Positions 1 through 43,144 of a stretch of 43,144 nucleotides of DNA are shown piece by piece; positions within the stretch are counted from its first letter, which is position 1; each line of letters starts with the position of its first letter. The stretch is from Desulfovibrionales bacterium. Its GTDB lineage: Bacteria > Desulfobacterota > Desulfovibrionia > Desulfovibrionales > Desulfovibrionaceae. The translations under genes were made by a program, and so were the position numbers. The stretch lies in assembly GCA_030156255.1 (NCBI GenBank), contig JASGMV010000034.1, positions 1-43,144 on the forward strand. Reading direction: 5' to 3'. The notes under the pieces are model-generated. The model had not been told where the DNA came from, ran no database searches, and was given only the letters and a program-made list of their open reading frames with translations.

Positions 1-1196
1 TACTGGATATCCCCGTCGAGGTAGGAGGGCTTGCCCATCATTTTTTTGAGGTACTCCTTGATGAGCAGGCTGGTGCGTTCGTCCCGGGAGAGGTTCTCCG
101 CGTAGCGGCCCTTGCTCACGACCTCCGCGAAGTCGCTCTTGCGCAGCACCGGGTGCTCGGCGCCCATCTGGGCCAGAGCCTTGGACAGCGGGGTGAGCCT
201 TTGCAGCATTTCGGAGTCGCTCATCGCCTTGATCTTTTGAACTTTTTCGGCGAGTTCGTCCGGTGGCGGCAGATTGTCGGACTCCAGCAGCAGCTTGAGT
301 TCGTTGCCGGCGCGCAGGCATCCGTCGTAGATGTGGCTGGGCTTGATGACGTTGATGCTGGCCCAGCCGGCCCTGAGCCAGCTGAAGACGCCGTAGCGCG
401 TCATCGGGCGGCTGTCGCTGAGTTGGGCGTACACGGTCACGGCGAACTGGTCGTACATGAACGTGTCCATCCAGCTGAGGCCGCCGGTGGTCAGGCCTTC
501 CTCCCCGGTGTAGACGAAGGTCCAGTCCTTGCCTCCGTCGATCGACGCGCCTTTTTTCCCGACCGAAGACGGTCCCTTCTGTTTGGAGATCGAAATGAAC
601 GTAGGACGGCCTTGGAAAGGCGTCAGAATCAAAATTCTGTCCAGGTCGTAACTATAATAGCCGCCGCTGTTGGCGTCGGGGGTGATTTCCTCGAACTCCT
701 GGCCGTGCAGGACCACGGGAGCGGTGAGGTTGTCGGCCAACCGCCAGAGTTTGAGATTGTTGTTGAGCAGGTCGCTGCCCGGCAGCCAAGCGCTTCGCCG
801 GACCACGGTCGGGTACATGGTGTAGGTGGGAATGGCCGGATTGTAAACGTAGCGTAGAACGCGATCCAGGGATGTGCGCAAATCCAGGATCAGGCTTGCC
901 CCGTTGAGGCCGTCGCGGCGTTTGAGTTCGTATTCGGCGCCGGGCTCGGCCTGGAATGAAACGAATTCCAGGAGCGCCTGAATCTTTTCCGGTTCAAAGG
1001 CGACGCGTTTGTCCCGGATCATACTCATCAGATAACCGAGGGATTGCTCCACGGCTTCCGGCGGTTGCTTGGTTGAAGAGCCGAGCAGAGGCTGGGCCCA
1101 CGCCAGGCCGACGGCTCCGGTCAAAAGGCAAACCGCCAGGCAAACAACCACCGCCGTCCGATGGGCTCGCCGCTTGAGAATCTGTAATGCGTTCAT
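1..1196 (-). CDS. Secreted protein of unknown function (3' end cut off by window edge)
   Basis: A minus-strand reading frame starts at ATG 1196 and stays open to base 1, giving about 398 residues without a stop. It begins MNALQILKRRAHRTAVVVC and continues with a hydrophobic stretch ending near AWAQ, which is a clear Sec signal peptide with several basic residues in the n-region, so the product should be periplasmic or outer-membrane associated. The mature part is mixed alpha/beta with many aromatic residues (for example around residues 115-200) and a charged helical C-terminal part (DELAEKVQKIKAM...). I do not recognise a family or a catalytic motif. It is the only gene on the left side of the RND terminator and has its own putative promoter, so it is not part of the RND operon. 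The frame is real because codon use is coherent and the protein sequence is non-repetitive over its full length. Confidence 0.8.
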   Translation of the reverse strand, partial: MNALQILKRRAHRTAVVVCLAVCLLTGAVGLAWAQPLLGSSTKQPPEAVEQSLGYLMSMIRDKRVAFEPEKIQALLEFVSFQAEPGAEYELKRRDGLNGASLILDLRTSLDRVLRYVYNPAIPTYTMYPTVVRRSAWLPGSDLLNNNLKLWRLADNLTAPVVLHGQEFEEITPDANSGGYYSYDLDRILILTPFQGRPTFISISKQKGPSSVGKKGASIDGGKDWTFVYTGEEGLTTGGLSWMDTFMYDQFAVTVYAQLSDSRPMTRYGVFSWLRAGWASINVIKPSHIYDGCLRAGNELKLLLESDNLPPPDELAEKVQKIKAMSDSEMLQRLTPLSKALAQMGAEHPVLRKSDFAEVVSKGRYAENLSRDERTSLLIKEYLKKMMGKPSYLDGDIQ

Positions 1197-1257
1197 GCTG
1201 GATTGAGCCTTCCACTCCTGGAGCGGGCCGTCGATCCGATAGACCCCGTATGGCGGG

Positions 1258-1286
1258 GTTGTATGATCAATTGTGACAATTTGCAA
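1258..1286 (-). promoter_or_regulatory. Putative sigma-70 promoter for the secreted protein gene
   Basis: On the minus strand TTGCAA (1286-1281) is followed after 17 bases by TACAAC (1263-1258), each matching four of six consensus bases. It lies about 60 bases upstream of ATG 1196. The call rests on pattern only. Confidence 0.35.
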
Positions 1287-1333
1287 GGCTTGGCGCCAAA
1301 ATCGTAAAGCGCGGCGCCTTTCGGTTCGGAAGC

Positions 1334-1365
1334 TCGCGGCCGGGGTCTTTCGACTCCGGCCGCGA
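1334..1365 (-). terminator. Hairpin, probable terminator of the RND efflux operon
   Basis: Two 14-base arms (1334-1347 and 1352-1365) pair with a single mismatch around a four-base loop that reads GAAA on the minus strand. The hairpin starts about 18 bases after the pump stop codon. There is no clean U-tract, so it may be a strong but atypical terminator or an RNA 3'-end stabiliser. Confidence 0.5.
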
Positions 1366-1382
1366 ATCGGAACACGGTGAGT

Positions 1383-4300
1383 TTACTGTTCGTCCGCAGG
1401 CGTTTTGTTCGTCGGCTTTTTGTTTCTTTTTTTGTCCGTGGCGCCCTGGATGGTGTTGTAGAGATCCGGAATCATGAACACGCCCAGGCAGGTGGCGAAG
1501 ATCATGCCCACGAAGACCGAAGTGCCCAGGGAGTGCCGCGAGGCCGCGCCGGCGCCCGAGGCCGCGACCAACGGGACCACGCCGAGAATGAAGGCGAAGG
1601 ACGTCATGAGGATGGGCCGGAAGCGTAGATGGGCCGCCTCCAGGGCGGCGGCCGCCGCGGTGTAGCCCTCTTCGCGTTTGTTTTTGGCGTACTCGACGAT
1701 GAGGACCGCGTTTTTGGCGGCCAGGCCCAGAAGCATGACCAGGCCGATCTGAGCGTAGACGTTGTTGTCCAGGCCGCGGGCGTACTGGCCCAGCAGGGCG
1801 CCCAGAATGCCCAGGGGCAGGGCCAGCAGCACGGCGAAGGGAATGGCCCAGGACTCGTACAGCGCGGCCAGGAACAGGAAGACCATGACCACGGCGAGCC
1901 CGAAGATCAGAGGAGCGTCCTGCCCTGCGGCGATTTCCTGGTAAGCCATGCCCGTCCATTCGTAGCCGAATCCCATGGGCAGCACCGAGGCGGCCGTTTC
2001 CTGCATGGTTTTGATGGCGTCGCCCGAGCTGAAGCCCGGTTTGGCTGCGCCGGTGATTTCCACCGTGCGGTAGAGATTGTGGTGCTGGATGTACTCGGGG
2101 CCGGTGATCTCCTGGACGTTGGCCAGGGTGGACAACGGGGCCATCTGGTCGTCGGAGCTGCGAACGTAGAATCGGCCAATGTCCGAGGGCTTCTCCCGGT
2201 ATTTGCTTTCGGCTTCGGCCATGACCTGATAGGTGCGGCCGTACTTGTTGAAGTCGTTGATGTAATAACCGCCCAGGAAGGTTTGCAGGGCCATGAACAC
2301 GTTGTTGAGCGGGATGCCCAGCTTTTTGACCTTGTCCCGGTCGATGTCCACGTAGAACTGGGGCACGCTGTCGCTGAAGGTGGTGAACAGGTTTTGTAGA
2401 TCCGGCTTTTTGCCGGCCTCCGTCATGAAGCTTGAGGCCTGCGCGGTCAGGTCCTTGACCGTGCCGCCCGCGCGGTCCTGGAGCTCGAACTGGAAACCGC
2501 CCGTGGTTCCGAGCCCCTGAATAGCCGGCGGGTTGAAGCAGAGAATGAGCCCGTCATCGATGGTCCAGAAATATTGCTGGGCCTTTTGTATGATGGACTG
2601 CACGGAGAGTTCCGGCGTTGTCCGCTCGGACCAGGGTTTCAGGATGATGAACATGCTTCCGGCGTAGGAGCTGTAGGAATTGTTGAGCAGGTTCAGGCCT
2701 CCGAGGGTCAGCACGTCCTGCACGCCCGGGGCCTTTTTGAGGTAGGCCTCCATTTTGCGCATGCATTGGTTGGTGCGCTCCAGGGACGCGGCCGGCGGGA
2801 GTTGGACGTTGGCGAGGAAATAGCCCTGGTCCTCTTCGGGCACGAAGCCGGTGGGCAGGATTTTGAGCATCCCCCAACAGCCCGCCACGACAAAGGCGAT
2901 GAAGGCCATTCCGATGATCGCCCGACGCATCAACAGCTGGACGCCGCGCTTGTATCCGTTCGTCACCTTGTCGAAGGCGTTGTTGAATTTGGCGAAGAAC
3001 CATCCCAAGGGGCCCCTGGCCGGTTTGACCGGCCTGAGGAGCAAGGCCGACAGGGCCGGACTCAGGGTCAGGGCGTTCAGCGTGGAGATGGCCACGGCCA
3101 CGGACAGGGTCAAGGCGAACTGCTGGTAGAGCCTGCCCGAGATGCCGCCCATGAAGGCCACGGGCACGAACACTGCGATGAGCACCAGGGAGTTGGCCAC
3201 CACCGGCGCGGCCACGTCGTGCATGGTTTTGATGGTGGCCTGGTAGGGCGACAGCTTTTCTTCGTCGATGTAGCGCTGCACTCCCTCCACGACCACGATG
3301 GCGTCGTCCACCACCAGGCCGATGGCCAGGACCAGGCCGAACAGCGTCAGGGTATTGATTGAGAAGCCGAAGATGGGAAAAAAGATGAACGTGCCGATGA
3401 GGGAGACCGGCACGGCGATCATGGGGACCAGTGTGGCCCGCCAGTTCTGGAGAAAGACGAAGACCACGATGAAGACCAGGAAGATGGCCTCGTACAGGGT
3501 ATGCAGGACTTCTTCGATGGAGGAGTTCACGAACAGGGTCGTATCGTAAGGGATGTGGTACTCGACGCCTGGGGGGAAGTACTGGGCCATTTCCTTCATT
3601 TTCGCCCGGACTTCTTCCACGACCTGCAAGGCGTTGGCGCCGGGGAGCTGGTAGATCAGGATGCTGCAGGCGGGCCCGCTGTTGAGCCGGGAGAAGGTGT
3701 TGTAGGTCTGGGCGCCCATTTCCACGCTCCCGATGTCCCTGATGCGCACCGTGGAGCCGTCCTGATTGGCCCGAACGATGATGTCCGCGAACTCCTCCGG
3801 GTCGGCCAGACGGCCTTTGACCTGCACCGTGTACTGGAACTTCACGTCGCTCGACACCGGCGGCTGGCCCACCTGCCCGGCCGCCGCCTGTACGTTCTGC
3901 TCCTGGACCGCGTTGATGACGTCGGCGGACGTCAGCTTCAGCCGGGTCATCTTGTCCGGGTCCAGCCAGATGCGCATGGAGTAGTCCTGGGTCCCGAAGA
4001 CGTTGACGTCGCCCACGCCGGGCAGCCGGGCCAGGTTGTCCATGATGTTGATGGTGGCGTAGTTGTTGAGGAACAGCGTGTCGTAGGTGTGGTCCGGGGA
4101 AATCAGATTGATGGCCAGCAGCATGTTGGGGGATTGCTTTTTCACCGAAACGCCGGCGCGGGTTACGTCGTCCGGCAGTTTGGGCGTGGCCAGGCTCACC
4201 CGGTTCTGGACGTCCACCTGAGCCAGCTCCAGGTCGCGGCCGATGTCAAAGGTCACGGTGAGCACCATTCGCCCGTCGTTGGAGCTGATGGAGTCCATGT

Positions 4301-4529
4301 ACAGCATGTCCTGGGCTCCGTTGACTTGCTGCTCGATGGGCGTGGCCACGGTTTCCTCCACCACCTGGGCGTTGGCGCCGGTGTAGGTGGCGGTCACCTG
4401 GACGGTGGGCGGCGTGATCTCCGGATATTGCGCAATAGGTAGTGAGAGCAGGGCCAGGGTTCCGGCCAGGGTGATGACGATGGACACCACCATGGCGAAA
4501 ATTGGTCGGTCGATGAAAAAGCGAACCAC
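1383..4529 (-). CDS. acrB: RND (HAE1-type) multidrug efflux transporter, inner-membrane pump
   Basis: The 1048-residue product has the usual length of AcrB/MexB pumps, which export drugs and other hydrophobic compounds from periplasm and membrane using the proton gradient. The N-terminus MVRFFIDRPIFAMVVSIV and the motif GLVVDDAIVVVE are family hallmarks; the two aspartates fall at about residues 408-409, matching the proton-relay pair of AcrB. The second essential region, LLGLAAKNAVLIVEYAK, carries the expected lysine in TM10. The start is GTG at 4529, with AGGAGGGTTGAC just upstream, and it follows the adaptor stop by one base, so the two are co-translated. No outer-membrane TolC-type gene is present next to it; the third component must be encoded elsewhere or beyond the pair. 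Substrate cannot be told from sequence. Confidence 0.96.
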   Translation of the reverse strand: MVRFFIDRPIFAMVVSIVITLAGTLALLSLPIAQYPEITPPTVQVTATYTGANAQVVEETVATPIEQQVNGAQDMLYMDSISSNDGRMVLTVTFDIGRDLELAQVDVQNRVSLATPKLPDDVTRAGVSVKKQSPNMLLAINLISPDHTYDTLFLNNYATINIMDNLARLPGVGDVNVFGTQDYSMRIWLDPDKMTRLKLTSADVINAVQEQNVQAAAGQVGQPPVSSDVKFQYTVQVKGRLADPEEFADIIVRANQDGSTVRIRDIGSVEMGAQTYNTFSRLNSGPACSILIYQLPGANALQVVEEVRAKMKEMAQYFPPGVEYHIPYDTTLFVNSSIEEVLHTLYEAIFLVFIVVFVFLQNWRATLVPMIAVPVSLIGTFIFFPIFGFSINTLTLFGLVLAIGLVVDDAIVVVEGVQRYIDEEKLSPYQATIKTMHDVAAPVVANSLVLIAVFVPVAFMGGISGRLYQQFALTLSVAVAISTLNALTLSPALSALLLRPVKPARGPLGWFFAKFNNAFDKVTNGYKRGVQLLMRRAIIGMAFIAFVVAGCWGMLKILPTGFVPEEDQGYFLANVQLPPAASLERTNQCMRKMEAYLKKAPGVQDVLTLGGLNLLNNSYSSYAGSMFIILKPWSERTTPELSVQSIIQKAQQYFWTIDDGLILCFNPPAIQGLGTTGGFQFELQDRAGGTVKDLTAQASSFMTEAGKKPDLQNLFTTFSDSVPQFYVDIDRDKVKKLGIPLNNVFMALQTFLGGYYINDFNKYGRTYQVMAEAESKYREKPSDIGRFYVRSSDDQMAPLSTLANVQEITGPEYIQHHNLYRTVEITGAAKPGFSSGDAIKTMQETAASVLPMGFGYEWTGMAYQEIAAGQDAPLIFGLAVVMVFLFLAALYESWAIPFAVLLALPLGILGALLGQYARGLDNNVYAQIGLVMLLGLAAKNAVLIVEYAKNKREEGYTAAAAALEAAHLRFRPILMTSFAFILGVVPLVAASGAGAASRHSLGTSVFVGMIFATCLGVFMIPDLYNTIQGATDKKRNKKPTNKTPADEQ

Positions 4530-4530
4530 G

Positions 4531-5817
4531 TCAACCCTCCTGGCCTGCGGCGGTCTGATTCGAGCCGGTATGGTTCGAGGCGCCGTCTCCGCGGCCGGAG
4601 TCGGTCTGGTTCGCTCCCCCTTCGTCTGCGGCCTTGGTCGGTGTGACTTTCATGCCGGGCCGAACCTTTTGCAGGCCGCTCACGATGATCGTCTCGCCTG
4701 GTTTGAGCCCCTGCTCCACGACGATGAGGTTTTTATCCCGTAATCCGGTCTTGATGGGGCGAGCCTCCACCACGTCGTCCTTCCCGACCACATAGACCAT
4801 TTTTTGCCCTTGCACGTCCATGACGGCCACCTGCGGCGCCACGGGTTCTTTCTTCCTGGAGTTTTCCACCACGCGGATTTTGGCGTATTGGCCGGGGCGG
4901 AGCACGCCGTCCGGGTTGGGGAACACCGCCCGAACGCCCAGCGTCCCGGTGAGGGCGTCAACGGCCCGGTCGGCCATGTCGGTCACGCCGTCGTGCGGGT
5001 AGACGGAGTTGTCCGCCAAAATGAGCTGCAGGGGCAGGTGGTAGTCCTCGTGCTCGATTCTTTCGGCTTCTTTCATGCTTTGGGCGAATTGCATGATTTC
5101 CAGATATTCTTTTTCACTGATGCTGAAGTTGACGTAGGTGGGATCGATTTCGGAGATGACGGCCAGCAGTGTGTTTTCGCCTTTGCCCACCAACGCCCCG
5201 AGGTCCACCTGGGTGCGGCCGATTCTGCCGGTGATGGGCGCTTTGACCGTGGTGTAGTTGAGATTCAGTTGCGCCTGGTTCAACTGGGCCTTGTCCTGCT
5301 CCACGGCGGCCATGGCTTCCTTGTATTTCGTGGCCACCGTATCGAATTCCTCCCGGCTCACCGCGCCCTGGTCCACAAGGTCCTTGAACCGGCCGTAGTC
5401 CACGCGAGCTTTTTGCAATACGGCCTGGTCGCTGGAGAGCTGCGCCCTGGCCTCGATCAACTGATCCCGGTACTGGTCGGGTTGGATAATGAACAACGTC
5501 TGGTTCGCCTGGACAATGGAGCCTTCGTCGAACAACCGTTTTTCAAGAAAACCCTCGACGCGGGCCCGGACGTCCACGGTTTGCTTGGCCTGGGTCTGCC
5601 CCACGTATTCCCTTGTTCTTTGCACGATTTGCTGCGTGACTTCCGAGACCTGCACCGGCGGGCCGGCCAACTCCTGCTGCGTTTTTTTGTTCGAATCTCC
5701 GCAACCGGACAATTGGGACAACAAGAACACGAACAGGGCCGACATTGCGATTTTGGACGCAACCGCGCTGCAGCGAGTGACTTTCGGGAAGGAAGAGAAA
5801 GAGGCAAGGGTGGCCAT
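4531..5817 (-). CDS. acrA: RND efflux periplasmic adaptor (membrane fusion protein), lipoprotein
   Basis: The 428-residue protein has the AcrA/MexA order: lipid-anchored N-terminus, biotinyl-lipoyl half (VQVSEVTQQIVQRTREYVG...), a coiled-coil hairpin (IEARAQLSSDQAVLQKARVDY to AQLNQAQLNLNYTTV), second lipoyl half (APITGRIGRTQVDLGALVG), beta-barrel and membrane-proximal domain. A lipobox LSGC with the cysteine near residue 39 predicts attachment to the inner membrane. It joins the RND pump to an outer-membrane channel. GGAG lies six bases upstream of ATG 5817. A low-complexity C-terminal tail rich in Gly, Asn, Thr and Ser ends the protein. The pump gene follows after one base. No linked TetR or MarR regulator is visible in the 205 bases upstream. 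Confidence 0.95.
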   Translation of the reverse strand: MATLASFSSFPKVTRCSAVASKIAMSALFVFLLSQLSGCGDSNKKTQQELAGPPVQVSEVTQQIVQRTREYVGQTQAKQTVDVRARVEGFLEKRLFDEGSIVQANQTLFIIQPDQYRDQLIEARAQLSSDQAVLQKARVDYGRFKDLVDQGAVSREEFDTVATKYKEAMAAVEQDKAQLNQAQLNLNYTTVKAPITGRIGRTQVDLGALVGKGENTLLAVISEIDPTYVNFSISEKEYLEIMQFAQSMKEAERIEHEDYHLPLQLILADNSVYPHDGVTDMADRAVDALTGTLGVRAVFPNPDGVLRPGQYAKIRVVENSRKKEPVAPQVAVMDVQGQKMVYVVGKDDVVEARPIKTGLRDKNLIVVEQGLKPGETIIVSGLQKVRPGMKVTPTKAADEGGANQTDSGRGDGASNHTGSNQTAAGQEG

Positions 5818-6022
5818 AGCTGACTCCGCTGGATGTTTTTCTTTCGTCGGCCCGCGTGCGCGGCGGTATCATTTTGAAACGACAAAACCGGTTCGTTGTT
5901 CCCGGATATCGGATTCGTCGGTTTCAGTCCAGTCATCGCGGTGGATTTTGCGGGATGGTCGTTTTTGAGGCGGAGGCTGCGCCAAATCAACAAGCGGCGC
6001 AGGATGGGCGGGGACTCCCGAC

Positions 6023-6277
6023 TCAGGCCAGAAGCTCCCGGATGCGCGCCTCCCGGGCGCCGACGACGGTTGCGCCGTCGATGACCGTGGTGGGGAAGGA
6101 CAGTTCCGGATTGACACGGCGCAATTCCCGCATGCGGTCGTTGCGCTCGTCCCCGGACAACCGGTCCACGTAGTGCGTTTGGAAGCCGGCCTCCCCCAGG
6201 ATGGACTCTAACAGCCCGCGGGTTTTTCTGCAATGCGCACAGGTACTCAAAGCGTAGAGGACGACGTTTCTGCCCAT
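6023..6277 (-). CDS. Glutaredoxin-like thiol-redox protein
   Basis: This 84-residue protein has the thioredoxin-fold pattern VVLYALSTCAHCRKTRGLLE, with a CxxC redox pair (CAHC, Cys13 and Cys16), a later cis-proline segment (LSFPTTVIDG) and the glycine that precedes the last helix. It fits the glutaredoxin/NrdH group; the CAHC active site differs from the common CPYC. It would reduce disulfides or glutathionylated targets in the cytoplasm. AAGGAGG seven bases before ATG 6277 fixes the start. It follows nadB by 28 bases and is probably transcribed with it. The electron donor and the target are not shown by the sequence. Confidence 0.85.
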   Translation of the reverse strand: MGRNVVLYALSTCAHCRKTRGLLESILGEAGFQTHYVDRLSGDERNDRMRELRRVNPELSFPTTVIDGATVVGAREARIRELLA

Positions 6278-6305
6278 GACGGCTCCTCCTTGTCTCAGTT
6301 TCCGG

Positions 6306-7889
6306 TCAGTCTTTCTGCAAATAATGGCAGCCTACGCTTTGGGTGTTGCGCAGGGCGGACAGAACCAGGATGTAGGCCGCATAGCTCCCGTGGAACAGGT
6401 CCACGAGGGCTTTGGAGATGGGGGTGCGCTTGTAGAATTCGGTCAGGTTTCTGTTCAGGACGCGCATGTCCTCCGCGGCCCTGGCCAGCCGTTGTTCGGT
6501 GCGGGTGATGCCGGCGTAGTTCCACATGGTGGAGCGGATGGTTCCCCAGTCCTGGGCGATGAGGGCCGGGTCTTCGTTGTGGGCCTGGCCCGGGTGGACC
6601 CAGTCCGGGATGGAGTCCTGAAGCCGTTTGTTGGCGTGCTGTTTTCTATGCAGGCGCCGGGCGATGGACCGCCCCGCGTTGCGCCCCCAGAGCACGCCCT
6701 CCAGCAGCGAGGTGGAGGCCAGCCGATTGGCGCCGTGCACGCCGGTGCAGGAGCATTCGCCCACGGCGTACAGCCGGTCCAGGCTGGTTCGGCCGTCAAC
6801 GTCGCAGAACACCCCGCCGCAGTGGTAGTGCGCGGCCGGCACCACCGGGATGGGATCGTTGTTGATGTCCAGCCCGAGTTCCTTGCATTTGTTGTAGATA
6901 GTGGGAAAGCGCTGGGCGAGGTTTTGTTCGATGGGTCGGCAGTCCAGGTAGACGCAGTCTTCTCCGGTGCGGTGCAGTTCGTCCACGATGGCCCGAGATA
7001 CGATGTCGCGGGGCGCCAGCTCCGCCTGGCGGTCGTACCGCGGCATGAACCGCTCGCCCCGGCTGTTGAGCAAATGCGCGCCTTCTCCGCGCATGGCCTC
7101 GGTGATGAGGAAGCGGCGCCGGGATCGGTGAAACAAAGCCGTCGGATGGAACTGGACGAACTCCACGTTCATCAGGTTGGCGCCGGCCCGGTGGGCCATG
7201 GTCATGGCCGAGCCGAGGCAGCAGGCGGCGTTGGTGGAGTGCAGAAAGATGCGTCCCAGGCCTCCGGAGGCCAGCACGGTGAAGTGGGCCATGATGGTCT
7301 CCACGTCGCCGCTGGCGCTGTTGAAGACGTAGGCTCCGAGGCATTGGTCGGTCCGGCTGTAACGGAAGGCGAGCTTGCAGGTGTGGTGCAGGCTGGTGAT
7401 CAGGTCCACGGCCGTGCGGTTGGTCAGCGCGTGAATGTTCGGGTGCTCCCGGATCGCCCGCTTGAGGCCGTCCATGATGGCCCGGCCGGTGTAGTCGGCG
7501 CAGTGGAGGATGCGGCTGACGCTGTGCCCTCCTTCGCGGGTCAGATCGAAGCCGCCGTCCGGCCTGCGGGCGAAGGGAACCTGCGCCTGGTCGATGAGGA
7601 TTTCCTTGACGGCGTCGGGGCCGGCCTTGGCCAGATGCTTCACCGCCGCCTTGCTGTTCCATCTCCAGCCGGCCTTGAGGATGTCCTTCTCGAGTTTTGC
7701 CGGGGTGTCGTCCTCTCCTGCGTAGACGACGCCCCCCTGGGCGTAGGCCGTGTTGCCGTCGTCGATATCCGGCCCCGCGCTGAGCAGGATCACTTGCCGG
7801 CCTTGCGAGGCGATGCTCAGGGCGCAGGCGGCGCCGGCGACGCCCGAGCCGATGACCAGGGCGTCGGTGACGATGCGGGAGTAGGGCAT
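6306..7889 (-). CDS. nadB: L-aspartate oxidase
   Basis: NadB oxidises L-aspartate to iminoaspartate, the first step of de novo NAD synthesis, passing electrons to fumarate in anaerobes. The 527-residue product has the FAD-binding start TDALVIGSGVAGAACALSIA, the succinate-dehydrogenase-like motif FVQFHPTALFHRS, YHCGGVFCDVDGRTSLDRLYAVGE and GVHGANRLASTSLLEGVLWG, all family hallmarks. The C-terminal helical domain contains IRSTMWNYAGITR, typical of NadB rather than FrdA. CGGAGG is suitably spaced from ATG 7889. It lies 12 bases after a TrfA-like gene, not next to nadA or nadC, which is unusual. A glutaredoxin-like gene follows. Confidence 0.95.
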   Translation of the reverse strand: MPYSRIVTDALVIGSGVAGAACALSIASQGRQVILLSAGPDIDDGNTAYAQGGVVYAGEDDTPAKLEKDILKAGWRWNSKAAVKHLAKAGPDAVKEILIDQAQVPFARRPDGGFDLTREGGHSVSRILHCADYTGRAIMDGLKRAIREHPNIHALTNRTAVDLITSLHHTCKLAFRYSRTDQCLGAYVFNSASGDVETIMAHFTVLASGGLGRIFLHSTNAACCLGSAMTMAHRAGANLMNVEFVQFHPTALFHRSRRRFLITEAMRGEGAHLLNSRGERFMPRYDRQAELAPRDIVSRAIVDELHRTGEDCVYLDCRPIEQNLAQRFPTIYNKCKELGLDINNDPIPVVPAAHYHCGGVFCDVDGRTSLDRLYAVGECSCTGVHGANRLASTSLLEGVLWGRNAGRSIARRLHRKQHANKRLQDSIPDWVHPGQAHNEDPALIAQDWGTIRSTMWNYAGITRTEQRLARAAEDMRVLNRNLTEFYKRTPISKALVDLFHGSYAAYILVLSALRNTQSVGCHYLQKD

Positions 7890-7901
7890 GGGCGCCTCCG
7901 A

Positions 7902-8771
7902 TCAAGCGTCGGCCGCGCGGGCGATGTAGCCGCAGGCGGTGCGCCGGGGCTCGGCCGGGCTCGCCATGACGCGAACCACGTCGCCGTCCATTTCCCAACC
8001 TGAGACGAGCCGGGCGTCGGACAGCAACTCCAGGGCCTTGGCCGTGCGCGCTGCAAAGGCCCGCGCCGTGAACCGCTCGGCGCCGCAGAGTCGGCGCAGG
8101 GCGGTCATGTTGGCGGAGAAGCCTCCTCTGAAAACCAGAAGAATGCCGTGCAGCCATTTGGCCATGCCGTTGCGCCCCAAGGTGAGGCGGTCCCGGAAGT
8201 CCAGAGCCGATCTGGCCCCTCGCTGGAAGGCGGCGACCAGATCGGCGTTGGCCTCCAGCAGGCAAAGCTGCCGGTCGCGGTCCAGGAGCGCCCGGTTGAG
8301 CAGGCGGGTCATGTAGGTGTATCGCTTGCCGGCGATTTCAAGGCAACCGGAGTGCAGCCGGGACAGGCTGGCGTATATCCGGTCCCGATTGCGTTGGTCG
8401 TTGCGCAGCCCCAGCTCCCGCAACATGCCGGCCGGCGAGGTCTTGAACTGCCCCGAGGCGTCCGGGGGCAAGCGGGACTGCATGGCGCAGTGCATCAGGA
8501 CATCCAGGTCCCACTGGTCGAGGATTTCGCCCGTGTAGTAGAGCCGTTTGCCTCTGGCCATGGAGGCCAGGGGCTTGCGGCTGACGGCTCCGGACGCCTT
8601 GTTGTAGCTGGAGGTGAAGAGGTCGGACGCCAGATAGATTCCGAGCCGCTGCTTGCGGAACCGCATCGCGCCGCCGCCAGTAAAGTCCAGGAAACGATCA
8701 TCTTCGGAGCCGTACGGGCCGTGGGGCAGGACGAATCCGGCGTGGTGGACGTCATAGCTCAACGGAAACAT
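7902..8771 (-). CDS. TrfA-like replication-initiator family protein on the chromosome
   Basis: The 289-residue protein resembles the TrfA initiator of RK2-type plasmids: a first winged-helix region (ILDQWDLDVLMHCAMQSR, then SPAGMLRELGLRNDQRNRDRIYASLSRLHSG), an internal beta section, and the family-typical GMAKWLHGILLVFRGGF followed by a Cys-containing helix (ALRRLCGAERFTARAFAART). TrfA proteins bind iterons at a plasmid origin and load helicase. Here there is no visible iteron array or other plasmid gene nearby, and the gene sits 12 bases ahead of nadB. It may be a domesticated initiator or a transcription regulator using the same fold. AGGGGG precedes ATG 8771. Assignment is from motif memory; an alignment would settle it. 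Confidence 0.7.
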   Translation of the reverse strand: MFPLSYDVHHAGFVLPHGPYGSEDDRFLDFTGGGAMRFRKQRLGIYLASDLFTSSYNKASGAVSRKPLASMARGKRLYYTGEILDQWDLDVLMHCAMQSRLPPDASGQFKTSPAGMLRELGLRNDQRNRDRIYASLSRLHSGCLEIAGKRYTYMTRLLNRALLDRDRQLCLLEANADLVAAFQRGARSALDFRDRLTLGRNGMAKWLHGILLVFRGGFSANMTALRRLCGAERFTARAFAARTAKALELLSDARLVSGWEMDGDVVRVMASPAEPRRTACGYIARAADA

Positions 8772-8928
8772 GGGACCCCCTTCGAGCTTCCTGTAGATGG
8801 CGCCGGCCGCTTCATCGGTCGGACGTAGGCGTTGGAGTGGAGCGGCTGGTTGCTTAATCGGCGTTTGTAATGAGAGATATCGTCATCGGCGCCATCGATT
8901 GCAATACGCATTCAAACCATCGGCCGGG

Positions 8929-8971
8929 GCAGGCGGACCCGCGGCCGGAATCCGAGCCGCGGTCCGCCTGC
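8929..8971 (-). terminator. Strong hairpin ending the hdr-flx-ferritin operon
   Basis: Arms 8929-8945 and 8956-8971 pair over 16 positions with one bulge around a ten-base loop. It lies about 70 bases after the ferritin-like gene stop on the minus strand and before the TrfA-like gene. The downstream minus-strand sequence has only a weak T-run (GGTTTG). The rest of 8772-9038 holds no gene. Confidence 0.55.
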
Positions 8972-9038
8972 GCCAACTTCCGCCGACCTCGAGGGGAGGC
9001 CCCCCGGAGCCGCGCGTTGGCGCCTGTTATGCTCCGGG

Positions 9039-9518
9039 TTATTTCTTTTTCAATCGTTCCGTCAGCCGCCGCAGGTGCAGCCGTTCTTCTTCGATGCATT
9101 GCTTCACGACGGACTTTTCGCTGTCCGGCGTCAGCTCCCGCATTTCCATGAAGAACAGGATGGTGTCCTTTTCAAAGGCCATGGCCATCCGGATGGCGGT
9201 GTCCTCGTCTGCGGCCTGGCTCATGTACTTTTCGGCCAGCCCGCCCGTGAACAGGGAGTGCGAAGTGATGAGGGCGTCCAGATACTCGCCGTACTCCTCC
9301 TGGGTGGACCAGGCGGGCAGGTCGATTTTTCCCAGACGGTCGTACAGGCTCTGGAAGATGGCCTCGTGCTTGTGTTCCTCTCCGGCCAGGTATTCGAACA
9401 ATTGCCGGGTCTCTTCGCTTTTGGCCAGCTCTGCGACCTTGCGGTAGAAGGCGTAGCCTTTGCGCTCGATCTCCACAGCCGCTTTGGCGATTTCATTGGC
9501 GTGAAAGAAGCTTGCCAT
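9039..9518 (-). CDS. Ferritin-like diiron protein (rubrerythrin family, no rubredoxin domain)
   Basis: The 159-residue protein is an all-helical four-helix bundle with the two diiron half-sites: EIERKGYAFY and EEHKHEAIF in the first pair, then AFEKDTILFFMEM and IEEERLHLRRL in the second. The C-terminal rubredoxin domain of true rubrerythrin is absent, since the chain ends at ERLKKK. Members of this group act in peroxide or oxygen defence, or in iron handling, in anaerobes. It starts 30 bases after flxA and shares its operon, so it may protect the oxygen-sensitive Fe-S clusters of the Flx-Hdr complex; that link is an inference from position. Confidence 0.85.
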   Translation of the reverse strand: MASFFHANEIAKAAVEIERKGYAFYRKVAELAKSEETRQLFEYLAGEEHKHEAIFQSLYDRLGKIDLPAWSTQEEYGEYLDALITSHSLFTGGLAEKYMSQAADEDTAIRMAMAFEKDTILFFMEMRELTPDSEKSVVKQCIEEERLHLRRLTERLKKK

Positions 9519-9548
9519 GTCAACTCCTGTGTTGCGCGATGTTGTGGG

Positions 9549-10403
9549 CTACAGCTCGTTGGGCAGTGTCTTGAGCTGGGCGTAGGTGAACACCGGGCCG
9601 TCCACGCAGACGTATTTCGTCCCGATGTTGCAGCGTCCGCAGATGCCCACGCCGCACTTCATGCGTTTCTCCAAGGTGGTGATGATCTGGTCGTCCTGGA
9701 ATCCCAGCTTTTGCAGGGCCTGCAGAGTGAACTTGATCATGATCGGAGGTCCGCATGTGATGGCCGCGCAGTTTTCGGCGGACGGCGCCATCTCCAGCAG
9801 CACGTTGGGGATGAGGCCCACGGAATGCTCCCAGCCTTCGGCCTCCACGTCGATGGTCAACGTGGCGTCCAGGTCCTCGCGCTCCAGCCATTCCGGCAGT
9901 TCGTACTGGAAGGCCATGTCCTGCGGAGTCCGTGCGCCGTACAGCAGGGTGATCTTGCCGTAGTCCTTGCGGTTGTCCAGCATGTAGAGCAAAAGCGTGC
10001 GCAACGGGGCCATGCCGATGCCGCCGCCGATGAACACGATGTCCTTGCCTTTGAGCTCCTCGTACGGAAACCAGTTGCCCAGCGGAGCGCGAACGCCCAC
10101 CTGGTCGCCGGTGGACAAGGCGTGCAGCTTGGCGGTTACTTCGCCGGCGCGCATGACGCTGAATTGCAGATAGTCCATGCGGGTCGGGGAAGAGTTGATG
10201 ACGAAGGTGGCTTCGCCGACGCCGAAGGCCGAAAGCTGCCCCACCTGTCCGGGTTGGAAGGTGAAGCGCTCCATCTCGTCCTTGTCGTCCAGCACGACGC
10301 GGAACGTCTTGATGGTCGGCGTCTCCTGGATGGTTTCGATGATCGTTCCGATGGCCGGGAGATAGGGATTGCGCGCCTCTTGATTCTTGGATTTTTTTGG
10401 CAT
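9549..10403 (-). CDS. flxA: FlxA: NAD(P)H-oxidising FAD/2Fe-2S subunit of the Flx-Hdr complex
   Basis: The 284-residue protein has the ferredoxin-NADP reductase fold seen in dihydroorotate dehydrogenase electron-transfer subunits and anaerobic sulfite reductase subunit B: FAD-binding beta-barrel (FTFQPGQVGQLSAFG), nucleotide-binding GGGIGMAPLRTLLLYML and CGPPIMIKFTLQAL, and C-terminal cysteines CGVGICGRCNIG...CVDGPVF for a [2Fe-2S] cluster. In the characterised D. vulgaris complex, FlxABCD takes electrons from NADH and passes them through HdrABC. I placed the start at ATG 10403 (MPKKSKNQEA) because GGGAGG lies seven bases upstream; longer frames run into flxB. It follows flxB by 17 bases. Confidence 0.93.
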   Translation of the reverse strand: MPKKSKNQEARNPYLPAIGTIIETIQETPTIKTFRVVLDDKDEMERFTFQPGQVGQLSAFGVGEATFVINSSPTRMDYLQFSVMRAGEVTAKLHALSTGDQVGVRAPLGNWFPYEELKGKDIVFIGGGIGMAPLRTLLLYMLDNRKDYGKITLLYGARTPQDMAFQYELPEWLEREDLDATLTIDVEAEGWEHSVGLIPNVLLEMAPSAENCAAITCGPPIMIKFTLQALQKLGFQDDQIITTLEKRMKCGVGICGRCNIGTKYVCVDGPVFTYAQLKTLPNEL

Positions 10404-10420
10404 GGTCGGCCTCCCGACGT

Positions 10421-11473
10421 CTATTCGCTCGCCGCGGAAGCGGCGATGGCTTGTAACACGATTTGGCGGATGTCCACGGACGACGGACAGCTTTTGATGC
10501 ACCGGCCGCAGCCGCAGCAGGCGATATGCCCGTCGTGGATGTCCGGATAGTAGCTGAACTTGTGCCCCACCCGGTTTTTAAGCCGGTGGGCCTTGGTGGG
10601 CCTGGGGTTGTGTCCGCTGGCCTCCATGGTGAAGAGATAGGACATGCAGTTGTCCCAGGTGCGTAGCCGGACGCCCTCCGCGCCGCTTTGCTCGTCCGTG
10701 ATGTTGAAGCAATAGCACGTGGGGCAGAGGTAGGTGCAGGCCCCGCAGCTGATGCACTTGGCCGAAACGCCTTCCCAGAAGTCCATGTTGTCGAACAGGG
10801 ACAGCAGTTTTTCGCGGGCCTGGGACAGGTCCGGGGCCTCGCCCAGCGCCTTGGCTGCGTTCTCTTTCACGGCCTCCGCCAGGGCGGCCTTGTCGCCTGC
10901 GTCCTCCAGGGGCGCTTGCTCCATCAGCTTTTCGCCAGCCTCGGTGACCGGCTCCAGCACAAAACCGCCTTCCACCGGAACCATCAGGATGTCCGAACCT
11001 TCCGCGTCGGCCGGCCCGGAGCCCACCCAGTTGCAGAAGCAGGTGGAGGCGGGCTCGTCGCAGGCCAGGGTCGCGAACAGCGTGTTGCGCCGGCGAGTCA
11101 GGTAGTTCAGGTCGCTGGCCCGATCCGAATCGTAGACCCGATCGAAGGTCAAAAAGCCGCGGGCGTCGCAAGGCCGGCAGCCCACCACCACGGAGGGCGT
11201 GTCGCCGAGCTTTTCCTTGACCTGAACCCCCACCTTGCCGGGGTTCTCGGGGTCCTTGGCGTATTTGAAGGCGAGCAGGGGCTCGCATTGGGGGAACACG
11301 GCCGCCTTGGGCGGGGTCGTGGCCTGCTGGTCCAGGGGGATGTCCTGGCCCGGGGCGAAGGGGCGGAACACCACGGCGTCGCCTTCCCGACGGGGAACGA
11401 GCGTCAAGCGTTCTTTCGCCAGCGTCTGGAGCCAGGAAACGAGATTTTCTTTTTTCAGGTATTTGGCCGCCAT
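10421..11473 (-). CDS. flxB: FlxB: 4Fe-4S dicluster electron-transfer subunit
   Basis: This 350-residue Fe-S protein contains two [4Fe-4S] motifs, CISCGACTYLCPTCYC and CCGCGRCIKSCPSSVD, plus extra cysteines in the N-terminal half (GCRPCDARG, TCFCNW). It resembles the iron-sulfur subunit of anaerobic sulfite reductase (AsrA) and hydrogenase subunit HydB-like proteins. In the complex it relays electrons between FlxA/FlxC and the Hdr part. ATG 11473 overlaps the flxC stop as TGATG, which indicates translational coupling; a GTG lies two codons upstream at 11479. The middle part (residues about 195-235) is Ala/Glu-rich and probably a linker. Confidence 0.92.
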   Translation of the reverse strand: MAAKYLKKENLVSWLQTLAKERLTLVPRREGDAVVFRPFAPGQDIPLDQQATTPPKAAVFPQCEPLLAFKYAKDPENPGKVGVQVKEKLGDTPSVVVGCRPCDARGFLTFDRVYDSDRASDLNYLTRRRNTLFATLACDEPASTCFCNWVGSGPADAEGSDILMVPVEGGFVLEPVTEAGEKLMEQAPLEDAGDKAALAEAVKENAAKALGEAPDLSQAREKLLSLFDNMDFWEGVSAKCISCGACTYLCPTCYCFNITDEQSGAEGVRLRTWDNCMSYLFTMEASGHNPRPTKAHRLKNRVGHKFSYYPDIHDGHIACCGCGRCIKSCPSSVDIRQIVLQAIAASAASE

Positions 11474-12426
11474 CACCACCCTCTCTCATTGATGTTCTCT
11501 TCCTCCACCTTGAAGGACAAGAGCGGCGGCGTGGCGTCGATCTTGGTTCCCGCCTGGTAGTCGAAGAGTTCTTTGATTTCCTTGTTGATCTTCCGCTTGA
11601 GCAGCAGCAGCGGGATGCCCACGGGACACGCCCGTTCGCATTCTCCGCATTCGGTGCAGCGCCCGGCCAGGTGCAGGGCGTGGATCATCTGGAAGAACCA
11701 CTTTTCCTGCACCGTGTCCTGCTGGGTCATCCAGTGCGGCTCCCGGCTTTGGGCGACGCAATGGTCCCTGCAAACGCACATGGGGCAGGCGTTGCGGCAG
11801 GCGTAGCAACGCAGGCAGCGCTGCATGGCGTCCCGCCAGTAGGCCGCCTGCTCTTGAGGGGATTTGGCCTGGAACGCCTCCACGTCCGCGTAGTTGTCCT
11901 CGGCCGCCGCCTCAACGGGGGCGCCCACGAAGACGTCCGAAAGCAGCGCGTTGTGGTATTGGCAACGGCCGCACTTGTCGGCCGCGATTTCGTTCAGGGG
12001 CAGGACGCGCGCGGCTCCCGCCGCGGAGACCTTCAGTTCGTTTCCGTTGAACTCGGCGCTTGCGACCTTGTCCAGACCGCCCAGCGCGTGTTTGATTTTT
12101 TTCAGGCTGACCACGCCCGTACAGGGCAGGCCGAAGACGGTGACGTCTTCGCGGACCAGGAGTTTTTCCTGCAGCAGCTCGACGACCGAGCGGCTGTCGC
12201 AGCCTTTGACGACGATCCCCACCTTCTTGCCCTTGAGGCCGGTGAGGTGCGACGCCAGGTTGTGTACGCAAAGGGGACTGAAGACCAGCCGGTCCACGTC
12301 CTCTTCGGTGCGCATGAACAGAGGCGTCGCATGCAACGGATCAAAGCCCTGCTCCCAGCCGATGACCACATCGAGTTCGGGCAGGCGCTCCTTTATTTTT
12401 TCCTTCAGTTGGTCGAGAAGCTCCAT
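11473..12426 (-). CDS. flxC: FlxC: FrhB-like Fe-S/flavin subunit
   Basis: The 317-residue protein is related to the FrhB/FdhB-type coenzyme F420 hydrogenase beta subunits and carries, in order, a domain with KGCDSRSVVELLQEKL, the cluster ligands CGRCQYHNA, a Cys-rich centre CLRCYACRNACPMCVCRDHC, and a [4Fe-4S] motif CTECGECERACPVG near the C-terminus. It is the third Flx subunit and lies between flxD (19 bases upstream) and flxB (overlapping). GGAGGAAACC precedes ATG 12426. In sulfate reducers the Flx subunits replace the hydrogenase (Mvh) that feeds Hdr in methanogens. Confidence 0.91.
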   Translation of the reverse strand: MELLDQLKEKIKERLPELDVVIGWEQGFDPLHATPLFMRTEEDVDRLVFSPLCVHNLASHLTGLKGKKVGIVVKGCDSRSVVELLQEKLLVREDVTVFGLPCTGVVSLKKIKHALGGLDKVASAEFNGNELKVSAAGAARVLPLNEIAADKCGRCQYHNALLSDVFVGAPVEAAAEDNYADVEAFQAKSPQEQAAYWRDAMQRCLRCYACRNACPMCVCRDHCVAQSREPHWMTQQDTVQEKWFFQMIHALHLAGRCTECGECERACPVGIPLLLLKRKINKEIKELFDYQAGTKIDATPPLLSFKVEEENINERGW

Positions 12427-12445
12427 GGTTTCCTCCGCTCTGTGT

Positions 12446-12910
12446 CTACCGGGGCTGAGCGGCCATGGTTTCGGCCATGGCCATCTGGTCCGGAGTGATC
12501 TTGGGGGCCGGGCCCAGTTCGTGGATGCGTTCGGTGAACTTTTGCACCACTTCCTGCCAGCGTTGGCCTTCCGAAGCCGAAACCCAGGTGTATTCGAACC
12601 TGCGTTCGTCGATGCCCAGGACTTGCAGGAAGCGCTTCAGCACTTCGAGCCGTCGGCGGGCGTAGAAGTTGCCTTCCGCGTAATGGCAATCGCGCGGGTG
12701 GCAGCCGGAGACCAGCACGCCGTCCGCTCCGTTGACCAGCGCCTTGAGCACGAACAACGGGTCGATGCGTCCGGAGCACGGCACGCGGATGATGCGGAGG
12801 TCCGTGGGCTGCGTCATACGGCCCACTCCGGCGGTGTCGGCCCCGCCGTAGGAGCACCAGTTGCAGAGAAAGCCGATTATTCGAAGCTCGTTACCAGGGG
12901 CTGCTGACAT
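12446..12910 (-). CDS. flxD: FlxD (MvhD family): 2Fe-2S adaptor between Flx and HdrA
   Basis: The 154-residue protein matches MvhD: GFLCNWCSYGGADTAG at the start, then RVPCSGRIDPLFVLKAL and VSGCHPRDCHYAEGN, giving the five conserved cysteines of the delta subunit that passes electrons to HdrA. I chose ATG 12910 (MSAAPGNELR), which gives the family length and has GCGGAGG ten bases upstream; this start lies 34 bases inside the end of hdrA in another frame, so the two genes overlap. Its position between hdrA and flxC fits its role as the physical bridge of the complex. Confidence 0.93.
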   Translation of the reverse strand: MSAAPGNELRIIGFLCNWCSYGGADTAGVGRMTQPTDLRIIRVPCSGRIDPLFVLKALVNGADGVLVSGCHPRDCHYAEGNFYARRRLEVLKRFLQVLGIDERRFEYTWVSASEGQRWQEVVQKFTERIHELGPAPKITPDQMAMAETMAAQPR

Positions 12911-14856
12911 AGCGCGTTGACCTCCGCGAGGATCTGGTTGTCTGTGAAGTGTTGCAGCTGAATGGCTCCTTGCGGGCAGGTGGACGTGCACACGCCGCAG
13001 CCCTGGCAGACCGTCTCGATGACGTTGGCCTTGGGCTCGCCGCGGAAGTCCGTCTCCTCGATGGCCCCGAAGGGACACGTCTCGATGCACTTGCCGCAGC
13101 CGACGCAGCGTTTGATGTCCACGGAGGCGACCTGGGGATCGCTCTCCAATTCGTCCTTGGAGAACAGCCCCAGCACCTTGCTCGCCGCAGCGCTGCCCTG
13201 CGCCACCGAGGACGGGATGTCCTTGGGGCCTTGGCAGGAGCCCGCCAGGAACACGCCGGCGGTATTGGTCTCCACGGGCCGCAGCTTGACGTGGCTTTCC
13301 ATGTAGAAGCCGTATTTGTCGTAGGAGATGCGCAACTTTTCGGCCAGATTCGAGGCGCCTTTGGCCGCCTCGGCGCCGACGGCCAGAACCACGAGGTCGG
13401 CTTCGACCTCCACCTGCGTTCCTGCCAGGGTGTCGGCCCCGCGCACGATGTACTTGTCGCCCTTGGGGTAGATCATGGCCACGCGTCCGCGGATGTACCT
13501 GGCGCCGTATTCTTCCATGGCCCGCCGGGTGAACTCGTCGTACATCTTCCCGGGGGCGCGGATGTCCATGTAAAACACGTAGGTCTGGGAGTCCGGCAGG
13601 TGGTCTTTGGTCTGAATGGCCTGCTTGGCCGTGTACATGCAGCAGAAGCCGGAACAGTACGGACGGTCCACGGACTTGTCGCGGGAGCCGACGCACTGCA
13701 CGAAGACCACGTTCTTGGGCTCCTTGCCGTCCGAGGGGCGCTTGATGTGCCCGGCCATGGGGCCGGAGGCGGAGAGGATGCGTTCGTACTGCAGGGAGGT
13801 GATGACGTCGGGATAGCGGCCCCCGCCGTATTCTCCGTATCGCGTGTAGTCGAACAGGTCGTAGCCCGTGGCGGCGATGATCGCGCCTACGGGTTCGATG
13901 ACGGTTTCATCCTGCATGTCGTAGCGGATGGCTTTGGTGGGGCACAGCTTCTCGCAGACGCCGCACTTGTCTTTGGTGATCTTGATGCAATATTCCGGGT
14001 CGATGGAGGCTTTCTTGGGGATGGCTTGGGGGAAGGCGATGCTGATGGCTGTTGTCGTGGCGATTTTTTCGTTGAAGTAGTCCGTGGCCTTCTTGCTCGG
14101 GCACTTCTCCGTGCACAGCCCGCAGCCGGTGCAGGCCGTCCAGTCCACGTACGTGGCTTTCTTTTTGACGGCGACCTCGAAGTTTCCCACGTAGCCCTTG
14201 ACGCTGTCGACTTCCGCGTTGGCGTACAGGGTGATGTTGGGATGCTGTGCGACGTCCACCATCTTGGGCCCCAGGATGCAGCTCGAACAGTCCACGGTGG
14301 GGAAGGTCTTGTCCAGCTTGGCCATCTTGCCCCCGATGGTGGCGGTCTTCTCGACCAGCACCACCTCGAGGCCTCCGTCGGCGCAGTCGAGCGCCGCCTG
14401 GATGCCGGCCACGCCGCCGCCGATGACCATCACCCGCTTGTTCACGCCGAATTTCTTGGCGATGAGGGGACGGTCCTGGGTCAGCTTGGCCACGGCTATG
14501 GACGCCAGGTCGACAGCCTTTTGGGTGTTGGATTCCTTGTCCTTGCCGATCCACGAAACGTGCTCGCGGATATTGGCCATTTCAAACATGTACCGGTTCA
14601 ACCCTGCGCGCTCCACCGTGCGGCGGAACGTGGGTTCGTGCATGCGCGGGGTGCAGGACGCAACCACCACCCCGTCCAGGTTGTGGTCCTTGATGGCCTG
14701 GATGATGCCTTCCTGTCCGGGCTCCGAACATGCGTACATGGTGTCCGTGGAGTAGGCCACGTCGGGCAGTTTGCCGACTTCTTCGGCGACCTTGGCCACG
14801 TCCACAGTGCCAGCTATATTACTGCCGCAATGGCAGATGAATACTCCTATTTTCAT
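12877..14856 (-). CDS. hdrA: HdrA: FAD-containing heterodisulfide-reductase-like bifurcating subunit
   Basis: HdrA is the flavoprotein in which electron bifurcation occurs: electrons from NADH (through Flx) are split between ferredoxin and a low-energy acceptor reduced by HdrB. The 659-residue protein has an N-terminal Cys-containing segment (GVFICHCGSNI), FAD motif MVIGGGVAGIQAALDCA near residue 142, the HdrA signature TFPTVDCSSCILGPKM, an inserted ferredoxin domain (CTGCGLCTEKCP, CGVCEKLCP), and a C-terminal 2[4Fe-4S] domain (CVGCGKCIETCP, CQGCGVCTSTCP). AAGGAGC precedes ATG 14856. It sits 30 bases after hdrB and overlaps flxD. Confidence 0.96.
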   Translation of the reverse strand: MKIGVFICHCGSNIAGTVDVAKVAEEVGKLPDVAYSTDTMYACSEPGQEGIIQAIKDHNLDGVVVASCTPRMHEPTFRRTVERAGLNRYMFEMANIREHVSWIGKDKESNTQKAVDLASIAVAKLTQDRPLIAKKFGVNKRVMVIGGGVAGIQAALDCADGGLEVVLVEKTATIGGKMAKLDKTFPTVDCSSCILGPKMVDVAQHPNITLYANAEVDSVKGYVGNFEVAVKKKATYVDWTACTGCGLCTEKCPSKKATDYFNEKIATTTAISIAFPQAIPKKASIDPEYCIKITKDKCGVCEKLCPTKAIRYDMQDETVIEPVGAIIAATGYDLFDYTRYGEYGGGRYPDVITSLQYERILSASGPMAGHIKRPSDGKEPKNVVFVQCVGSRDKSVDRPYCSGFCCMYTAKQAIQTKDHLPDSQTYVFYMDIRAPGKMYDEFTRRAMEEYGARYIRGRVAMIYPKGDKYIVRGADTLAGTQVEVEADLVVLAVGAEAAKGASNLAEKLRISYDKYGFYMESHVKLRPVETNTAGVFLAGSCQGPKDIPSSVAQGSAAASKVLGLFSKDELESDPQVASVDIKRCVGCGKCIETCPFGAIEETDFRGEPKANVIETVCQGCGVCTSTCPQGAIQLQHFTDNQILAEVNALCQQPLVTSFE

Positions 14857-14886
14857 ATCGATCGACGCTCCTTCTGCTTCGGCCCG

Positions 14887-15786
14887 TTAGGCGGCGCCGG
14901 CTGTCGCCTGCTCAGCAGCCTGCAGCGCGGCTTTGGGGTTCACGCATAGTTTGTTGAGCCCCAGGAGGCGCTTGTCCAACCCCAAGGCGAGGCCGATGAG
15001 CTGCGTGTAGTAGAAGACAGGCATATTGTGTTGTTTGCCGGAGGTTGCGTTGATCTGGCTCTGCCGCAAATCCAGGTTCATCTGGCACAGGGGGCAGGCG
15101 GTGGCCATGGCCATGGCGCCGTTGTCCTCCGCTACGTCCAGAAGCTTGCCGGAAAGGCGCATCACCATATCCTTGCGCGGCATCCCGAAGGAGGCGCCGC
15201 AGCACTCCACCTTCAGCGGGAAGGGCACGACCTCGGCCCCCAACGCCTCCAGAAGGCGGTCCATGGCGATGGGGTTTTCGCAATCGTCGAACTCCATGAC
15301 CTCGGGGGGGCGATTCAGGATGCAGCCGTAGTACGGCGCCACTTTGAGGCCGGCGAGAGGCTTGACGACCCGTTCCTTCAACGCCGCGGGCCCCACGTCC
15401 TCGAACAGGACCTGGAGCACGGACTTGGCGGGTAGGGGCTGCTTCACGGGCGTATCCAGCAAGCTGTTGACCCGCTCCTTGAATTGCGGATCGAGCATCC
15501 TGCGGCCGGCGGTCTTCAAATTGGTCAGACAGCTCGGGCACGGCGTGGCGATTCCCTCCACTCCGGTCAGGGTCTCGGCCTGGGCGAGGTTCCTGGCGGA
15601 AAGAGCGGCGGACAACACGTGGTCCACGGTGTGGGCGGGCGTGGAGCCGCAGCAGCTCCAGTCCGGGATGTCGTGCAGCACGACGCCCAGGGCCTCGCAC
15701 ACGGCCCTGGAGGAGGTCTCATACTCCAGGGAGGTGCCCTGCCCGGAGCAACCGGGGTAATATGCGTATGTTGGCGACGAGCTCAC
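14887..15786 (-). CDS. hdrB: HdrB: CCG-domain catalytic subunit
   Basis: HdrB carries the two CCG (cysteine-rich) domains that build the noncubane Fe-S centres reducing a disulfide. Here the motifs are PGCSGQG...WSCCGSTPAHTVD with CPSCLTN, then YYGCILNRP...VECCGASFGMPR with ACPLCQMNLD. Methanogens reduce CoM-S-S-CoB; in sulfate reducers DsrC trisulfide/disulfide is the proposed substrate. The gene overlaps the hdrC stop by GTGA with GTG 15786, my chosen start (299 residues); another GTG lies two codons upstream at 15792. The Ala-rich C-terminus (ALQAAEQATAGAA) is unremarkable. Confidence 0.95.
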   Translation of the reverse strand: MSSSPTYAYYPGCSGQGTSLEYETSSRAVCEALGVVLHDIPDWSCCGSTPAHTVDHVLSAALSARNLAQAETLTGVEGIATPCPSCLTNLKTAGRRMLDPQFKERVNSLLDTPVKQPLPAKSVLQVLFEDVGPAALKERVVKPLAGLKVAPYYGCILNRPPEVMEFDDCENPIAMDRLLEALGAEVVPFPLKVECCGASFGMPRKDMVMRLSGKLLDVAEDNGAMAMATACPLCQMNLDLRQSQINATSGKQHNMPVFYYTQLIGLALGLDKRLLGLNKLCVNPKAALQAAEQATAGAA

Positions 15787-16349
15787 GCGCACTGCTCCTT
15801 TTGTTGCTGGAAGCGTTCAAAGATTTTCTCCACCTCGGCTTGTCCCTGGATGCTGTGGGGCTTGAAGGCCAGCTTGCCTTTGCTCAGCATCGCGGGGCCA
15901 AGCTCCAGATCGGTCCAGAAGCGTCCCGTTCTGGCGATGTACTCCACCGCCAGGCCCATCTCGAAGACCCGACCATGGCGCTTCACGGAGTCCAGGAAAG
16001 TGTCCCAAAAAACTTTTACCGAGCGCTCGGAGCCGTAGCCCTGGCGTCGGGCTTCGTGGCGCAGCACGTCCATGATGCGAGCCACATCGATATTGTTGGG
16101 GCAGCGAGTGGTGCACGACTCGCACGTGGCGCATAACCAGAGGGATTTGCAGGAGAGCAAGGTCCTCTTCTGGCCTGCTTGCAGGAGTCGCATTACCTGG
16201 CTGACGGGGATATCATATGCGAAAGTATAAGGACAACCAGCGGTGCAGTTGCCGCACTGATAACACAGGCTGACATTCTGCTCGCTTTCGCACTCAATCT
16301 TGCGCACGAAGTCCCCGTCAAAGGATTCGGTGAGATTGATCGTATGCAT
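15783..16349 (-). CDS. hdrC: HdrC: 2[4Fe-4S] electron-transfer subunit
   Basis: The 188-residue protein has the two classical clusters of HdrC, CYQCGNCTAGCP and CATCESCTTRCP, in a helical ferredoxin domain, and passes electrons from HdrA to HdrB. ATG 16349 (MHTINLTESF) is preferred: AAAGGA lies 11 bases upstream, whereas the in-frame ATG 16358 is only two bases from it. It is the first gene of the hdrCBA-flxDCBA-ferritin operon and has its own putative promoter between it and adh. Confidence 0.94.
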   Translation of the reverse strand: MHTINLTESFDGDFVRKIECESEQNVSLCYQCGNCTAGCPYTFAYDIPVSQVMRLLQAGQKRTLLSCKSLWLCATCESCTTRCPNNIDVARIMDVLRHEARRQGYGSERSVKVFWDTFLDSVKRHGRVFEMGLAVEYIARTGRFWTDLELGPAMLSKGKLAFKPHSIQGQAEVEKIFERFQQQKEQCA

Positions 16350-16416
16350 GTCTTGCATATCCTTTTGATAAAAGTATCCAGTTTTCGCCTCAGTTTATCC
16401 TCACGTTTGAAGGTAA

Positions 16417-16446
16417 AATAAAAAGCCCTTCCTCGCTGCTTGTCAA
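16417..16446 (-). promoter_or_regulatory. Putative sigma-70 promoter of the hdr-flx operon
   Basis: A perfect TTGACA (16446-16441 on the minus strand) is followed after 18 bases by TTTATT (16422-16417), about 70 bases ahead of hdrC. This would let hdr-flx be transcribed without the sigma-54 promoter of adh. The surrounding sequence is the most AT-rich of this stretch. Confidence 0.5.
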
Positions 16447-16464
16447 GTTTTTATTGGATGACGA

Positions 16465-16496
16465 AAGGGGAGGAGGGGACGTCCCCTCCTCCCCTT
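16465..16496. repeat. 32-bp perfect palindrome between adh and hdrC
   Basis: Arms 16465-16480 (AAGGGGAGGAGGGGAC) and 16481-16496 are exact reverse complements with no loop, and pairing continues past a one-base bulge. There is no U-tract on either side. A shorter relative sharing the core GGGGACGTCCCC ends the window (43125-43144), so this looks like a dispersed palindromic element that may also block adh transcripts. Confidence 0.7.
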
Positions 16497-16531
16497 CGGG
16501 TAACACCGATCCCCTTTGGGCGGGGCTAGAT

Positions 16532-17713
16532 CTACATGGCCGCTTCGTAGATGGAGACGACGTCTTCATCCGTCGGGCAACGCGGATTCGTGAATCCGCA
16601 CGCGTCCTTTTGGGCGTTGCCGGTCATCACGGCGATATCCTTGTGGCGTACTTCCTTCCCGTAGCGCTTGCCCAGTTCGACCAGGCCGGACGGGATGCCC
16701 ACATCGGCGGAGAGGCAACGGATGGCGTCGAGGCACTTTTCGGCCGCGGCGCGCGGGGACAGGCCTTCGATGTTCTCGCCCATGATTTCGGCCATTTTTG
16801 CGAAACGTTCGACCCTGGCGATGAGGTTGAACTTCTCAACGTAGGGCAACAGGATCGCGTTGCACTCGCCGTGGGGCAGATCGTAGAAGCCGCCGAGTTG
16901 GTGGGCCATGGCGTGCACGTGGCCCAGGGAGGCGTTGTTGAAGGCCATGCCGGCCAGGTACTGGGCGAAGCACATGGCTTCGCGGGCCTCGATGTCCTGC
17001 CCGTTGGCCACGGCGCGGCGCAGATGCGTGAAAATCAGTTCGATGGACTTCTCGGCGCAGGCGTCGGTCATGGGGGTGGCGATGGTGGAGACGTACGCCT
17101 CCACGGCGTGGGTCAGGGCGTCCATGCCGGTGGCCGCGGTCAGGGCCGGAGGCATGCCCATCATGAGCAGCGGGTCGTCCAAGGCGATGCCCGGGGTCAC
17201 GCGCCAGTCCACAATGGCCATCTTCACCTTGCGGGACAGGTCGGTGATGATGCAGAATCTGGTCATTTCGGACGCGGTGCCCGCGGTGGTGTTCACGGCC
17301 ACGTACGGTGGCAGCGGTTTGGTGGACTTGTCCACGCCTTCGTAATCGTGGATCTTGCCGCCGTTGGAGACGACGAGGCCGATGCCCTTGCCGCAATCGT
17401 GAGAGGAGCCGCCGCCGAGGGTGATGAGGCTGTCGCAGCCGGCGCTCTTGTAGACCTCGACGCCGGTGTGGACGTTCTCGTCCGTGGGGTTCGGGATGGT
17501 CTTGTCGTAGACTTCGTACTTCATCCCGGCTTCGTCCACCAGTTGGGTGATTTGTTTGAGAATGCCGGCCTTCACAATGCCCTGGTCCGTGACGATCAAC
17601 GGTTTTGTTCCGTTCAGTGCGCGGATTTTGTTTGGGATCTCCTTGGATGCGCCAATACCGATCAACGTCACGCTGGGAATAAAGAAACCATACACTTCTT
17701 CTCGAACCGCCAT
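16532..17713 (-). CDS. adh: Iron-containing alcohol dehydrogenase linked to flx-hdr
   Basis: This group III, Fe-dependent NAD alcohol dehydrogenase (393 residues) interconverts primary alcohols such as ethanol and their aldehydes. It shows LGGGSSHDCGKG (nucleotide binding), VNTTAGTASEMTRFCII, and the metal ligands in GMDALTHAVEAY, HAMAHQLGG and LPHGECNAILLPYV. GGGAG lies eight bases from ATG 17713. In D. vulgaris the same gene stands next to hdrCBA-flxDCBA and works with it in ethanol/NADH turnover. A well-formed sigma-54 promoter and an upstream dyad lie ahead of it, shared in design with the mop operon, so its expression is probably activated by the neighbouring response regulator. Confidence 0.96.
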   Translation of the reverse strand: MAVREEVYGFFIPSVTLIGIGASKEIPNKIRALNGTKPLIVTDQGIVKAGILKQITQLVDEAGMKYEVYDKTIPNPTDENVHTGVEVYKSAGCDSLITLGGGSSHDCGKGIGLVVSNGGKIHDYEGVDKSTKPLPPYVAVNTTAGTASEMTRFCIITDLSRKVKMAIVDWRVTPGIALDDPLLMMGMPPALTAATGMDALTHAVEAYVSTIATPMTDACAEKSIELIFTHLRRAVANGQDIEAREAMCFAQYLAGMAFNNASLGHVHAMAHQLGGFYDLPHGECNAILLPYVEKFNLIARVERFAKMAEIMGENIEGLSPRAAAEKCLDAIRCLSADVGIPSGLVELGKRYGKEVRHKDIAVMTGNAQKDACGFTNPRCPTDEDVVSIYEAAM

Positions 17714-17789
17714 GTCACACGCTCCCGGTTGGTTGATGGATGGTTTGATAAGAACCTCACAACCTCTCCAACGATACCCGACTGTTTGA

Positions 17790-17804
17790 GCAAGGAGCGG
17801 ACCA
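17790..17804 (-). promoter_or_regulatory. Sigma-54 (-24/-12) promoter of adh
   Basis: The minus strand reads TGGTCCGCTCCTTGCT: TGG at the -24 position and TTGCT at -12, with exactly ten bases between GG (17803-17802) and GC (17791-17790). Transcription should start near 17778, leaving a leader of about 65 bases. Confidence 0.75.
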
Positions 17805-17958
17805 CTCTGAAAAAGTTTATTATACTGATGTGTTGCGTGAAGTTTTACGCCGCGTTGCGAGGTCGTAGGGGCGGAATGGACTGTCCGGCGGCTTCGCAGG
17901 CGGGGCGGGGCGCCCCCTTGGAGATTAAAGGCCAATGATCCCGCGGAAATCGGGTGGA

Positions 17959-18006
17959 GTGTCATTTTAACCCGGCTTGTTACGCGGATGGGTCAATTCG
18001 AGACAT
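17959..18006. promoter_or_regulatory. Long dyad, candidate enhancer (UAS) for the sigma-54 activator at adh
   Basis: Left arm GTGTCATTTTAACCC (17959-17973) and right arm GGGTCAATTCGAGACAT (17990-18006) face each other across 16 bases. The right arm matches 14 of 17 positions of the arm found upstream of the moeA-like gene (34916-34932). The near edge is 156 bp from the -24 GG of adh, a normal distance for an enhancer-binding protein. Confidence 0.6.
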
Positions 18007-18020
18007 GTTGGCGCGCTCCT

Positions 18021-18032
18021 GTCACATGTGAC
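18021..18032. promoter_or_regulatory. 12-bp palindrome upstream of adh
   Basis: GTCACATGTGAC is a perfect palindrome, 14 bases beyond the long dyad. It may be a second regulator site. The remainder of the 418-bp gap 17714-18131 shows no gene; it also contains a small hairpin right after the response-regulator stop. Confidence 0.35.
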
Positions 18033-18131
18033 GAATGTGTCCCGCCCGCCGCTTCCGGCGCTGGCGCAGTTTCAAGGCCGGGCCCCAAATCCGCCGCCCG
18101 TCCGTAACCGCCGAAGTCCGCCCTCCGGGCG

Positions 18132-19481
18132 TCAGCGCTGGTCCGCCAGGTCGTATTTCTGGATCTTCCGGTACAGGGTCTTGCGGCCGATGCCCAAGGC
18201 CTTGGCGGCCTTTTGCCGGTTGCCTCCGTAAAAGGAGAGAACGCGCGCGATGTGTTCGCGCTCCATGGCGTCCAGGGAGAGGGGGGAGCCGTCTTCCGGG
18301 CCGGGCTGGTCCGAGGCCAACTCCCGCGGCAGGGCCTGGTTGGTGATGACGCCGCCGTCGGACAGAATGATGGAGCGCTCCAGCACGTTGCGCAGTTCGC
18401 GGACGTTGCCGGTCCAGTTGTACCGCATGAGGCATTGCAGGGTTTTTTCCGCGATGACGCAACGCTCTTTGCCGGCGCAGAGGCGGGACAGGAAGTGCTC
18501 CACCAACAGCGGGATGTCTTCCTTACGCTCCTTGAGCGGCGGGATGTGGATGTTGAAAACGTTGATGCGGTGGAACAGGGCTTCGTTGAACGCTCCCTCG
18601 GTCGCGGCTTTGGCCAGGTTGCGATTGGTGGCGAAGAGGAAGCGGATGTCGGCCCTGCGCTCTTCGTTGTCCCCCACCCGCCGATAGGTCTTGGCCTCCA
18701 GCACGCGCAGCAGCGAGGCCTGCACGTCCGTGGGGAGATCGCCGATTTCGTCCAGGAAGAGCGTTCCCTTGTGGGCCAGGGACATGAGGCCTTCCTTGGT
18801 TTCGGAGGCGCCGGTGAAGGCGCCTTTCTTGTGCCCGAACAGCTCGCTGCGGACCAGCTCCCGTTGGAGCATGGCGCAGTTTTTGATGATCAGCGGCTTC
18901 GAAGCCCTGTCGCTTTGGGCGTGGATGTTCCTGGCGACCACGTCCTTGCCTACGCCGCTTTCGCCCGTAATGAGCACCGGCGCTTCGGTGGGCGCCACCC
19001 GGGACACGAGGTACTGGATGTGTTTGATGGCGTCGGACTTTCCGATCAGCGGCTGGGGGCCTCCGGTGTTGGCCTGGGAATGGCGCAGCCCCAGGTTTTC
19101 CCGCTGCAGGCTGACCCGCTGGTAGGCCCGGTCCAGCATCAACTCCAGGCGGTCGAGCTTGAACGGTTTGGTGATGTAGTCGTAGGCGCCGAGCCGCATG
19201 GCCTCCACGGCGTCGTCGATGGCGCCGTGTCCGGTGATGAGGATGACCTCCATGTCCGGGACGCTGGCCTTGAATTCTCCGCACAGCTCCAGCCCGTCCG
19301 CGTCGGGCAGGCGGATGTCCAGGACGACGACGTCGAACCGGTTGTCCTTCAGTTTTTTTCGGGCTTGCCTGGCGCTGGGCGCGGTATGGACGCACCTGGT
19401 GTCCGAAGCGAGCTCCTTTTTCAGGAGATTGCGGATGGACTCTTCGTCATCCACCACCAGAACGCAGTATTTGTCATTCAT
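18132..19481 (-). CDS. Sigma-54-dependent response regulator (NtrC family)
   Basis: The 449-residue protein has a receiver domain (VDDEES start, phospho-acceptor Asp55 in VVLDIRLPD, Lys in TKPF), an AAA+ domain with Walker A GESGVGKD (173-180), GAFTGA loop (220-225) that contacts sigma-54 and Walker B GTLFLDEIGDL, and a C-terminal Fis-type helix-turn-helix (NRQKAAKALGIGRKTLYRKI). It activates sigma-54 promoters when phosphorylated. ATG 19481 lies eight bases inside the end of the kinase gene, so the pair is translationally coupled. It stands directly upstream of adh, whose sigma-54 promoter and dyad are its most likely target; the matching dyad at the mop operon suggests a second target. Confidence 0.95.
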   Translation of the reverse strand: MNDKYCVLVVDDEESIRNLLKKELASDTRCVHTAPSARQARKKLKDNRFDVVVLDIRLPDADGLELCGEFKASVPDMEVILITGHGAIDDAVEAMRLGAYDYITKPFKLDRLELMLDRAYQRVSLQRENLGLRHSQANTGGPQPLIGKSDAIKHIQYLVSRVAPTEAPVLITGESGVGKDVVARNIHAQSDRASKPLIIKNCAMLQRELVRSELFGHKKGAFTGASETKEGLMSLAHKGTLFLDEIGDLPTDVQASLLRVLEAKTYRRVGDNEERRADIRFLFATNRNLAKAATEGAFNEALFHRINVFNIHIPPLKERKEDIPLLVEHFLSRLCAGKERCVIAEKTLQCLMRYNWTGNVRELRNVLERSIILSDGGVITNQALPRELASDQPGPEDGSPLSLDAMEREHIARVLSFYGGNRQKAAKALGIGRKTLYRKIQKYDLADQR

Positions 19482-20676
19482 TGTCTTCGCCTTGGGGAGC
19501 CGGGAGCGAGACGACAAAGCGCGATCCGGCGCCTTCCTCGCTCTCCACGAAGATCTCCCCCCTGTGCTCTTTGACGATGTTGTAACAGGTGGACAGGCCG
19601 ACGCCGATGCCTTTGCCTACCGGTTTGGTGGTGAAGAAGGGATCGAACATGTTGTCCCGGACGCTTTCCGAGACGCCCCGCCCCGTGTCGGCGACTTCCA
19701 TGCATGCGGCGCCTCCGCTTGCGTACGTCTTGACGCTGATGGTTCCGTGCCGGCCTTCCAGCGCGTCGATGGCGTTGGTCAGCAGGTTCAGCAGCACCTG
19801 CTTGAGCTGCGGCGCGTCTCCGGAGATGTGGGGCAGTATGTTGTCGTAGGAAACTTTCAGAACGAGATTGTGTTTTTTCAGGTGATAGTGGAGCAGTTGC
19901 AGCGTTTCCTTGACCACGTCGTTGATGCTGATGGGAGAGAAAACGGAGGAGATGGGATGTCCGAAGTTGAGCAGGCTGTGGACGATGCCCTGGCAGCGTT
20001 GGCACTCCTTGAGAATGATGTCCGAATATTCGCGCAAGTCCTGGCTGAGCTCCAGAGGGAGATTCTCGGAATGCCGCATGATGCTGCGTTGCAGCCCCTC
20101 GGCGTATCCCGAGATGCCCATGAGCGGGTTGTTCAGCTCATGGGCCACGCCCGTCGCCAGCACGCCGACGGTGGCCATTTTTTCGGCGTGGTAGTATTTG
20201 GCCTGGTACTCCTTTTCCAGGGTCACGTCGCGTTTGAAGATCAGCACCCTGTGCTCGGGCAGGTGGGGGTTCTTCAACGGAGACGCCACCATTTCGAATT
20301 GTCGGTTGACGCCGCCTATGCGGAAGATGGCGGTTTCCTTGCACACGGTGTTGGTGGAGAGCGATTTGAATGCCGGGCATTCCGCGCAGGGATGGTCGGC
20401 GCCCCGGAATATCTGATAGCAGAATTTTCCTTCGGGAAGGGGATCGTCGAAGAGGGCGCGAAAGACTCCATTGACCGAAATGATGCGCATATCCTCCGAA
20501 AGAACCATCATCACGTCGGTAATGCCGTCCAAAATGGCTGCGATCTCCCGGCGCCGGTTTTCGGATTCCTTGTTGGCGACCTGAAGCTCTTCAATCTTCT
20601 GCCGAAGCTCCTGAAAATAACCGAGCTTGGAGTGCTCGATACCGATAAGGTCGCTGAGTTGGGTCGGACTGCTCAT
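19474..20676 (-). CDS. PAS-domain sensor histidine kinase with a cysteine-rich PAS
   Basis: The 400-residue kinase has a short coiled coil (about 20-45), one PAS domain (45-150), a HisKA dimerisation domain with GVAHELNNPLMG (His179) and an HATPase domain (LLTNAIDAL, ADTGRGV, DPFFTTKPVGKGIGVGLSTC). There are no membrane segments, so it senses a cytoplasmic signal. The PAS holds Cys86, Cys97, Cys100 and Cys112 (CYQIFRGADHPCAECPAF), a pattern suited to a metal, Fe-S or thiol redox signal. ATG 20676 overlaps the alcohol dehydrogenase stop as TGATG with GAGGAA eight bases upstream; ATG 20682 is the alternative. It should phosphorylate the coupled regulator. Confidence 0.94.
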   Translation of the reverse strand: MSSPTQLSDLIGIEHSKLGYFQELRQKIEELQVANKESENRRREIAAILDGITDVMMVLSEDMRIISVNGVFRALFDDPLPEGKFCYQIFRGADHPCAECPAFKSLSTNTVCKETAIFRIGGVNRQFEMVASPLKNPHLPEHRVLIFKRDVTLEKEYQAKYYHAEKMATVGVLATGVAHELNNPLMGISGYAEGLQRSIMRHSENLPLELSQDLREYSDIILKECQRCQGIVHSLLNFGHPISSVFSPISINDVVKETLQLLHYHLKKHNLVLKVSYDNILPHISGDAPQLKQVLLNLLTNAIDALEGRHGTISVKTYASGGAACMEVADTGRGVSESVRDNMFDPFFTTKPVGKGIGVGLSTCYNIVKEHRGEIFVESEEGAGSRFVVSLPAPQGEDNE

Positions 20677-21818
20677 CACCATGCTTCCTCGCAGATGGAG
20701 AGTAAATCCCTCCATTGTGCGTCTCTCGGGTTGGTCAAATGGCAGGCGTCCCGCGTGGCCATTCTGCAGATGCCCGCCAGGTTGGACTGGTCCGGAAGCA
20801 ATTGCCGCAGATGGGTGTTGACGCCCAGGTCGTTGAAGAGCTCTTCGAGCTTGTCGACGCCGGCTTGCGCCGCATTTTCGTCCGAACGGCTGGCGTCGCC
20901 CAGGATCAGACGTCCGATGACGCCCATCTTTCTTGCGCAGGCGTGCATGTTGAAGCGCATGACCGACGGCAGCAGCACCGGATGAACCATGCCGTGCATG
21001 ATGTCGTACATGCCGCCGAGGGAGTGCGCCAGGGCGTGCAGCGAACCCAGTCCGGCGTTGCTGAAGGCCATGCCGGCCGAAGTGCTGGCGATGGAAAGCC
21101 GCTCCAGGGCGTCGATGTTCCTGTCGGCCGCGGCGGGTTTGATGTTTTCGATAATGAGCTTGATGGCGTTGGACGAGTGGAGGTCGGTGAACGGGGAGGC
21201 CAGCTTGGAGACGTAGGACTCCACGGCGTGGGCCAGGGCGTCGATGGCCGAGGACAGGATCAGGCCGCGGCTCTTCGTCAGCAGGAGGTCCGGATCGATG
21301 ATGGAGATGTTCGGCACCAGCGACCTGCTGATGATGGACATCTTCACCTGCCGCTCCACGTCGGTGATGATGCAGTACTGGGTGGTGTCCGAGCCGCTGC
21401 CCGCCGTGCTGGGTATCAGGATCATGGGAGGCAGGGGGCGCATGATGCGGTTGGCGCCCTCGTAGTCCCGGATCCTGCCGCCGTTGCCCGCGATGGTCCC
21501 GACGCCCTTGGCCGCGTCCATGGAGCTGCCGCCGCCCAGGGCGATGATGACGTCGCAGCGTTCTCGCGCGTACACTTCCGCGCCTTCGTGCACCTGGTAG
21601 TCGCGGGGGTTGGGCCTCACGTTGTTGAAGTAGACGACCTCCAGGCCGTCGGACTCCAGGATGTCGATGACGCGCTCCACCCAACCTGCGGCTTCGAGCC
21701 CCTTGTCGCTGACAAGCAAAATCCGCCTGGCGCCGACGCGCCTGGCGCACTGCGCCAGGGACAAGATGGCGCCGTGCCCGAAAATGATGTCGGGAATGGC
21801 GAATTTGGTGATGAACAT
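20676..21818 (-). CDS. Second iron-containing alcohol dehydrogenase, coupled to the two-component system
   Basis: This 380-residue Fe-ADH family protein has ALGGGSSMDAAKGVG, PSTAGSGSDTTQYCII and the metal-ligand regions AIDALAHAVESYV, HALAHSLGGMYDIMHGMVHPVLLP. It is clearly a paralogue of the adh product but diverged across its length. It overlaps the sensor kinase gene by TGATG, so enzyme, kinase and regulator are made together. It could supply alcohol/aldehyde conversion, or report on it to the kinase; the second idea is speculative. The 143-bp leader upstream contains mutually exclusive hairpins. No sigma-54 consensus was found in front of it. Confidence 0.92.
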   Translation of the reverse strand: MFITKFAIPDIIFGHGAILSLAQCARRVGARRILLVSDKGLEAAGWVERVIDILESDGLEVVYFNNVRPNPRDYQVHEGAEVYARERCDVIIALGGGSSMDAAKGVGTIAGNGGRIRDYEGANRIMRPLPPMILIPSTAGSGSDTTQYCIITDVERQVKMSIISRSLVPNISIIDPDLLLTKSRGLILSSAIDALAHAVESYVSKLASPFTDLHSSNAIKLIIENIKPAAADRNIDALERLSIASTSAGMAFSNAGLGSLHALAHSLGGMYDIMHGMVHPVLLPSVMRFNMHACARKMGVIGRLILGDASRSDENAAQAGVDKLEELFNDLGVNTHLRQLLPDQSNLAGICRMATRDACHLTNPRDAQWRDLLSICEEAW

Positions 21819-21834
21819 TTGCGGCGTCCTCTTG

Positions 21835-21868
21835 CTGCGGTTGCCGCAGGTTTTCCTGCGCCTTTTTT
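21835..21868. other. Overlapping hairpins in the leader of the second Fe-ADH
   Basis: Hairpin A (CTGCGG 21835-21840, CCGCAG 21844-21849) overlaps hairpin B (CGCAGG 21845-21850, CCTGCG 21855-21860). On the plus strand hairpin B is followed by CC and six T, a canonical intrinsic terminator for antisense transcription. On the minus strand the two stems exclude each other within the leader, but no U-tract follows. Confidence 0.45.
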
Positions 21869-21961
21869 ATTTCTCGAAACGCAAATTTTTTAATAAATCC
21901 CGCCGCCGTTCAACCCGGCTTGCGATGGAAGCTCGTGCGCCCGGCCCCGGAAAGCGGAGCG

Positions 21962-23143
21962 TCAGTTTTCCCCCTGCGCATCGCATCCGGCCGCCTCCAG
22001 GGTCGAGCGGACCAGCCGCTCCAAAGCCCCTCCAAGCCGCTCTTCGATTCTTTCCAGCACCCTGCGGGCTCGGGTCAATCGCCCTCGAATGGCGTCGCAG
22101 GCTTCGAGATCGCCTGCATGCCGCTCAAGGACGCGGGCGTAGCGTTCTTCAAGCGTTACGGGCTCCGTTCCGGCCGTCAGCTTGTCCGCGATGAACACCA
22201 CTTCGGCCTCGGACACCGGGGCGCCTTCGTTCGGCGCCATGTCCTTGTGGCCGGCCACGGCCTGGGCGATGTCCGTGAACCCGAGCTCCCGCAGAAACTC
22301 GCCGCCGGCCTCCTCGTGGCGCCGCTGTCCCTTGGCCAGGTCGTGGACCTTCGCCGCGGCCTCGATGCGCTCCAAGTCCAACGGTGCGTCCGGCTGGGCG
22401 GCGTTGACCCCGCGGGCGACAGTCAGGGCGGCCAAGGCCGTCGCCTCGCCGTGCCGCCGGGTGCGCTCCGGCGTTCCGGCCAGGTCCATGATCGCCGCGC
22501 ACTCCCGCGCGTCCGGCGTTCCGAGGCGCTCCAGGCGGCGCAGAATTTCCCGGTAGGCCGGCTCCGTGTCCATGTCCGCCAGGATGTTGGCGTCGGCTAC
22601 GGCGACGTCCAGAACCTCGCCGGGCCGGGCCGACTCCAGGTCCTCCAGCAGGCCGCGGAGTCCTCGCGACCCGCCGCTGTCCAGGATGGACGGGGTCAGT
22701 TCGGCGGACAGCAGCGGCGGGTGGCCGCGGGTCGCCAAAAAACGCGGGTGCAGGACCCGTGCGTCGCTCTCGGTCCAGGCCCGCATCAGCCGGCGGACGG
22801 TCTGCATCCGCACCAGGGGAATGTCCGCCGGCAGAACGAAGAAGGCCGCGGCGTCTTTCCTGAGCGCCCGCGCGCCGGCCTGGATCGAGGAGAACATGCC
22901 CTGCGCGAAATTCGGATGGATCGCCGCCCGTGCGCCGGCGCTGGCGACCACGGGCGCCAGTACCTCGGCCTGGTGTCCGATCACGGCCACGACCTCCCGC
23001 GCGCCGGCTTCGAGCAGCATCCCGATCACGCGTTCGATCACAAGCCCTCCGCCCAACGGATACAGGGGCTTGAAGCCGTCCATGCGGCTGGATAGTCCCG
23101 CGGCCAGGACCACGGCGTCGAACGGGCCGGCGCTACGAACCAT
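21962..23143 (-). CDS. MobA-like nucleotidyltransferase fused to an HD domain (DVU_1551 type)
   Basis: The 393-residue protein joins two domains. Residues 1-200 are a MobA/MocA-type NTP transferase with AVVLAAGLSSRMDGFKPLYPLGG, VVAVIGHQAEVL and FFVLPADIPLVRMQTVRRL. Residues about 225-345 form an HD domain with RRHGEATALAAL, KVHDLAKGQRRHEEAGG and VAGHKDMAP. Xanthine-dehydrogenase-family enzymes such as Mop use molybdopterin cytosine dinucleotide, so the first domain is a good candidate for the CTP:molybdopterin cytidylyltransferase of this operon; the HD domain, usually a metal phosphohydrolase, has no obvious role in that step. Last gene of the run, overlapping xdhC by 11 bases. I recall this architecture from D. 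vulgaris DVU_1551; that match is from memory. Confidence 0.85.
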   Translation of the reverse strand: MVRSAGPFDAVVLAAGLSSRMDGFKPLYPLGGGLVIERVIGMLLEAGAREVVAVIGHQAEVLAPVVASAGARAAIHPNFAQGMFSSIQAGARALRKDAAAFFVLPADIPLVRMQTVRRLMRAWTESDARVLHPRFLATRGHPPLLSAELTPSILDSGGSRGLRGLLEDLESARPGEVLDVAVADANILADMDTEPAYREILRRLERLGTPDARECAAIMDLAGTPERTRRHGEATALAALTVARGVNAAQPDAPLDLERIEAAAKVHDLAKGQRRHEEAGGEFLRELGFTDIAQAVAGHKDMAPNEGAPVSEAEVVFIADKLTAGTEPVTLEERYARVLERHAGDLEACDAIRGRLTRARRVLERIEERLGGALERLVRSTLEAAGCDAQGEN

Positions 23144-24194
23144 GGCGCCTCCTCTCGGCCCGCTCCCGGATCAGTTCGCCCACGATGCTCACCGCGATTT
23201 CCTCCGGGGTTTCCGCGTCGAGGGCCAGCCCGATGGGGCAATGCACGCGGGCCAAGTCCTTCCGGGTGAAGCCCTCTTCCCGCAGGGCTTCGTAAATGGC
23301 GTCGCGCTTGCGGCGGCTGCCGATCATGCCCACGTAGCCGGCCTTTGACCGGAGCGCCTGGGCCAGAACCGTCTTGTCGTGCAAATGCCCGCGCGTGACG
23401 ATGATCAAGGAGCTGTCCTCGTTCACCTCCTGTCCTGCTAGGCAGTCCGTGAAGTCCCGCAGGACGCTGACGGCGTCGGCGTCCGGGAACCGCTCGACGC
23501 TTACGAACTCGGGCCGGTCGTCCATGACCACGGTCCGGAAGCCGACCATGGCCGCGAGTCTTGCGGTGGGGACGGCCACGTGCCCCGCGCCGATCAGGAA
23601 GGCGGCGTCCCGGACGGCGATGGGCTGCACGTTGTAGCGTTGCCCCTGGATTTCGGTCAGCCCCGGAAGTTTGGCCTCGGAGATGCGGCGCGCCGTCTGT
23701 TCGGGAAGCCCGGCAGGCGTTTCCCCCTGGATGACGGCCCAGCGTCGGACGTTCGAAACGGCGTCGCCTTGCTCCGCAGGGCCGAGCCCCGAGGCCAGGA
23801 CGACCTCGCGCCCCGACTTCACCGCCGCGTTGACGGACTCGAAGAATCGGCGGTTCTCTTCGGTGTCGTCGATGCGCTCCAGGAGCACGGCCATGTCGCC
23901 GCCGCAGATCATGCCGGCCTTGGCCGCCTGTTCGTTGCTGAGGCTGATGCGCAGAATTTTGGCGCCGTTCGGGCCGGGGGAGGAATGCCGACCGAGAAGC
24001 TCCACGGCCTCGCGGATGGCCATGGCCTCGGACAGGCCGCCGCCCACCGTGCCGGTGATGGCGCCGTCGGGTCGGACGGCCATGGCCGCGCCGGAGGACC
24101 GGGGCGTGGAGCCGGCGTGTTCGCAGACCGAAGCCAGGACCAACTTCCGGCCTTGCTGTAGCGTATCGCAGATCGCAGCAATCACGTCGTGCAT
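23133..24194 (-). CDS. xdhC: XdhC/CoxI-family molybdenum-enzyme maturation protein
   Basis: XdhC proteins bind molybdenum cofactor, protect its sulfurated form and insert it into xanthine-dehydrogenase-family enzymes. The 353-residue product has the N-terminal XdhC/CoxI segment (VCEHAGSTPRSSGAAMAVRPDG, GTVGGGLSEA), the Cys-containing MICGGDMAVLLE, and the C-terminal Rossmann half ending HCPIGLALDAETPEEIAVSIVGELI. It should serve the aldehyde oxidoreductase in the same operon. I chose ATG 24194 (MHDVIAAICD); it lies 13 bases inside the upstream ligase gene, so the two overlap. Confidence 0.93.
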   Translation of the reverse strand: MHDVIAAICDTLQQGRKLVLASVCEHAGSTPRSSGAAMAVRPDGAITGTVGGGLSEAMAIREAVELLGRHSSPGPNGAKILRISLSNEQAAKAGMICGGDMAVLLERIDDTEENRRFFESVNAAVKSGREVVLASGLGPAEQGDAVSNVRRWAVIQGETPAGLPEQTARRISEAKLPGLTEIQGQRYNVQPIAVRDAAFLIGAGHVAVPTARLAAMVGFRTVVMDDRPEFVSVERFPDADAVSVLRDFTDCLAGQEVNEDSSLIIVTRGHLHDKTVLAQALRSKAGYVGMIGSRRKRDAIYEALREEGFTRKDLARVHCPIGLALDAETPEEIAVSIVGELIRERAERRRHGS

Positions 24195-25504
24195 GAGGAG
24201 AACCGCCTGTCGTCGATGGTTCGTTTGCCGGCGCACAGCGGCGCTGGATCGTTGGTCAGCTGGATGTCGAGAACGATGCTCCATTCGGGCGACGCCGCGA
24301 GCCGGGACGCGATGCGGCGGCGTATTTCCCGGAGGTCGCCTTGTCCGGCCGATGCGATTTTGAGCGAGAGCCGTTCGCGCCCCGCATGGATGTCCAGGGC
24401 CGCGGAGTAATCAAACACTTCGGGAAGAGCGAACAACAGTTCGTCCAGGCGGGCCAGCTCCAGGCGCCGCCCGCTTTGCAGAACGGGCATGTTGTCGATT
24501 CTGCCCCGCACCTTGTCCAGCCTGCCCAGGACGCTTCCGCACGGGCACGACCCCGGCGCCAGCCGGCTCACGTCTCCTGTGCGGTAGCGGATCAAGGGCA
24601 TGGCCTCCCGTGAAAGGGTGGTCAAGACGATTTCGCCCCAAGCTCCTGCGGGCAGGGGCTTACCCGTTTCCGGGTCCACGATTTCCACCAGCAAATCCGG
24701 CTCGCGCAGGTGCGCGCCGCAGCGGAAGCCGCACTCCACGGCGCCGCCCAGTCCGCTCTCCACGGTTCCGTAGTGGTTGAAAATTCGGCAGGGCCAAAGC
24801 TTGCGGAGCCTGTTCGCGATGCTGTCCACGCAGTAGTCGGAGCAGAACAGGACGGCGATGTTCCTGCTTCGCCCGCGGATCGGCCCCAGTTTTTCGGCCA
24901 TGGCCAGGATGTGGACCGGGAAGCCCACGATGCAGTCCGGCTGAAGTTTGGCCATGGCTTCCGCGGCCTGCGTCGCGTCGGCGACGAGCCCGTGAACCAG
25001 GCTGCGGACGCCGGATCGCTTGAGCGCCCTGGACAGCAAGTCGCCCACGCTGTCCGGCGTTTCGCCCGGCAGCAGGATCAAGGCCGTATCGCCTGGAGCG
25101 GCGAGCTGGAGCATGCCGTACTGGAAAAAGTCGATGGTCGCCTCAAGGTCCGCCTCGCTGAAGAACAGGCGCTTGGGCGGTCCCGTGGCGCCGGAGCTGG
25201 CCTGCGTCACCACTCTGGCCGCCTGGTCCTGGGAGACGCAAAGCATGCGCAGGCCGTGGTCCCGGATGTCCTCCGGGGTCGTGAACGGCAGGTTGCGCAC
25301 GTCCTCCAGGCGCTGCACGGAGCGCATCGCGGCCTTTGTCAGCCGGTCCCGATAAAAGGGGCTGCGGCTTCGGGCCCTTTGCAGGAGGCGCTGCAGGGCG
25401 TCCAATCTCCAAGAGGCCAGGGCCTCCCGCGAGAAGGCGCCTGGGGCGGCGTCGATTTTTCGGGCGGCCCAGCGGTCCAGCATCGTTGGCGCGGCTTGCG
25501 TCAT
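24182..25504 (-). CDS. PaaK-like AMP-forming acyl-CoA ligase (DVU_1553 type)
   Basis: The 440-residue protein has the phenylacetate-CoA ligase layout: SSGATGPPK phosphate loop (103-111), NHYGTVES (243-250) for the adenylate, RYRTGDVSRL (307-316), then SCPCGSVLGRLDKVRGRIDN (from 319). These enzymes activate a carboxylate with ATP and pass it to CoA or another thiol. In this operon the substrate could be the acid made by the aldehyde oxidoreductase, or a group attached during cofactor maturation; sequence does not decide. The cysteines at 221, 225, 239, 258 and 262 are more than PaaK needs. ATG 25504 overlaps the radical SAM stop as ATGA. A DVU_1553 equivalent is recalled from D. vulgaris. Confidence 0.85.
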   Translation of the reverse strand: MTQAAPTMLDRWAARKIDAAPGAFSREALASWRLDALQRLLQRARSRSPFYRDRLTKAAMRSVQRLEDVRNLPFTTPEDIRDHGLRMLCVSQDQAARVVTQASSGATGPPKRLFFSEADLEATIDFFQYGMLQLAAPGDTALILLPGETPDSVGDLLSRALKRSGVRSLVHGLVADATQAAEAMAKLQPDCIVGFPVHILAMAEKLGPIRGRSRNIAVLFCSDYCVDSIANRLRKLWPCRIFNHYGTVESGLGGAVECGFRCGAHLREPDLLVEIVDPETGKPLPAGAWGEIVLTTLSREAMPLIRYRTGDVSRLAPGSCPCGSVLGRLDKVRGRIDNMPVLQSGRRLELARLDELLFALPEVFDYSAALDIHAGRERLSLKIASAGQGDLREIRRRIASRLAASPEWSIVLDIQLTNDPAPLCAGKRTIDDRRFSSCTT

Positions 25505-26898
25505 GGGCGCCTCCGGTAGAGGGGGCGCCCGTCGGCCGCGGTCAGGTTGTAGGCGCAGAAGGGAACCAGCCGGCCGTCCGGAGAGAGCACGTGGATGCAG
25601 CATTCCTTGAGCCTGGCCAAATCCAGGGTCCAGGCGTCCTGGAAGACCATGGCCGAGATGCTGAAACTCCAGGTCTGCGCCTGCTCCAGGAACATGGACA
25701 GGCTGTCCGACGGCTTTTCCGTCGCACAGGAGCAGGACGGCGCAGCCCACTGCCTCGCCGTGTAGCCGATGGACTTGCGGGCGCCTTCGGCCGCGGGATG
25801 CGGTTCGATCCGATTCGGGCCTCCGCAGCAGGAGCGTTTGGCCTCCCGGGCGGGCCGCAGGTCGCCGTTTTCGGTGCGCAGGAAGGCGCCGTGGAAGGAG
25901 CACAGCGCGTGTTCGCACCCCGGAGGGCTGAAGTCCTCGACCTTGACCATTCCGCCGGTTTGCCGCTCCAGGGCGGCCATGATCTCCGGCAGGGTGATGC
26001 GGTTTTCGTCCGCGGGCGGGGCCGGATAGCGGCCGAAGTAGCTTACGGGTTGGAAATGCACGCCGCGCAGGAGCGGCCCGGCCTTCAGGGCGAAGGACAG
26101 GATGTCGCCCAGCTCCTCGTCGTTGACGCCCGGGACCACGGTGGGAACCAGCACCACGCCCAGACCGGCCTCAAGACAGTTGTCCACGGCCCGGCGCTTG
26201 GCCGAGTTCAGAGGCCGGCCTCGCAGGGCGAGATGGGTCGCGTCCCGCACGCCGTCGAATTGGAGAAAGACCGAGGACAGTCCGGCGTTCTTGAGTTTGC
26301 GGGCGTAGTCCGCCTCGCGCGCCAGCCGAAGTCCGTTGGTGTTGAGCTGGATGAAGCCGAAGCATCGCTCCCGGCCCATGGCGATGATTTCCGGCAGGTC
26401 GTCGCGCATGGTGGGCTCGCCGCCCGAGAGTTGGACGTTGCACTCGCCGCCGTCTTCCCGGACGCGGTCGAACCAGCCGCGTATGGTTGCCGGGTCGGGG
26501 TCGGATCGTTCCGGCTCGCCGGAGGACGCGAAGCAGACCGGGCACCCCAGGTCGCAGCGGGAGGTGATCTCCAGCAGGGCCGTGCAGGTGTGCTGTTGGT
26601 GTTCGGGGCAAAGCCCGCAGTCGTATGGGCAGCCGTCCCGAACCTGCGTGCGGGGCCGCTCCGGGTAGGAGGGCGTTTTGGCGTTGGTCCAGTCCGCAAA
26701 GGAGGGCCTCCGTCCGCGCCAGACCACGGCCTCGAAGTCTCCATGCTCCGGGCACTGCTTGGCGAGGACCACGTCGTCTCCCCGGCGGATTTTGCGGGCC
26801 GGAATGCGCTTCAGGCAGACCGGGCAGACGCTTTCGGTCCCATGGCCCGAGCCGTGCCCCCGCTGCAGGGCGGAGAAGGGCTGCATGTTGGTCGTCAT
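25501..26898 (-). CDS. trsS: Radical SAM protein, TrsS-like (COG1964-type, Cys form)
   Basis: The 465-residue protein has the radical SAM ligands C115-C119-C122 (CDLGCPVC) and QLSGGEPTMRDDLPEI for SAM binding. The N-terminus has a zinc-ribbon-like pattern (CPVCLKRIPA, then CPEHGDFE), and further cysteines occur at 90, 94 and 97 and near the C-terminus (CEHALC, SCCGG, CSC, ECC, PFCAYN). This layout resembles the group that includes the methanogen pterin methylase MJ0619 and tetraether lipid synthase. I recall a family named radical SAM (seleno)protein TrsS beside this gene set; here no in-frame TGA is present, so it is the cysteine version. The reaction is unknown. ATG 26898 overlaps the preceding stop as ATGA. 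Confidence 0.8.
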   Translation of the reverse strand: MTTNMQPFSALQRGHGSGHGTESVCPVCLKRIPARKIRRGDDVVLAKQCPEHGDFEAVVWRGRRPSFADWTNAKTPSYPERPRTQVRDGCPYDCGLCPEHQQHTCTALLEITSRCDLGCPVCFASSGEPERSDPDPATIRGWFDRVREDGGECNVQLSGGEPTMRDDLPEIIAMGRERCFGFIQLNTNGLRLAREADYARKLKNAGLSSVFLQFDGVRDATHLALRGRPLNSAKRRAVDNCLEAGLGVVLVPTVVPGVNDEELGDILSFALKAGPLLRGVHFQPVSYFGRYPAPPADENRITLPEIMAALERQTGGMVKVEDFSPPGCEHALCSFHGAFLRTENGDLRPAREAKRSCCGGPNRIEPHPAAEGARKSIGYTARQWAAPSCSCATEKPSDSLSMFLEQAQTWSFSISAMVFQDAWTLDLARLKECCIHVLSPDGRLVPFCAYNLTAADGRPLYRRRP

Positions 26899-27359
26899 TG
26901 TTCTTCCTTGGGCGACGACGGGTCCAATCCGTTTTCGACCAGTATCTCCAGGCATTTGCCCCAGGTTGCTGCGACCACGCCCGGACAGCGTTCCGGATTG
27001 GGCGAGCCGCATTCCTTGTCCCCGAGGATGTCCAGGCACCGCGTCCCCCCGTACTGTCCGCCTATTTCCGACTGGAACCATTCGATGATCTCGGAGCGCA
27101 TGAGCGGAAAGCGCTCGTGGGCCTCCTCCGTGTCGTCGCCCTTGCCAGCGTACAACCCCAGTACGCAGACCGCGGCGGTCAGCGCGCCGCAAGGGCCGGA
27201 GCAATCGCCCAGCCCGTGGCAAGCGCCGCTCATGGCGCGGACCAGCGCCGGGTTTTCCCGCCCTTGCGCCTCCAAAGCGAAGAGCATGATGATTTGGCTG
27301 CAGCAGTATCCGGAGGCTGCGTGTTGCATGATTCGCATCGTGGCGTCATCCATGGCCAT
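26895..27359 (-). CDS. C-GCAxxG-C-C family protein (DVU_1555 type)
   Basis: The 154-residue protein carries the cysteine and glycine pattern of the C_GCAxxG_C_C family: GYCCSQIIMLFALE, then GACHGLGDCSGPCGALTAAVCVLGLYAGK, and later TRCLDILGDKECG with ERCPGVV. Such proteins are thought to bind a metal or Fe-S centre and often stand beside redox and molybdenum or selenium enzymes, but no member has a firm function known to me. It overlaps both neighbours (methyltransferase upstream, radical SAM downstream), a sign of a fixed stoichiometric unit. ATG 27353, two codons in, is an alternative start. Confidence 0.85.
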   Translation of the reverse strand: MAMDDATMRIMQHAASGYCCSQIIMLFALEAQGRENPALVRAMSGACHGLGDCSGPCGALTAAVCVLGLYAGKGDDTEEAHERFPLMRSEIIEWFQSEIGGQYGGTRCLDILGDKECGSPNPERCPGVVAATWGKCLEILVENGLDPSSPKEEQ

Positions 27360-28110
27360 GGCGTTCTCCCTTGCGGGCCAGGAACACTCCGTAGCCCGGT
27401 TTCAGTCGTTCGCCGGCCGCGCAGGCCTTGGCCGCCCGGGCCGGAGGAAGCAGGGTTTCCCAGTAGGCCTCCAGCGAGCCGAAGGTGAAGACGAGCTTGG
27501 CGGCCAACCTCGTGAGCAGTTGCGTGTGGTCTTCGAAAGACAGAACTTCGAAACCGCGTCGGGAGAGCAGGGATTCGACGCCCGGACGGTCCATGGCGTA
27601 GTCCAGGCAGCACGTCAGCGGGCCGGACGGCTGGTTTCGGTCTTCCGCGCCGCGCCCTTCCGGAGAGCGAACGTAGATGTCGCTCAGGACCAGAAAACCT
27701 CCGGGCCGCAACACCCGGGCGATTTCCCGCAGGGCGTCGTCGGCGCAGCCCAGCAAGGAGAGGACGCATTCGCACAGGACGGCGTCCATGCTTCGGCTCA
27801 GGAAGGGCGTCCGCCCGGCGTCCGCCTGGACGAGGGCGAGGCCGGAGCCTTCCTTGCGCAGATCGCCGAGTTTGCCGAGGTCGATGTCCAGTCCGAAGAC
27901 GTTCAAATCGAATTCGCTTTGCAGCATGTTGATGCTTGCGCCGTAGCCGCATCCCATATCCAGGAGCTTGGCGCCGCGCTGGAGCCCTAGGCGGCGGATG
28001 GCGGCGGCGGTCAGTTCGATCGTCCCGGGTCGAAGCGGACCGCCGGTGAGGCTGCGCAGGGCGGCGCGTTTGCCGGGCGCCGGGGGGATGTTGGTCAACG
28101 TTGCGTGCAT
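27346..28110 (-). CDS. SAM-dependent methyltransferase (DVU_1556 type)
   Basis: A class I methyltransferase of 254 residues: motif I LLDMGCGYGASI, acidic strand FGLDIDLGKL, QADAGRTPF, and LREIARVLRPGGFLVLSDIYVRS as in UbiE/arsenite methyltransferase-type enzymes. Substrate is not deducible. It stands between a small Cys4 protein (14 bases upstream) and the C-GCAxxG-C-C gene, which it overlaps, in a set that also contains a radical SAM protein; two methyl- or SAM-using enzymes in one operon point to modification of a cofactor or a small molecule. ATG 28110 gives a compact protein; longer frames enter the upstream gene. Confidence 0.85.
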   Translation of the reverse strand: MHATLTNIPPAPGKRAALRSLTGGPLRPGTIELTAAAIRRLGLQRGAKLLDMGCGYGASINMLQSEFDLNVFGLDIDLGKLGDLRKEGSGLALVQADAGRTPFLSRSMDAVLCECVLSLLGCADDALREIARVLRPGGFLVLSDIYVRSPEGRGAEDRNQPSGPLTCCLDYAMDRPGVESLLSRRGFEVLSFEDHTQLLTRLAAKLVFTFGSLEAYWETLLPPARAAKACAAGERLKPGYGVFLARKGERHGHG

Positions 28111-28124
28111 CGAACATTTCCGCG

Positions 28125-28334
28125 CTATTTGTCTTCCAAGAGTTGCTCCACCTCGAACATCCTGCCCCGGGCGAGGTCTTCGGGGATCAGGACCAGACCG
28201 CATTTCTCGCAAGCGAGAAGCTCCATGGTGAAGGTGTTGCCCAGGTATTCGACGTTCGTAATGCGGGGCGTGAGTTTTTCGCCGCATTTGCCGCAGCGCC
28301 AGTTGGTTTCCGGCAGAAAGGAGAGGTCGCTCAT
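28125..28334 (-). CDS. Small Cys4 zinc-ribbon/rubredoxin-like protein (DVU_1557 type)
   Basis: Only 69 residues: CGKCGEKL near residue 14 and CEKCGLVLIP near residue 43 form two CxxCG knuckles, the ligand set of a zinc ribbon or a rubredoxin-like iron site. The second knuckle followed by a hydrophobic and a proline is rubredoxin-like, so an electron-carrier role is possible, but zinc cannot be excluded. It overlaps the large Fe-S/flavin gene as ATGA, which suggests that the two products work together. Confidence 0.8.
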   Translation of the reverse strand: MSDLSFLPETNWRCGKCGEKLTPRITNVEYLGNTFTMELLACEKCGLVLIPEDLARGRMFEVEQLLEDK

Positions 28335-30628
28335 TGCCGGTCTCCTTCAAGGGCCATGCGGTGGCTGTAGGCGTTGAACACCCGGTAGCCGTCTTCCTCC
28401 GGGGCGTATTCCACCCAGTAGGTCACCCGCACGGGGCGATGGTAGGCCAGGTATCGTCCGCTGGTCGGGTCCTGAAGGCGCAGGCCCGTCTCCTGGGCGT
28501 GCAGGATGACCCGTTGCAGGTCCTCCTTCAGGATGCGGCGATCCTCCATGCGGCTTGCGACGTCGGCGTCCATGGCGATGTTGACGGCTTCGTGCGGCTC
28601 CATCAAGCCCGCCTCCTCGCCCCATAGGGCTTTGAGCATGTTCCGGCGAAGCCGGCTGCGGTTTTCGCGGCGTTCGGAGAATCCCGTCGACGACCTGGCC
28701 GCGGGGTTTTCTCCGGCGGCTTCGGGGAAGAGAAGGTCCAGTAGATGCCAGACGCGTTTGCCGGTCGAGGCGAAGACGTCCCGGCACATGGCGCAGTATG
28801 CCAGATAGTCTCCGGAATGCTGCTGCGCGCGGCGTTCTGCGACCTCTCGGGCGAGGCCGGGATTGGCGCAGGACATGAGCCCGCCGTAGCCGCAGCAGGA
28901 CGTCAGCTCGTTGTTGTACGGCAGTTCTTGGACCTCCACGCCGCACTTGCCGGCCAGGGACCTGGCCGCGGCCCGCAGCTTCGGGTGCTCGCGGGTGGTG
29001 CAGGGGTCGTGTACGGCCAGGGCCGCGGGAACGCGTCCGGGCGCCGGGGAGGGGGTGGCGCCGGTCCGGTCCATGATCTCCCAAAGCGACGTCGTGTTGA
29101 CGTCCGGCGCATGGCGGCGCAAAGTATCATAACAGGTCGAACAGGCTGTGACCAGTGTGGGCGCGCCGAGCGGCCGGATCATCTCCCGCAGGGCGTCCAA
29201 CGTCCGGCCGAAAAGCTCGCGCTCGCCGGCCCACAGGGCCGGGGCGCCGCAGCACCCCAGAATCAGGCCTACGGAGTCGTCCATGGCCTCGCGCAGCCAG
29301 TCGTAGACGCGCTCCACGTGGTTCGGAGCGGACCCGGCGAGTTGGCAGCCCGGAAAAAAGGCGTAGGCGCATTGCTCTGCGCCCGGCGCGTTTTGGGCCA
29401 GGGCGAAGTGCGGCCCCATGTTGAAACGCAGATCCTCCAGGGCGAAATCATGGGCCGAAGGCGGCATTTTGCCGCGCCGGACCATGGACTCCCGCACGCT
29501 CAAGCACAGATTCGCCATGGAAAAGTCGTTGGGGCAGACCACCTCGCACTGTCCGCACAGCGCGCACGAGTCGATCATCTTGTTGGATTTGTGATGTCCC
29601 TTGACGATGGACTCGTTGTTGTAGATTTGCCGGGCGTAGAGCTTGGGGTATCCCTTGTAGTTCTCCAGATAGACGCAGGCCTTGACGCACTCCATGCACT
29701 CGCATCGCAGGCAGCGCCCGGCTTCGGCCCGGCCCTCTTCTCCGGACAAACCCGCCCCGGGGTCCGCGGGGATGATCCGCGGGGCGGGCGCAACGCCCTC
29801 GATGTTCGTGTACAGCCGGGTCTCTTGCGGCCCCTCCGTCTCGCGTTGGGCGGTGAGGGACACTTTTTGCAGAAATCTGTCCATGCCGCCCGAGGCGCGT
29901 CGGCCGTCAGCGGCCTGGCGGATGGGCGAATATCCTCCCTCCGGGTCGGGTCCTCCGCCGGCGAAAAGACCCGAGCGCCGCAATACCAGGGTTGCTGCAT
30001 CCGGAGTTTCGCCTTCGGCCAAAACCCTCGCCGCGGGTTCGTCCAGGTCGAGGAACACCGCCAGGCCGTTCTCCAGGAGCCGATCCAAGGCCGCCTGGTC
30101 CGGAATCTCGGCTTCGCGAAGGTCCACCTTGATCCGCTTGAGCAGGGCCGCGGCCTGATCGAATTCCTCTTTCGGAACGGCCAGGCCGGTCAGGCCGGCG
30201 CCAAAGGTTTCTCCGGGATAGCGCAGAGAGACGCGAAACCCCTTGCGGGCCAGGTCCAGCGCTACGGTGAGGCCGGCCAGGCCGGCGCCGAAAACGGCGG
30301 CTTCGCCTTTTTTGCCGGGCAGGACCAGCGGCCGGCTTTGGGGGGTGCTGTTTTCGATGCAGCATCGCTCCAGGGCGCCGACGGCCACGGCCTCGTCCAC
30401 TTCGAGGCGCTTGCAGACGTTTTCGCACGGGTGGTCGCAGATGCGGCCCAGGATGCCCGGAAAAGGCATGGTCCGCTCCAGAATCTTTCGCGCCGCGTCC
30501 CATTTGCCGGCCGCGGCCTGGGCCGTGAAGGCGCGCACGTCCACATGGAGGGGGCAGGCTGCGGAGCACCACGGCGGTTGCTCCTGAATGCAGCGATACT
30601 CAAGCTCTCGAAGGGATTGCTGATCCAT
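28331..30628 (-). CDS. Multidomain Fe-S/flavin oxidoreductase with CCG domains (DVU_1558 type)
   Basis: This 765-residue fusion starts with a GltD-like Fe-S region (CSAACPLHVDVRAF, CDHPCENVCKR), followed by a pyridine-nucleotide-disulfide oxidoreductase-like segment (AAVFGAGLAGLTVALDLARKG), then ferredoxin motifs (CLRCECMECVKAC and CALCGQCEVVCPNDF), and then HdrD/GlpC-like CCG domains (FFPGCQLAGSAPNHVE...GCCGAPA with CSTCYD; HDPCTTREHPK...SCCGYGGLMSCANP with CAMCRD). A C-terminal 130 residues end with a separate small domain. The FAD half looks shortened against GltD. It may carry electrons from the aldehyde oxidoreductase to a thiol/disulfide or quinone couple; that is inferred from neighbours and domain order. 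Confidence 0.85.
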   Translation of the reverse strand: MDQQSLRELEYRCIQEQPPWCSAACPLHVDVRAFTAQAAAGKWDAARKILERTMPFPGILGRICDHPCENVCKRLEVDEAVAVGALERCCIENSTPQSRPLVLPGKKGEAAVFGAGLAGLTVALDLARKGFRVSLRYPGETFGAGLTGLAVPKEEFDQAAALLKRIKVDLREAEIPDQAALDRLLENGLAVFLDLDEPAARVLAEGETPDAATLVLRRSGLFAGGGPDPEGGYSPIRQAADGRRASGGMDRFLQKVSLTAQRETEGPQETRLYTNIEGVAPAPRIIPADPGAGLSGEEGRAEAGRCLRCECMECVKACVYLENYKGYPKLYARQIYNNESIVKGHHKSNKMIDSCALCGQCEVVCPNDFSMANLCLSVRESMVRRGKMPPSAHDFALEDLRFNMGPHFALAQNAPGAEQCAYAFFPGCQLAGSAPNHVERVYDWLREAMDDSVGLILGCCGAPALWAGERELFGRTLDALREMIRPLGAPTLVTACSTCYDTLRRHAPDVNTTSLWEIMDRTGATPSPAPGRVPAALAVHDPCTTREHPKLRAAARSLAGKCGVEVQELPYNNELTSCCGYGGLMSCANPGLAREVAERRAQQHSGDYLAYCAMCRDVFASTGKRVWHLLDLLFPEAAGENPAARSSTGFSERRENRSRLRRNMLKALWGEEAGLMEPHEAVNIAMDADVASRMEDRRILKEDLQRVILHAQETGLRLQDPTSGRYLAYHRPVRVTYWVEYAPEEDGYRVFNAYSHRMALEGDRQ

Positions 30629-30703
30629 GCCGGCCGCCTTTCGGAAGGTTTGATTGATCGTGGAATCCTTCTTGGATGGTATGCATTCCTCGTTTGATGA
30701 ACA

Positions 30704-30732
30704 AGGCGGGCCCAGGCTCGCCGGGCCCGCCT
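30704..30732 (-). terminator. Hairpin between mop and the Fe-S/flavin gene
   Basis: Arms 30704-30713 (AGGCGGGCCC) and 30723-30732 pair perfectly around a nine-base loop, 31 bases after the mop stop. On the minus strand it is followed by TTGTTC, a weak U-tract. It probably lowers read-through from mop into the eight downstream genes or stabilises the mop mRNA. Confidence 0.55.
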
Positions 30733-30762
30733 GTCATGAGCGCGGTATGGGTTGGGACGAAT

Positions 30763-33480
30763 TTAGCCCTTCATCGCCGCCAACACCTTTTCCGGATAAG
30801 CCGGCAGGTGCGTGATGCGCGCGCCGCAGGCGTTATAGATGGCGTTGATGACGGCGGCGTGCGGGGCGGTCAGGGGGAGTTCGCCCACGCCGCCCACGCC
30901 GAAGGCGCCTTCGGGCCGCGGCGTCTCGACGTAGATGATCTCCATGTCGTCAGGAATGTCCTTGATGTAGGGAACGCCCGCTCCCTTCATGGTGGAGTGC
31001 TTTTTGATGTCCTCGTAGTCTTCGGTGAGGGCGAGGCCGATACCCTGGGCCATGCCGCCGTAGAGCTGGCCGTCCACCACCAGGCGGTTGTTGACCTTGC
31101 CCACGTCCGCGGAGATGACCATTTTTTCCACCGTGGTCTTGCCGGTTTTGGCGTCCACCGCCACGACGCTGAGGAAGACTCCGTACATGTAGACCACGAA
31201 AGGCCGGCCCTGAGCGTTTTCGTCGCACTCGGCGCCCGGAGCCGTCCACTTGCCGACGTACTTGGTCGGGAGGCCCGCGTCGGCCATTTCCTTGTAGGTG
31301 CGGTATCCGCCGCCGTCCTTCTTCAGGCCGTCGAGGAGCAGGTCGCACGCGGCCTTGATGGCGCGCCCCGTGACCACCTGGGAGCGGCTGCCGCCGGCGG
31401 GCCCGCTGTTGGGGGCCTTGGACATGTCGTTCATCACCAGCCGGATCTTCTCGGGGGGCAGCCCCAAGGGACGCAGGGCCTCGTGGGCGATGCCCATGGT
31501 TCCGGCGTCGGCGCCCTGGCCGTGGTCCTCCCAACAGTTGTAGATGGTGACGGAGCCGTCTTCGTTGAGTTCGGCCCAGGCCTCGGAGCCGTCGGGACCG
31601 TCCAGGCCGCAGCCGTAGACGCCGAGGGAGACGCCCACGCCGCGCTTGACCTCGGCCGTGGAGTTGGCGGCGGCGTACTTTTTGGCTTCCTCGTACTTGG
31701 GCCGGATGGCGTCGATGAGATCAGGAAGGCTGAAGACCTCGGGAGTTTGGCCCGTGGGAGTCGTGGCGCCGGGGCGGTAGACGTTCTTGTAGCGCAGCTC
31801 CAGGGGATCGACGCCGAGCTTTTCGGCCAGTTCGTCCATGAGGACTTCCGAAGGGAACTGGCTTTCGGGAGCGCCGTAGCCGCGGAAGGCCGCGCCCCAG
31901 CAGTGGTTGGTGCAGACCGTGCGGCCGAGGCCCCGGATGTTGGGGATGTCGTAGCCTGCGGCGATGAACTGGGCGCCGCGCAGGGTCAGCAGGTCGCCGA
32001 ACTCGGAGTAGGGGCCGTGGTCCACGGTCCAGTCGCTTTCCATGGCCAGCAGCTTGCCGTCCTTGTCCGCGGCGTAGCGCACGGTGGTGAAAAACGGGGA
32101 GCGTTTGCCGGTGTAGGCCTGCTGCTGCTGGTAGTCGTAGTTCAGGAAAACGGGCCGCTCGGTGGCCATGGCCGCCGCCCCGACCAGCGCTTCCATGGTG
32201 GGGCTGAACTTGTAGCCGAAGGTGCCGCCCGTGGGGTTTTGGACCAGGAAGAGCTTGTCGGCGTCCACGCCCAGTCCCGGGGCGATCATGGCCGCGTGCA
32301 GGTGCAGGCCGATGGACTTGGAGTGGACGAAAAGGTTGCCGTCGTCGTCCAGGTAGGCGAATCCCACGTCCGGCTCGATGGGCAGGTGCGGTTGGCGTTG
32401 GACGTAGAAATCGTCCTCCACCACCACGGCGGCCTTTTCGAAGATGGGTGCGGTTTCTTCGCCCTTGGCGATGTTTTGTTCGAAGTAGACGTTGGGCGTG
32501 CCGGGGTGGATTTCGATGGCGTCTTCGGCCATGGCCGCGGGCGCGCTCATGTAGGCCGGCAGTTCCTCCAGGTCCACTTTGACCAGCTTGGCGGCCGTCT
32601 TGGCGTGATGCATGGTGTCCGCGCAGACGATGGCGATGGCGTCGCCGTATTGGTAGACCTTGTCGTCGCACAGAATGGGGCGGTCCCATCCATCGCCCTT
32701 GTTGGTGGGGAAGGTGATGAGGCCGGTGATGCGGTTTTTGCCCTTGACGTCCTTGTGGGTCACGACCTTGACCACGCCGGGCGCCTTTTCGGCTTCGGAG
32801 GTGTCGATGGACCTGATGTTGGCGTGGGAGACCTCGGCCTGAACCAGAGCCAGACACAAGGTGTCCTCCGGCATCTTAATGCCTGCGTCCGCGCCGTAGT
32901 CCAGTGCTCCGGTGACCTTGGACACGGCGCTGGGGCGGGGGTACTTGGTCCCGAAGATGCGGCCGTCGGCCGGCGTCTTGAACTCCAGCTCTTCGGCCTT
33001 CATCTCCCCGCGCATGACGGCCGCGGCGTCCATGACGGCGTCCACCAGCGGTTTGTAGCCCGTGCAGCGGCAAACGTTGTTGTGCTTCTGGTACCAGTCG
33101 CGCACGTCTTCTCGGGAGGGCTTGGGGTTCTCCGTCAGCAAAGCCTTGGCCGACACGATGAAGCCCGGCGTACAGAAGCCGCACTGGGCCGCGCCGTAGG
33201 CGATCCAGGCCATCTGGATCGGGTCGAGCTTGCCGGCGACGCCCAGACCTTCGATGGTCAGAATCTCGGCGCCCTCGGGGACGCGTTTCATCTTGGTGAT
33301 GCAGGAACGAATCAGTTTGCCGTTCATGATGACGTTACAGGCGCCGCACTGGCCCTGGCCGCAACCGATCTTGGTTCCCGTCAATTTGAGTTGCTCGCGC
33401 AGCACGTCGGCCAGGGTCGCATCCTGGTCGGACACGACGTTTTTGAAAACGCCGTTGACGTACAGAGTTTTGCCGATCAT
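30763..33480 (-). CDS. mop: Molybdenum aldehyde oxidoreductase (Mop, xanthine dehydrogenase family)
   Basis: Mop oxidises aldehydes to acids at a molybdopterin-cytosine-dinucleotide site with two [2Fe-2S] clusters. The 905-residue length is almost the same as D. gigas Mop. Cluster ligands are C40, C45, C48, C60 (GCGQGQCGAC) and C100, C103, C137, C139 (QCGFCTPGF, VCRCTGY), the same numbers as I know for the D. gigas enzyme. The Mo domain shows TGGTFGYKFSP, AFRGYGAPESQF and the catalytic-glutamate motif GVGELPLTAP near the end. There is no FAD domain, so electrons leave through the Fe-S clusters. AAGGAGG precedes ATG 33480. It follows the MoeA-like gene by 80 bases and shares its sigma-54 promoter. 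Confidence 0.97.
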   Translation of the reverse strand: MIGKTLYVNGVFKNVVSDQDATLADVLREQLKLTGTKIGCGQGQCGACNVIMNGKLIRSCITKMKRVPEGAEILTIEGLGVAGKLDPIQMAWIAYGAAQCGFCTPGFIVSAKALLTENPKPSREDVRDWYQKHNNVCRCTGYKPLVDAVMDAAAVMRGEMKAEELEFKTPADGRIFGTKYPRPSAVSKVTGALDYGADAGIKMPEDTLCLALVQAEVSHANIRSIDTSEAEKAPGVVKVVTHKDVKGKNRITGLITFPTNKGDGWDRPILCDDKVYQYGDAIAIVCADTMHHAKTAAKLVKVDLEELPAYMSAPAAMAEDAIEIHPGTPNVYFEQNIAKGEETAPIFEKAAVVVEDDFYVQRQPHLPIEPDVGFAYLDDDGNLFVHSKSIGLHLHAAMIAPGLGVDADKLFLVQNPTGGTFGYKFSPTMEALVGAAAMATERPVFLNYDYQQQQAYTGKRSPFFTTVRYAADKDGKLLAMESDWTVDHGPYSEFGDLLTLRGAQFIAAGYDIPNIRGLGRTVCTNHCWGAAFRGYGAPESQFPSEVLMDELAEKLGVDPLELRYKNVYRPGATTPTGQTPEVFSLPDLIDAIRPKYEEAKKYAAANSTAEVKRGVGVSLGVYGCGLDGPDGSEAWAELNEDGSVTIYNCWEDHGQGADAGTMGIAHEALRPLGLPPEKIRLVMNDMSKAPNSGPAGGSRSQVVTGRAIKAACDLLLDGLKKDGGGYRTYKEMADAGLPTKYVGKWTAPGAECDENAQGRPFVVYMYGVFLSVVAVDAKTGKTTVEKMVISADVGKVNNRLVVDGQLYGGMAQGIGLALTEDYEDIKKHSTMKGAGVPYIKDIPDDMEIIYVETPRPEGAFGVGGVGELPLTAPHAAVINAIYNACGARITHLPAYPEKVLAAMKG

Positions 33481-33560
33481 TCCAGTCCTCCTTGCGAAAG
33501 GCGGGTTTGCCGCCAGGGTTGTGGAACATGCGCCGTCCCCAGACTCTTGCTTCGGGCTCT

Positions 33561-34589
33561 TCACGCCCCTTTGCCGAAGGCGCAGGCCGGCCAGCGGCAG
33601 ACTTTGCACCCGAGACAAAAACCGCCGTGGCCAAGGTTGGCGATCTCACGGCGGGTTACCCGTTCTCCCGCCAGCAGGCGGGGAACAACCAGATCGAAGA
33701 TGCTGGCCTTGTGGTACATGACGCACCCCGGCAGACCCAGGATCGGCGCGTCGCCGGCGTAGGCCAGCATGAACATGGCCCCGGGAAAGACCGGCGCTCC
33801 GTACGCCTCCACCGCGGCCCCCGCAGCCCGGATGGAGGCCGGCGTCTGGTCGTCGGGGTCCACGGACATGCCGCCGGTGCAGACCACCATGTCGGCGCCC
33901 TGGTCCAGAAAACCGCGAATGGCCGACACGGTCAGCTCCCGGTCGTCGGAAGTCATGACCTTGCCCATTACCCGCGATCCCAGCTCCGCGAATTTGCGCT
34001 CCACCACGGGACCGAAGGCGTCTTGGATGCGCCCGTGGTAGATTTCGCTGCCCGTGACGACCACCCCGATTTCGCAGGTTGCGAAAGGTTTGACCTCCAG
34101 AATGGGGCCGGTCTCGGCGCAAACGCTTTCAACCTCGCGGATTCGCGCCTCCTCCACGGCCAGCGGGATGATCCGCGCTCCGGCCGCGGCCTGGCCCTGC
34201 TCCACGGGCTGGTCGCCGTGCAGGCTGGCCAGGGCGATCCCTTCCAGCGAGTTGATCCGCAATAGCGATTGAGCGTTCACTTTAAGCAAGCCGCGGTGTG
34301 AAGCCAGCATATTGATCCGGCCCTCGCTGATTTCCGAGAAGGACAGGCCCGGGCCGGCTGCGGCGTTTGCGATGCGCTCCGCCGCCTCGTTTTCATGCAC
34401 CCACCCTCCATCCAGATCGAGGACGTAAATGTGCTCCTTGCCGATTTGCAGCAGTAACGGGATGTCCTGCTTCCGGATGATGTGTCCTTTCCTGAAGGCC
34501 GGCCCTTTGCTCTCGCCCGGGACAATGCGGGTGAGGTCGTGGCAGAGCACAGCGCCGACGGATTCGTTTACCGGAATCACTTTCATCAT
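33561..34589 (-). CDS. MoeA/MogA-type molybdopterin-binding protein with a C-terminal Cys motif
   Basis: The 342-residue protein has a MoCF_biosynth domain (VVVTGSEIYHGRIQDAFGPVV, DMVVCTGGMSVDPDDQTP, FPGAMFMLAY, LGLPGCVMYHKASIFDLVVPRLL), the fold that binds molybdopterin and inserts molybdate. The N-terminal 110 residues (MKVIPVNESVGAVLCHDLTRI) resemble MoeA-like shortened forms. Unusual is the tail FCLGCKVCRWPACAFGKG, with four cysteines (CxxCxxC plus one), able to bind metal or Fe-S. It is the first gene of the operon and probably supplies Mop-specific cofactor. ATG 34589 and ATG 34586 are adjacent candidates. Confidence 0.88.
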   Translation of the reverse strand: MMKVIPVNESVGAVLCHDLTRIVPGESKGPAFRKGHIIRKQDIPLLLQIGKEHIYVLDLDGGWVHENEAAERIANAAAGPGLSFSEISEGRINMLASHRGLLKVNAQSLLRINSLEGIALASLHGDQPVEQGQAAAGARIIPLAVEEARIREVESVCAETGPILEVKPFATCEIGVVVTGSEIYHGRIQDAFGPVVERKFAELGSRVMGKVMTSDDRELTVSAIRGFLDQGADMVVCTGGMSVDPDDQTPASIRAAGAAVEAYGAPVFPGAMFMLAYAGDAPILGLPGCVMYHKASIFDLVVPRLLAGERVTRREIANLGHGGFCLGCKVCRWPACAFGKGA

Positions 34590-34622
34590 GACGCCCAAAC
34601 CCCTGGTTCTGGTTGCAGGCCC

Positions 34623-34652
34623 AAAAAAGCGCCACGCCGGCGCCCGGCGTGG
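34623..34652 (-). terminator. Intrinsic terminator in the leader of the moeA-like/mop operon (attenuator candidate)
   Basis: On the minus strand CCACGCCGG (34652-34644) pairs perfectly with CCGGCGTGG (34640-34632) around a three-base loop, then after CGC come six T (34628-34623). It lies between the sigma-54 start region (about 34703) and ATG 34589, with no gene upstream on this strand for 1.6 kb, so it can only act on this operon's own leader. Confidence 0.75.
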
Positions 34653-34714
34653 AAGCCGCGAAGCGCCTCCATTGTGCGACCCGTGTTTTGCTTGACCCGA
34701 CGCACTTCGGAGAG

Positions 34715-34730
34715 GCAAGGATCAAGCCAA
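34715..34730 (-). promoter_or_regulatory. Sigma-54 (-24/-12) promoter of the moeA-like/mop operon
   Basis: The minus strand reads TTGGCTTGATCCTTGC: TTGGC at -24 and TTGC at -12, with ten bases between GG (34728-34727) and GC (34716-34715). The predicted leader is about 114 bases long and includes the terminator at 34623-34652. Confidence 0.8.
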
Positions 34731-34797
34731 AACAGCATTTTTTACGATTCCGGAGTATTAGCTATATATAGGAGTGTTCGTTCACTCACGCAAGTGA

Positions 34798-34823
34798 CCG
34801 AAGTCGGGACACCCCGATTTCGG
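34798..34823. repeat. Inverted repeat between promoter and enhancer of the mop operon
   Basis: CCGAAGTCGGG (34798-34808) and CCCGATTTCGG (34813-34823) pair with one G-T wobble around four bases. A shorter dyad, TCACT/AGTGA (34782-34797), abuts it. Both lie 55-95 bp upstream of the -24 element and may be extra protein sites or bending elements. Confidence 0.4.
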
Positions 34824-34881
34824 CGAAAACGAAGCAAGGGAATGTTTTTGCTAAAACACAATAAAAACAATATATTAGTAT

Positions 34882-34932
34882 GTGTATCGTTTTGACCCGC
34901 GCCTGTCACTCGTTTGGGTCAAAACGAGACAC
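34882..34932. promoter_or_regulatory. Long dyad, candidate enhancer (UAS) for the sigma-54 activator at mop
   Basis: GTGTATCGTTTTGACCC (34882-34898) and GGGTCAAAACGAGACAC (34916-34932) are reverse complements over 17 positions with a single mismatch, 17 bases apart. The near edge is 154 bp from the -24 GG. The same element stands 156 bp upstream of the adh -24 box. Confidence 0.7.
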
Positions 34933-35500
34933 TATGGGGTGGGCATTGTTGCGCTTTGCAAATTAGCGTTTGTAGGGCTGAAGACGCCGCAACCTCTGCG
35001 CCGGCGGGATTTCGTTTGACCGCGCCGGGCTGGAGGCCGCATTGCGGATCGACAATGCGACCAGTTCCGGCTTGTTGGCGTGCGGGAGTCTCAATGCTGC
35101 GGAGGCCTTCTTCGTGTCGCTTGATCCATGGCGGTCCAGGGTGGGCGTGAAATGGCGCAGGCCGCGCGGCCGCTTCCGGCGATCCGAGGCCGCAACGCGC
35201 ACTGTCCTGTTTGGGAACACCGGCCGCCGCCTACCGCCGTGAATCTTTTCGCCGAATCCAAGTCGTCTCGGTGTCTTCTCCCCGAGTCGGCTATCGAGGC
35301 CGCTTGCGTCCGCAGGAGTCTGCGGGAGAAAAGAGCGATTGCTCGTTTAAGCTTGGCGTCTCTTGCGATGAACGCCGATGTAATACCGATAAAAAGTAAA
35401 AAGTTATTGACAAACGATAATAATCGGGCCAGGGTGAGTGGAAGTTGGAGCGGTGGTTCAGGGTGTTTGTTGTAATCAACGTACGACAGGGAGTTTTCAT
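34933..35500. other. Intergenic stretch without a convincing gene
   Basis: No reading frame on either strand shows coherent protein sequence or a usable ribosome site. Near its right end are TTGACA (35407-35412) and the small dyad CGATAATAATCG (35415-35426), about 80 bases ahead of the DUF2975 gene, which may be its promoter and operator. A hairpin CCGCAG/CTGCGG occurs near 35310-35325 without a T-run. Confidence 0.5.
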
Positions 35501-36052
35501 ATGCGGCGGAGCGCAAGGCGTTTGAGCCGGGGGTTGTCGTGGACCTTCACGGCGTTCATGGCGGCGTTGCCCCTGCTGGCCGTGGTCTATTTTTGGAATC
35601 TGGAATGGATGCTGGCGCGCAAGGACGTCATGAACATGCTGCCGGCCGGCGTTTTGCAAGTCTTGCCTCTCTTGGGTCCCGTGACGCTGAAGACCAAGCT
35701 GATCTGTTTGGCGGCCGTGGCGGCGCCCACGGCGCTGACCTGCGTTTTGCTGCGCCGGCTGGCGCTGTTGTTCAACGGGTATGCGCGCGGCGAAGTCTTT
35801 ACGCTCCAGAGCGTGCGCTATATCCGGCAGGTCGGCGTGTTGCTTTTGGTCCGGGAAGCGTTGGAGCCGTTTTCAGGCGCCGTGCTGGCCCTGGGATTGA
35901 CCGTCAACAACCCTCCGGGACATCATATGGTTACTTTGGGTTTGAGCGGTTCGGATTTGACGCAAATCGTTACCGGCCTCGCCTTGATCGTGGCGGCCGG
36001 AGTCATGGACCAGGGGCGCAGGTTGCATGAGGACGCCCTGCTCACGATTTAG
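35501..36052 (+). CDS. DUF2975 family membrane protein
   Basis: The 183-residue protein is predicted to have four membrane helices: AFMAALPLLAVVYFW, CLAAVAAPTALTCVLL, a helix in VGVLLLVREALEPFSGAVLALGL, and IVTGLALIVAAGVM, with the family segment FNGYARGEVFTLQSVRYIRQVG between the second and third and a C-terminal DQGRRLHEDALLTI. The DUF2975 family is typically paired with a small Xre regulator, exactly as here. Function is unknown. CAGGGAG lies seven bases from ATG 35501, and this shorter start is preferred over frames that begin upstream. It is one of only two plus-strand genes in the window. Confidence 0.88.
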   Translation: MRRSARRLSRGLSWTFTAFMAALPLLAVVYFWNLEWMLARKDVMNMLPAGVLQVLPLLGPVTLKTKLICLAAVAAPTALTCVLLRRLALLFNGYARGEVFTLQSVRYIRQVGVLLLVREALEPFSGAVLALGLTVNNPPGHHMVTLGLSGSDLTQIVTGLALIVAAGVMDQGRRLHEDALLTI

Positions 36053-36054
36053 CC

Positions 36055-36291
36055 ATGCCCATTGTCGTTCGTCTGGATATTGAACTGGCGCGTCGGAAGA
36101 TGTCCTCCAAGGACCTGGCGGAGGCTGTGGGCGTTACGCCGCAAAATCTTTCGGTGCTCAAGGCCGGTCGGGCCCGAGCCATTCGGTTTACGACCTTGGA
36201 GGCCATCTGCCGGGTTCTCGATTGCCAACCCGGCGATATTCTGGCCTATGAATCGGATGATGAGGAGGCCGCCGCGTCTGCGGATCAATAG
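36055..36291 (+). CDS. Xre/Cro-type regulator (YozG-like) paired with DUF2975
   Basis: This 78-residue protein is almost only a helix-turn-helix: MPIVVRLDIELARRKMSSKDLAEAVGVTPQNLSVLKAGRARAIRFTTLEAICRVLDCQPGDILAYE, followed by a short acidic tail. It belongs to the small Cro/CI group and begins two bases after the DUF2975 stop, so the two are co-translated. It likely controls its own two-gene operon, perhaps through the CGATAATAATCG dyad. Its last seven bases overlap the 3' end of the convergent ABC permease gene. Confidence 0.92.
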   Translation: MPIVVRLDIELARRKMSSKDLAEAVGVTPQNLSVLKAGRARAIRFTTLEAICRVLDCQPGDILAYESDDEEAAASADQ

Positions 36292-37394
36292 ATTCTGCGT
36301 CGGAACATCCAGGCCGCCATGACCATGCTCACCAGACCGATGACGGCCAGAGGCCAGAGCTGCGGCCACAGCAGCCGTAAGGGCGCGGCTTCCAAGAATA
36401 CGCCGCGGATGATGATCAGGATGTAGCGCAGCGGGTTGATGAGCGTCAGGTATTGCACGGCCGGGCTCATGTTTGCGATGGGCGTGGCGAAGCCGGAAAG
36501 GATGACGGCCGGGACAGCGAAAATGAACATTCCGAGCAGCCCTTGCTGCAGGGTGACGGAGAACGAGGAGATCATGAGTCCGATGCCCACGGCCGAGAAA
36601 AGAAAGAGAACGAGCCCGATGTAGAGCGCCAGCAGATCGCCTCGCAACGGCGTCTTGAACCAGTAGACCGCCAGCAGCACGATCACCGAGGCTTCGGCCA
36701 TGCCGATGAGGAAGCCGGGAGCGGCCTTGCCGATGAGGATGTCCAGGGGCCGCAGCGGCGTGACCAGAAGCTGGTCGAAGGTTCCCTGTTCGCGCTCTCG
36801 GGCCACGGACAAAGCGGTCACCAGCACGGTGACCACCATGGTCACCACGGCCACGATGCCGGGTACGAAAAACCACTGGCTGAGATAGTTTTCGTTGAAC
36901 CACGCCCTCGGTGCGAGGCGGCTCGGAGGGCTTTGCCCGCGCTGCTCCATTCGCTCGTTGTTGAAGGAGGTGATGATTTCGGTCAGATAGTTCAGGACGA
37001 TGCTGGCGGTGTTGGAGTTGCGCCCGTCCACAATCGCCTGAACCACTGCTTTGTTGTCGTTGATGTCCCGGGTGAACGTTGGCGGGATGCGCACCACAAG
37101 GGCGACTTTTCGGGAGTTGATCAGGTCCGGAATGTCGTGGTCGCTGTCCAGGCTCCTGACGAGTTGGAAGTTCGGCGATCCTTCGATGTTGGCGCGAAGG
37201 TTGGCCGCCGCGGCTCCGCCGTCCTCGTCGTACACGGCGTAGGGAACGTTGTTCAGGTCGAAGGTCGCGGCGTATCCGAACACCAGGGTCTGGAACAGCG
37301 GAGGAATGACGACCACGGTGCGGGATTTCGGGTCCTTGAGCAGGGCCAGGAATTCTTTGACCACCAGGGCCAGAAGTCGGCGCAGGCTTTCCAT
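36285..37394 (-). CDS. ybhR: ABC-2 type exporter permease (YbhR-like)
   Basis: The 369-residue permease has an N-terminal helix (LLALVVKEFLALLKDPKSRTVVVIPPLFQTLVFGYAATFDL), a large periplasmic domain (about 40-170) and five C-terminal helices with the ABC-2 pattern REREQGTFDQLLVTPLRPLDILIGKAAPGFLIG. It is the second membrane subunit of a YbhGFSR-type exporter and ends the operon, three bases after the first permease. In E. coli YbhGFSR affects tolerance to antibiotics and cations; the substrate here is unknown. Its stop overlaps the convergent regulator gene. Confidence 0.93.
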   Translation of the reverse strand: MESLRRLLALVVKEFLALLKDPKSRTVVVIPPLFQTLVFGYAATFDLNNVPYAVYDEDGGAAAANLRANIEGSPNFQLVRSLDSDHDIPDLINSRKVALVVRIPPTFTRDINDNKAVVQAIVDGRNSNTASIVLNYLTEIITSFNNERMEQRGQSPPSRLAPRAWFNENYLSQWFFVPGIVAVVTMVVTVLVTALSVAREREQGTFDQLLVTPLRPLDILIGKAAPGFLIGMAEASVIVLLAVYWFKTPLRGDLLALYIGLVLFLFSAVGIGLMISSFSVTLQQGLLGMFIFAVPAVILSGFATPIANMSPAVQYLTLINPLRYILIIIRGVFLEAAPLRLLWPQLWPLAVIGLVSMVMAAWMFRRRIY

Positions 37395-37397
37395 GGG

Positions 37398-38540
37398 TCA
37401 CTCCAGCCGTTTTTTCGTTTTTTTGACGGCCACGAACAGGAAGAATCCCGCCAGCACGGCCAGGGCCAGAGAGCTGGGCCAGATGATGCTCCAGACATTG
37501 CCGGCCAGAAACAAGGTGATGACCGCGCTGGCGTAATACTTGGCGGCGATCAGTTTGGACACGGCCTGAACGAGCCAAGGGGTCGAGCCGAGGTCGAAGA
37601 TGAATCCGGACAGGAAAAAAGCGGGCAAAAAGGTGGCCAGGATGGCTGCCTGGCCGGCCACGAATTGGTTGCGGGCCAGCACGGAAATGAGCAGCCCCAT
37701 ACCTAGGCATGTCAGAAGGAAGAGCGTGGAAACTCCGGCCAGCGCCAACAAGGAGCCGCGCAATGGAACGCCGAACAGAAATACGGCCATGCCCACGGCC
37801 AGGGCCAACCCCGCCATGCCCAGAGCGTAATTGGGCGCCAGCTTGCCGATGATGATCTCCCTCACCCTCACCGGCGTCACCAGAAGGGCCTCCATGGTCC
37901 CCCGCTCCCATTCCCGGGCCATGACCAGGGCCGTGAGCAGCGACCCGGACAGGGTCATGATGACCACCAGCAGCCCCGGAACCAGATAGTTCTGGCTGCG
38001 AATCTCGGGGTTGAACCAGATGCGTTGCTCCAGGGTCACGGGCCAGTGGGAGGAGACGCCTTGCTCCAGCCCGCGCAGACTGAGCCATGTGCGCCAGACG
38101 CCGGCGGCGTAGCCCGCGACCTGTCGCGCTCGGTTGGCGTCCACGCCGTTGACGATGATCTGGATGGGGGCGGTGGAGTTGTCCTTGAGTTTGCGTTCGA
38201 AGTCCTCGCGCAGCCGGACGATGGCCTCCACGCGGCGATGGCGCATGAGGTCTTGGGCCTCCTCCATGGACGTGGTGACGACGGGCGTGAAGTATCGCGA
38301 GAGAATGAACCGGCCGGCGAACTCCATGGCCGTGGGCGAGGGGACCTCCACCACCAGGGCCGCGGGAGTGTCTTTGGCGTCCAGGCTGACGCCGTAGCCG
38401 AAGAGCAGCAGCAGAGCCATGGGCAGTATGAGCGCAATGACGATGGCGCTGGGATCGCGGAGAATCTGCAGCGCCTCCTTGCGCAGGAGGCCGCGCAGCC
38501 GCATGGCGCTCCCGGCGTCGGAGCGTTGGCCCCCCTTCAC
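37398..38540 (-). CDS. ybhS: ABC-2 type exporter permease (YbhS-like)
   Basis: The 380-residue protein has the same architecture as its neighbour: LLRKEALQILRDPSAIVIALILPMALLLLFGYGVSLD, a periplasmic domain (about 55-185), and a helical C-terminal part with AREWERGTMEALLVTPVRVREIIIGKLAPNYALG. ATG 38540 overlaps the ATPase stop as ATGA. Methionine 13 (MRLRGLLRKE) is an alternative start, with a shorter N-terminus. The two permeases form the membrane channel. Confidence 0.93.
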   Translation of the reverse strand: MKGGQRSDAGSAMRLRGLLRKEALQILRDPSAIVIALILPMALLLLFGYGVSLDAKDTPAALVVEVPSPTAMEFAGRFILSRYFTPVVTTSMEEAQDLMRHRRVEAIVRLREDFERKLKDNSTAPIQIIVNGVDANRARQVAGYAAGVWRTWLSLRGLEQGVSSHWPVTLEQRIWFNPEIRSQNYLVPGLLVVIMTLSGSLLTALVMAREWERGTMEALLVTPVRVREIIIGKLAPNYALGMAGLALAVGMAVFLFGVPLRGSLLALAGVSTLFLLTCLGMGLLISVLARNQFVAGQAAILATFLPAFFLSGFIFDLGSTPWLVQAVSKLIAAKYYASAVITLFLAGNVWSIIWPSSLALAVLAGFFLFVAVKKTKKRLE

Positions 38541-40240
38541 GCCGCCTCCCGCCGGCTTTCAATGAGCCGGATGAAGGCCTCCTCGATGCTCGCGGCGTCT
38601 CCTCGGATTTCGTCCGGGGCGCCGAGGGCCAGCAGCCTTCCGCGCATCATGATGAGCATGCGGTCGCAGTATTCGGCTTCCTCCATGAAGTGCGTGGTCA
38701 CGATGATCGTGACGCCCTGCTCGGACAGCGTGGTGATGCGTCGCCAGAATGCGCGCCGGGCCAGGGGGTCGACGCCGGACGTGGGCTCGTCCAGAAAGAG
38801 GATTTCGGGTTGGTGCATCAGGGCGCAGGCCAAGGCCAACCGCTGTTTGACGCCGAAAGGCAGCTGTCCCGCGTTGGCGTCGGCCGAGGTCTCGAGGTTG
38901 AGGGCGTTCAAGGCCCAGGCCAGGCGGTCTTTGCGCTCCTTGCCGGCCAGGCCGTAGGCGCTGGAAAAGAACCGAAGGTTTTCGCGCACCGAAAGCTGGC
39001 CGTATTGCGAAAATTTTTGGGCCATGTAGCCAATGCGTTTGCGGGCCTTGGAGGGAGCCTTGCGCAGATCGTATCCGGCCACCTCCAGCCGGCCGCCCGT
39101 GGGCGGCAGTAATCCGCAGAGCATGCGAAAAGTCGTGGACTTGCCCGCGCCGTTGGGGCCGAGTAGGCCGAATATCTCGCCGCGGCCCACCTCGAAGGAC
39201 AAATCCTGCACTGCGTAGAAATCACCGAAACGACGCTCCAGGCCCCTGACCTTGATGATGCTTTCGCCGGCCTGGCCGGGATGGCGTCGGATAGCGCCCT
39301 GCTCCAGGTGCGTGCCCTCGGCTCTGCGCGCTTGGTGCAGCAGAATCATGAAGCCGTCCTCGAAGCTTGGTTCGCGCGGCTCGGCTGCAACGGGCAAGTC
39401 CAGCGCCGAGGGTTGTACGCCTTTTGCGGTCACGAAATGGACGCATCCCGTAGTGATGGAGGCGTCCACCACCTTGGGGTCGCCCGCCAGCCGGGCCTGG
39501 AGCGCGCGAGGCGGTCCGGACGGTTGGACCTCGAAGGTCCTGTTCCTGGCGGCCTCCACGAATTCGCTTGGCGGGCCTTGTCCTAGAAGGCGTCCCTCGT
39601 ACAAAACGACGGCATGCTCGCAGCGTTGGGCTTCGTCCATGTAGGCCGTTGACAGGAGGACGGTCAAAGAACGCTCTTGGACTAAATTGTAGACGATCTC
39701 CCACAATTCGCGCCGGGACAAGGGGTCGACGCCTACGGTGGGCTCGTCCAGGAGCAAAAGCTCCGGCAGTTTGATCAGGGCGCAAGCCAGGCCCAGCTTC
39801 TGTTTCATGCCCCCGGACAATCGTCCGGCAAGACGTTTGACGAAAGGGCCGAGCCCGGTCATTCGGGAAAGATCCTCAAACCTTTCCGGCCGCAGGGTCT
39901 TAGGGACGCCTTGGAGGTCGGCGTAGAGGTCCAGGTTCTCCTGGACGCTCAAATCTTCGTAGAGCCCGAACCGCTGGGGCATGTAGCCGATGCGCGACTG
40001 CACCGCCAGGGACTCCGCCGCGGCGTCGAGGCCCAGAACGGAGCAACCACCGGCGTCGGGTAGGAGCAGGCCGGCCGCGATGCGGATGAGCGTGGTCTTG
40101 CCGGCGCCGTCCGGCCCGAGCAACCCGGTGACCGAGCCCCTGGATACGGAGAAGGACACGTTGTCCAGCGCCTGGATGGAGCGTCCGGATCTTTGGAAAG
40201 ATTTGGACACCCCCCGGACTTCGAGGTCGGCCCGGCTCAC
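38537..40240 (-). CDS. ybhF: Tandem ABC exporter ATPase (YbhF-like)
   Basis: Two ATP-binding domains in one 567-residue chain. Domain 1: Walker A GPDGAGKTT, signature LSGGMKQKLGLACAL, Walker B LLLLDEPTVGVDP. Domain 2: Walker A GPNGAGKSTT, a degenerate signature LPFGVKQRLALACAL, Walker B ILFLDEPTSGVDP and the switch histidine in TTHFMEEAEYC. The domains are joined by a linker (about residues 230-310). The changed signature LPFG in place of LSGG suggests unequal ATP sites. GTG 40240 overlaps the adaptor stop as GTGA. Confidence 0.94.
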   Translation of the reverse strand: MSRADLEVRGVSKSFQRSGRSIQALDNVSFSVSRGSVTGLLGPDGAGKTTLIRIAAGLLLPDAGGCSVLGLDAAAESLAVQSRIGYMPQRFGLYEDLSVQENLDLYADLQGVPKTLRPERFEDLSRMTGLGPFVKRLAGRLSGGMKQKLGLACALIKLPELLLLDEPTVGVDPLSRRELWEIVYNLVQERSLTVLLSTAYMDEAQRCEHAVVLYEGRLLGQGPPSEFVEAARNRTFEVQPSGPPRALQARLAGDPKVVDASITTGCVHFVTAKGVQPSALDLPVAAEPREPSFEDGFMILLHQARRAEGTHLEQGAIRRHPGQAGESIIKVRGLERRFGDFYAVQDLSFEVGRGEIFGLLGPNGAGKSTTFRMLCGLLPPTGGRLEVAGYDLRKAPSKARKRIGYMAQKFSQYGQLSVRENLRFFSSAYGLAGKERKDRLAWALNALNLETSADANAGQLPFGVKQRLALACALMHQPEILFLDEPTSGVDPLARRAFWRRITTLSEQGVTIIVTTHFMEEAEYCDRMLIMMRGRLLALGAPDEIRGDAASIEEAFIRLIESRREAA

Positions 40241-41274
40241 GACGGCGCTCCCTCCCGGACGCGGGACTCCGTCTGGCCCTGCGGCTCCAGCGGCTCGGGG
40301 ATGGCGACGGTGGCCGGCATGCCCAGGCGCAGCCTGTCGTTCGGGTCTTTCACGAAAACGCGCACTTCATAGACCAAGGCCGTTCGCAGCTCCGGGGTCT
40401 CCACGTTTTTGGGCGTGAACTCGGCCATGGGGGAGATGAAGCCGATCCAGCCGGCGAGCGGCTCGCCGGGGAAGGCGTCGGTGCGGACCTCGGCCTTGAT
40501 CCCTTCGCGGATGCGGCCCAGGTCGGTCTCGTTGACGTAGGCCCGCACCCATTTGGGATCGAGCAGGGCCAGGGTGAAGGCCGGGCGGCTGGGAGCGGCC
40601 ATGTCCCCGGGCTCCAGGATGCGATTGCGGACAACGGCGTTTACGGGGGAGAGCAGGTCGTATTCCTTGCGCGTGGTCTCCAGCAAGGCCAGTTGCGACT
40701 GCATGGACGCGAGCGTCGCCTTGGCGTTGGCGATGTCCTCCCACCGGGGGCCGGCCAGCACCAGGTTGAGCTGCTCCTGGGCCGCGTAGAGTTCGGCCGC
40801 AGCCACATCGTGCTTGGCCTGGGCGTCGTCCACGTCCTGTTGGGTGGTGGAGCCGGTGGTCAAAAGTTTTTTCATGCGTTTCAGGGTGAGCTTGTAGAGC
40901 TTCAACTGGGCCGCGGCCTGCCCCACGTCGGCCTTGGCCTTCTGGATGTCCTCGGAGCGGGAGCCGTTGAGCAGGCGCTGGACCACGAAGTCTTGGGCCT
41001 GGATCTGGTTCTTGAGCGAGGCGATCTGATGGTCCAGGCGGTCGGTCTCCAGGGAGGCCAGAATCTGGCCTTTGATCACCTTGTCGCCCTCCTCCACGTC
41101 CATGGAGGCGATGCGTTCGCTGTCCTTGAAGGCGAGGTCCACCTGGCGCATGTCCACGTTGCCGTACAGGACGATGGGGCCGTCGGCCGGGGGGGCTTCG
41201 TTGTTGCGCCACAGGAAGTAGCCGCCGACGCCCAAGAGCGCGAGGATGAGGATGAGCATGATTTTTTTCGGCAC
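40237..41274 (-). CDS. ybhG: HlyD/YbhG-family periplasmic adaptor of the ABC exporter
   Basis: The 345-residue membrane-fusion protein has one N-terminal anchor (IMLILILALLGVGGYFLW), a lipoyl half (YGNVDMRQVDLAFKDSERIASMDVEEGD), a long coiled-coil hairpin (about 75-200) and the second lipoyl/beta-barrel part (YDLLSPVNAVVRNRILEPGDM, KWVRAYVNETDLGRI). It links the ABC permeases to an outer-membrane channel. First gene of the operon, with two operator-like dyads 175-310 bp upstream. The operon order adaptor, tandem ATPase, permease, permease is that of E. coli ybhGFSR, but no linked TetR gene (CecR/YbiH) is present. Confidence 0.94.
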   Translation of the reverse strand: MPKKIMLILILALLGVGGYFLWRNNEAPPADGPIVLYGNVDMRQVDLAFKDSERIASMDVEEGDKVIKGQILASLETDRLDHQIASLKNQIQAQDFVVQRLLNGSRSEDIQKAKADVGQAAAQLKLYKLTLKRMKKLLTTGSTTQQDVDDAQAKHDVAAAELYAAQEQLNLVLAGPRWEDIANAKATLASMQSQLALLETTRKEYDLLSPVNAVVRNRILEPGDMAAPSRPAFTLALLDPKWVRAYVNETDLGRIREGIKAEVRTDAFPGEPLAGWIGFISPMAEFTPKNVETPELRTALVYEVRVFVKDPNDRLRLGMPATVAIPEPLEPQGQTESRVREGAPS

Positions 41275-41448
41275 GGCGACTCCTTATCTTGACTGAAGGC
41301 GTCCTCGGTTTGAAATGCATCCGGAGTTTCAGACCATGCTTCCGGGGAAAAGCGCGGCTTTCTCCGGGAGCCTCTTCGCATCGATCCGGCGCGCTTTGGC
41401 GCCAAAACTTGCCGGCAAACCTTGCAGAAATTCGACGCAGCCTGCTGC

Positions 41449-41463
41449 GTAAACTTTGTTTAC
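41449..41463. promoter_or_regulatory. 15-bp dyad, possible TetR-type operator
   Basis: GTAAACTTTGTTTAC has perfect six-base arms around TTT. It lies in the leader region of the exporter operon, 175 bp from the ybhG-like start. The gap 41275-41626 holds no convincing gene on either strand. Confidence 0.45.
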
Positions 41464-41541
41464 ACGATAACCACTCCGGCCGAGAAACACCAGCAGGTGG
41501 CGGTGCGTCCGCCTTTGCGCCGCATCCATCGGCTGTGGAGG

Positions 41542-41583
41542 CTATGTGAACAAGCATTCACGTGAACGATGGTTCACATATAG
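41542..41583. promoter_or_regulatory. Double GTGAAC/GTTCAC operator-like dyad
   Basis: Outer arms CTATGTGAAC (41542-41551) and GTTCACATATAG (41572-41583) surround an inner ATTCACGTGAA (41556-41566). Repeated GTGAAC half-sites in this arrangement are typical of TetR-family operators. The probable target is the exporter operon. Confidence 0.6.
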
Positions 41584-41626
41584 GCGCGGCCGGAAACCTT
41601 GTCAAGAGAGGGCGAGGGCGGAAGAC

Positions 41627-41662
41627 GAAGGCCGGCCGCATGCATTGTCTCGGCCGGCCTTC
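41627..41662 (-). terminator. Hairpin after ureG
   Basis: Arms 41627-41637 (GAAGGCCGGCC) and 41652-41662 pair perfectly over 11 bases around a 14-base loop, 34 bases after the ureG stop. The following minus-strand sequence is T/C-rich rather than a pure U-tract. Probably ends the urease accessory transcript. Confidence 0.6.
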
Positions 41663-41695
41663 TGCTGTCGGAGTGGGAAAGGAGGCGAAATGTGG

Positions 41696-42316
<621 letters not shown>

Positions 42317-42318
42317 GG

Positions 42319-42984
42319 TCAACTCCTGAAGAGTCTTGAATATTGCGTTTCGTGAAGGCTGGAGGCCAGAACCAGACCCGGGGCCGTGGCGCCGATCTCG
42401 TGGTCATCCAGAGACTCGGCGCGGTCCAGCACCGGCTCCATATCGCCCGTCAGCCCCATCAGAATGCGCTGGGCCGCGGTCTGACCCAGAGGGATGGCCT
42501 TGCAGGCCGCCGCGGCTTGGTTCTCGGCCCAAGTCCAGGCGAAACCCAGAGCCGCAGGCCGGGCCTCCACGCCCAGAGCCGCGGCGGAGGCCGCGAACAG
42601 GGCCGTGTAGCCCGCATCCGCCGGGAGTTCGACGCCGCCCAGCAGGCCGTGCCCGTCCATGAGCCGGCGCAAGGTCTCTCCCAGACGCAGCTCCTCCTGC
42701 AGCAACTCGTATGTCTCCCTGGAGGCGAGCAGAAAGTCGTTCCAATGGGCGAAATTCTTGTCGTCGCCGACCTCCGCGGCCCGGTGCAGGCGCAGGAGCA
42801 CGGGAAGGTCCAGCCCTCCCAGACCGTGGACCAGCACGCCGCGCATCCAGCGGTTCAACCCGGCCTCGTCCGCCACCCAGCCCAACTCGATGGCCGAAGC
42901 CAGCCCTTGGGAGTAGGCGAAAGCGCCGATGGGCAACGTAGGACTCGCCAAATAGAGCAAAGACAACAACTGTCGATCGTGCAT
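42319..42984 (-). CDS. ureF: Urease accessory protein UreF
   Basis: UreF (221 residues) is the all-helical partner that, with UreD/UreH and UreG, activates urease. Hallmarks are [29 protein letters not shown] at the start and [28 protein letters not shown] in the second half. The ureG gene follows at once. Upstream, between ureF and whatever precedes it (normally ureE or ureC), lie a long hairpin, a direct repeat and a palindrome, so the operon may have been interrupted or spaced by repeats. Confidence 0.95.
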
Positions 42985-43007
42985 GGTGCTCCGATGAGAG
43001 CAGGGGG

Positions 43008-43047
43008 AAGGGGGAAACCCTTTTTGGGAAAAAAGGGTTTCCCCCTT
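43008..43047. repeat. 18-bp perfect stem-loop repeat upstream of ureF
   Basis: AAGGGGGAAACCCTTTTT (43008-43025) pairs completely with 43030-43047 around a four-base loop. The A/T-run within the stem gives it terminator-like features on both strands. Its G5A3C3T5 build looks like a dispersed intergenic repeat. Confidence 0.7.
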
Positions 43048-43052
43048 TGTGT

Positions 43053-43097
43053 GACCGGGGACATGGGTAACAGTTTAGACCGGGGACATAGGTAACA
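43053..43097. mobile_element. Tandem 20-bp repeat, probable end of an IS481-like element
   Basis: GACCGGGGACATGGGTAACA (43053-43072) and GACCGGGGACATAGGTAACA (43078-43097) differ at one base and have a 25-base period. Read on the minus strand each begins TGTTACC and contains TGTCCCCGGTC, which I associate with IS481-type insertion-sequence ends. No transposase is visible, so it is either the edge of an element beyond the window or a remnant. Confidence 0.45.
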
Positions 43098-43124
43098 CAT
43101 TCACACGATCCTCACCAGGTTCAG

Positions 43125-43144
43125 GGAGGGGGACGTCCCCCTCC
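43125..43144. repeat. GGGGACGTCCCC-core palindrome at the window edge
   Basis: Two ten-base arms around the ACGT centre are exact reverse complements, and the element may continue past the last base. It shares its core with the 32-bp palindrome at 16465-16496. Confidence 0.6.

Follow-up and report, generated by a model that had tools for sequence, protein, structure and literature searches.

A history of the aldehyde oxidoreductase Mop of Desulfovibrio gigas names it as the first member of the xanthine oxidase family with a crystal structure and still describes its electron partner as putative. According to published descriptions, Mop purified from native cells contains a plain pyranopterin cytosine dinucleotide, with pterin rings well defined at 1.28 Å. 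It is also reported that oxidation of the dithiolene sulfur S7 distinguishes inactive from active Mop, that dithionite plus sulfide restores activity to the inactive form, and that purification in air leaves activity unaffected. Among radical SAM enzymes, the closest described relative is Tes (GDGT-MAS, MJ0619; PDB 7TOL and 7TOM), in which, according to the Tes paper, Tyr459 is strictly conserved across 1,000 archaeal homologues. The gene families considered here are already catalogued in NCBIfam, and a 2026 review credits TrsS to Haft & Tolstoy 2025. An initial annotation of this DNA knew of no function assigned to the set, and the literature and database sources that we searched gave none; nor did the literature searched, whose scope did not extend to the paper likeliest to treat the module, yield a description of it beside mop.

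The window, the whole stretch of 43,144 nucleotides that was analyzed, carries an operon of ten minus-strand genes (21962 to 34589), with a MoeA-like gene first, then mop, and then eight others. Open reading frame positions and family matches agree with the ten-gene locus and the gene families first named, and the overlaps that were claimed are there: consecutive post-mop genes overlap at six of their seven junctions (by 4, 14, 4, 4, 13, and 11 nt), the Cys4-methyltransferase junction, a 14-nt gap, being the sole exception. Mop and the eight proteins encoded after it each exceed the curated cutoff of their own NCBIfam model. Five of the eight families carry DVU names (DVU_1551, 1553, 1555, 1556, and 1557), bearing out the equivalence to DVU_1551-DVU_1558 named in the initial annotation.

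Mop itself (30763 to 33480, minus strand; 905 amino acids) is a molybdopterin-dependent aldehyde oxidoreductase that matches NF045668 over its full length, residues 4 to 904 (1694.6 bits; cutoff, 1100), and its closest solved chains, 1DGJ and 1SIJ/1VLB, are aldehyde oxidoreductases. With TIGR03311, the model for the selenium-dependent molybdenum hydroxylases, it scored 476.9 bits, under the cutoff of 830.45. The ten operon proteins had no match to SelD or YqeB, the marker genes of that system, among the NCBIfam matches listed.

Three genes look like mop-specific maturation functions for cofactor supply, all on the minus strand. The MoeA-like molybdopterin-binding protein (33561 to 34589; 342 amino acids; PF00994, 1.6e-21; 52 bits with TIGR00177, below the cutoff of 85) has a Cys-rich C terminus, a GHGGxCxxCxxC tail kept across 23 aligned rows. 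The other two are an XdhC-family aldehyde oxidoreductase maturation factor (23133 to 24194; 353 amino acids; NF045664, 412 bits, cutoff 350; PF13478, PF02625) and a MobA/MocA-like NTP transferase-HD fusion of the DVU_1551 family (21962 to 23143; 393 amino acids; NF045665, 394 bits, cutoff 315; PF12804, PF01966), which fall under the standard XdhC (TIGR02964, 135.4 versus 161.6 bits) and MocA (TIGR03310, 121.8 versus 186.45 bits) cutoffs. All three are missing from all seven mop-less stretches. The eight post-mop genes are better not treated as the single set originally proposed: XdhC and MobA-HD go with mop, and the other six look like a separable module.

The radical SAM enzyme of that module is the Tes-like TrsS (25501 to 26898, minus strand; 465 amino acids; NF045646, 684.4 bits, cutoff 490). 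Its AlphaFold model has a pLDDT of 90.4, and by far the best fold matches of this predicted structure are to Tes (7tol/7tom; TM, 0.79 to 0.81). Its metal-site motifs are C25-x2-C28-x20-C49-x2-H52; C90, C94, C97, and H100; the CX3CX2C cysteines C115, C119, and C122, found in 71 of 71 aligned rows; and C333, C433, and C448, with M417. It also carries a zinc-ribbon domain named HMPTM in Pfam. Selenocysteine occurs in some TrsS members and is not required of all; TrsS of the window has none, with no in-frame stop and a cysteine at every invariant position.

The remaining module genes are also on the minus strand. The Fe-S/flavin fusion (28331 to 30628; NF045663, 1020 bits, cutoff 530; PF14691, PF13534, PF02754) consists of a Fer4_20 and FAD-binding part, a 4Fe-4S dicluster, two CCG domains, whose cysteine motifs are both conserved over 60 aligned rows, and a C-terminal 94-residue domain. 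The 69-residue Cys4 protein (28125 to 28334; DVU_1557 family, DUF7479; NF045645, 94 bits, cutoff 60; PF24292) has a profile resembling small zinc-finger proteins encoded beside DUF4258. In the SAM-dependent methyltransferase (27346 to 28110; 254 amino acids; DVU_1556 family; NF045667, 210 bits, cutoff 155), C115 is conserved, and C54, C168, and C230 are present in 83 to 87% of 69 aligned rows; the C-GCAxxG-C-C (GCA) protein (26895 to 27359; 154 amino acids; DVU_1555 family) matches NF045669 (182.6 bits, cutoff 103) and PF09719. The last gene, for a ligase (24182 to 25504; 440 amino acids; DVU_1553 family; NF045666, 444 bits, cutoff 300), encodes a PaaK-like adenylate-forming enzyme with predicted coenzyme A (CoA) ligase activity; it does not reach the PaaK equivalog cutoff. 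Its core motifs, S104-G105, E249, and R308-T309-D311, are conserved in 70 aligned rows, and it has the A10 lysine, K427. That column holds lysine in 55 of 55 filled rows and no letter in 15 of the 70, and two ligases (L083 and L089) stop short of the C-terminal domain.

Mop very probably depends on this module, because the two co-occur far beyond chance. In the phylum sample (n = 296), scored as over the curated cutoff and with counts that share ancestry and operon linkage, 26 genomes had both TrsS and mop, 8 TrsS only, 2 mop only, and 260 neither (Fisher P = 4.5e-28); corresponding counts were 124, 4, 11, and 60 in the family sample (n = 199; P = 2.4e-34) and 18, 3, 2, and 44 in a third (n = 67; P = 2.4e-11). 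Of the 2 mop genomes (of 28) lacking TrsS over the cutoff in the phylum sample, one has TrsS fragments beside mop. In the family sample, 3 of the 11 genomes scored as mop only were checked, and all 3 have TrsS beside mop. The set is conserved, as first suggested. Among 109 stretches scanned with bit-score thresholds set by us, 48, the window included, had TrsS together with a mop-type gene, accompanied by a match to the Fe-S protein in 48, by the ligase, methyltransferase, and GCA protein in 46 each, and by the Cys4 protein in 44.

It is unlikely, though, that maturing Mop is the only role of the module, since four genomes without an XDH-family domain carry most of a related one. These genomes (G115, G070, G036, and G096; 90 to 100% complete) have TrsS, the methyltransferase, Cys4, and a gene for the Fe-S C-terminal domain, and none has a match to PF02738, the XDH-family molybdenum domain, at E ≤ 1e-10; the core therefore serves something besides an XDH-family enzyme. 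Such genomes exist, as the initial annotation had considered, but they are few rather than widespread: 3 of the 34 genomes (of 296) with TrsS over the cutoff, plus G036, in which TrsS is split. None of the four has all six module genes on its stretch; the full Fe-S protein is absent in G096 and G036, the ligase on the G070 stretch, and GCA in G115 and G070. TrsS enzymes of the mop-less forms branch apart from the others and may catalyze another reaction.

We tentatively favor, with a probability a little under 0.4, a reading in which the operon combines Mop maturation with a separable TrsS module that makes and recycles a small acyl-derived redox compound, needed by Mop and not part of it. Since related sets occur in bacteria without such an enzyme, a small helper molecule is likelier than a metal cofactor of the enzyme. 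Judging by their families, the MoeA-like protein, XdhC, and the MobA/MocA-HD fusion would provide Mop with molybdopterin cytosine dinucleotide and insert it. The PaaK-like ligase would convert a carboxylic acid to an acyl-AMP or acyl-CoA. TrsS, by Tes-type radical chemistry, might then form a C-C or C-S bond on the activated acyl group, while its C-terminal [4Fe-4S] cluster holds the substrate, and the Cys-rich methyltransferase could methylate the product or an attached thiol. A heterodisulfide reductase-like Fe-S/flavin protein, with Cys4 and GCA, would run the redox cycle of the compound, perhaps the electron acceptor of Mop. This fits the co-occurrence of TrsS and mop, the mop-less forms, the conservation of metal-site and catalytic residues, and the finding that D. 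gigas has the module. Of the options offered initially (a cofactor, a small redox compound, or modification of Mop), it is the small redox compound that we retain. We saw no product or precursor gene for it in the locus. Telling against it, the mop-less forms are incomplete, some ligases lack the A10 letter or the C-terminal domain, and a Mop-containing pathway fits part of the data. In a more specific and doubtful version, an undescribed low-molecular-weight thiol/disulfide or similar molecule would be the physiological electron acceptor of Mop. It would arise through activation by the ligase, a radical bond-forming step of the Tes type, and methylation, with the HdrB-like Fe-S/flavin protein as its recycling enzyme; relatives of the module would provide analogous compounds for corrinoid and ATP-driven reductase systems in bacteria that lack Mop.

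The alternative that survives best, if still an unlikely one, is a metabolic pathway with Mop as one of its enzymes: an iron-containing alcohol dehydrogenase (Fe-ADH) would oxidize an alcohol and Mop the aldehyde, the PaaK-like enzyme would ligate the acid, and TrsS, the methyltransferase, and the Fe-S protein would act on the acyl-CoA, with mop-less versions taking the acid up directly. Downstream of the operon, again on the minus strand, lie two Fe-ADH genes (20676 to 21818, NF041833, 417.9 bits, below the cutoff of 550; and 16532 to 17965, start codon uncertain, NF007363, 494.6 bits, below the cutoff of 581) and genes for an AtoS/ZraS-like sensor histidine kinase (19474 to 20715, start codon uncertain; NF008468, 3.9e-66, below cutoff) and an NtrC/AtoC-like sigma-54 response regulator (18132 to 19481; NF008469, 5.4e-120, below cutoff). 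Fe-ADH-like genes also lie near module-detached mop genes (L120, L121, and L128), mop-less modules (L090, L096, and L102) have genes for TRAP transporters and for the corrinoid activator RACo next to them, and HGD-D genes stand beside the mop-less module in L088 (with BadF), L126, and L145. Within the 48 TrsS-mop stretches, mostly 10 to 20 kb and so blind to distant genes, an Fe-ADH was found only in the window. A general aldehyde oxidase with one role in a pathway also predicts many mop-only genomes, in contrast to the 2 of 28 mentioned above, and Mop is made on lactate/sulfate by both D. vulgaris and D. gigas.

A possible sigma-54 promoter, TGGCTTGATCCTTGC (34715 to 34729, minus strand), lies upstream of the MoeA-like gene and fits the sigma-54 consensus. 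The candidate is weak by itself, because the pattern matched twice in the window against 0.78 expected and 22 of 100 shuffles gave as many; three loci of the Acetobacterium order also have TGGC-N7-TTGC upstream of their MoeA gene.

The proposal of the initial annotation, that TrsS, the methyltransferase, and the ligase alter the molybdopterin cofactor or a Mop peptide, we consider improbable. The very strong co-occurrence with mop and an operon shared with XdhC and MobA-HD would suit it, as would the HMPTM name, which refers to a pterin methyltransferase. Yet most of a related module is found in genomes without any PF02738 match, and D. gigas has the module (MoeA-mop-FeS-Cys4-MT-GCA-TrsS-PaaK-XdhC), so the plain cofactor described for its natively purified Mop speaks against modification, an argument resting on published descriptions. 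Least probable of all is reductive repair, in which the Fe-S/flavin protein, Cys4, and GCA would maintain the dithiolene of Mop in the reduced state by means of a thiol made by the other enzymes: the S7 oxidation that marks inactive Mop and the reactivation of that form, the two intact CCG domains of the Fe-S protein, and TfrB among the weak relatives of that protein are in its favor, but in its simplest form it has no need of the ligase, the radical SAM enzyme, or the methyltransferase, it leaves the related modules in genomes without XDH-family enzymes unexplained, and Mop purified in air keeps its activity.

Should the product of the module prove to be a small redox compound, the Tes branch of the radical SAM enzymes would gain a cofactor pathway and a nonlipid reaction. 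Distinguishing maturation genes that are specific to mop from a module that is portable also turns the question of why so many genes are needed into testable ones.

Comparison with known systems places the locus as follows. The NCBIfam set (NF045645, NF045646, and NF045663 to NF045669) covers mop and the eight genes of the window, with the same content in other loci; the window differs in its MoeA-like first gene, which has no family of its own in that set, and in its Fe-ADHs and two-component system. As in standard molybdenum hydroxylase maturation, XdhC, a MocA-like NTP transferase, and a MoeA-like protein are encoded, but the XdhC and MocA-like proteins fit families built for this operon, and the transferase carries a fused HD domain. 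The selenium-dependent molybdenum hydroxylase system likewise pairs an XDH-family enzyme with dedicated accessory genes. The Fe-S/flavin protein shares with the HdrBC/TfrB/GlpC-type proteins a 4Fe-4S dicluster and a pair of CCG domains whose cysteine motifs are complete; unlike them, it is fused to the Fer4_20/FAD part and the C-terminal 94-residue domain, and it scores far under the TfrB (57 of 385 bits) and GlpC (35 of 278) cutoffs, while Hdr models match only its relative in L096, under cutoff. TrsS matches the Tes fold over almost the full chain and keeps all four metal-site motifs, including the Met at the position of the labile Met439. It differs in a stretch between the two matched regions that is 37 residues shorter and in having Val437 where Tes has Tyr459 near the substrate, as placed by sequence alignment and Tes numbering with a construct offset of 20 derived by hand. 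With NF045702, the model for the tetraether lipid synthase Tes, it scores 358.8 bits, under the cutoff of 450.

The operon studied here (21962-34589, minus strand; order MoeA-like, mop, Fe-S/flavin, Cys4, methyltransferase, GCA, TrsS, PaaK-like ligase, XdhC, MobA-HD) lies on contig C50 of a 3.84-Mb genome that is 99% complete. The eight genes 3′ of mop overlap at six of their seven junctions. All eight, and mop itself, score above the curated cut-off of an NCBIfam model of their own, and the set is therefore already catalogued; five of the eight families are named for DVU_1551, 1553, 1555, 1556 and 1557, while that of the radical SAM protein carries the name "radical SAM (seleno)protein TrsS." Together with recurrence in other stretches, these models bear out the initial annotation, which had described a real ten-gene locus with conserved equivalents DVU_1551-DVU_1558. 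None of the papers listed by our literature searches assigns a function to DVU1551-1558 or to TrsS. Haft & Tolstoy 2025, to whom a 2026 review credits TrsS, may discuss the neighborhood; DVU1558 or DVU1559 is mentioned a single time in each of three papers, PMC10920352 among them, and NF045646 came up in one paper.

TrsS and mop were searched over the same genomes in each of three samples. In the phylum sample (n = 296), TrsS was over the cut-off in 34 genomes, mop in 28, and both in 26. One of the two mop-only genomes, G294, has TrsS fragments beside mop (locus stretch L112); the other is G209. TrsS alone is over the cut-off in eight genomes (G201, G092, G115, G070, G096, G109, G132, and G271), and a mop fragment adjoins the module in G092. 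The family sample (n = 199; D. gigas Mop fragment at E ≤ 1e-40, TrsS at E ≤ 1e-90) gave 124 genomes with both, 4 with TrsS only, 11 with mop only, and 60 with neither. Three of the mop-only genomes were inspected (G371, G387, and G398), and "mop without TrsS" was rejected for each, since TrsS adjoins mop in all three and had been missed by the family-wide search; the other eight (G312, G321, G343, G352, G409, G420, G463, and G471), six of them less than 90% complete, are counted as mop-only on the family-wide search. A mop fragment again adjoins the module in G445, one of the four TrsS-only genomes. Among 67 genomes of the Acetobacterium order, 18 had both, 3 TrsS only, and 2 mop only; TrsS-only G504 has sub-cut-off mop fragments beside the module, and in mop-only G502 TrsS is just under the cut-off, beside mop. 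G209 (94% complete) and G488 carry mop with TrsS not over the thresholds. Fisher p values were 4.5e-28 (phylum), 2.4e-34 (family), and 2.4e-11 (Acetobacterium order), all too small because the genomes share ancestry. In L123, L124, and L125, GCA-to-ligase spacing suggests a longer TrsS gene, with no TrsS-model row at E ≤ 1e-90. Extra mop genes occur in L120, L121, and L128, with Fe-ADH-like genes nearby and the module not on the stretch; G406 (L120, L121) has TrsS and a third mop elsewhere, and G209 (L128) has no TrsS over the cut-off.

The locus falls into two separable parts. Our locus scan covered 109 stretches, at bit-score thresholds of our own choice that left L112, L130, and L149 under the TrsS threshold, and found TrsS together with a mop-type gene in 48. 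Nearly all of these carry the rest of the TrsS module (ligase, methyltransferase, and GCA in 46 each, Cys4 in 44, an Fe-S protein match in 48); XdhC is on the stretch in only 25, MobA-HD in only 27, and MoeA in only 16. TrsS without mop was seen in 16 stretches. Among them are short contigs and stretches whose genomes carry mop at another place (L142, L147, L148, and L073); the first three of these four still carry XdhC, MobA-HD, or MoeA. Six others of the 16 (L087, L088, L090, L092, L096, and L102) belong to genomes without mop over the cut-off, as does L130 (genome G036), which has a split TrsS. XdhC, MobA-HD, and MoeA are absent from all seven of these stretches. Common to all seven are TrsS, the methyltransferase, Cys4, and a separate small gene for the C-terminal domain of the Fe-S protein. 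The remainder varies: in L087, L088, L096, and L102 the match to the Fe-S protein model begins only at positions ~281-308 and so leaves out the flavin part, whereas the Fe-S protein is long in L090, is represented only by a distant CCG protein in L092, and is missing from L130; L088 lacks the ligase, and GCA is present only in L092 and L130.

Other arrangements were also seen. TRAP transporter and RACo corrinoid-activator genes adjoin the mop-less module in L090, L096, and L102 (three genera, one family), L090 additionally having a B12-binding protein. G296, with a ligase, two TrsS genes, and no mop, represents a different "double" type. A related system in L126 (6641-12349) and L145 (586-7199), seen in a member of the window's family and in a member of the Acetobacterium order, combines two TrsS-like genes with a PaaK-like ligase, DUF5714, and a 2-hydroxyglutaryl-CoA dehydratase-like (HGD-D) gene; HGD-D genes also lie beside the mop-less module in L088. 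In L097 and L099, the TrsS module occurs with mop-type paralogues and DUF5714, and L097 adds a DsrC-like protein and a gene resembling class-V aminotransferases. At L073:6156-8111, the neighbor of the TrsS module is an aldehyde ferredoxin oxidoreductase (PF02730, PF01314), and mop is on another contig of that genome. The membrane protein in L096 and the 94-aa protein in L143 had no Pfam match.

Of 12 genomes examined for the XDH-family domain PF02738 at E ≤ 1e-10, G115, G070, G096, and G036 (90-100% complete), as well as G296 and G546, had no match; G109, G132, G271, G209, G488, and G512 did. The core is present in the first four; in at least four genomes, therefore, it has some role unconnected with XDH-family enzymes. 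The initial annotation had held wide occurrence of the accessory genes without any XDH-family enzyme to count against its proposal; the core does so occur in these four, which are few genomes rather than a wide distribution. In a TrsS tree, the 62 rows labeled mop-linked are set apart by a branch whose SH-aLRT value, 85, is not strong, and six mop-less and two "double" rows group on another (98). The labels need one change, against a shuffled mean of 13.0 and reached in 0 of 500 shuffles, with labels that we assigned, several of them assumed, and rows L035 and L117 left out. L034, L073, L105, L142, L143, L147, and L148, and likewise the short stretches L122 and L131-L136, were labeled "mop" with no mop found on the fetched stretch. 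Mop is elsewhere in the genomes of L073, L142, L147, L148, L122, and L131-L136; no mop match was among those listed for G201 (L105) or G546 (L143), both of whose rows are labeled mop-linked. The mop-less TrsS enzymes may carry out a related but different reaction.

We favor, at a probability of roughly 0.38, a reading in which the TrsS module makes and recycles a small compound; the figure was lowered from 0.40 because the mop-less modules are incomplete. Dependence of Mop on the module explains the rarity of mop without it. One can go further and envision this compound as the electron acceptor of Mop, a bolder idea that we consider improbable.

Directly downstream of the operon, also on the minus strand, are genes for two iron-containing alcohol dehydrogenases and for a two-component pair resembling AtoS/AtoC (16532-21818), suggesting alcohol- or aldehyde-responsive sigma-54 control. 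A sigma-54-like motif, weak alone, lies upstream of MoeA in the window, and such a motif is also present in three loci of the Acetobacterium order; these account for 4 of the 23 upstream pieces, of which 7 span only ~150 nt and some share a genome. In the D. vulgaris sigma-54 regulome paper (PMC4641369), the string "DVU15" is absent from the main text. A metabolic pathway that includes Mop would account for the alcohol dehydrogenases and the transporters, but it leaves the rarity of mop-only genomes unexplained.

Modification of Mop by the module, which the initial annotation had entertained, is disfavored, both by D. gigas, which carries the module, and by the module-bearing genomes without XDH enzymes. 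G310 is the D. gigas genome: a 206-residue D. gigas Mop fragment matches it at 100%, and it has two contigs, as expected of the chromosome and 101,949-bp plasmid (PMC4287179, whose main text does not contain the term "radical SAM"). Its locus order is MoeA-mop-FeS-Cys4-MT-GCA-TrsS-PaaK-XdhC; MobA-HD was not seen on the fetched stretch. Mop purified from D. gigas cultures on lactate/sulfate is described with pyranopterin cytidine dinucleotide and an equatorial oxo ligand, the inactive form differing in dithiolene S7 oxidation (PMC3877041), and a 1.28-Å structure is described with MCD and well-defined pterin rings (PMC10223205). Going by these published descriptions of a plain cofactor in an organism with the module, a lasting modification of the Mop cofactor or peptide is unlikely. 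A chance gene grouping was rejected, the set recurring in 48 TrsS-mop stretches, as was a selenium-dependent hydroxylase system, Mop being below the TIGR03311 cut-off.

Among the other module proteins, the Fe-S protein conserves a dicluster and both CCG motifs (60 aligned rows), and the methyltransferase, whose weaker relatives include arsenite methyltransferase, has one invariant-type and three largely conserved cysteines. The A10 lysine of the ligase (K427 in the window) is K in 55/55 filled rows, 15 of the 70 rows having no letter there. The L083 and L089 ligases stop short of the C-terminal domain carrying this lysine, so adenylation there may not follow the usual course. Cys4 (28125-28334, minus strand) resembles a zinc finger ("YgiT-type"), and the C-terminal domain of the Fe-S protein (28334-28615, minus strand) more weakly resembles DUF4258; this zinc finger and DUF4258 are themselves neighbors in 8 of the 11 small loci examined. 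The hhalign probability was 88-95% for Cys4 (controls ≤4.3%) and only 22% for the C-terminal domain (controls ≤1.3%), 6 of whose 41 members weakly matched DUF4258 and whose fold search gave only RelE/HigB-like matches (E ≥ 0.037). Cys4 and the C-terminal domain may form a docking pair, possibly exapted from a toxin-antitoxin-like pair.

The closest solved relative of TrsS is tetraether lipid synthase, Tes (7TOL/7TOM; 1.5e-90). A TrsS model built from 37 sequences (pLDDT 90.4) had Tes as by far its top fold match (TM 0.79-0.81 over ~500 columns); among the 50 matches listed, no other exceeded 0.43 on the query. Tes is described as having a rubredoxin site formed by C9X2C12X20C33X2H36, an N-terminal cluster held by C73, C77, C80, and a His, the radical SAM cluster, and, in its C-terminal part, a cluster whose Met439 is labile, and its mechanism as passing through a bond of substrate carbon to cluster sulfur (PMC9433317). 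TrsS has identical spacing at C25/C28/C49/H52, C90/C94/C97/H100, and C115/C119/C122, and has C333/C433/C448 and a conserved M417 at the Met439 place. In contrast, Tyr459, called strictly conserved in archaeal homologues (PMC9433317), is replaced by Val437. TrsS as a true Tes was rejected, the Tes cut-off not being reached and Tyr459 not being present. The chemistry of TrsS is probably Tes-like, acting on a substrate that is probably different from that of Tes.
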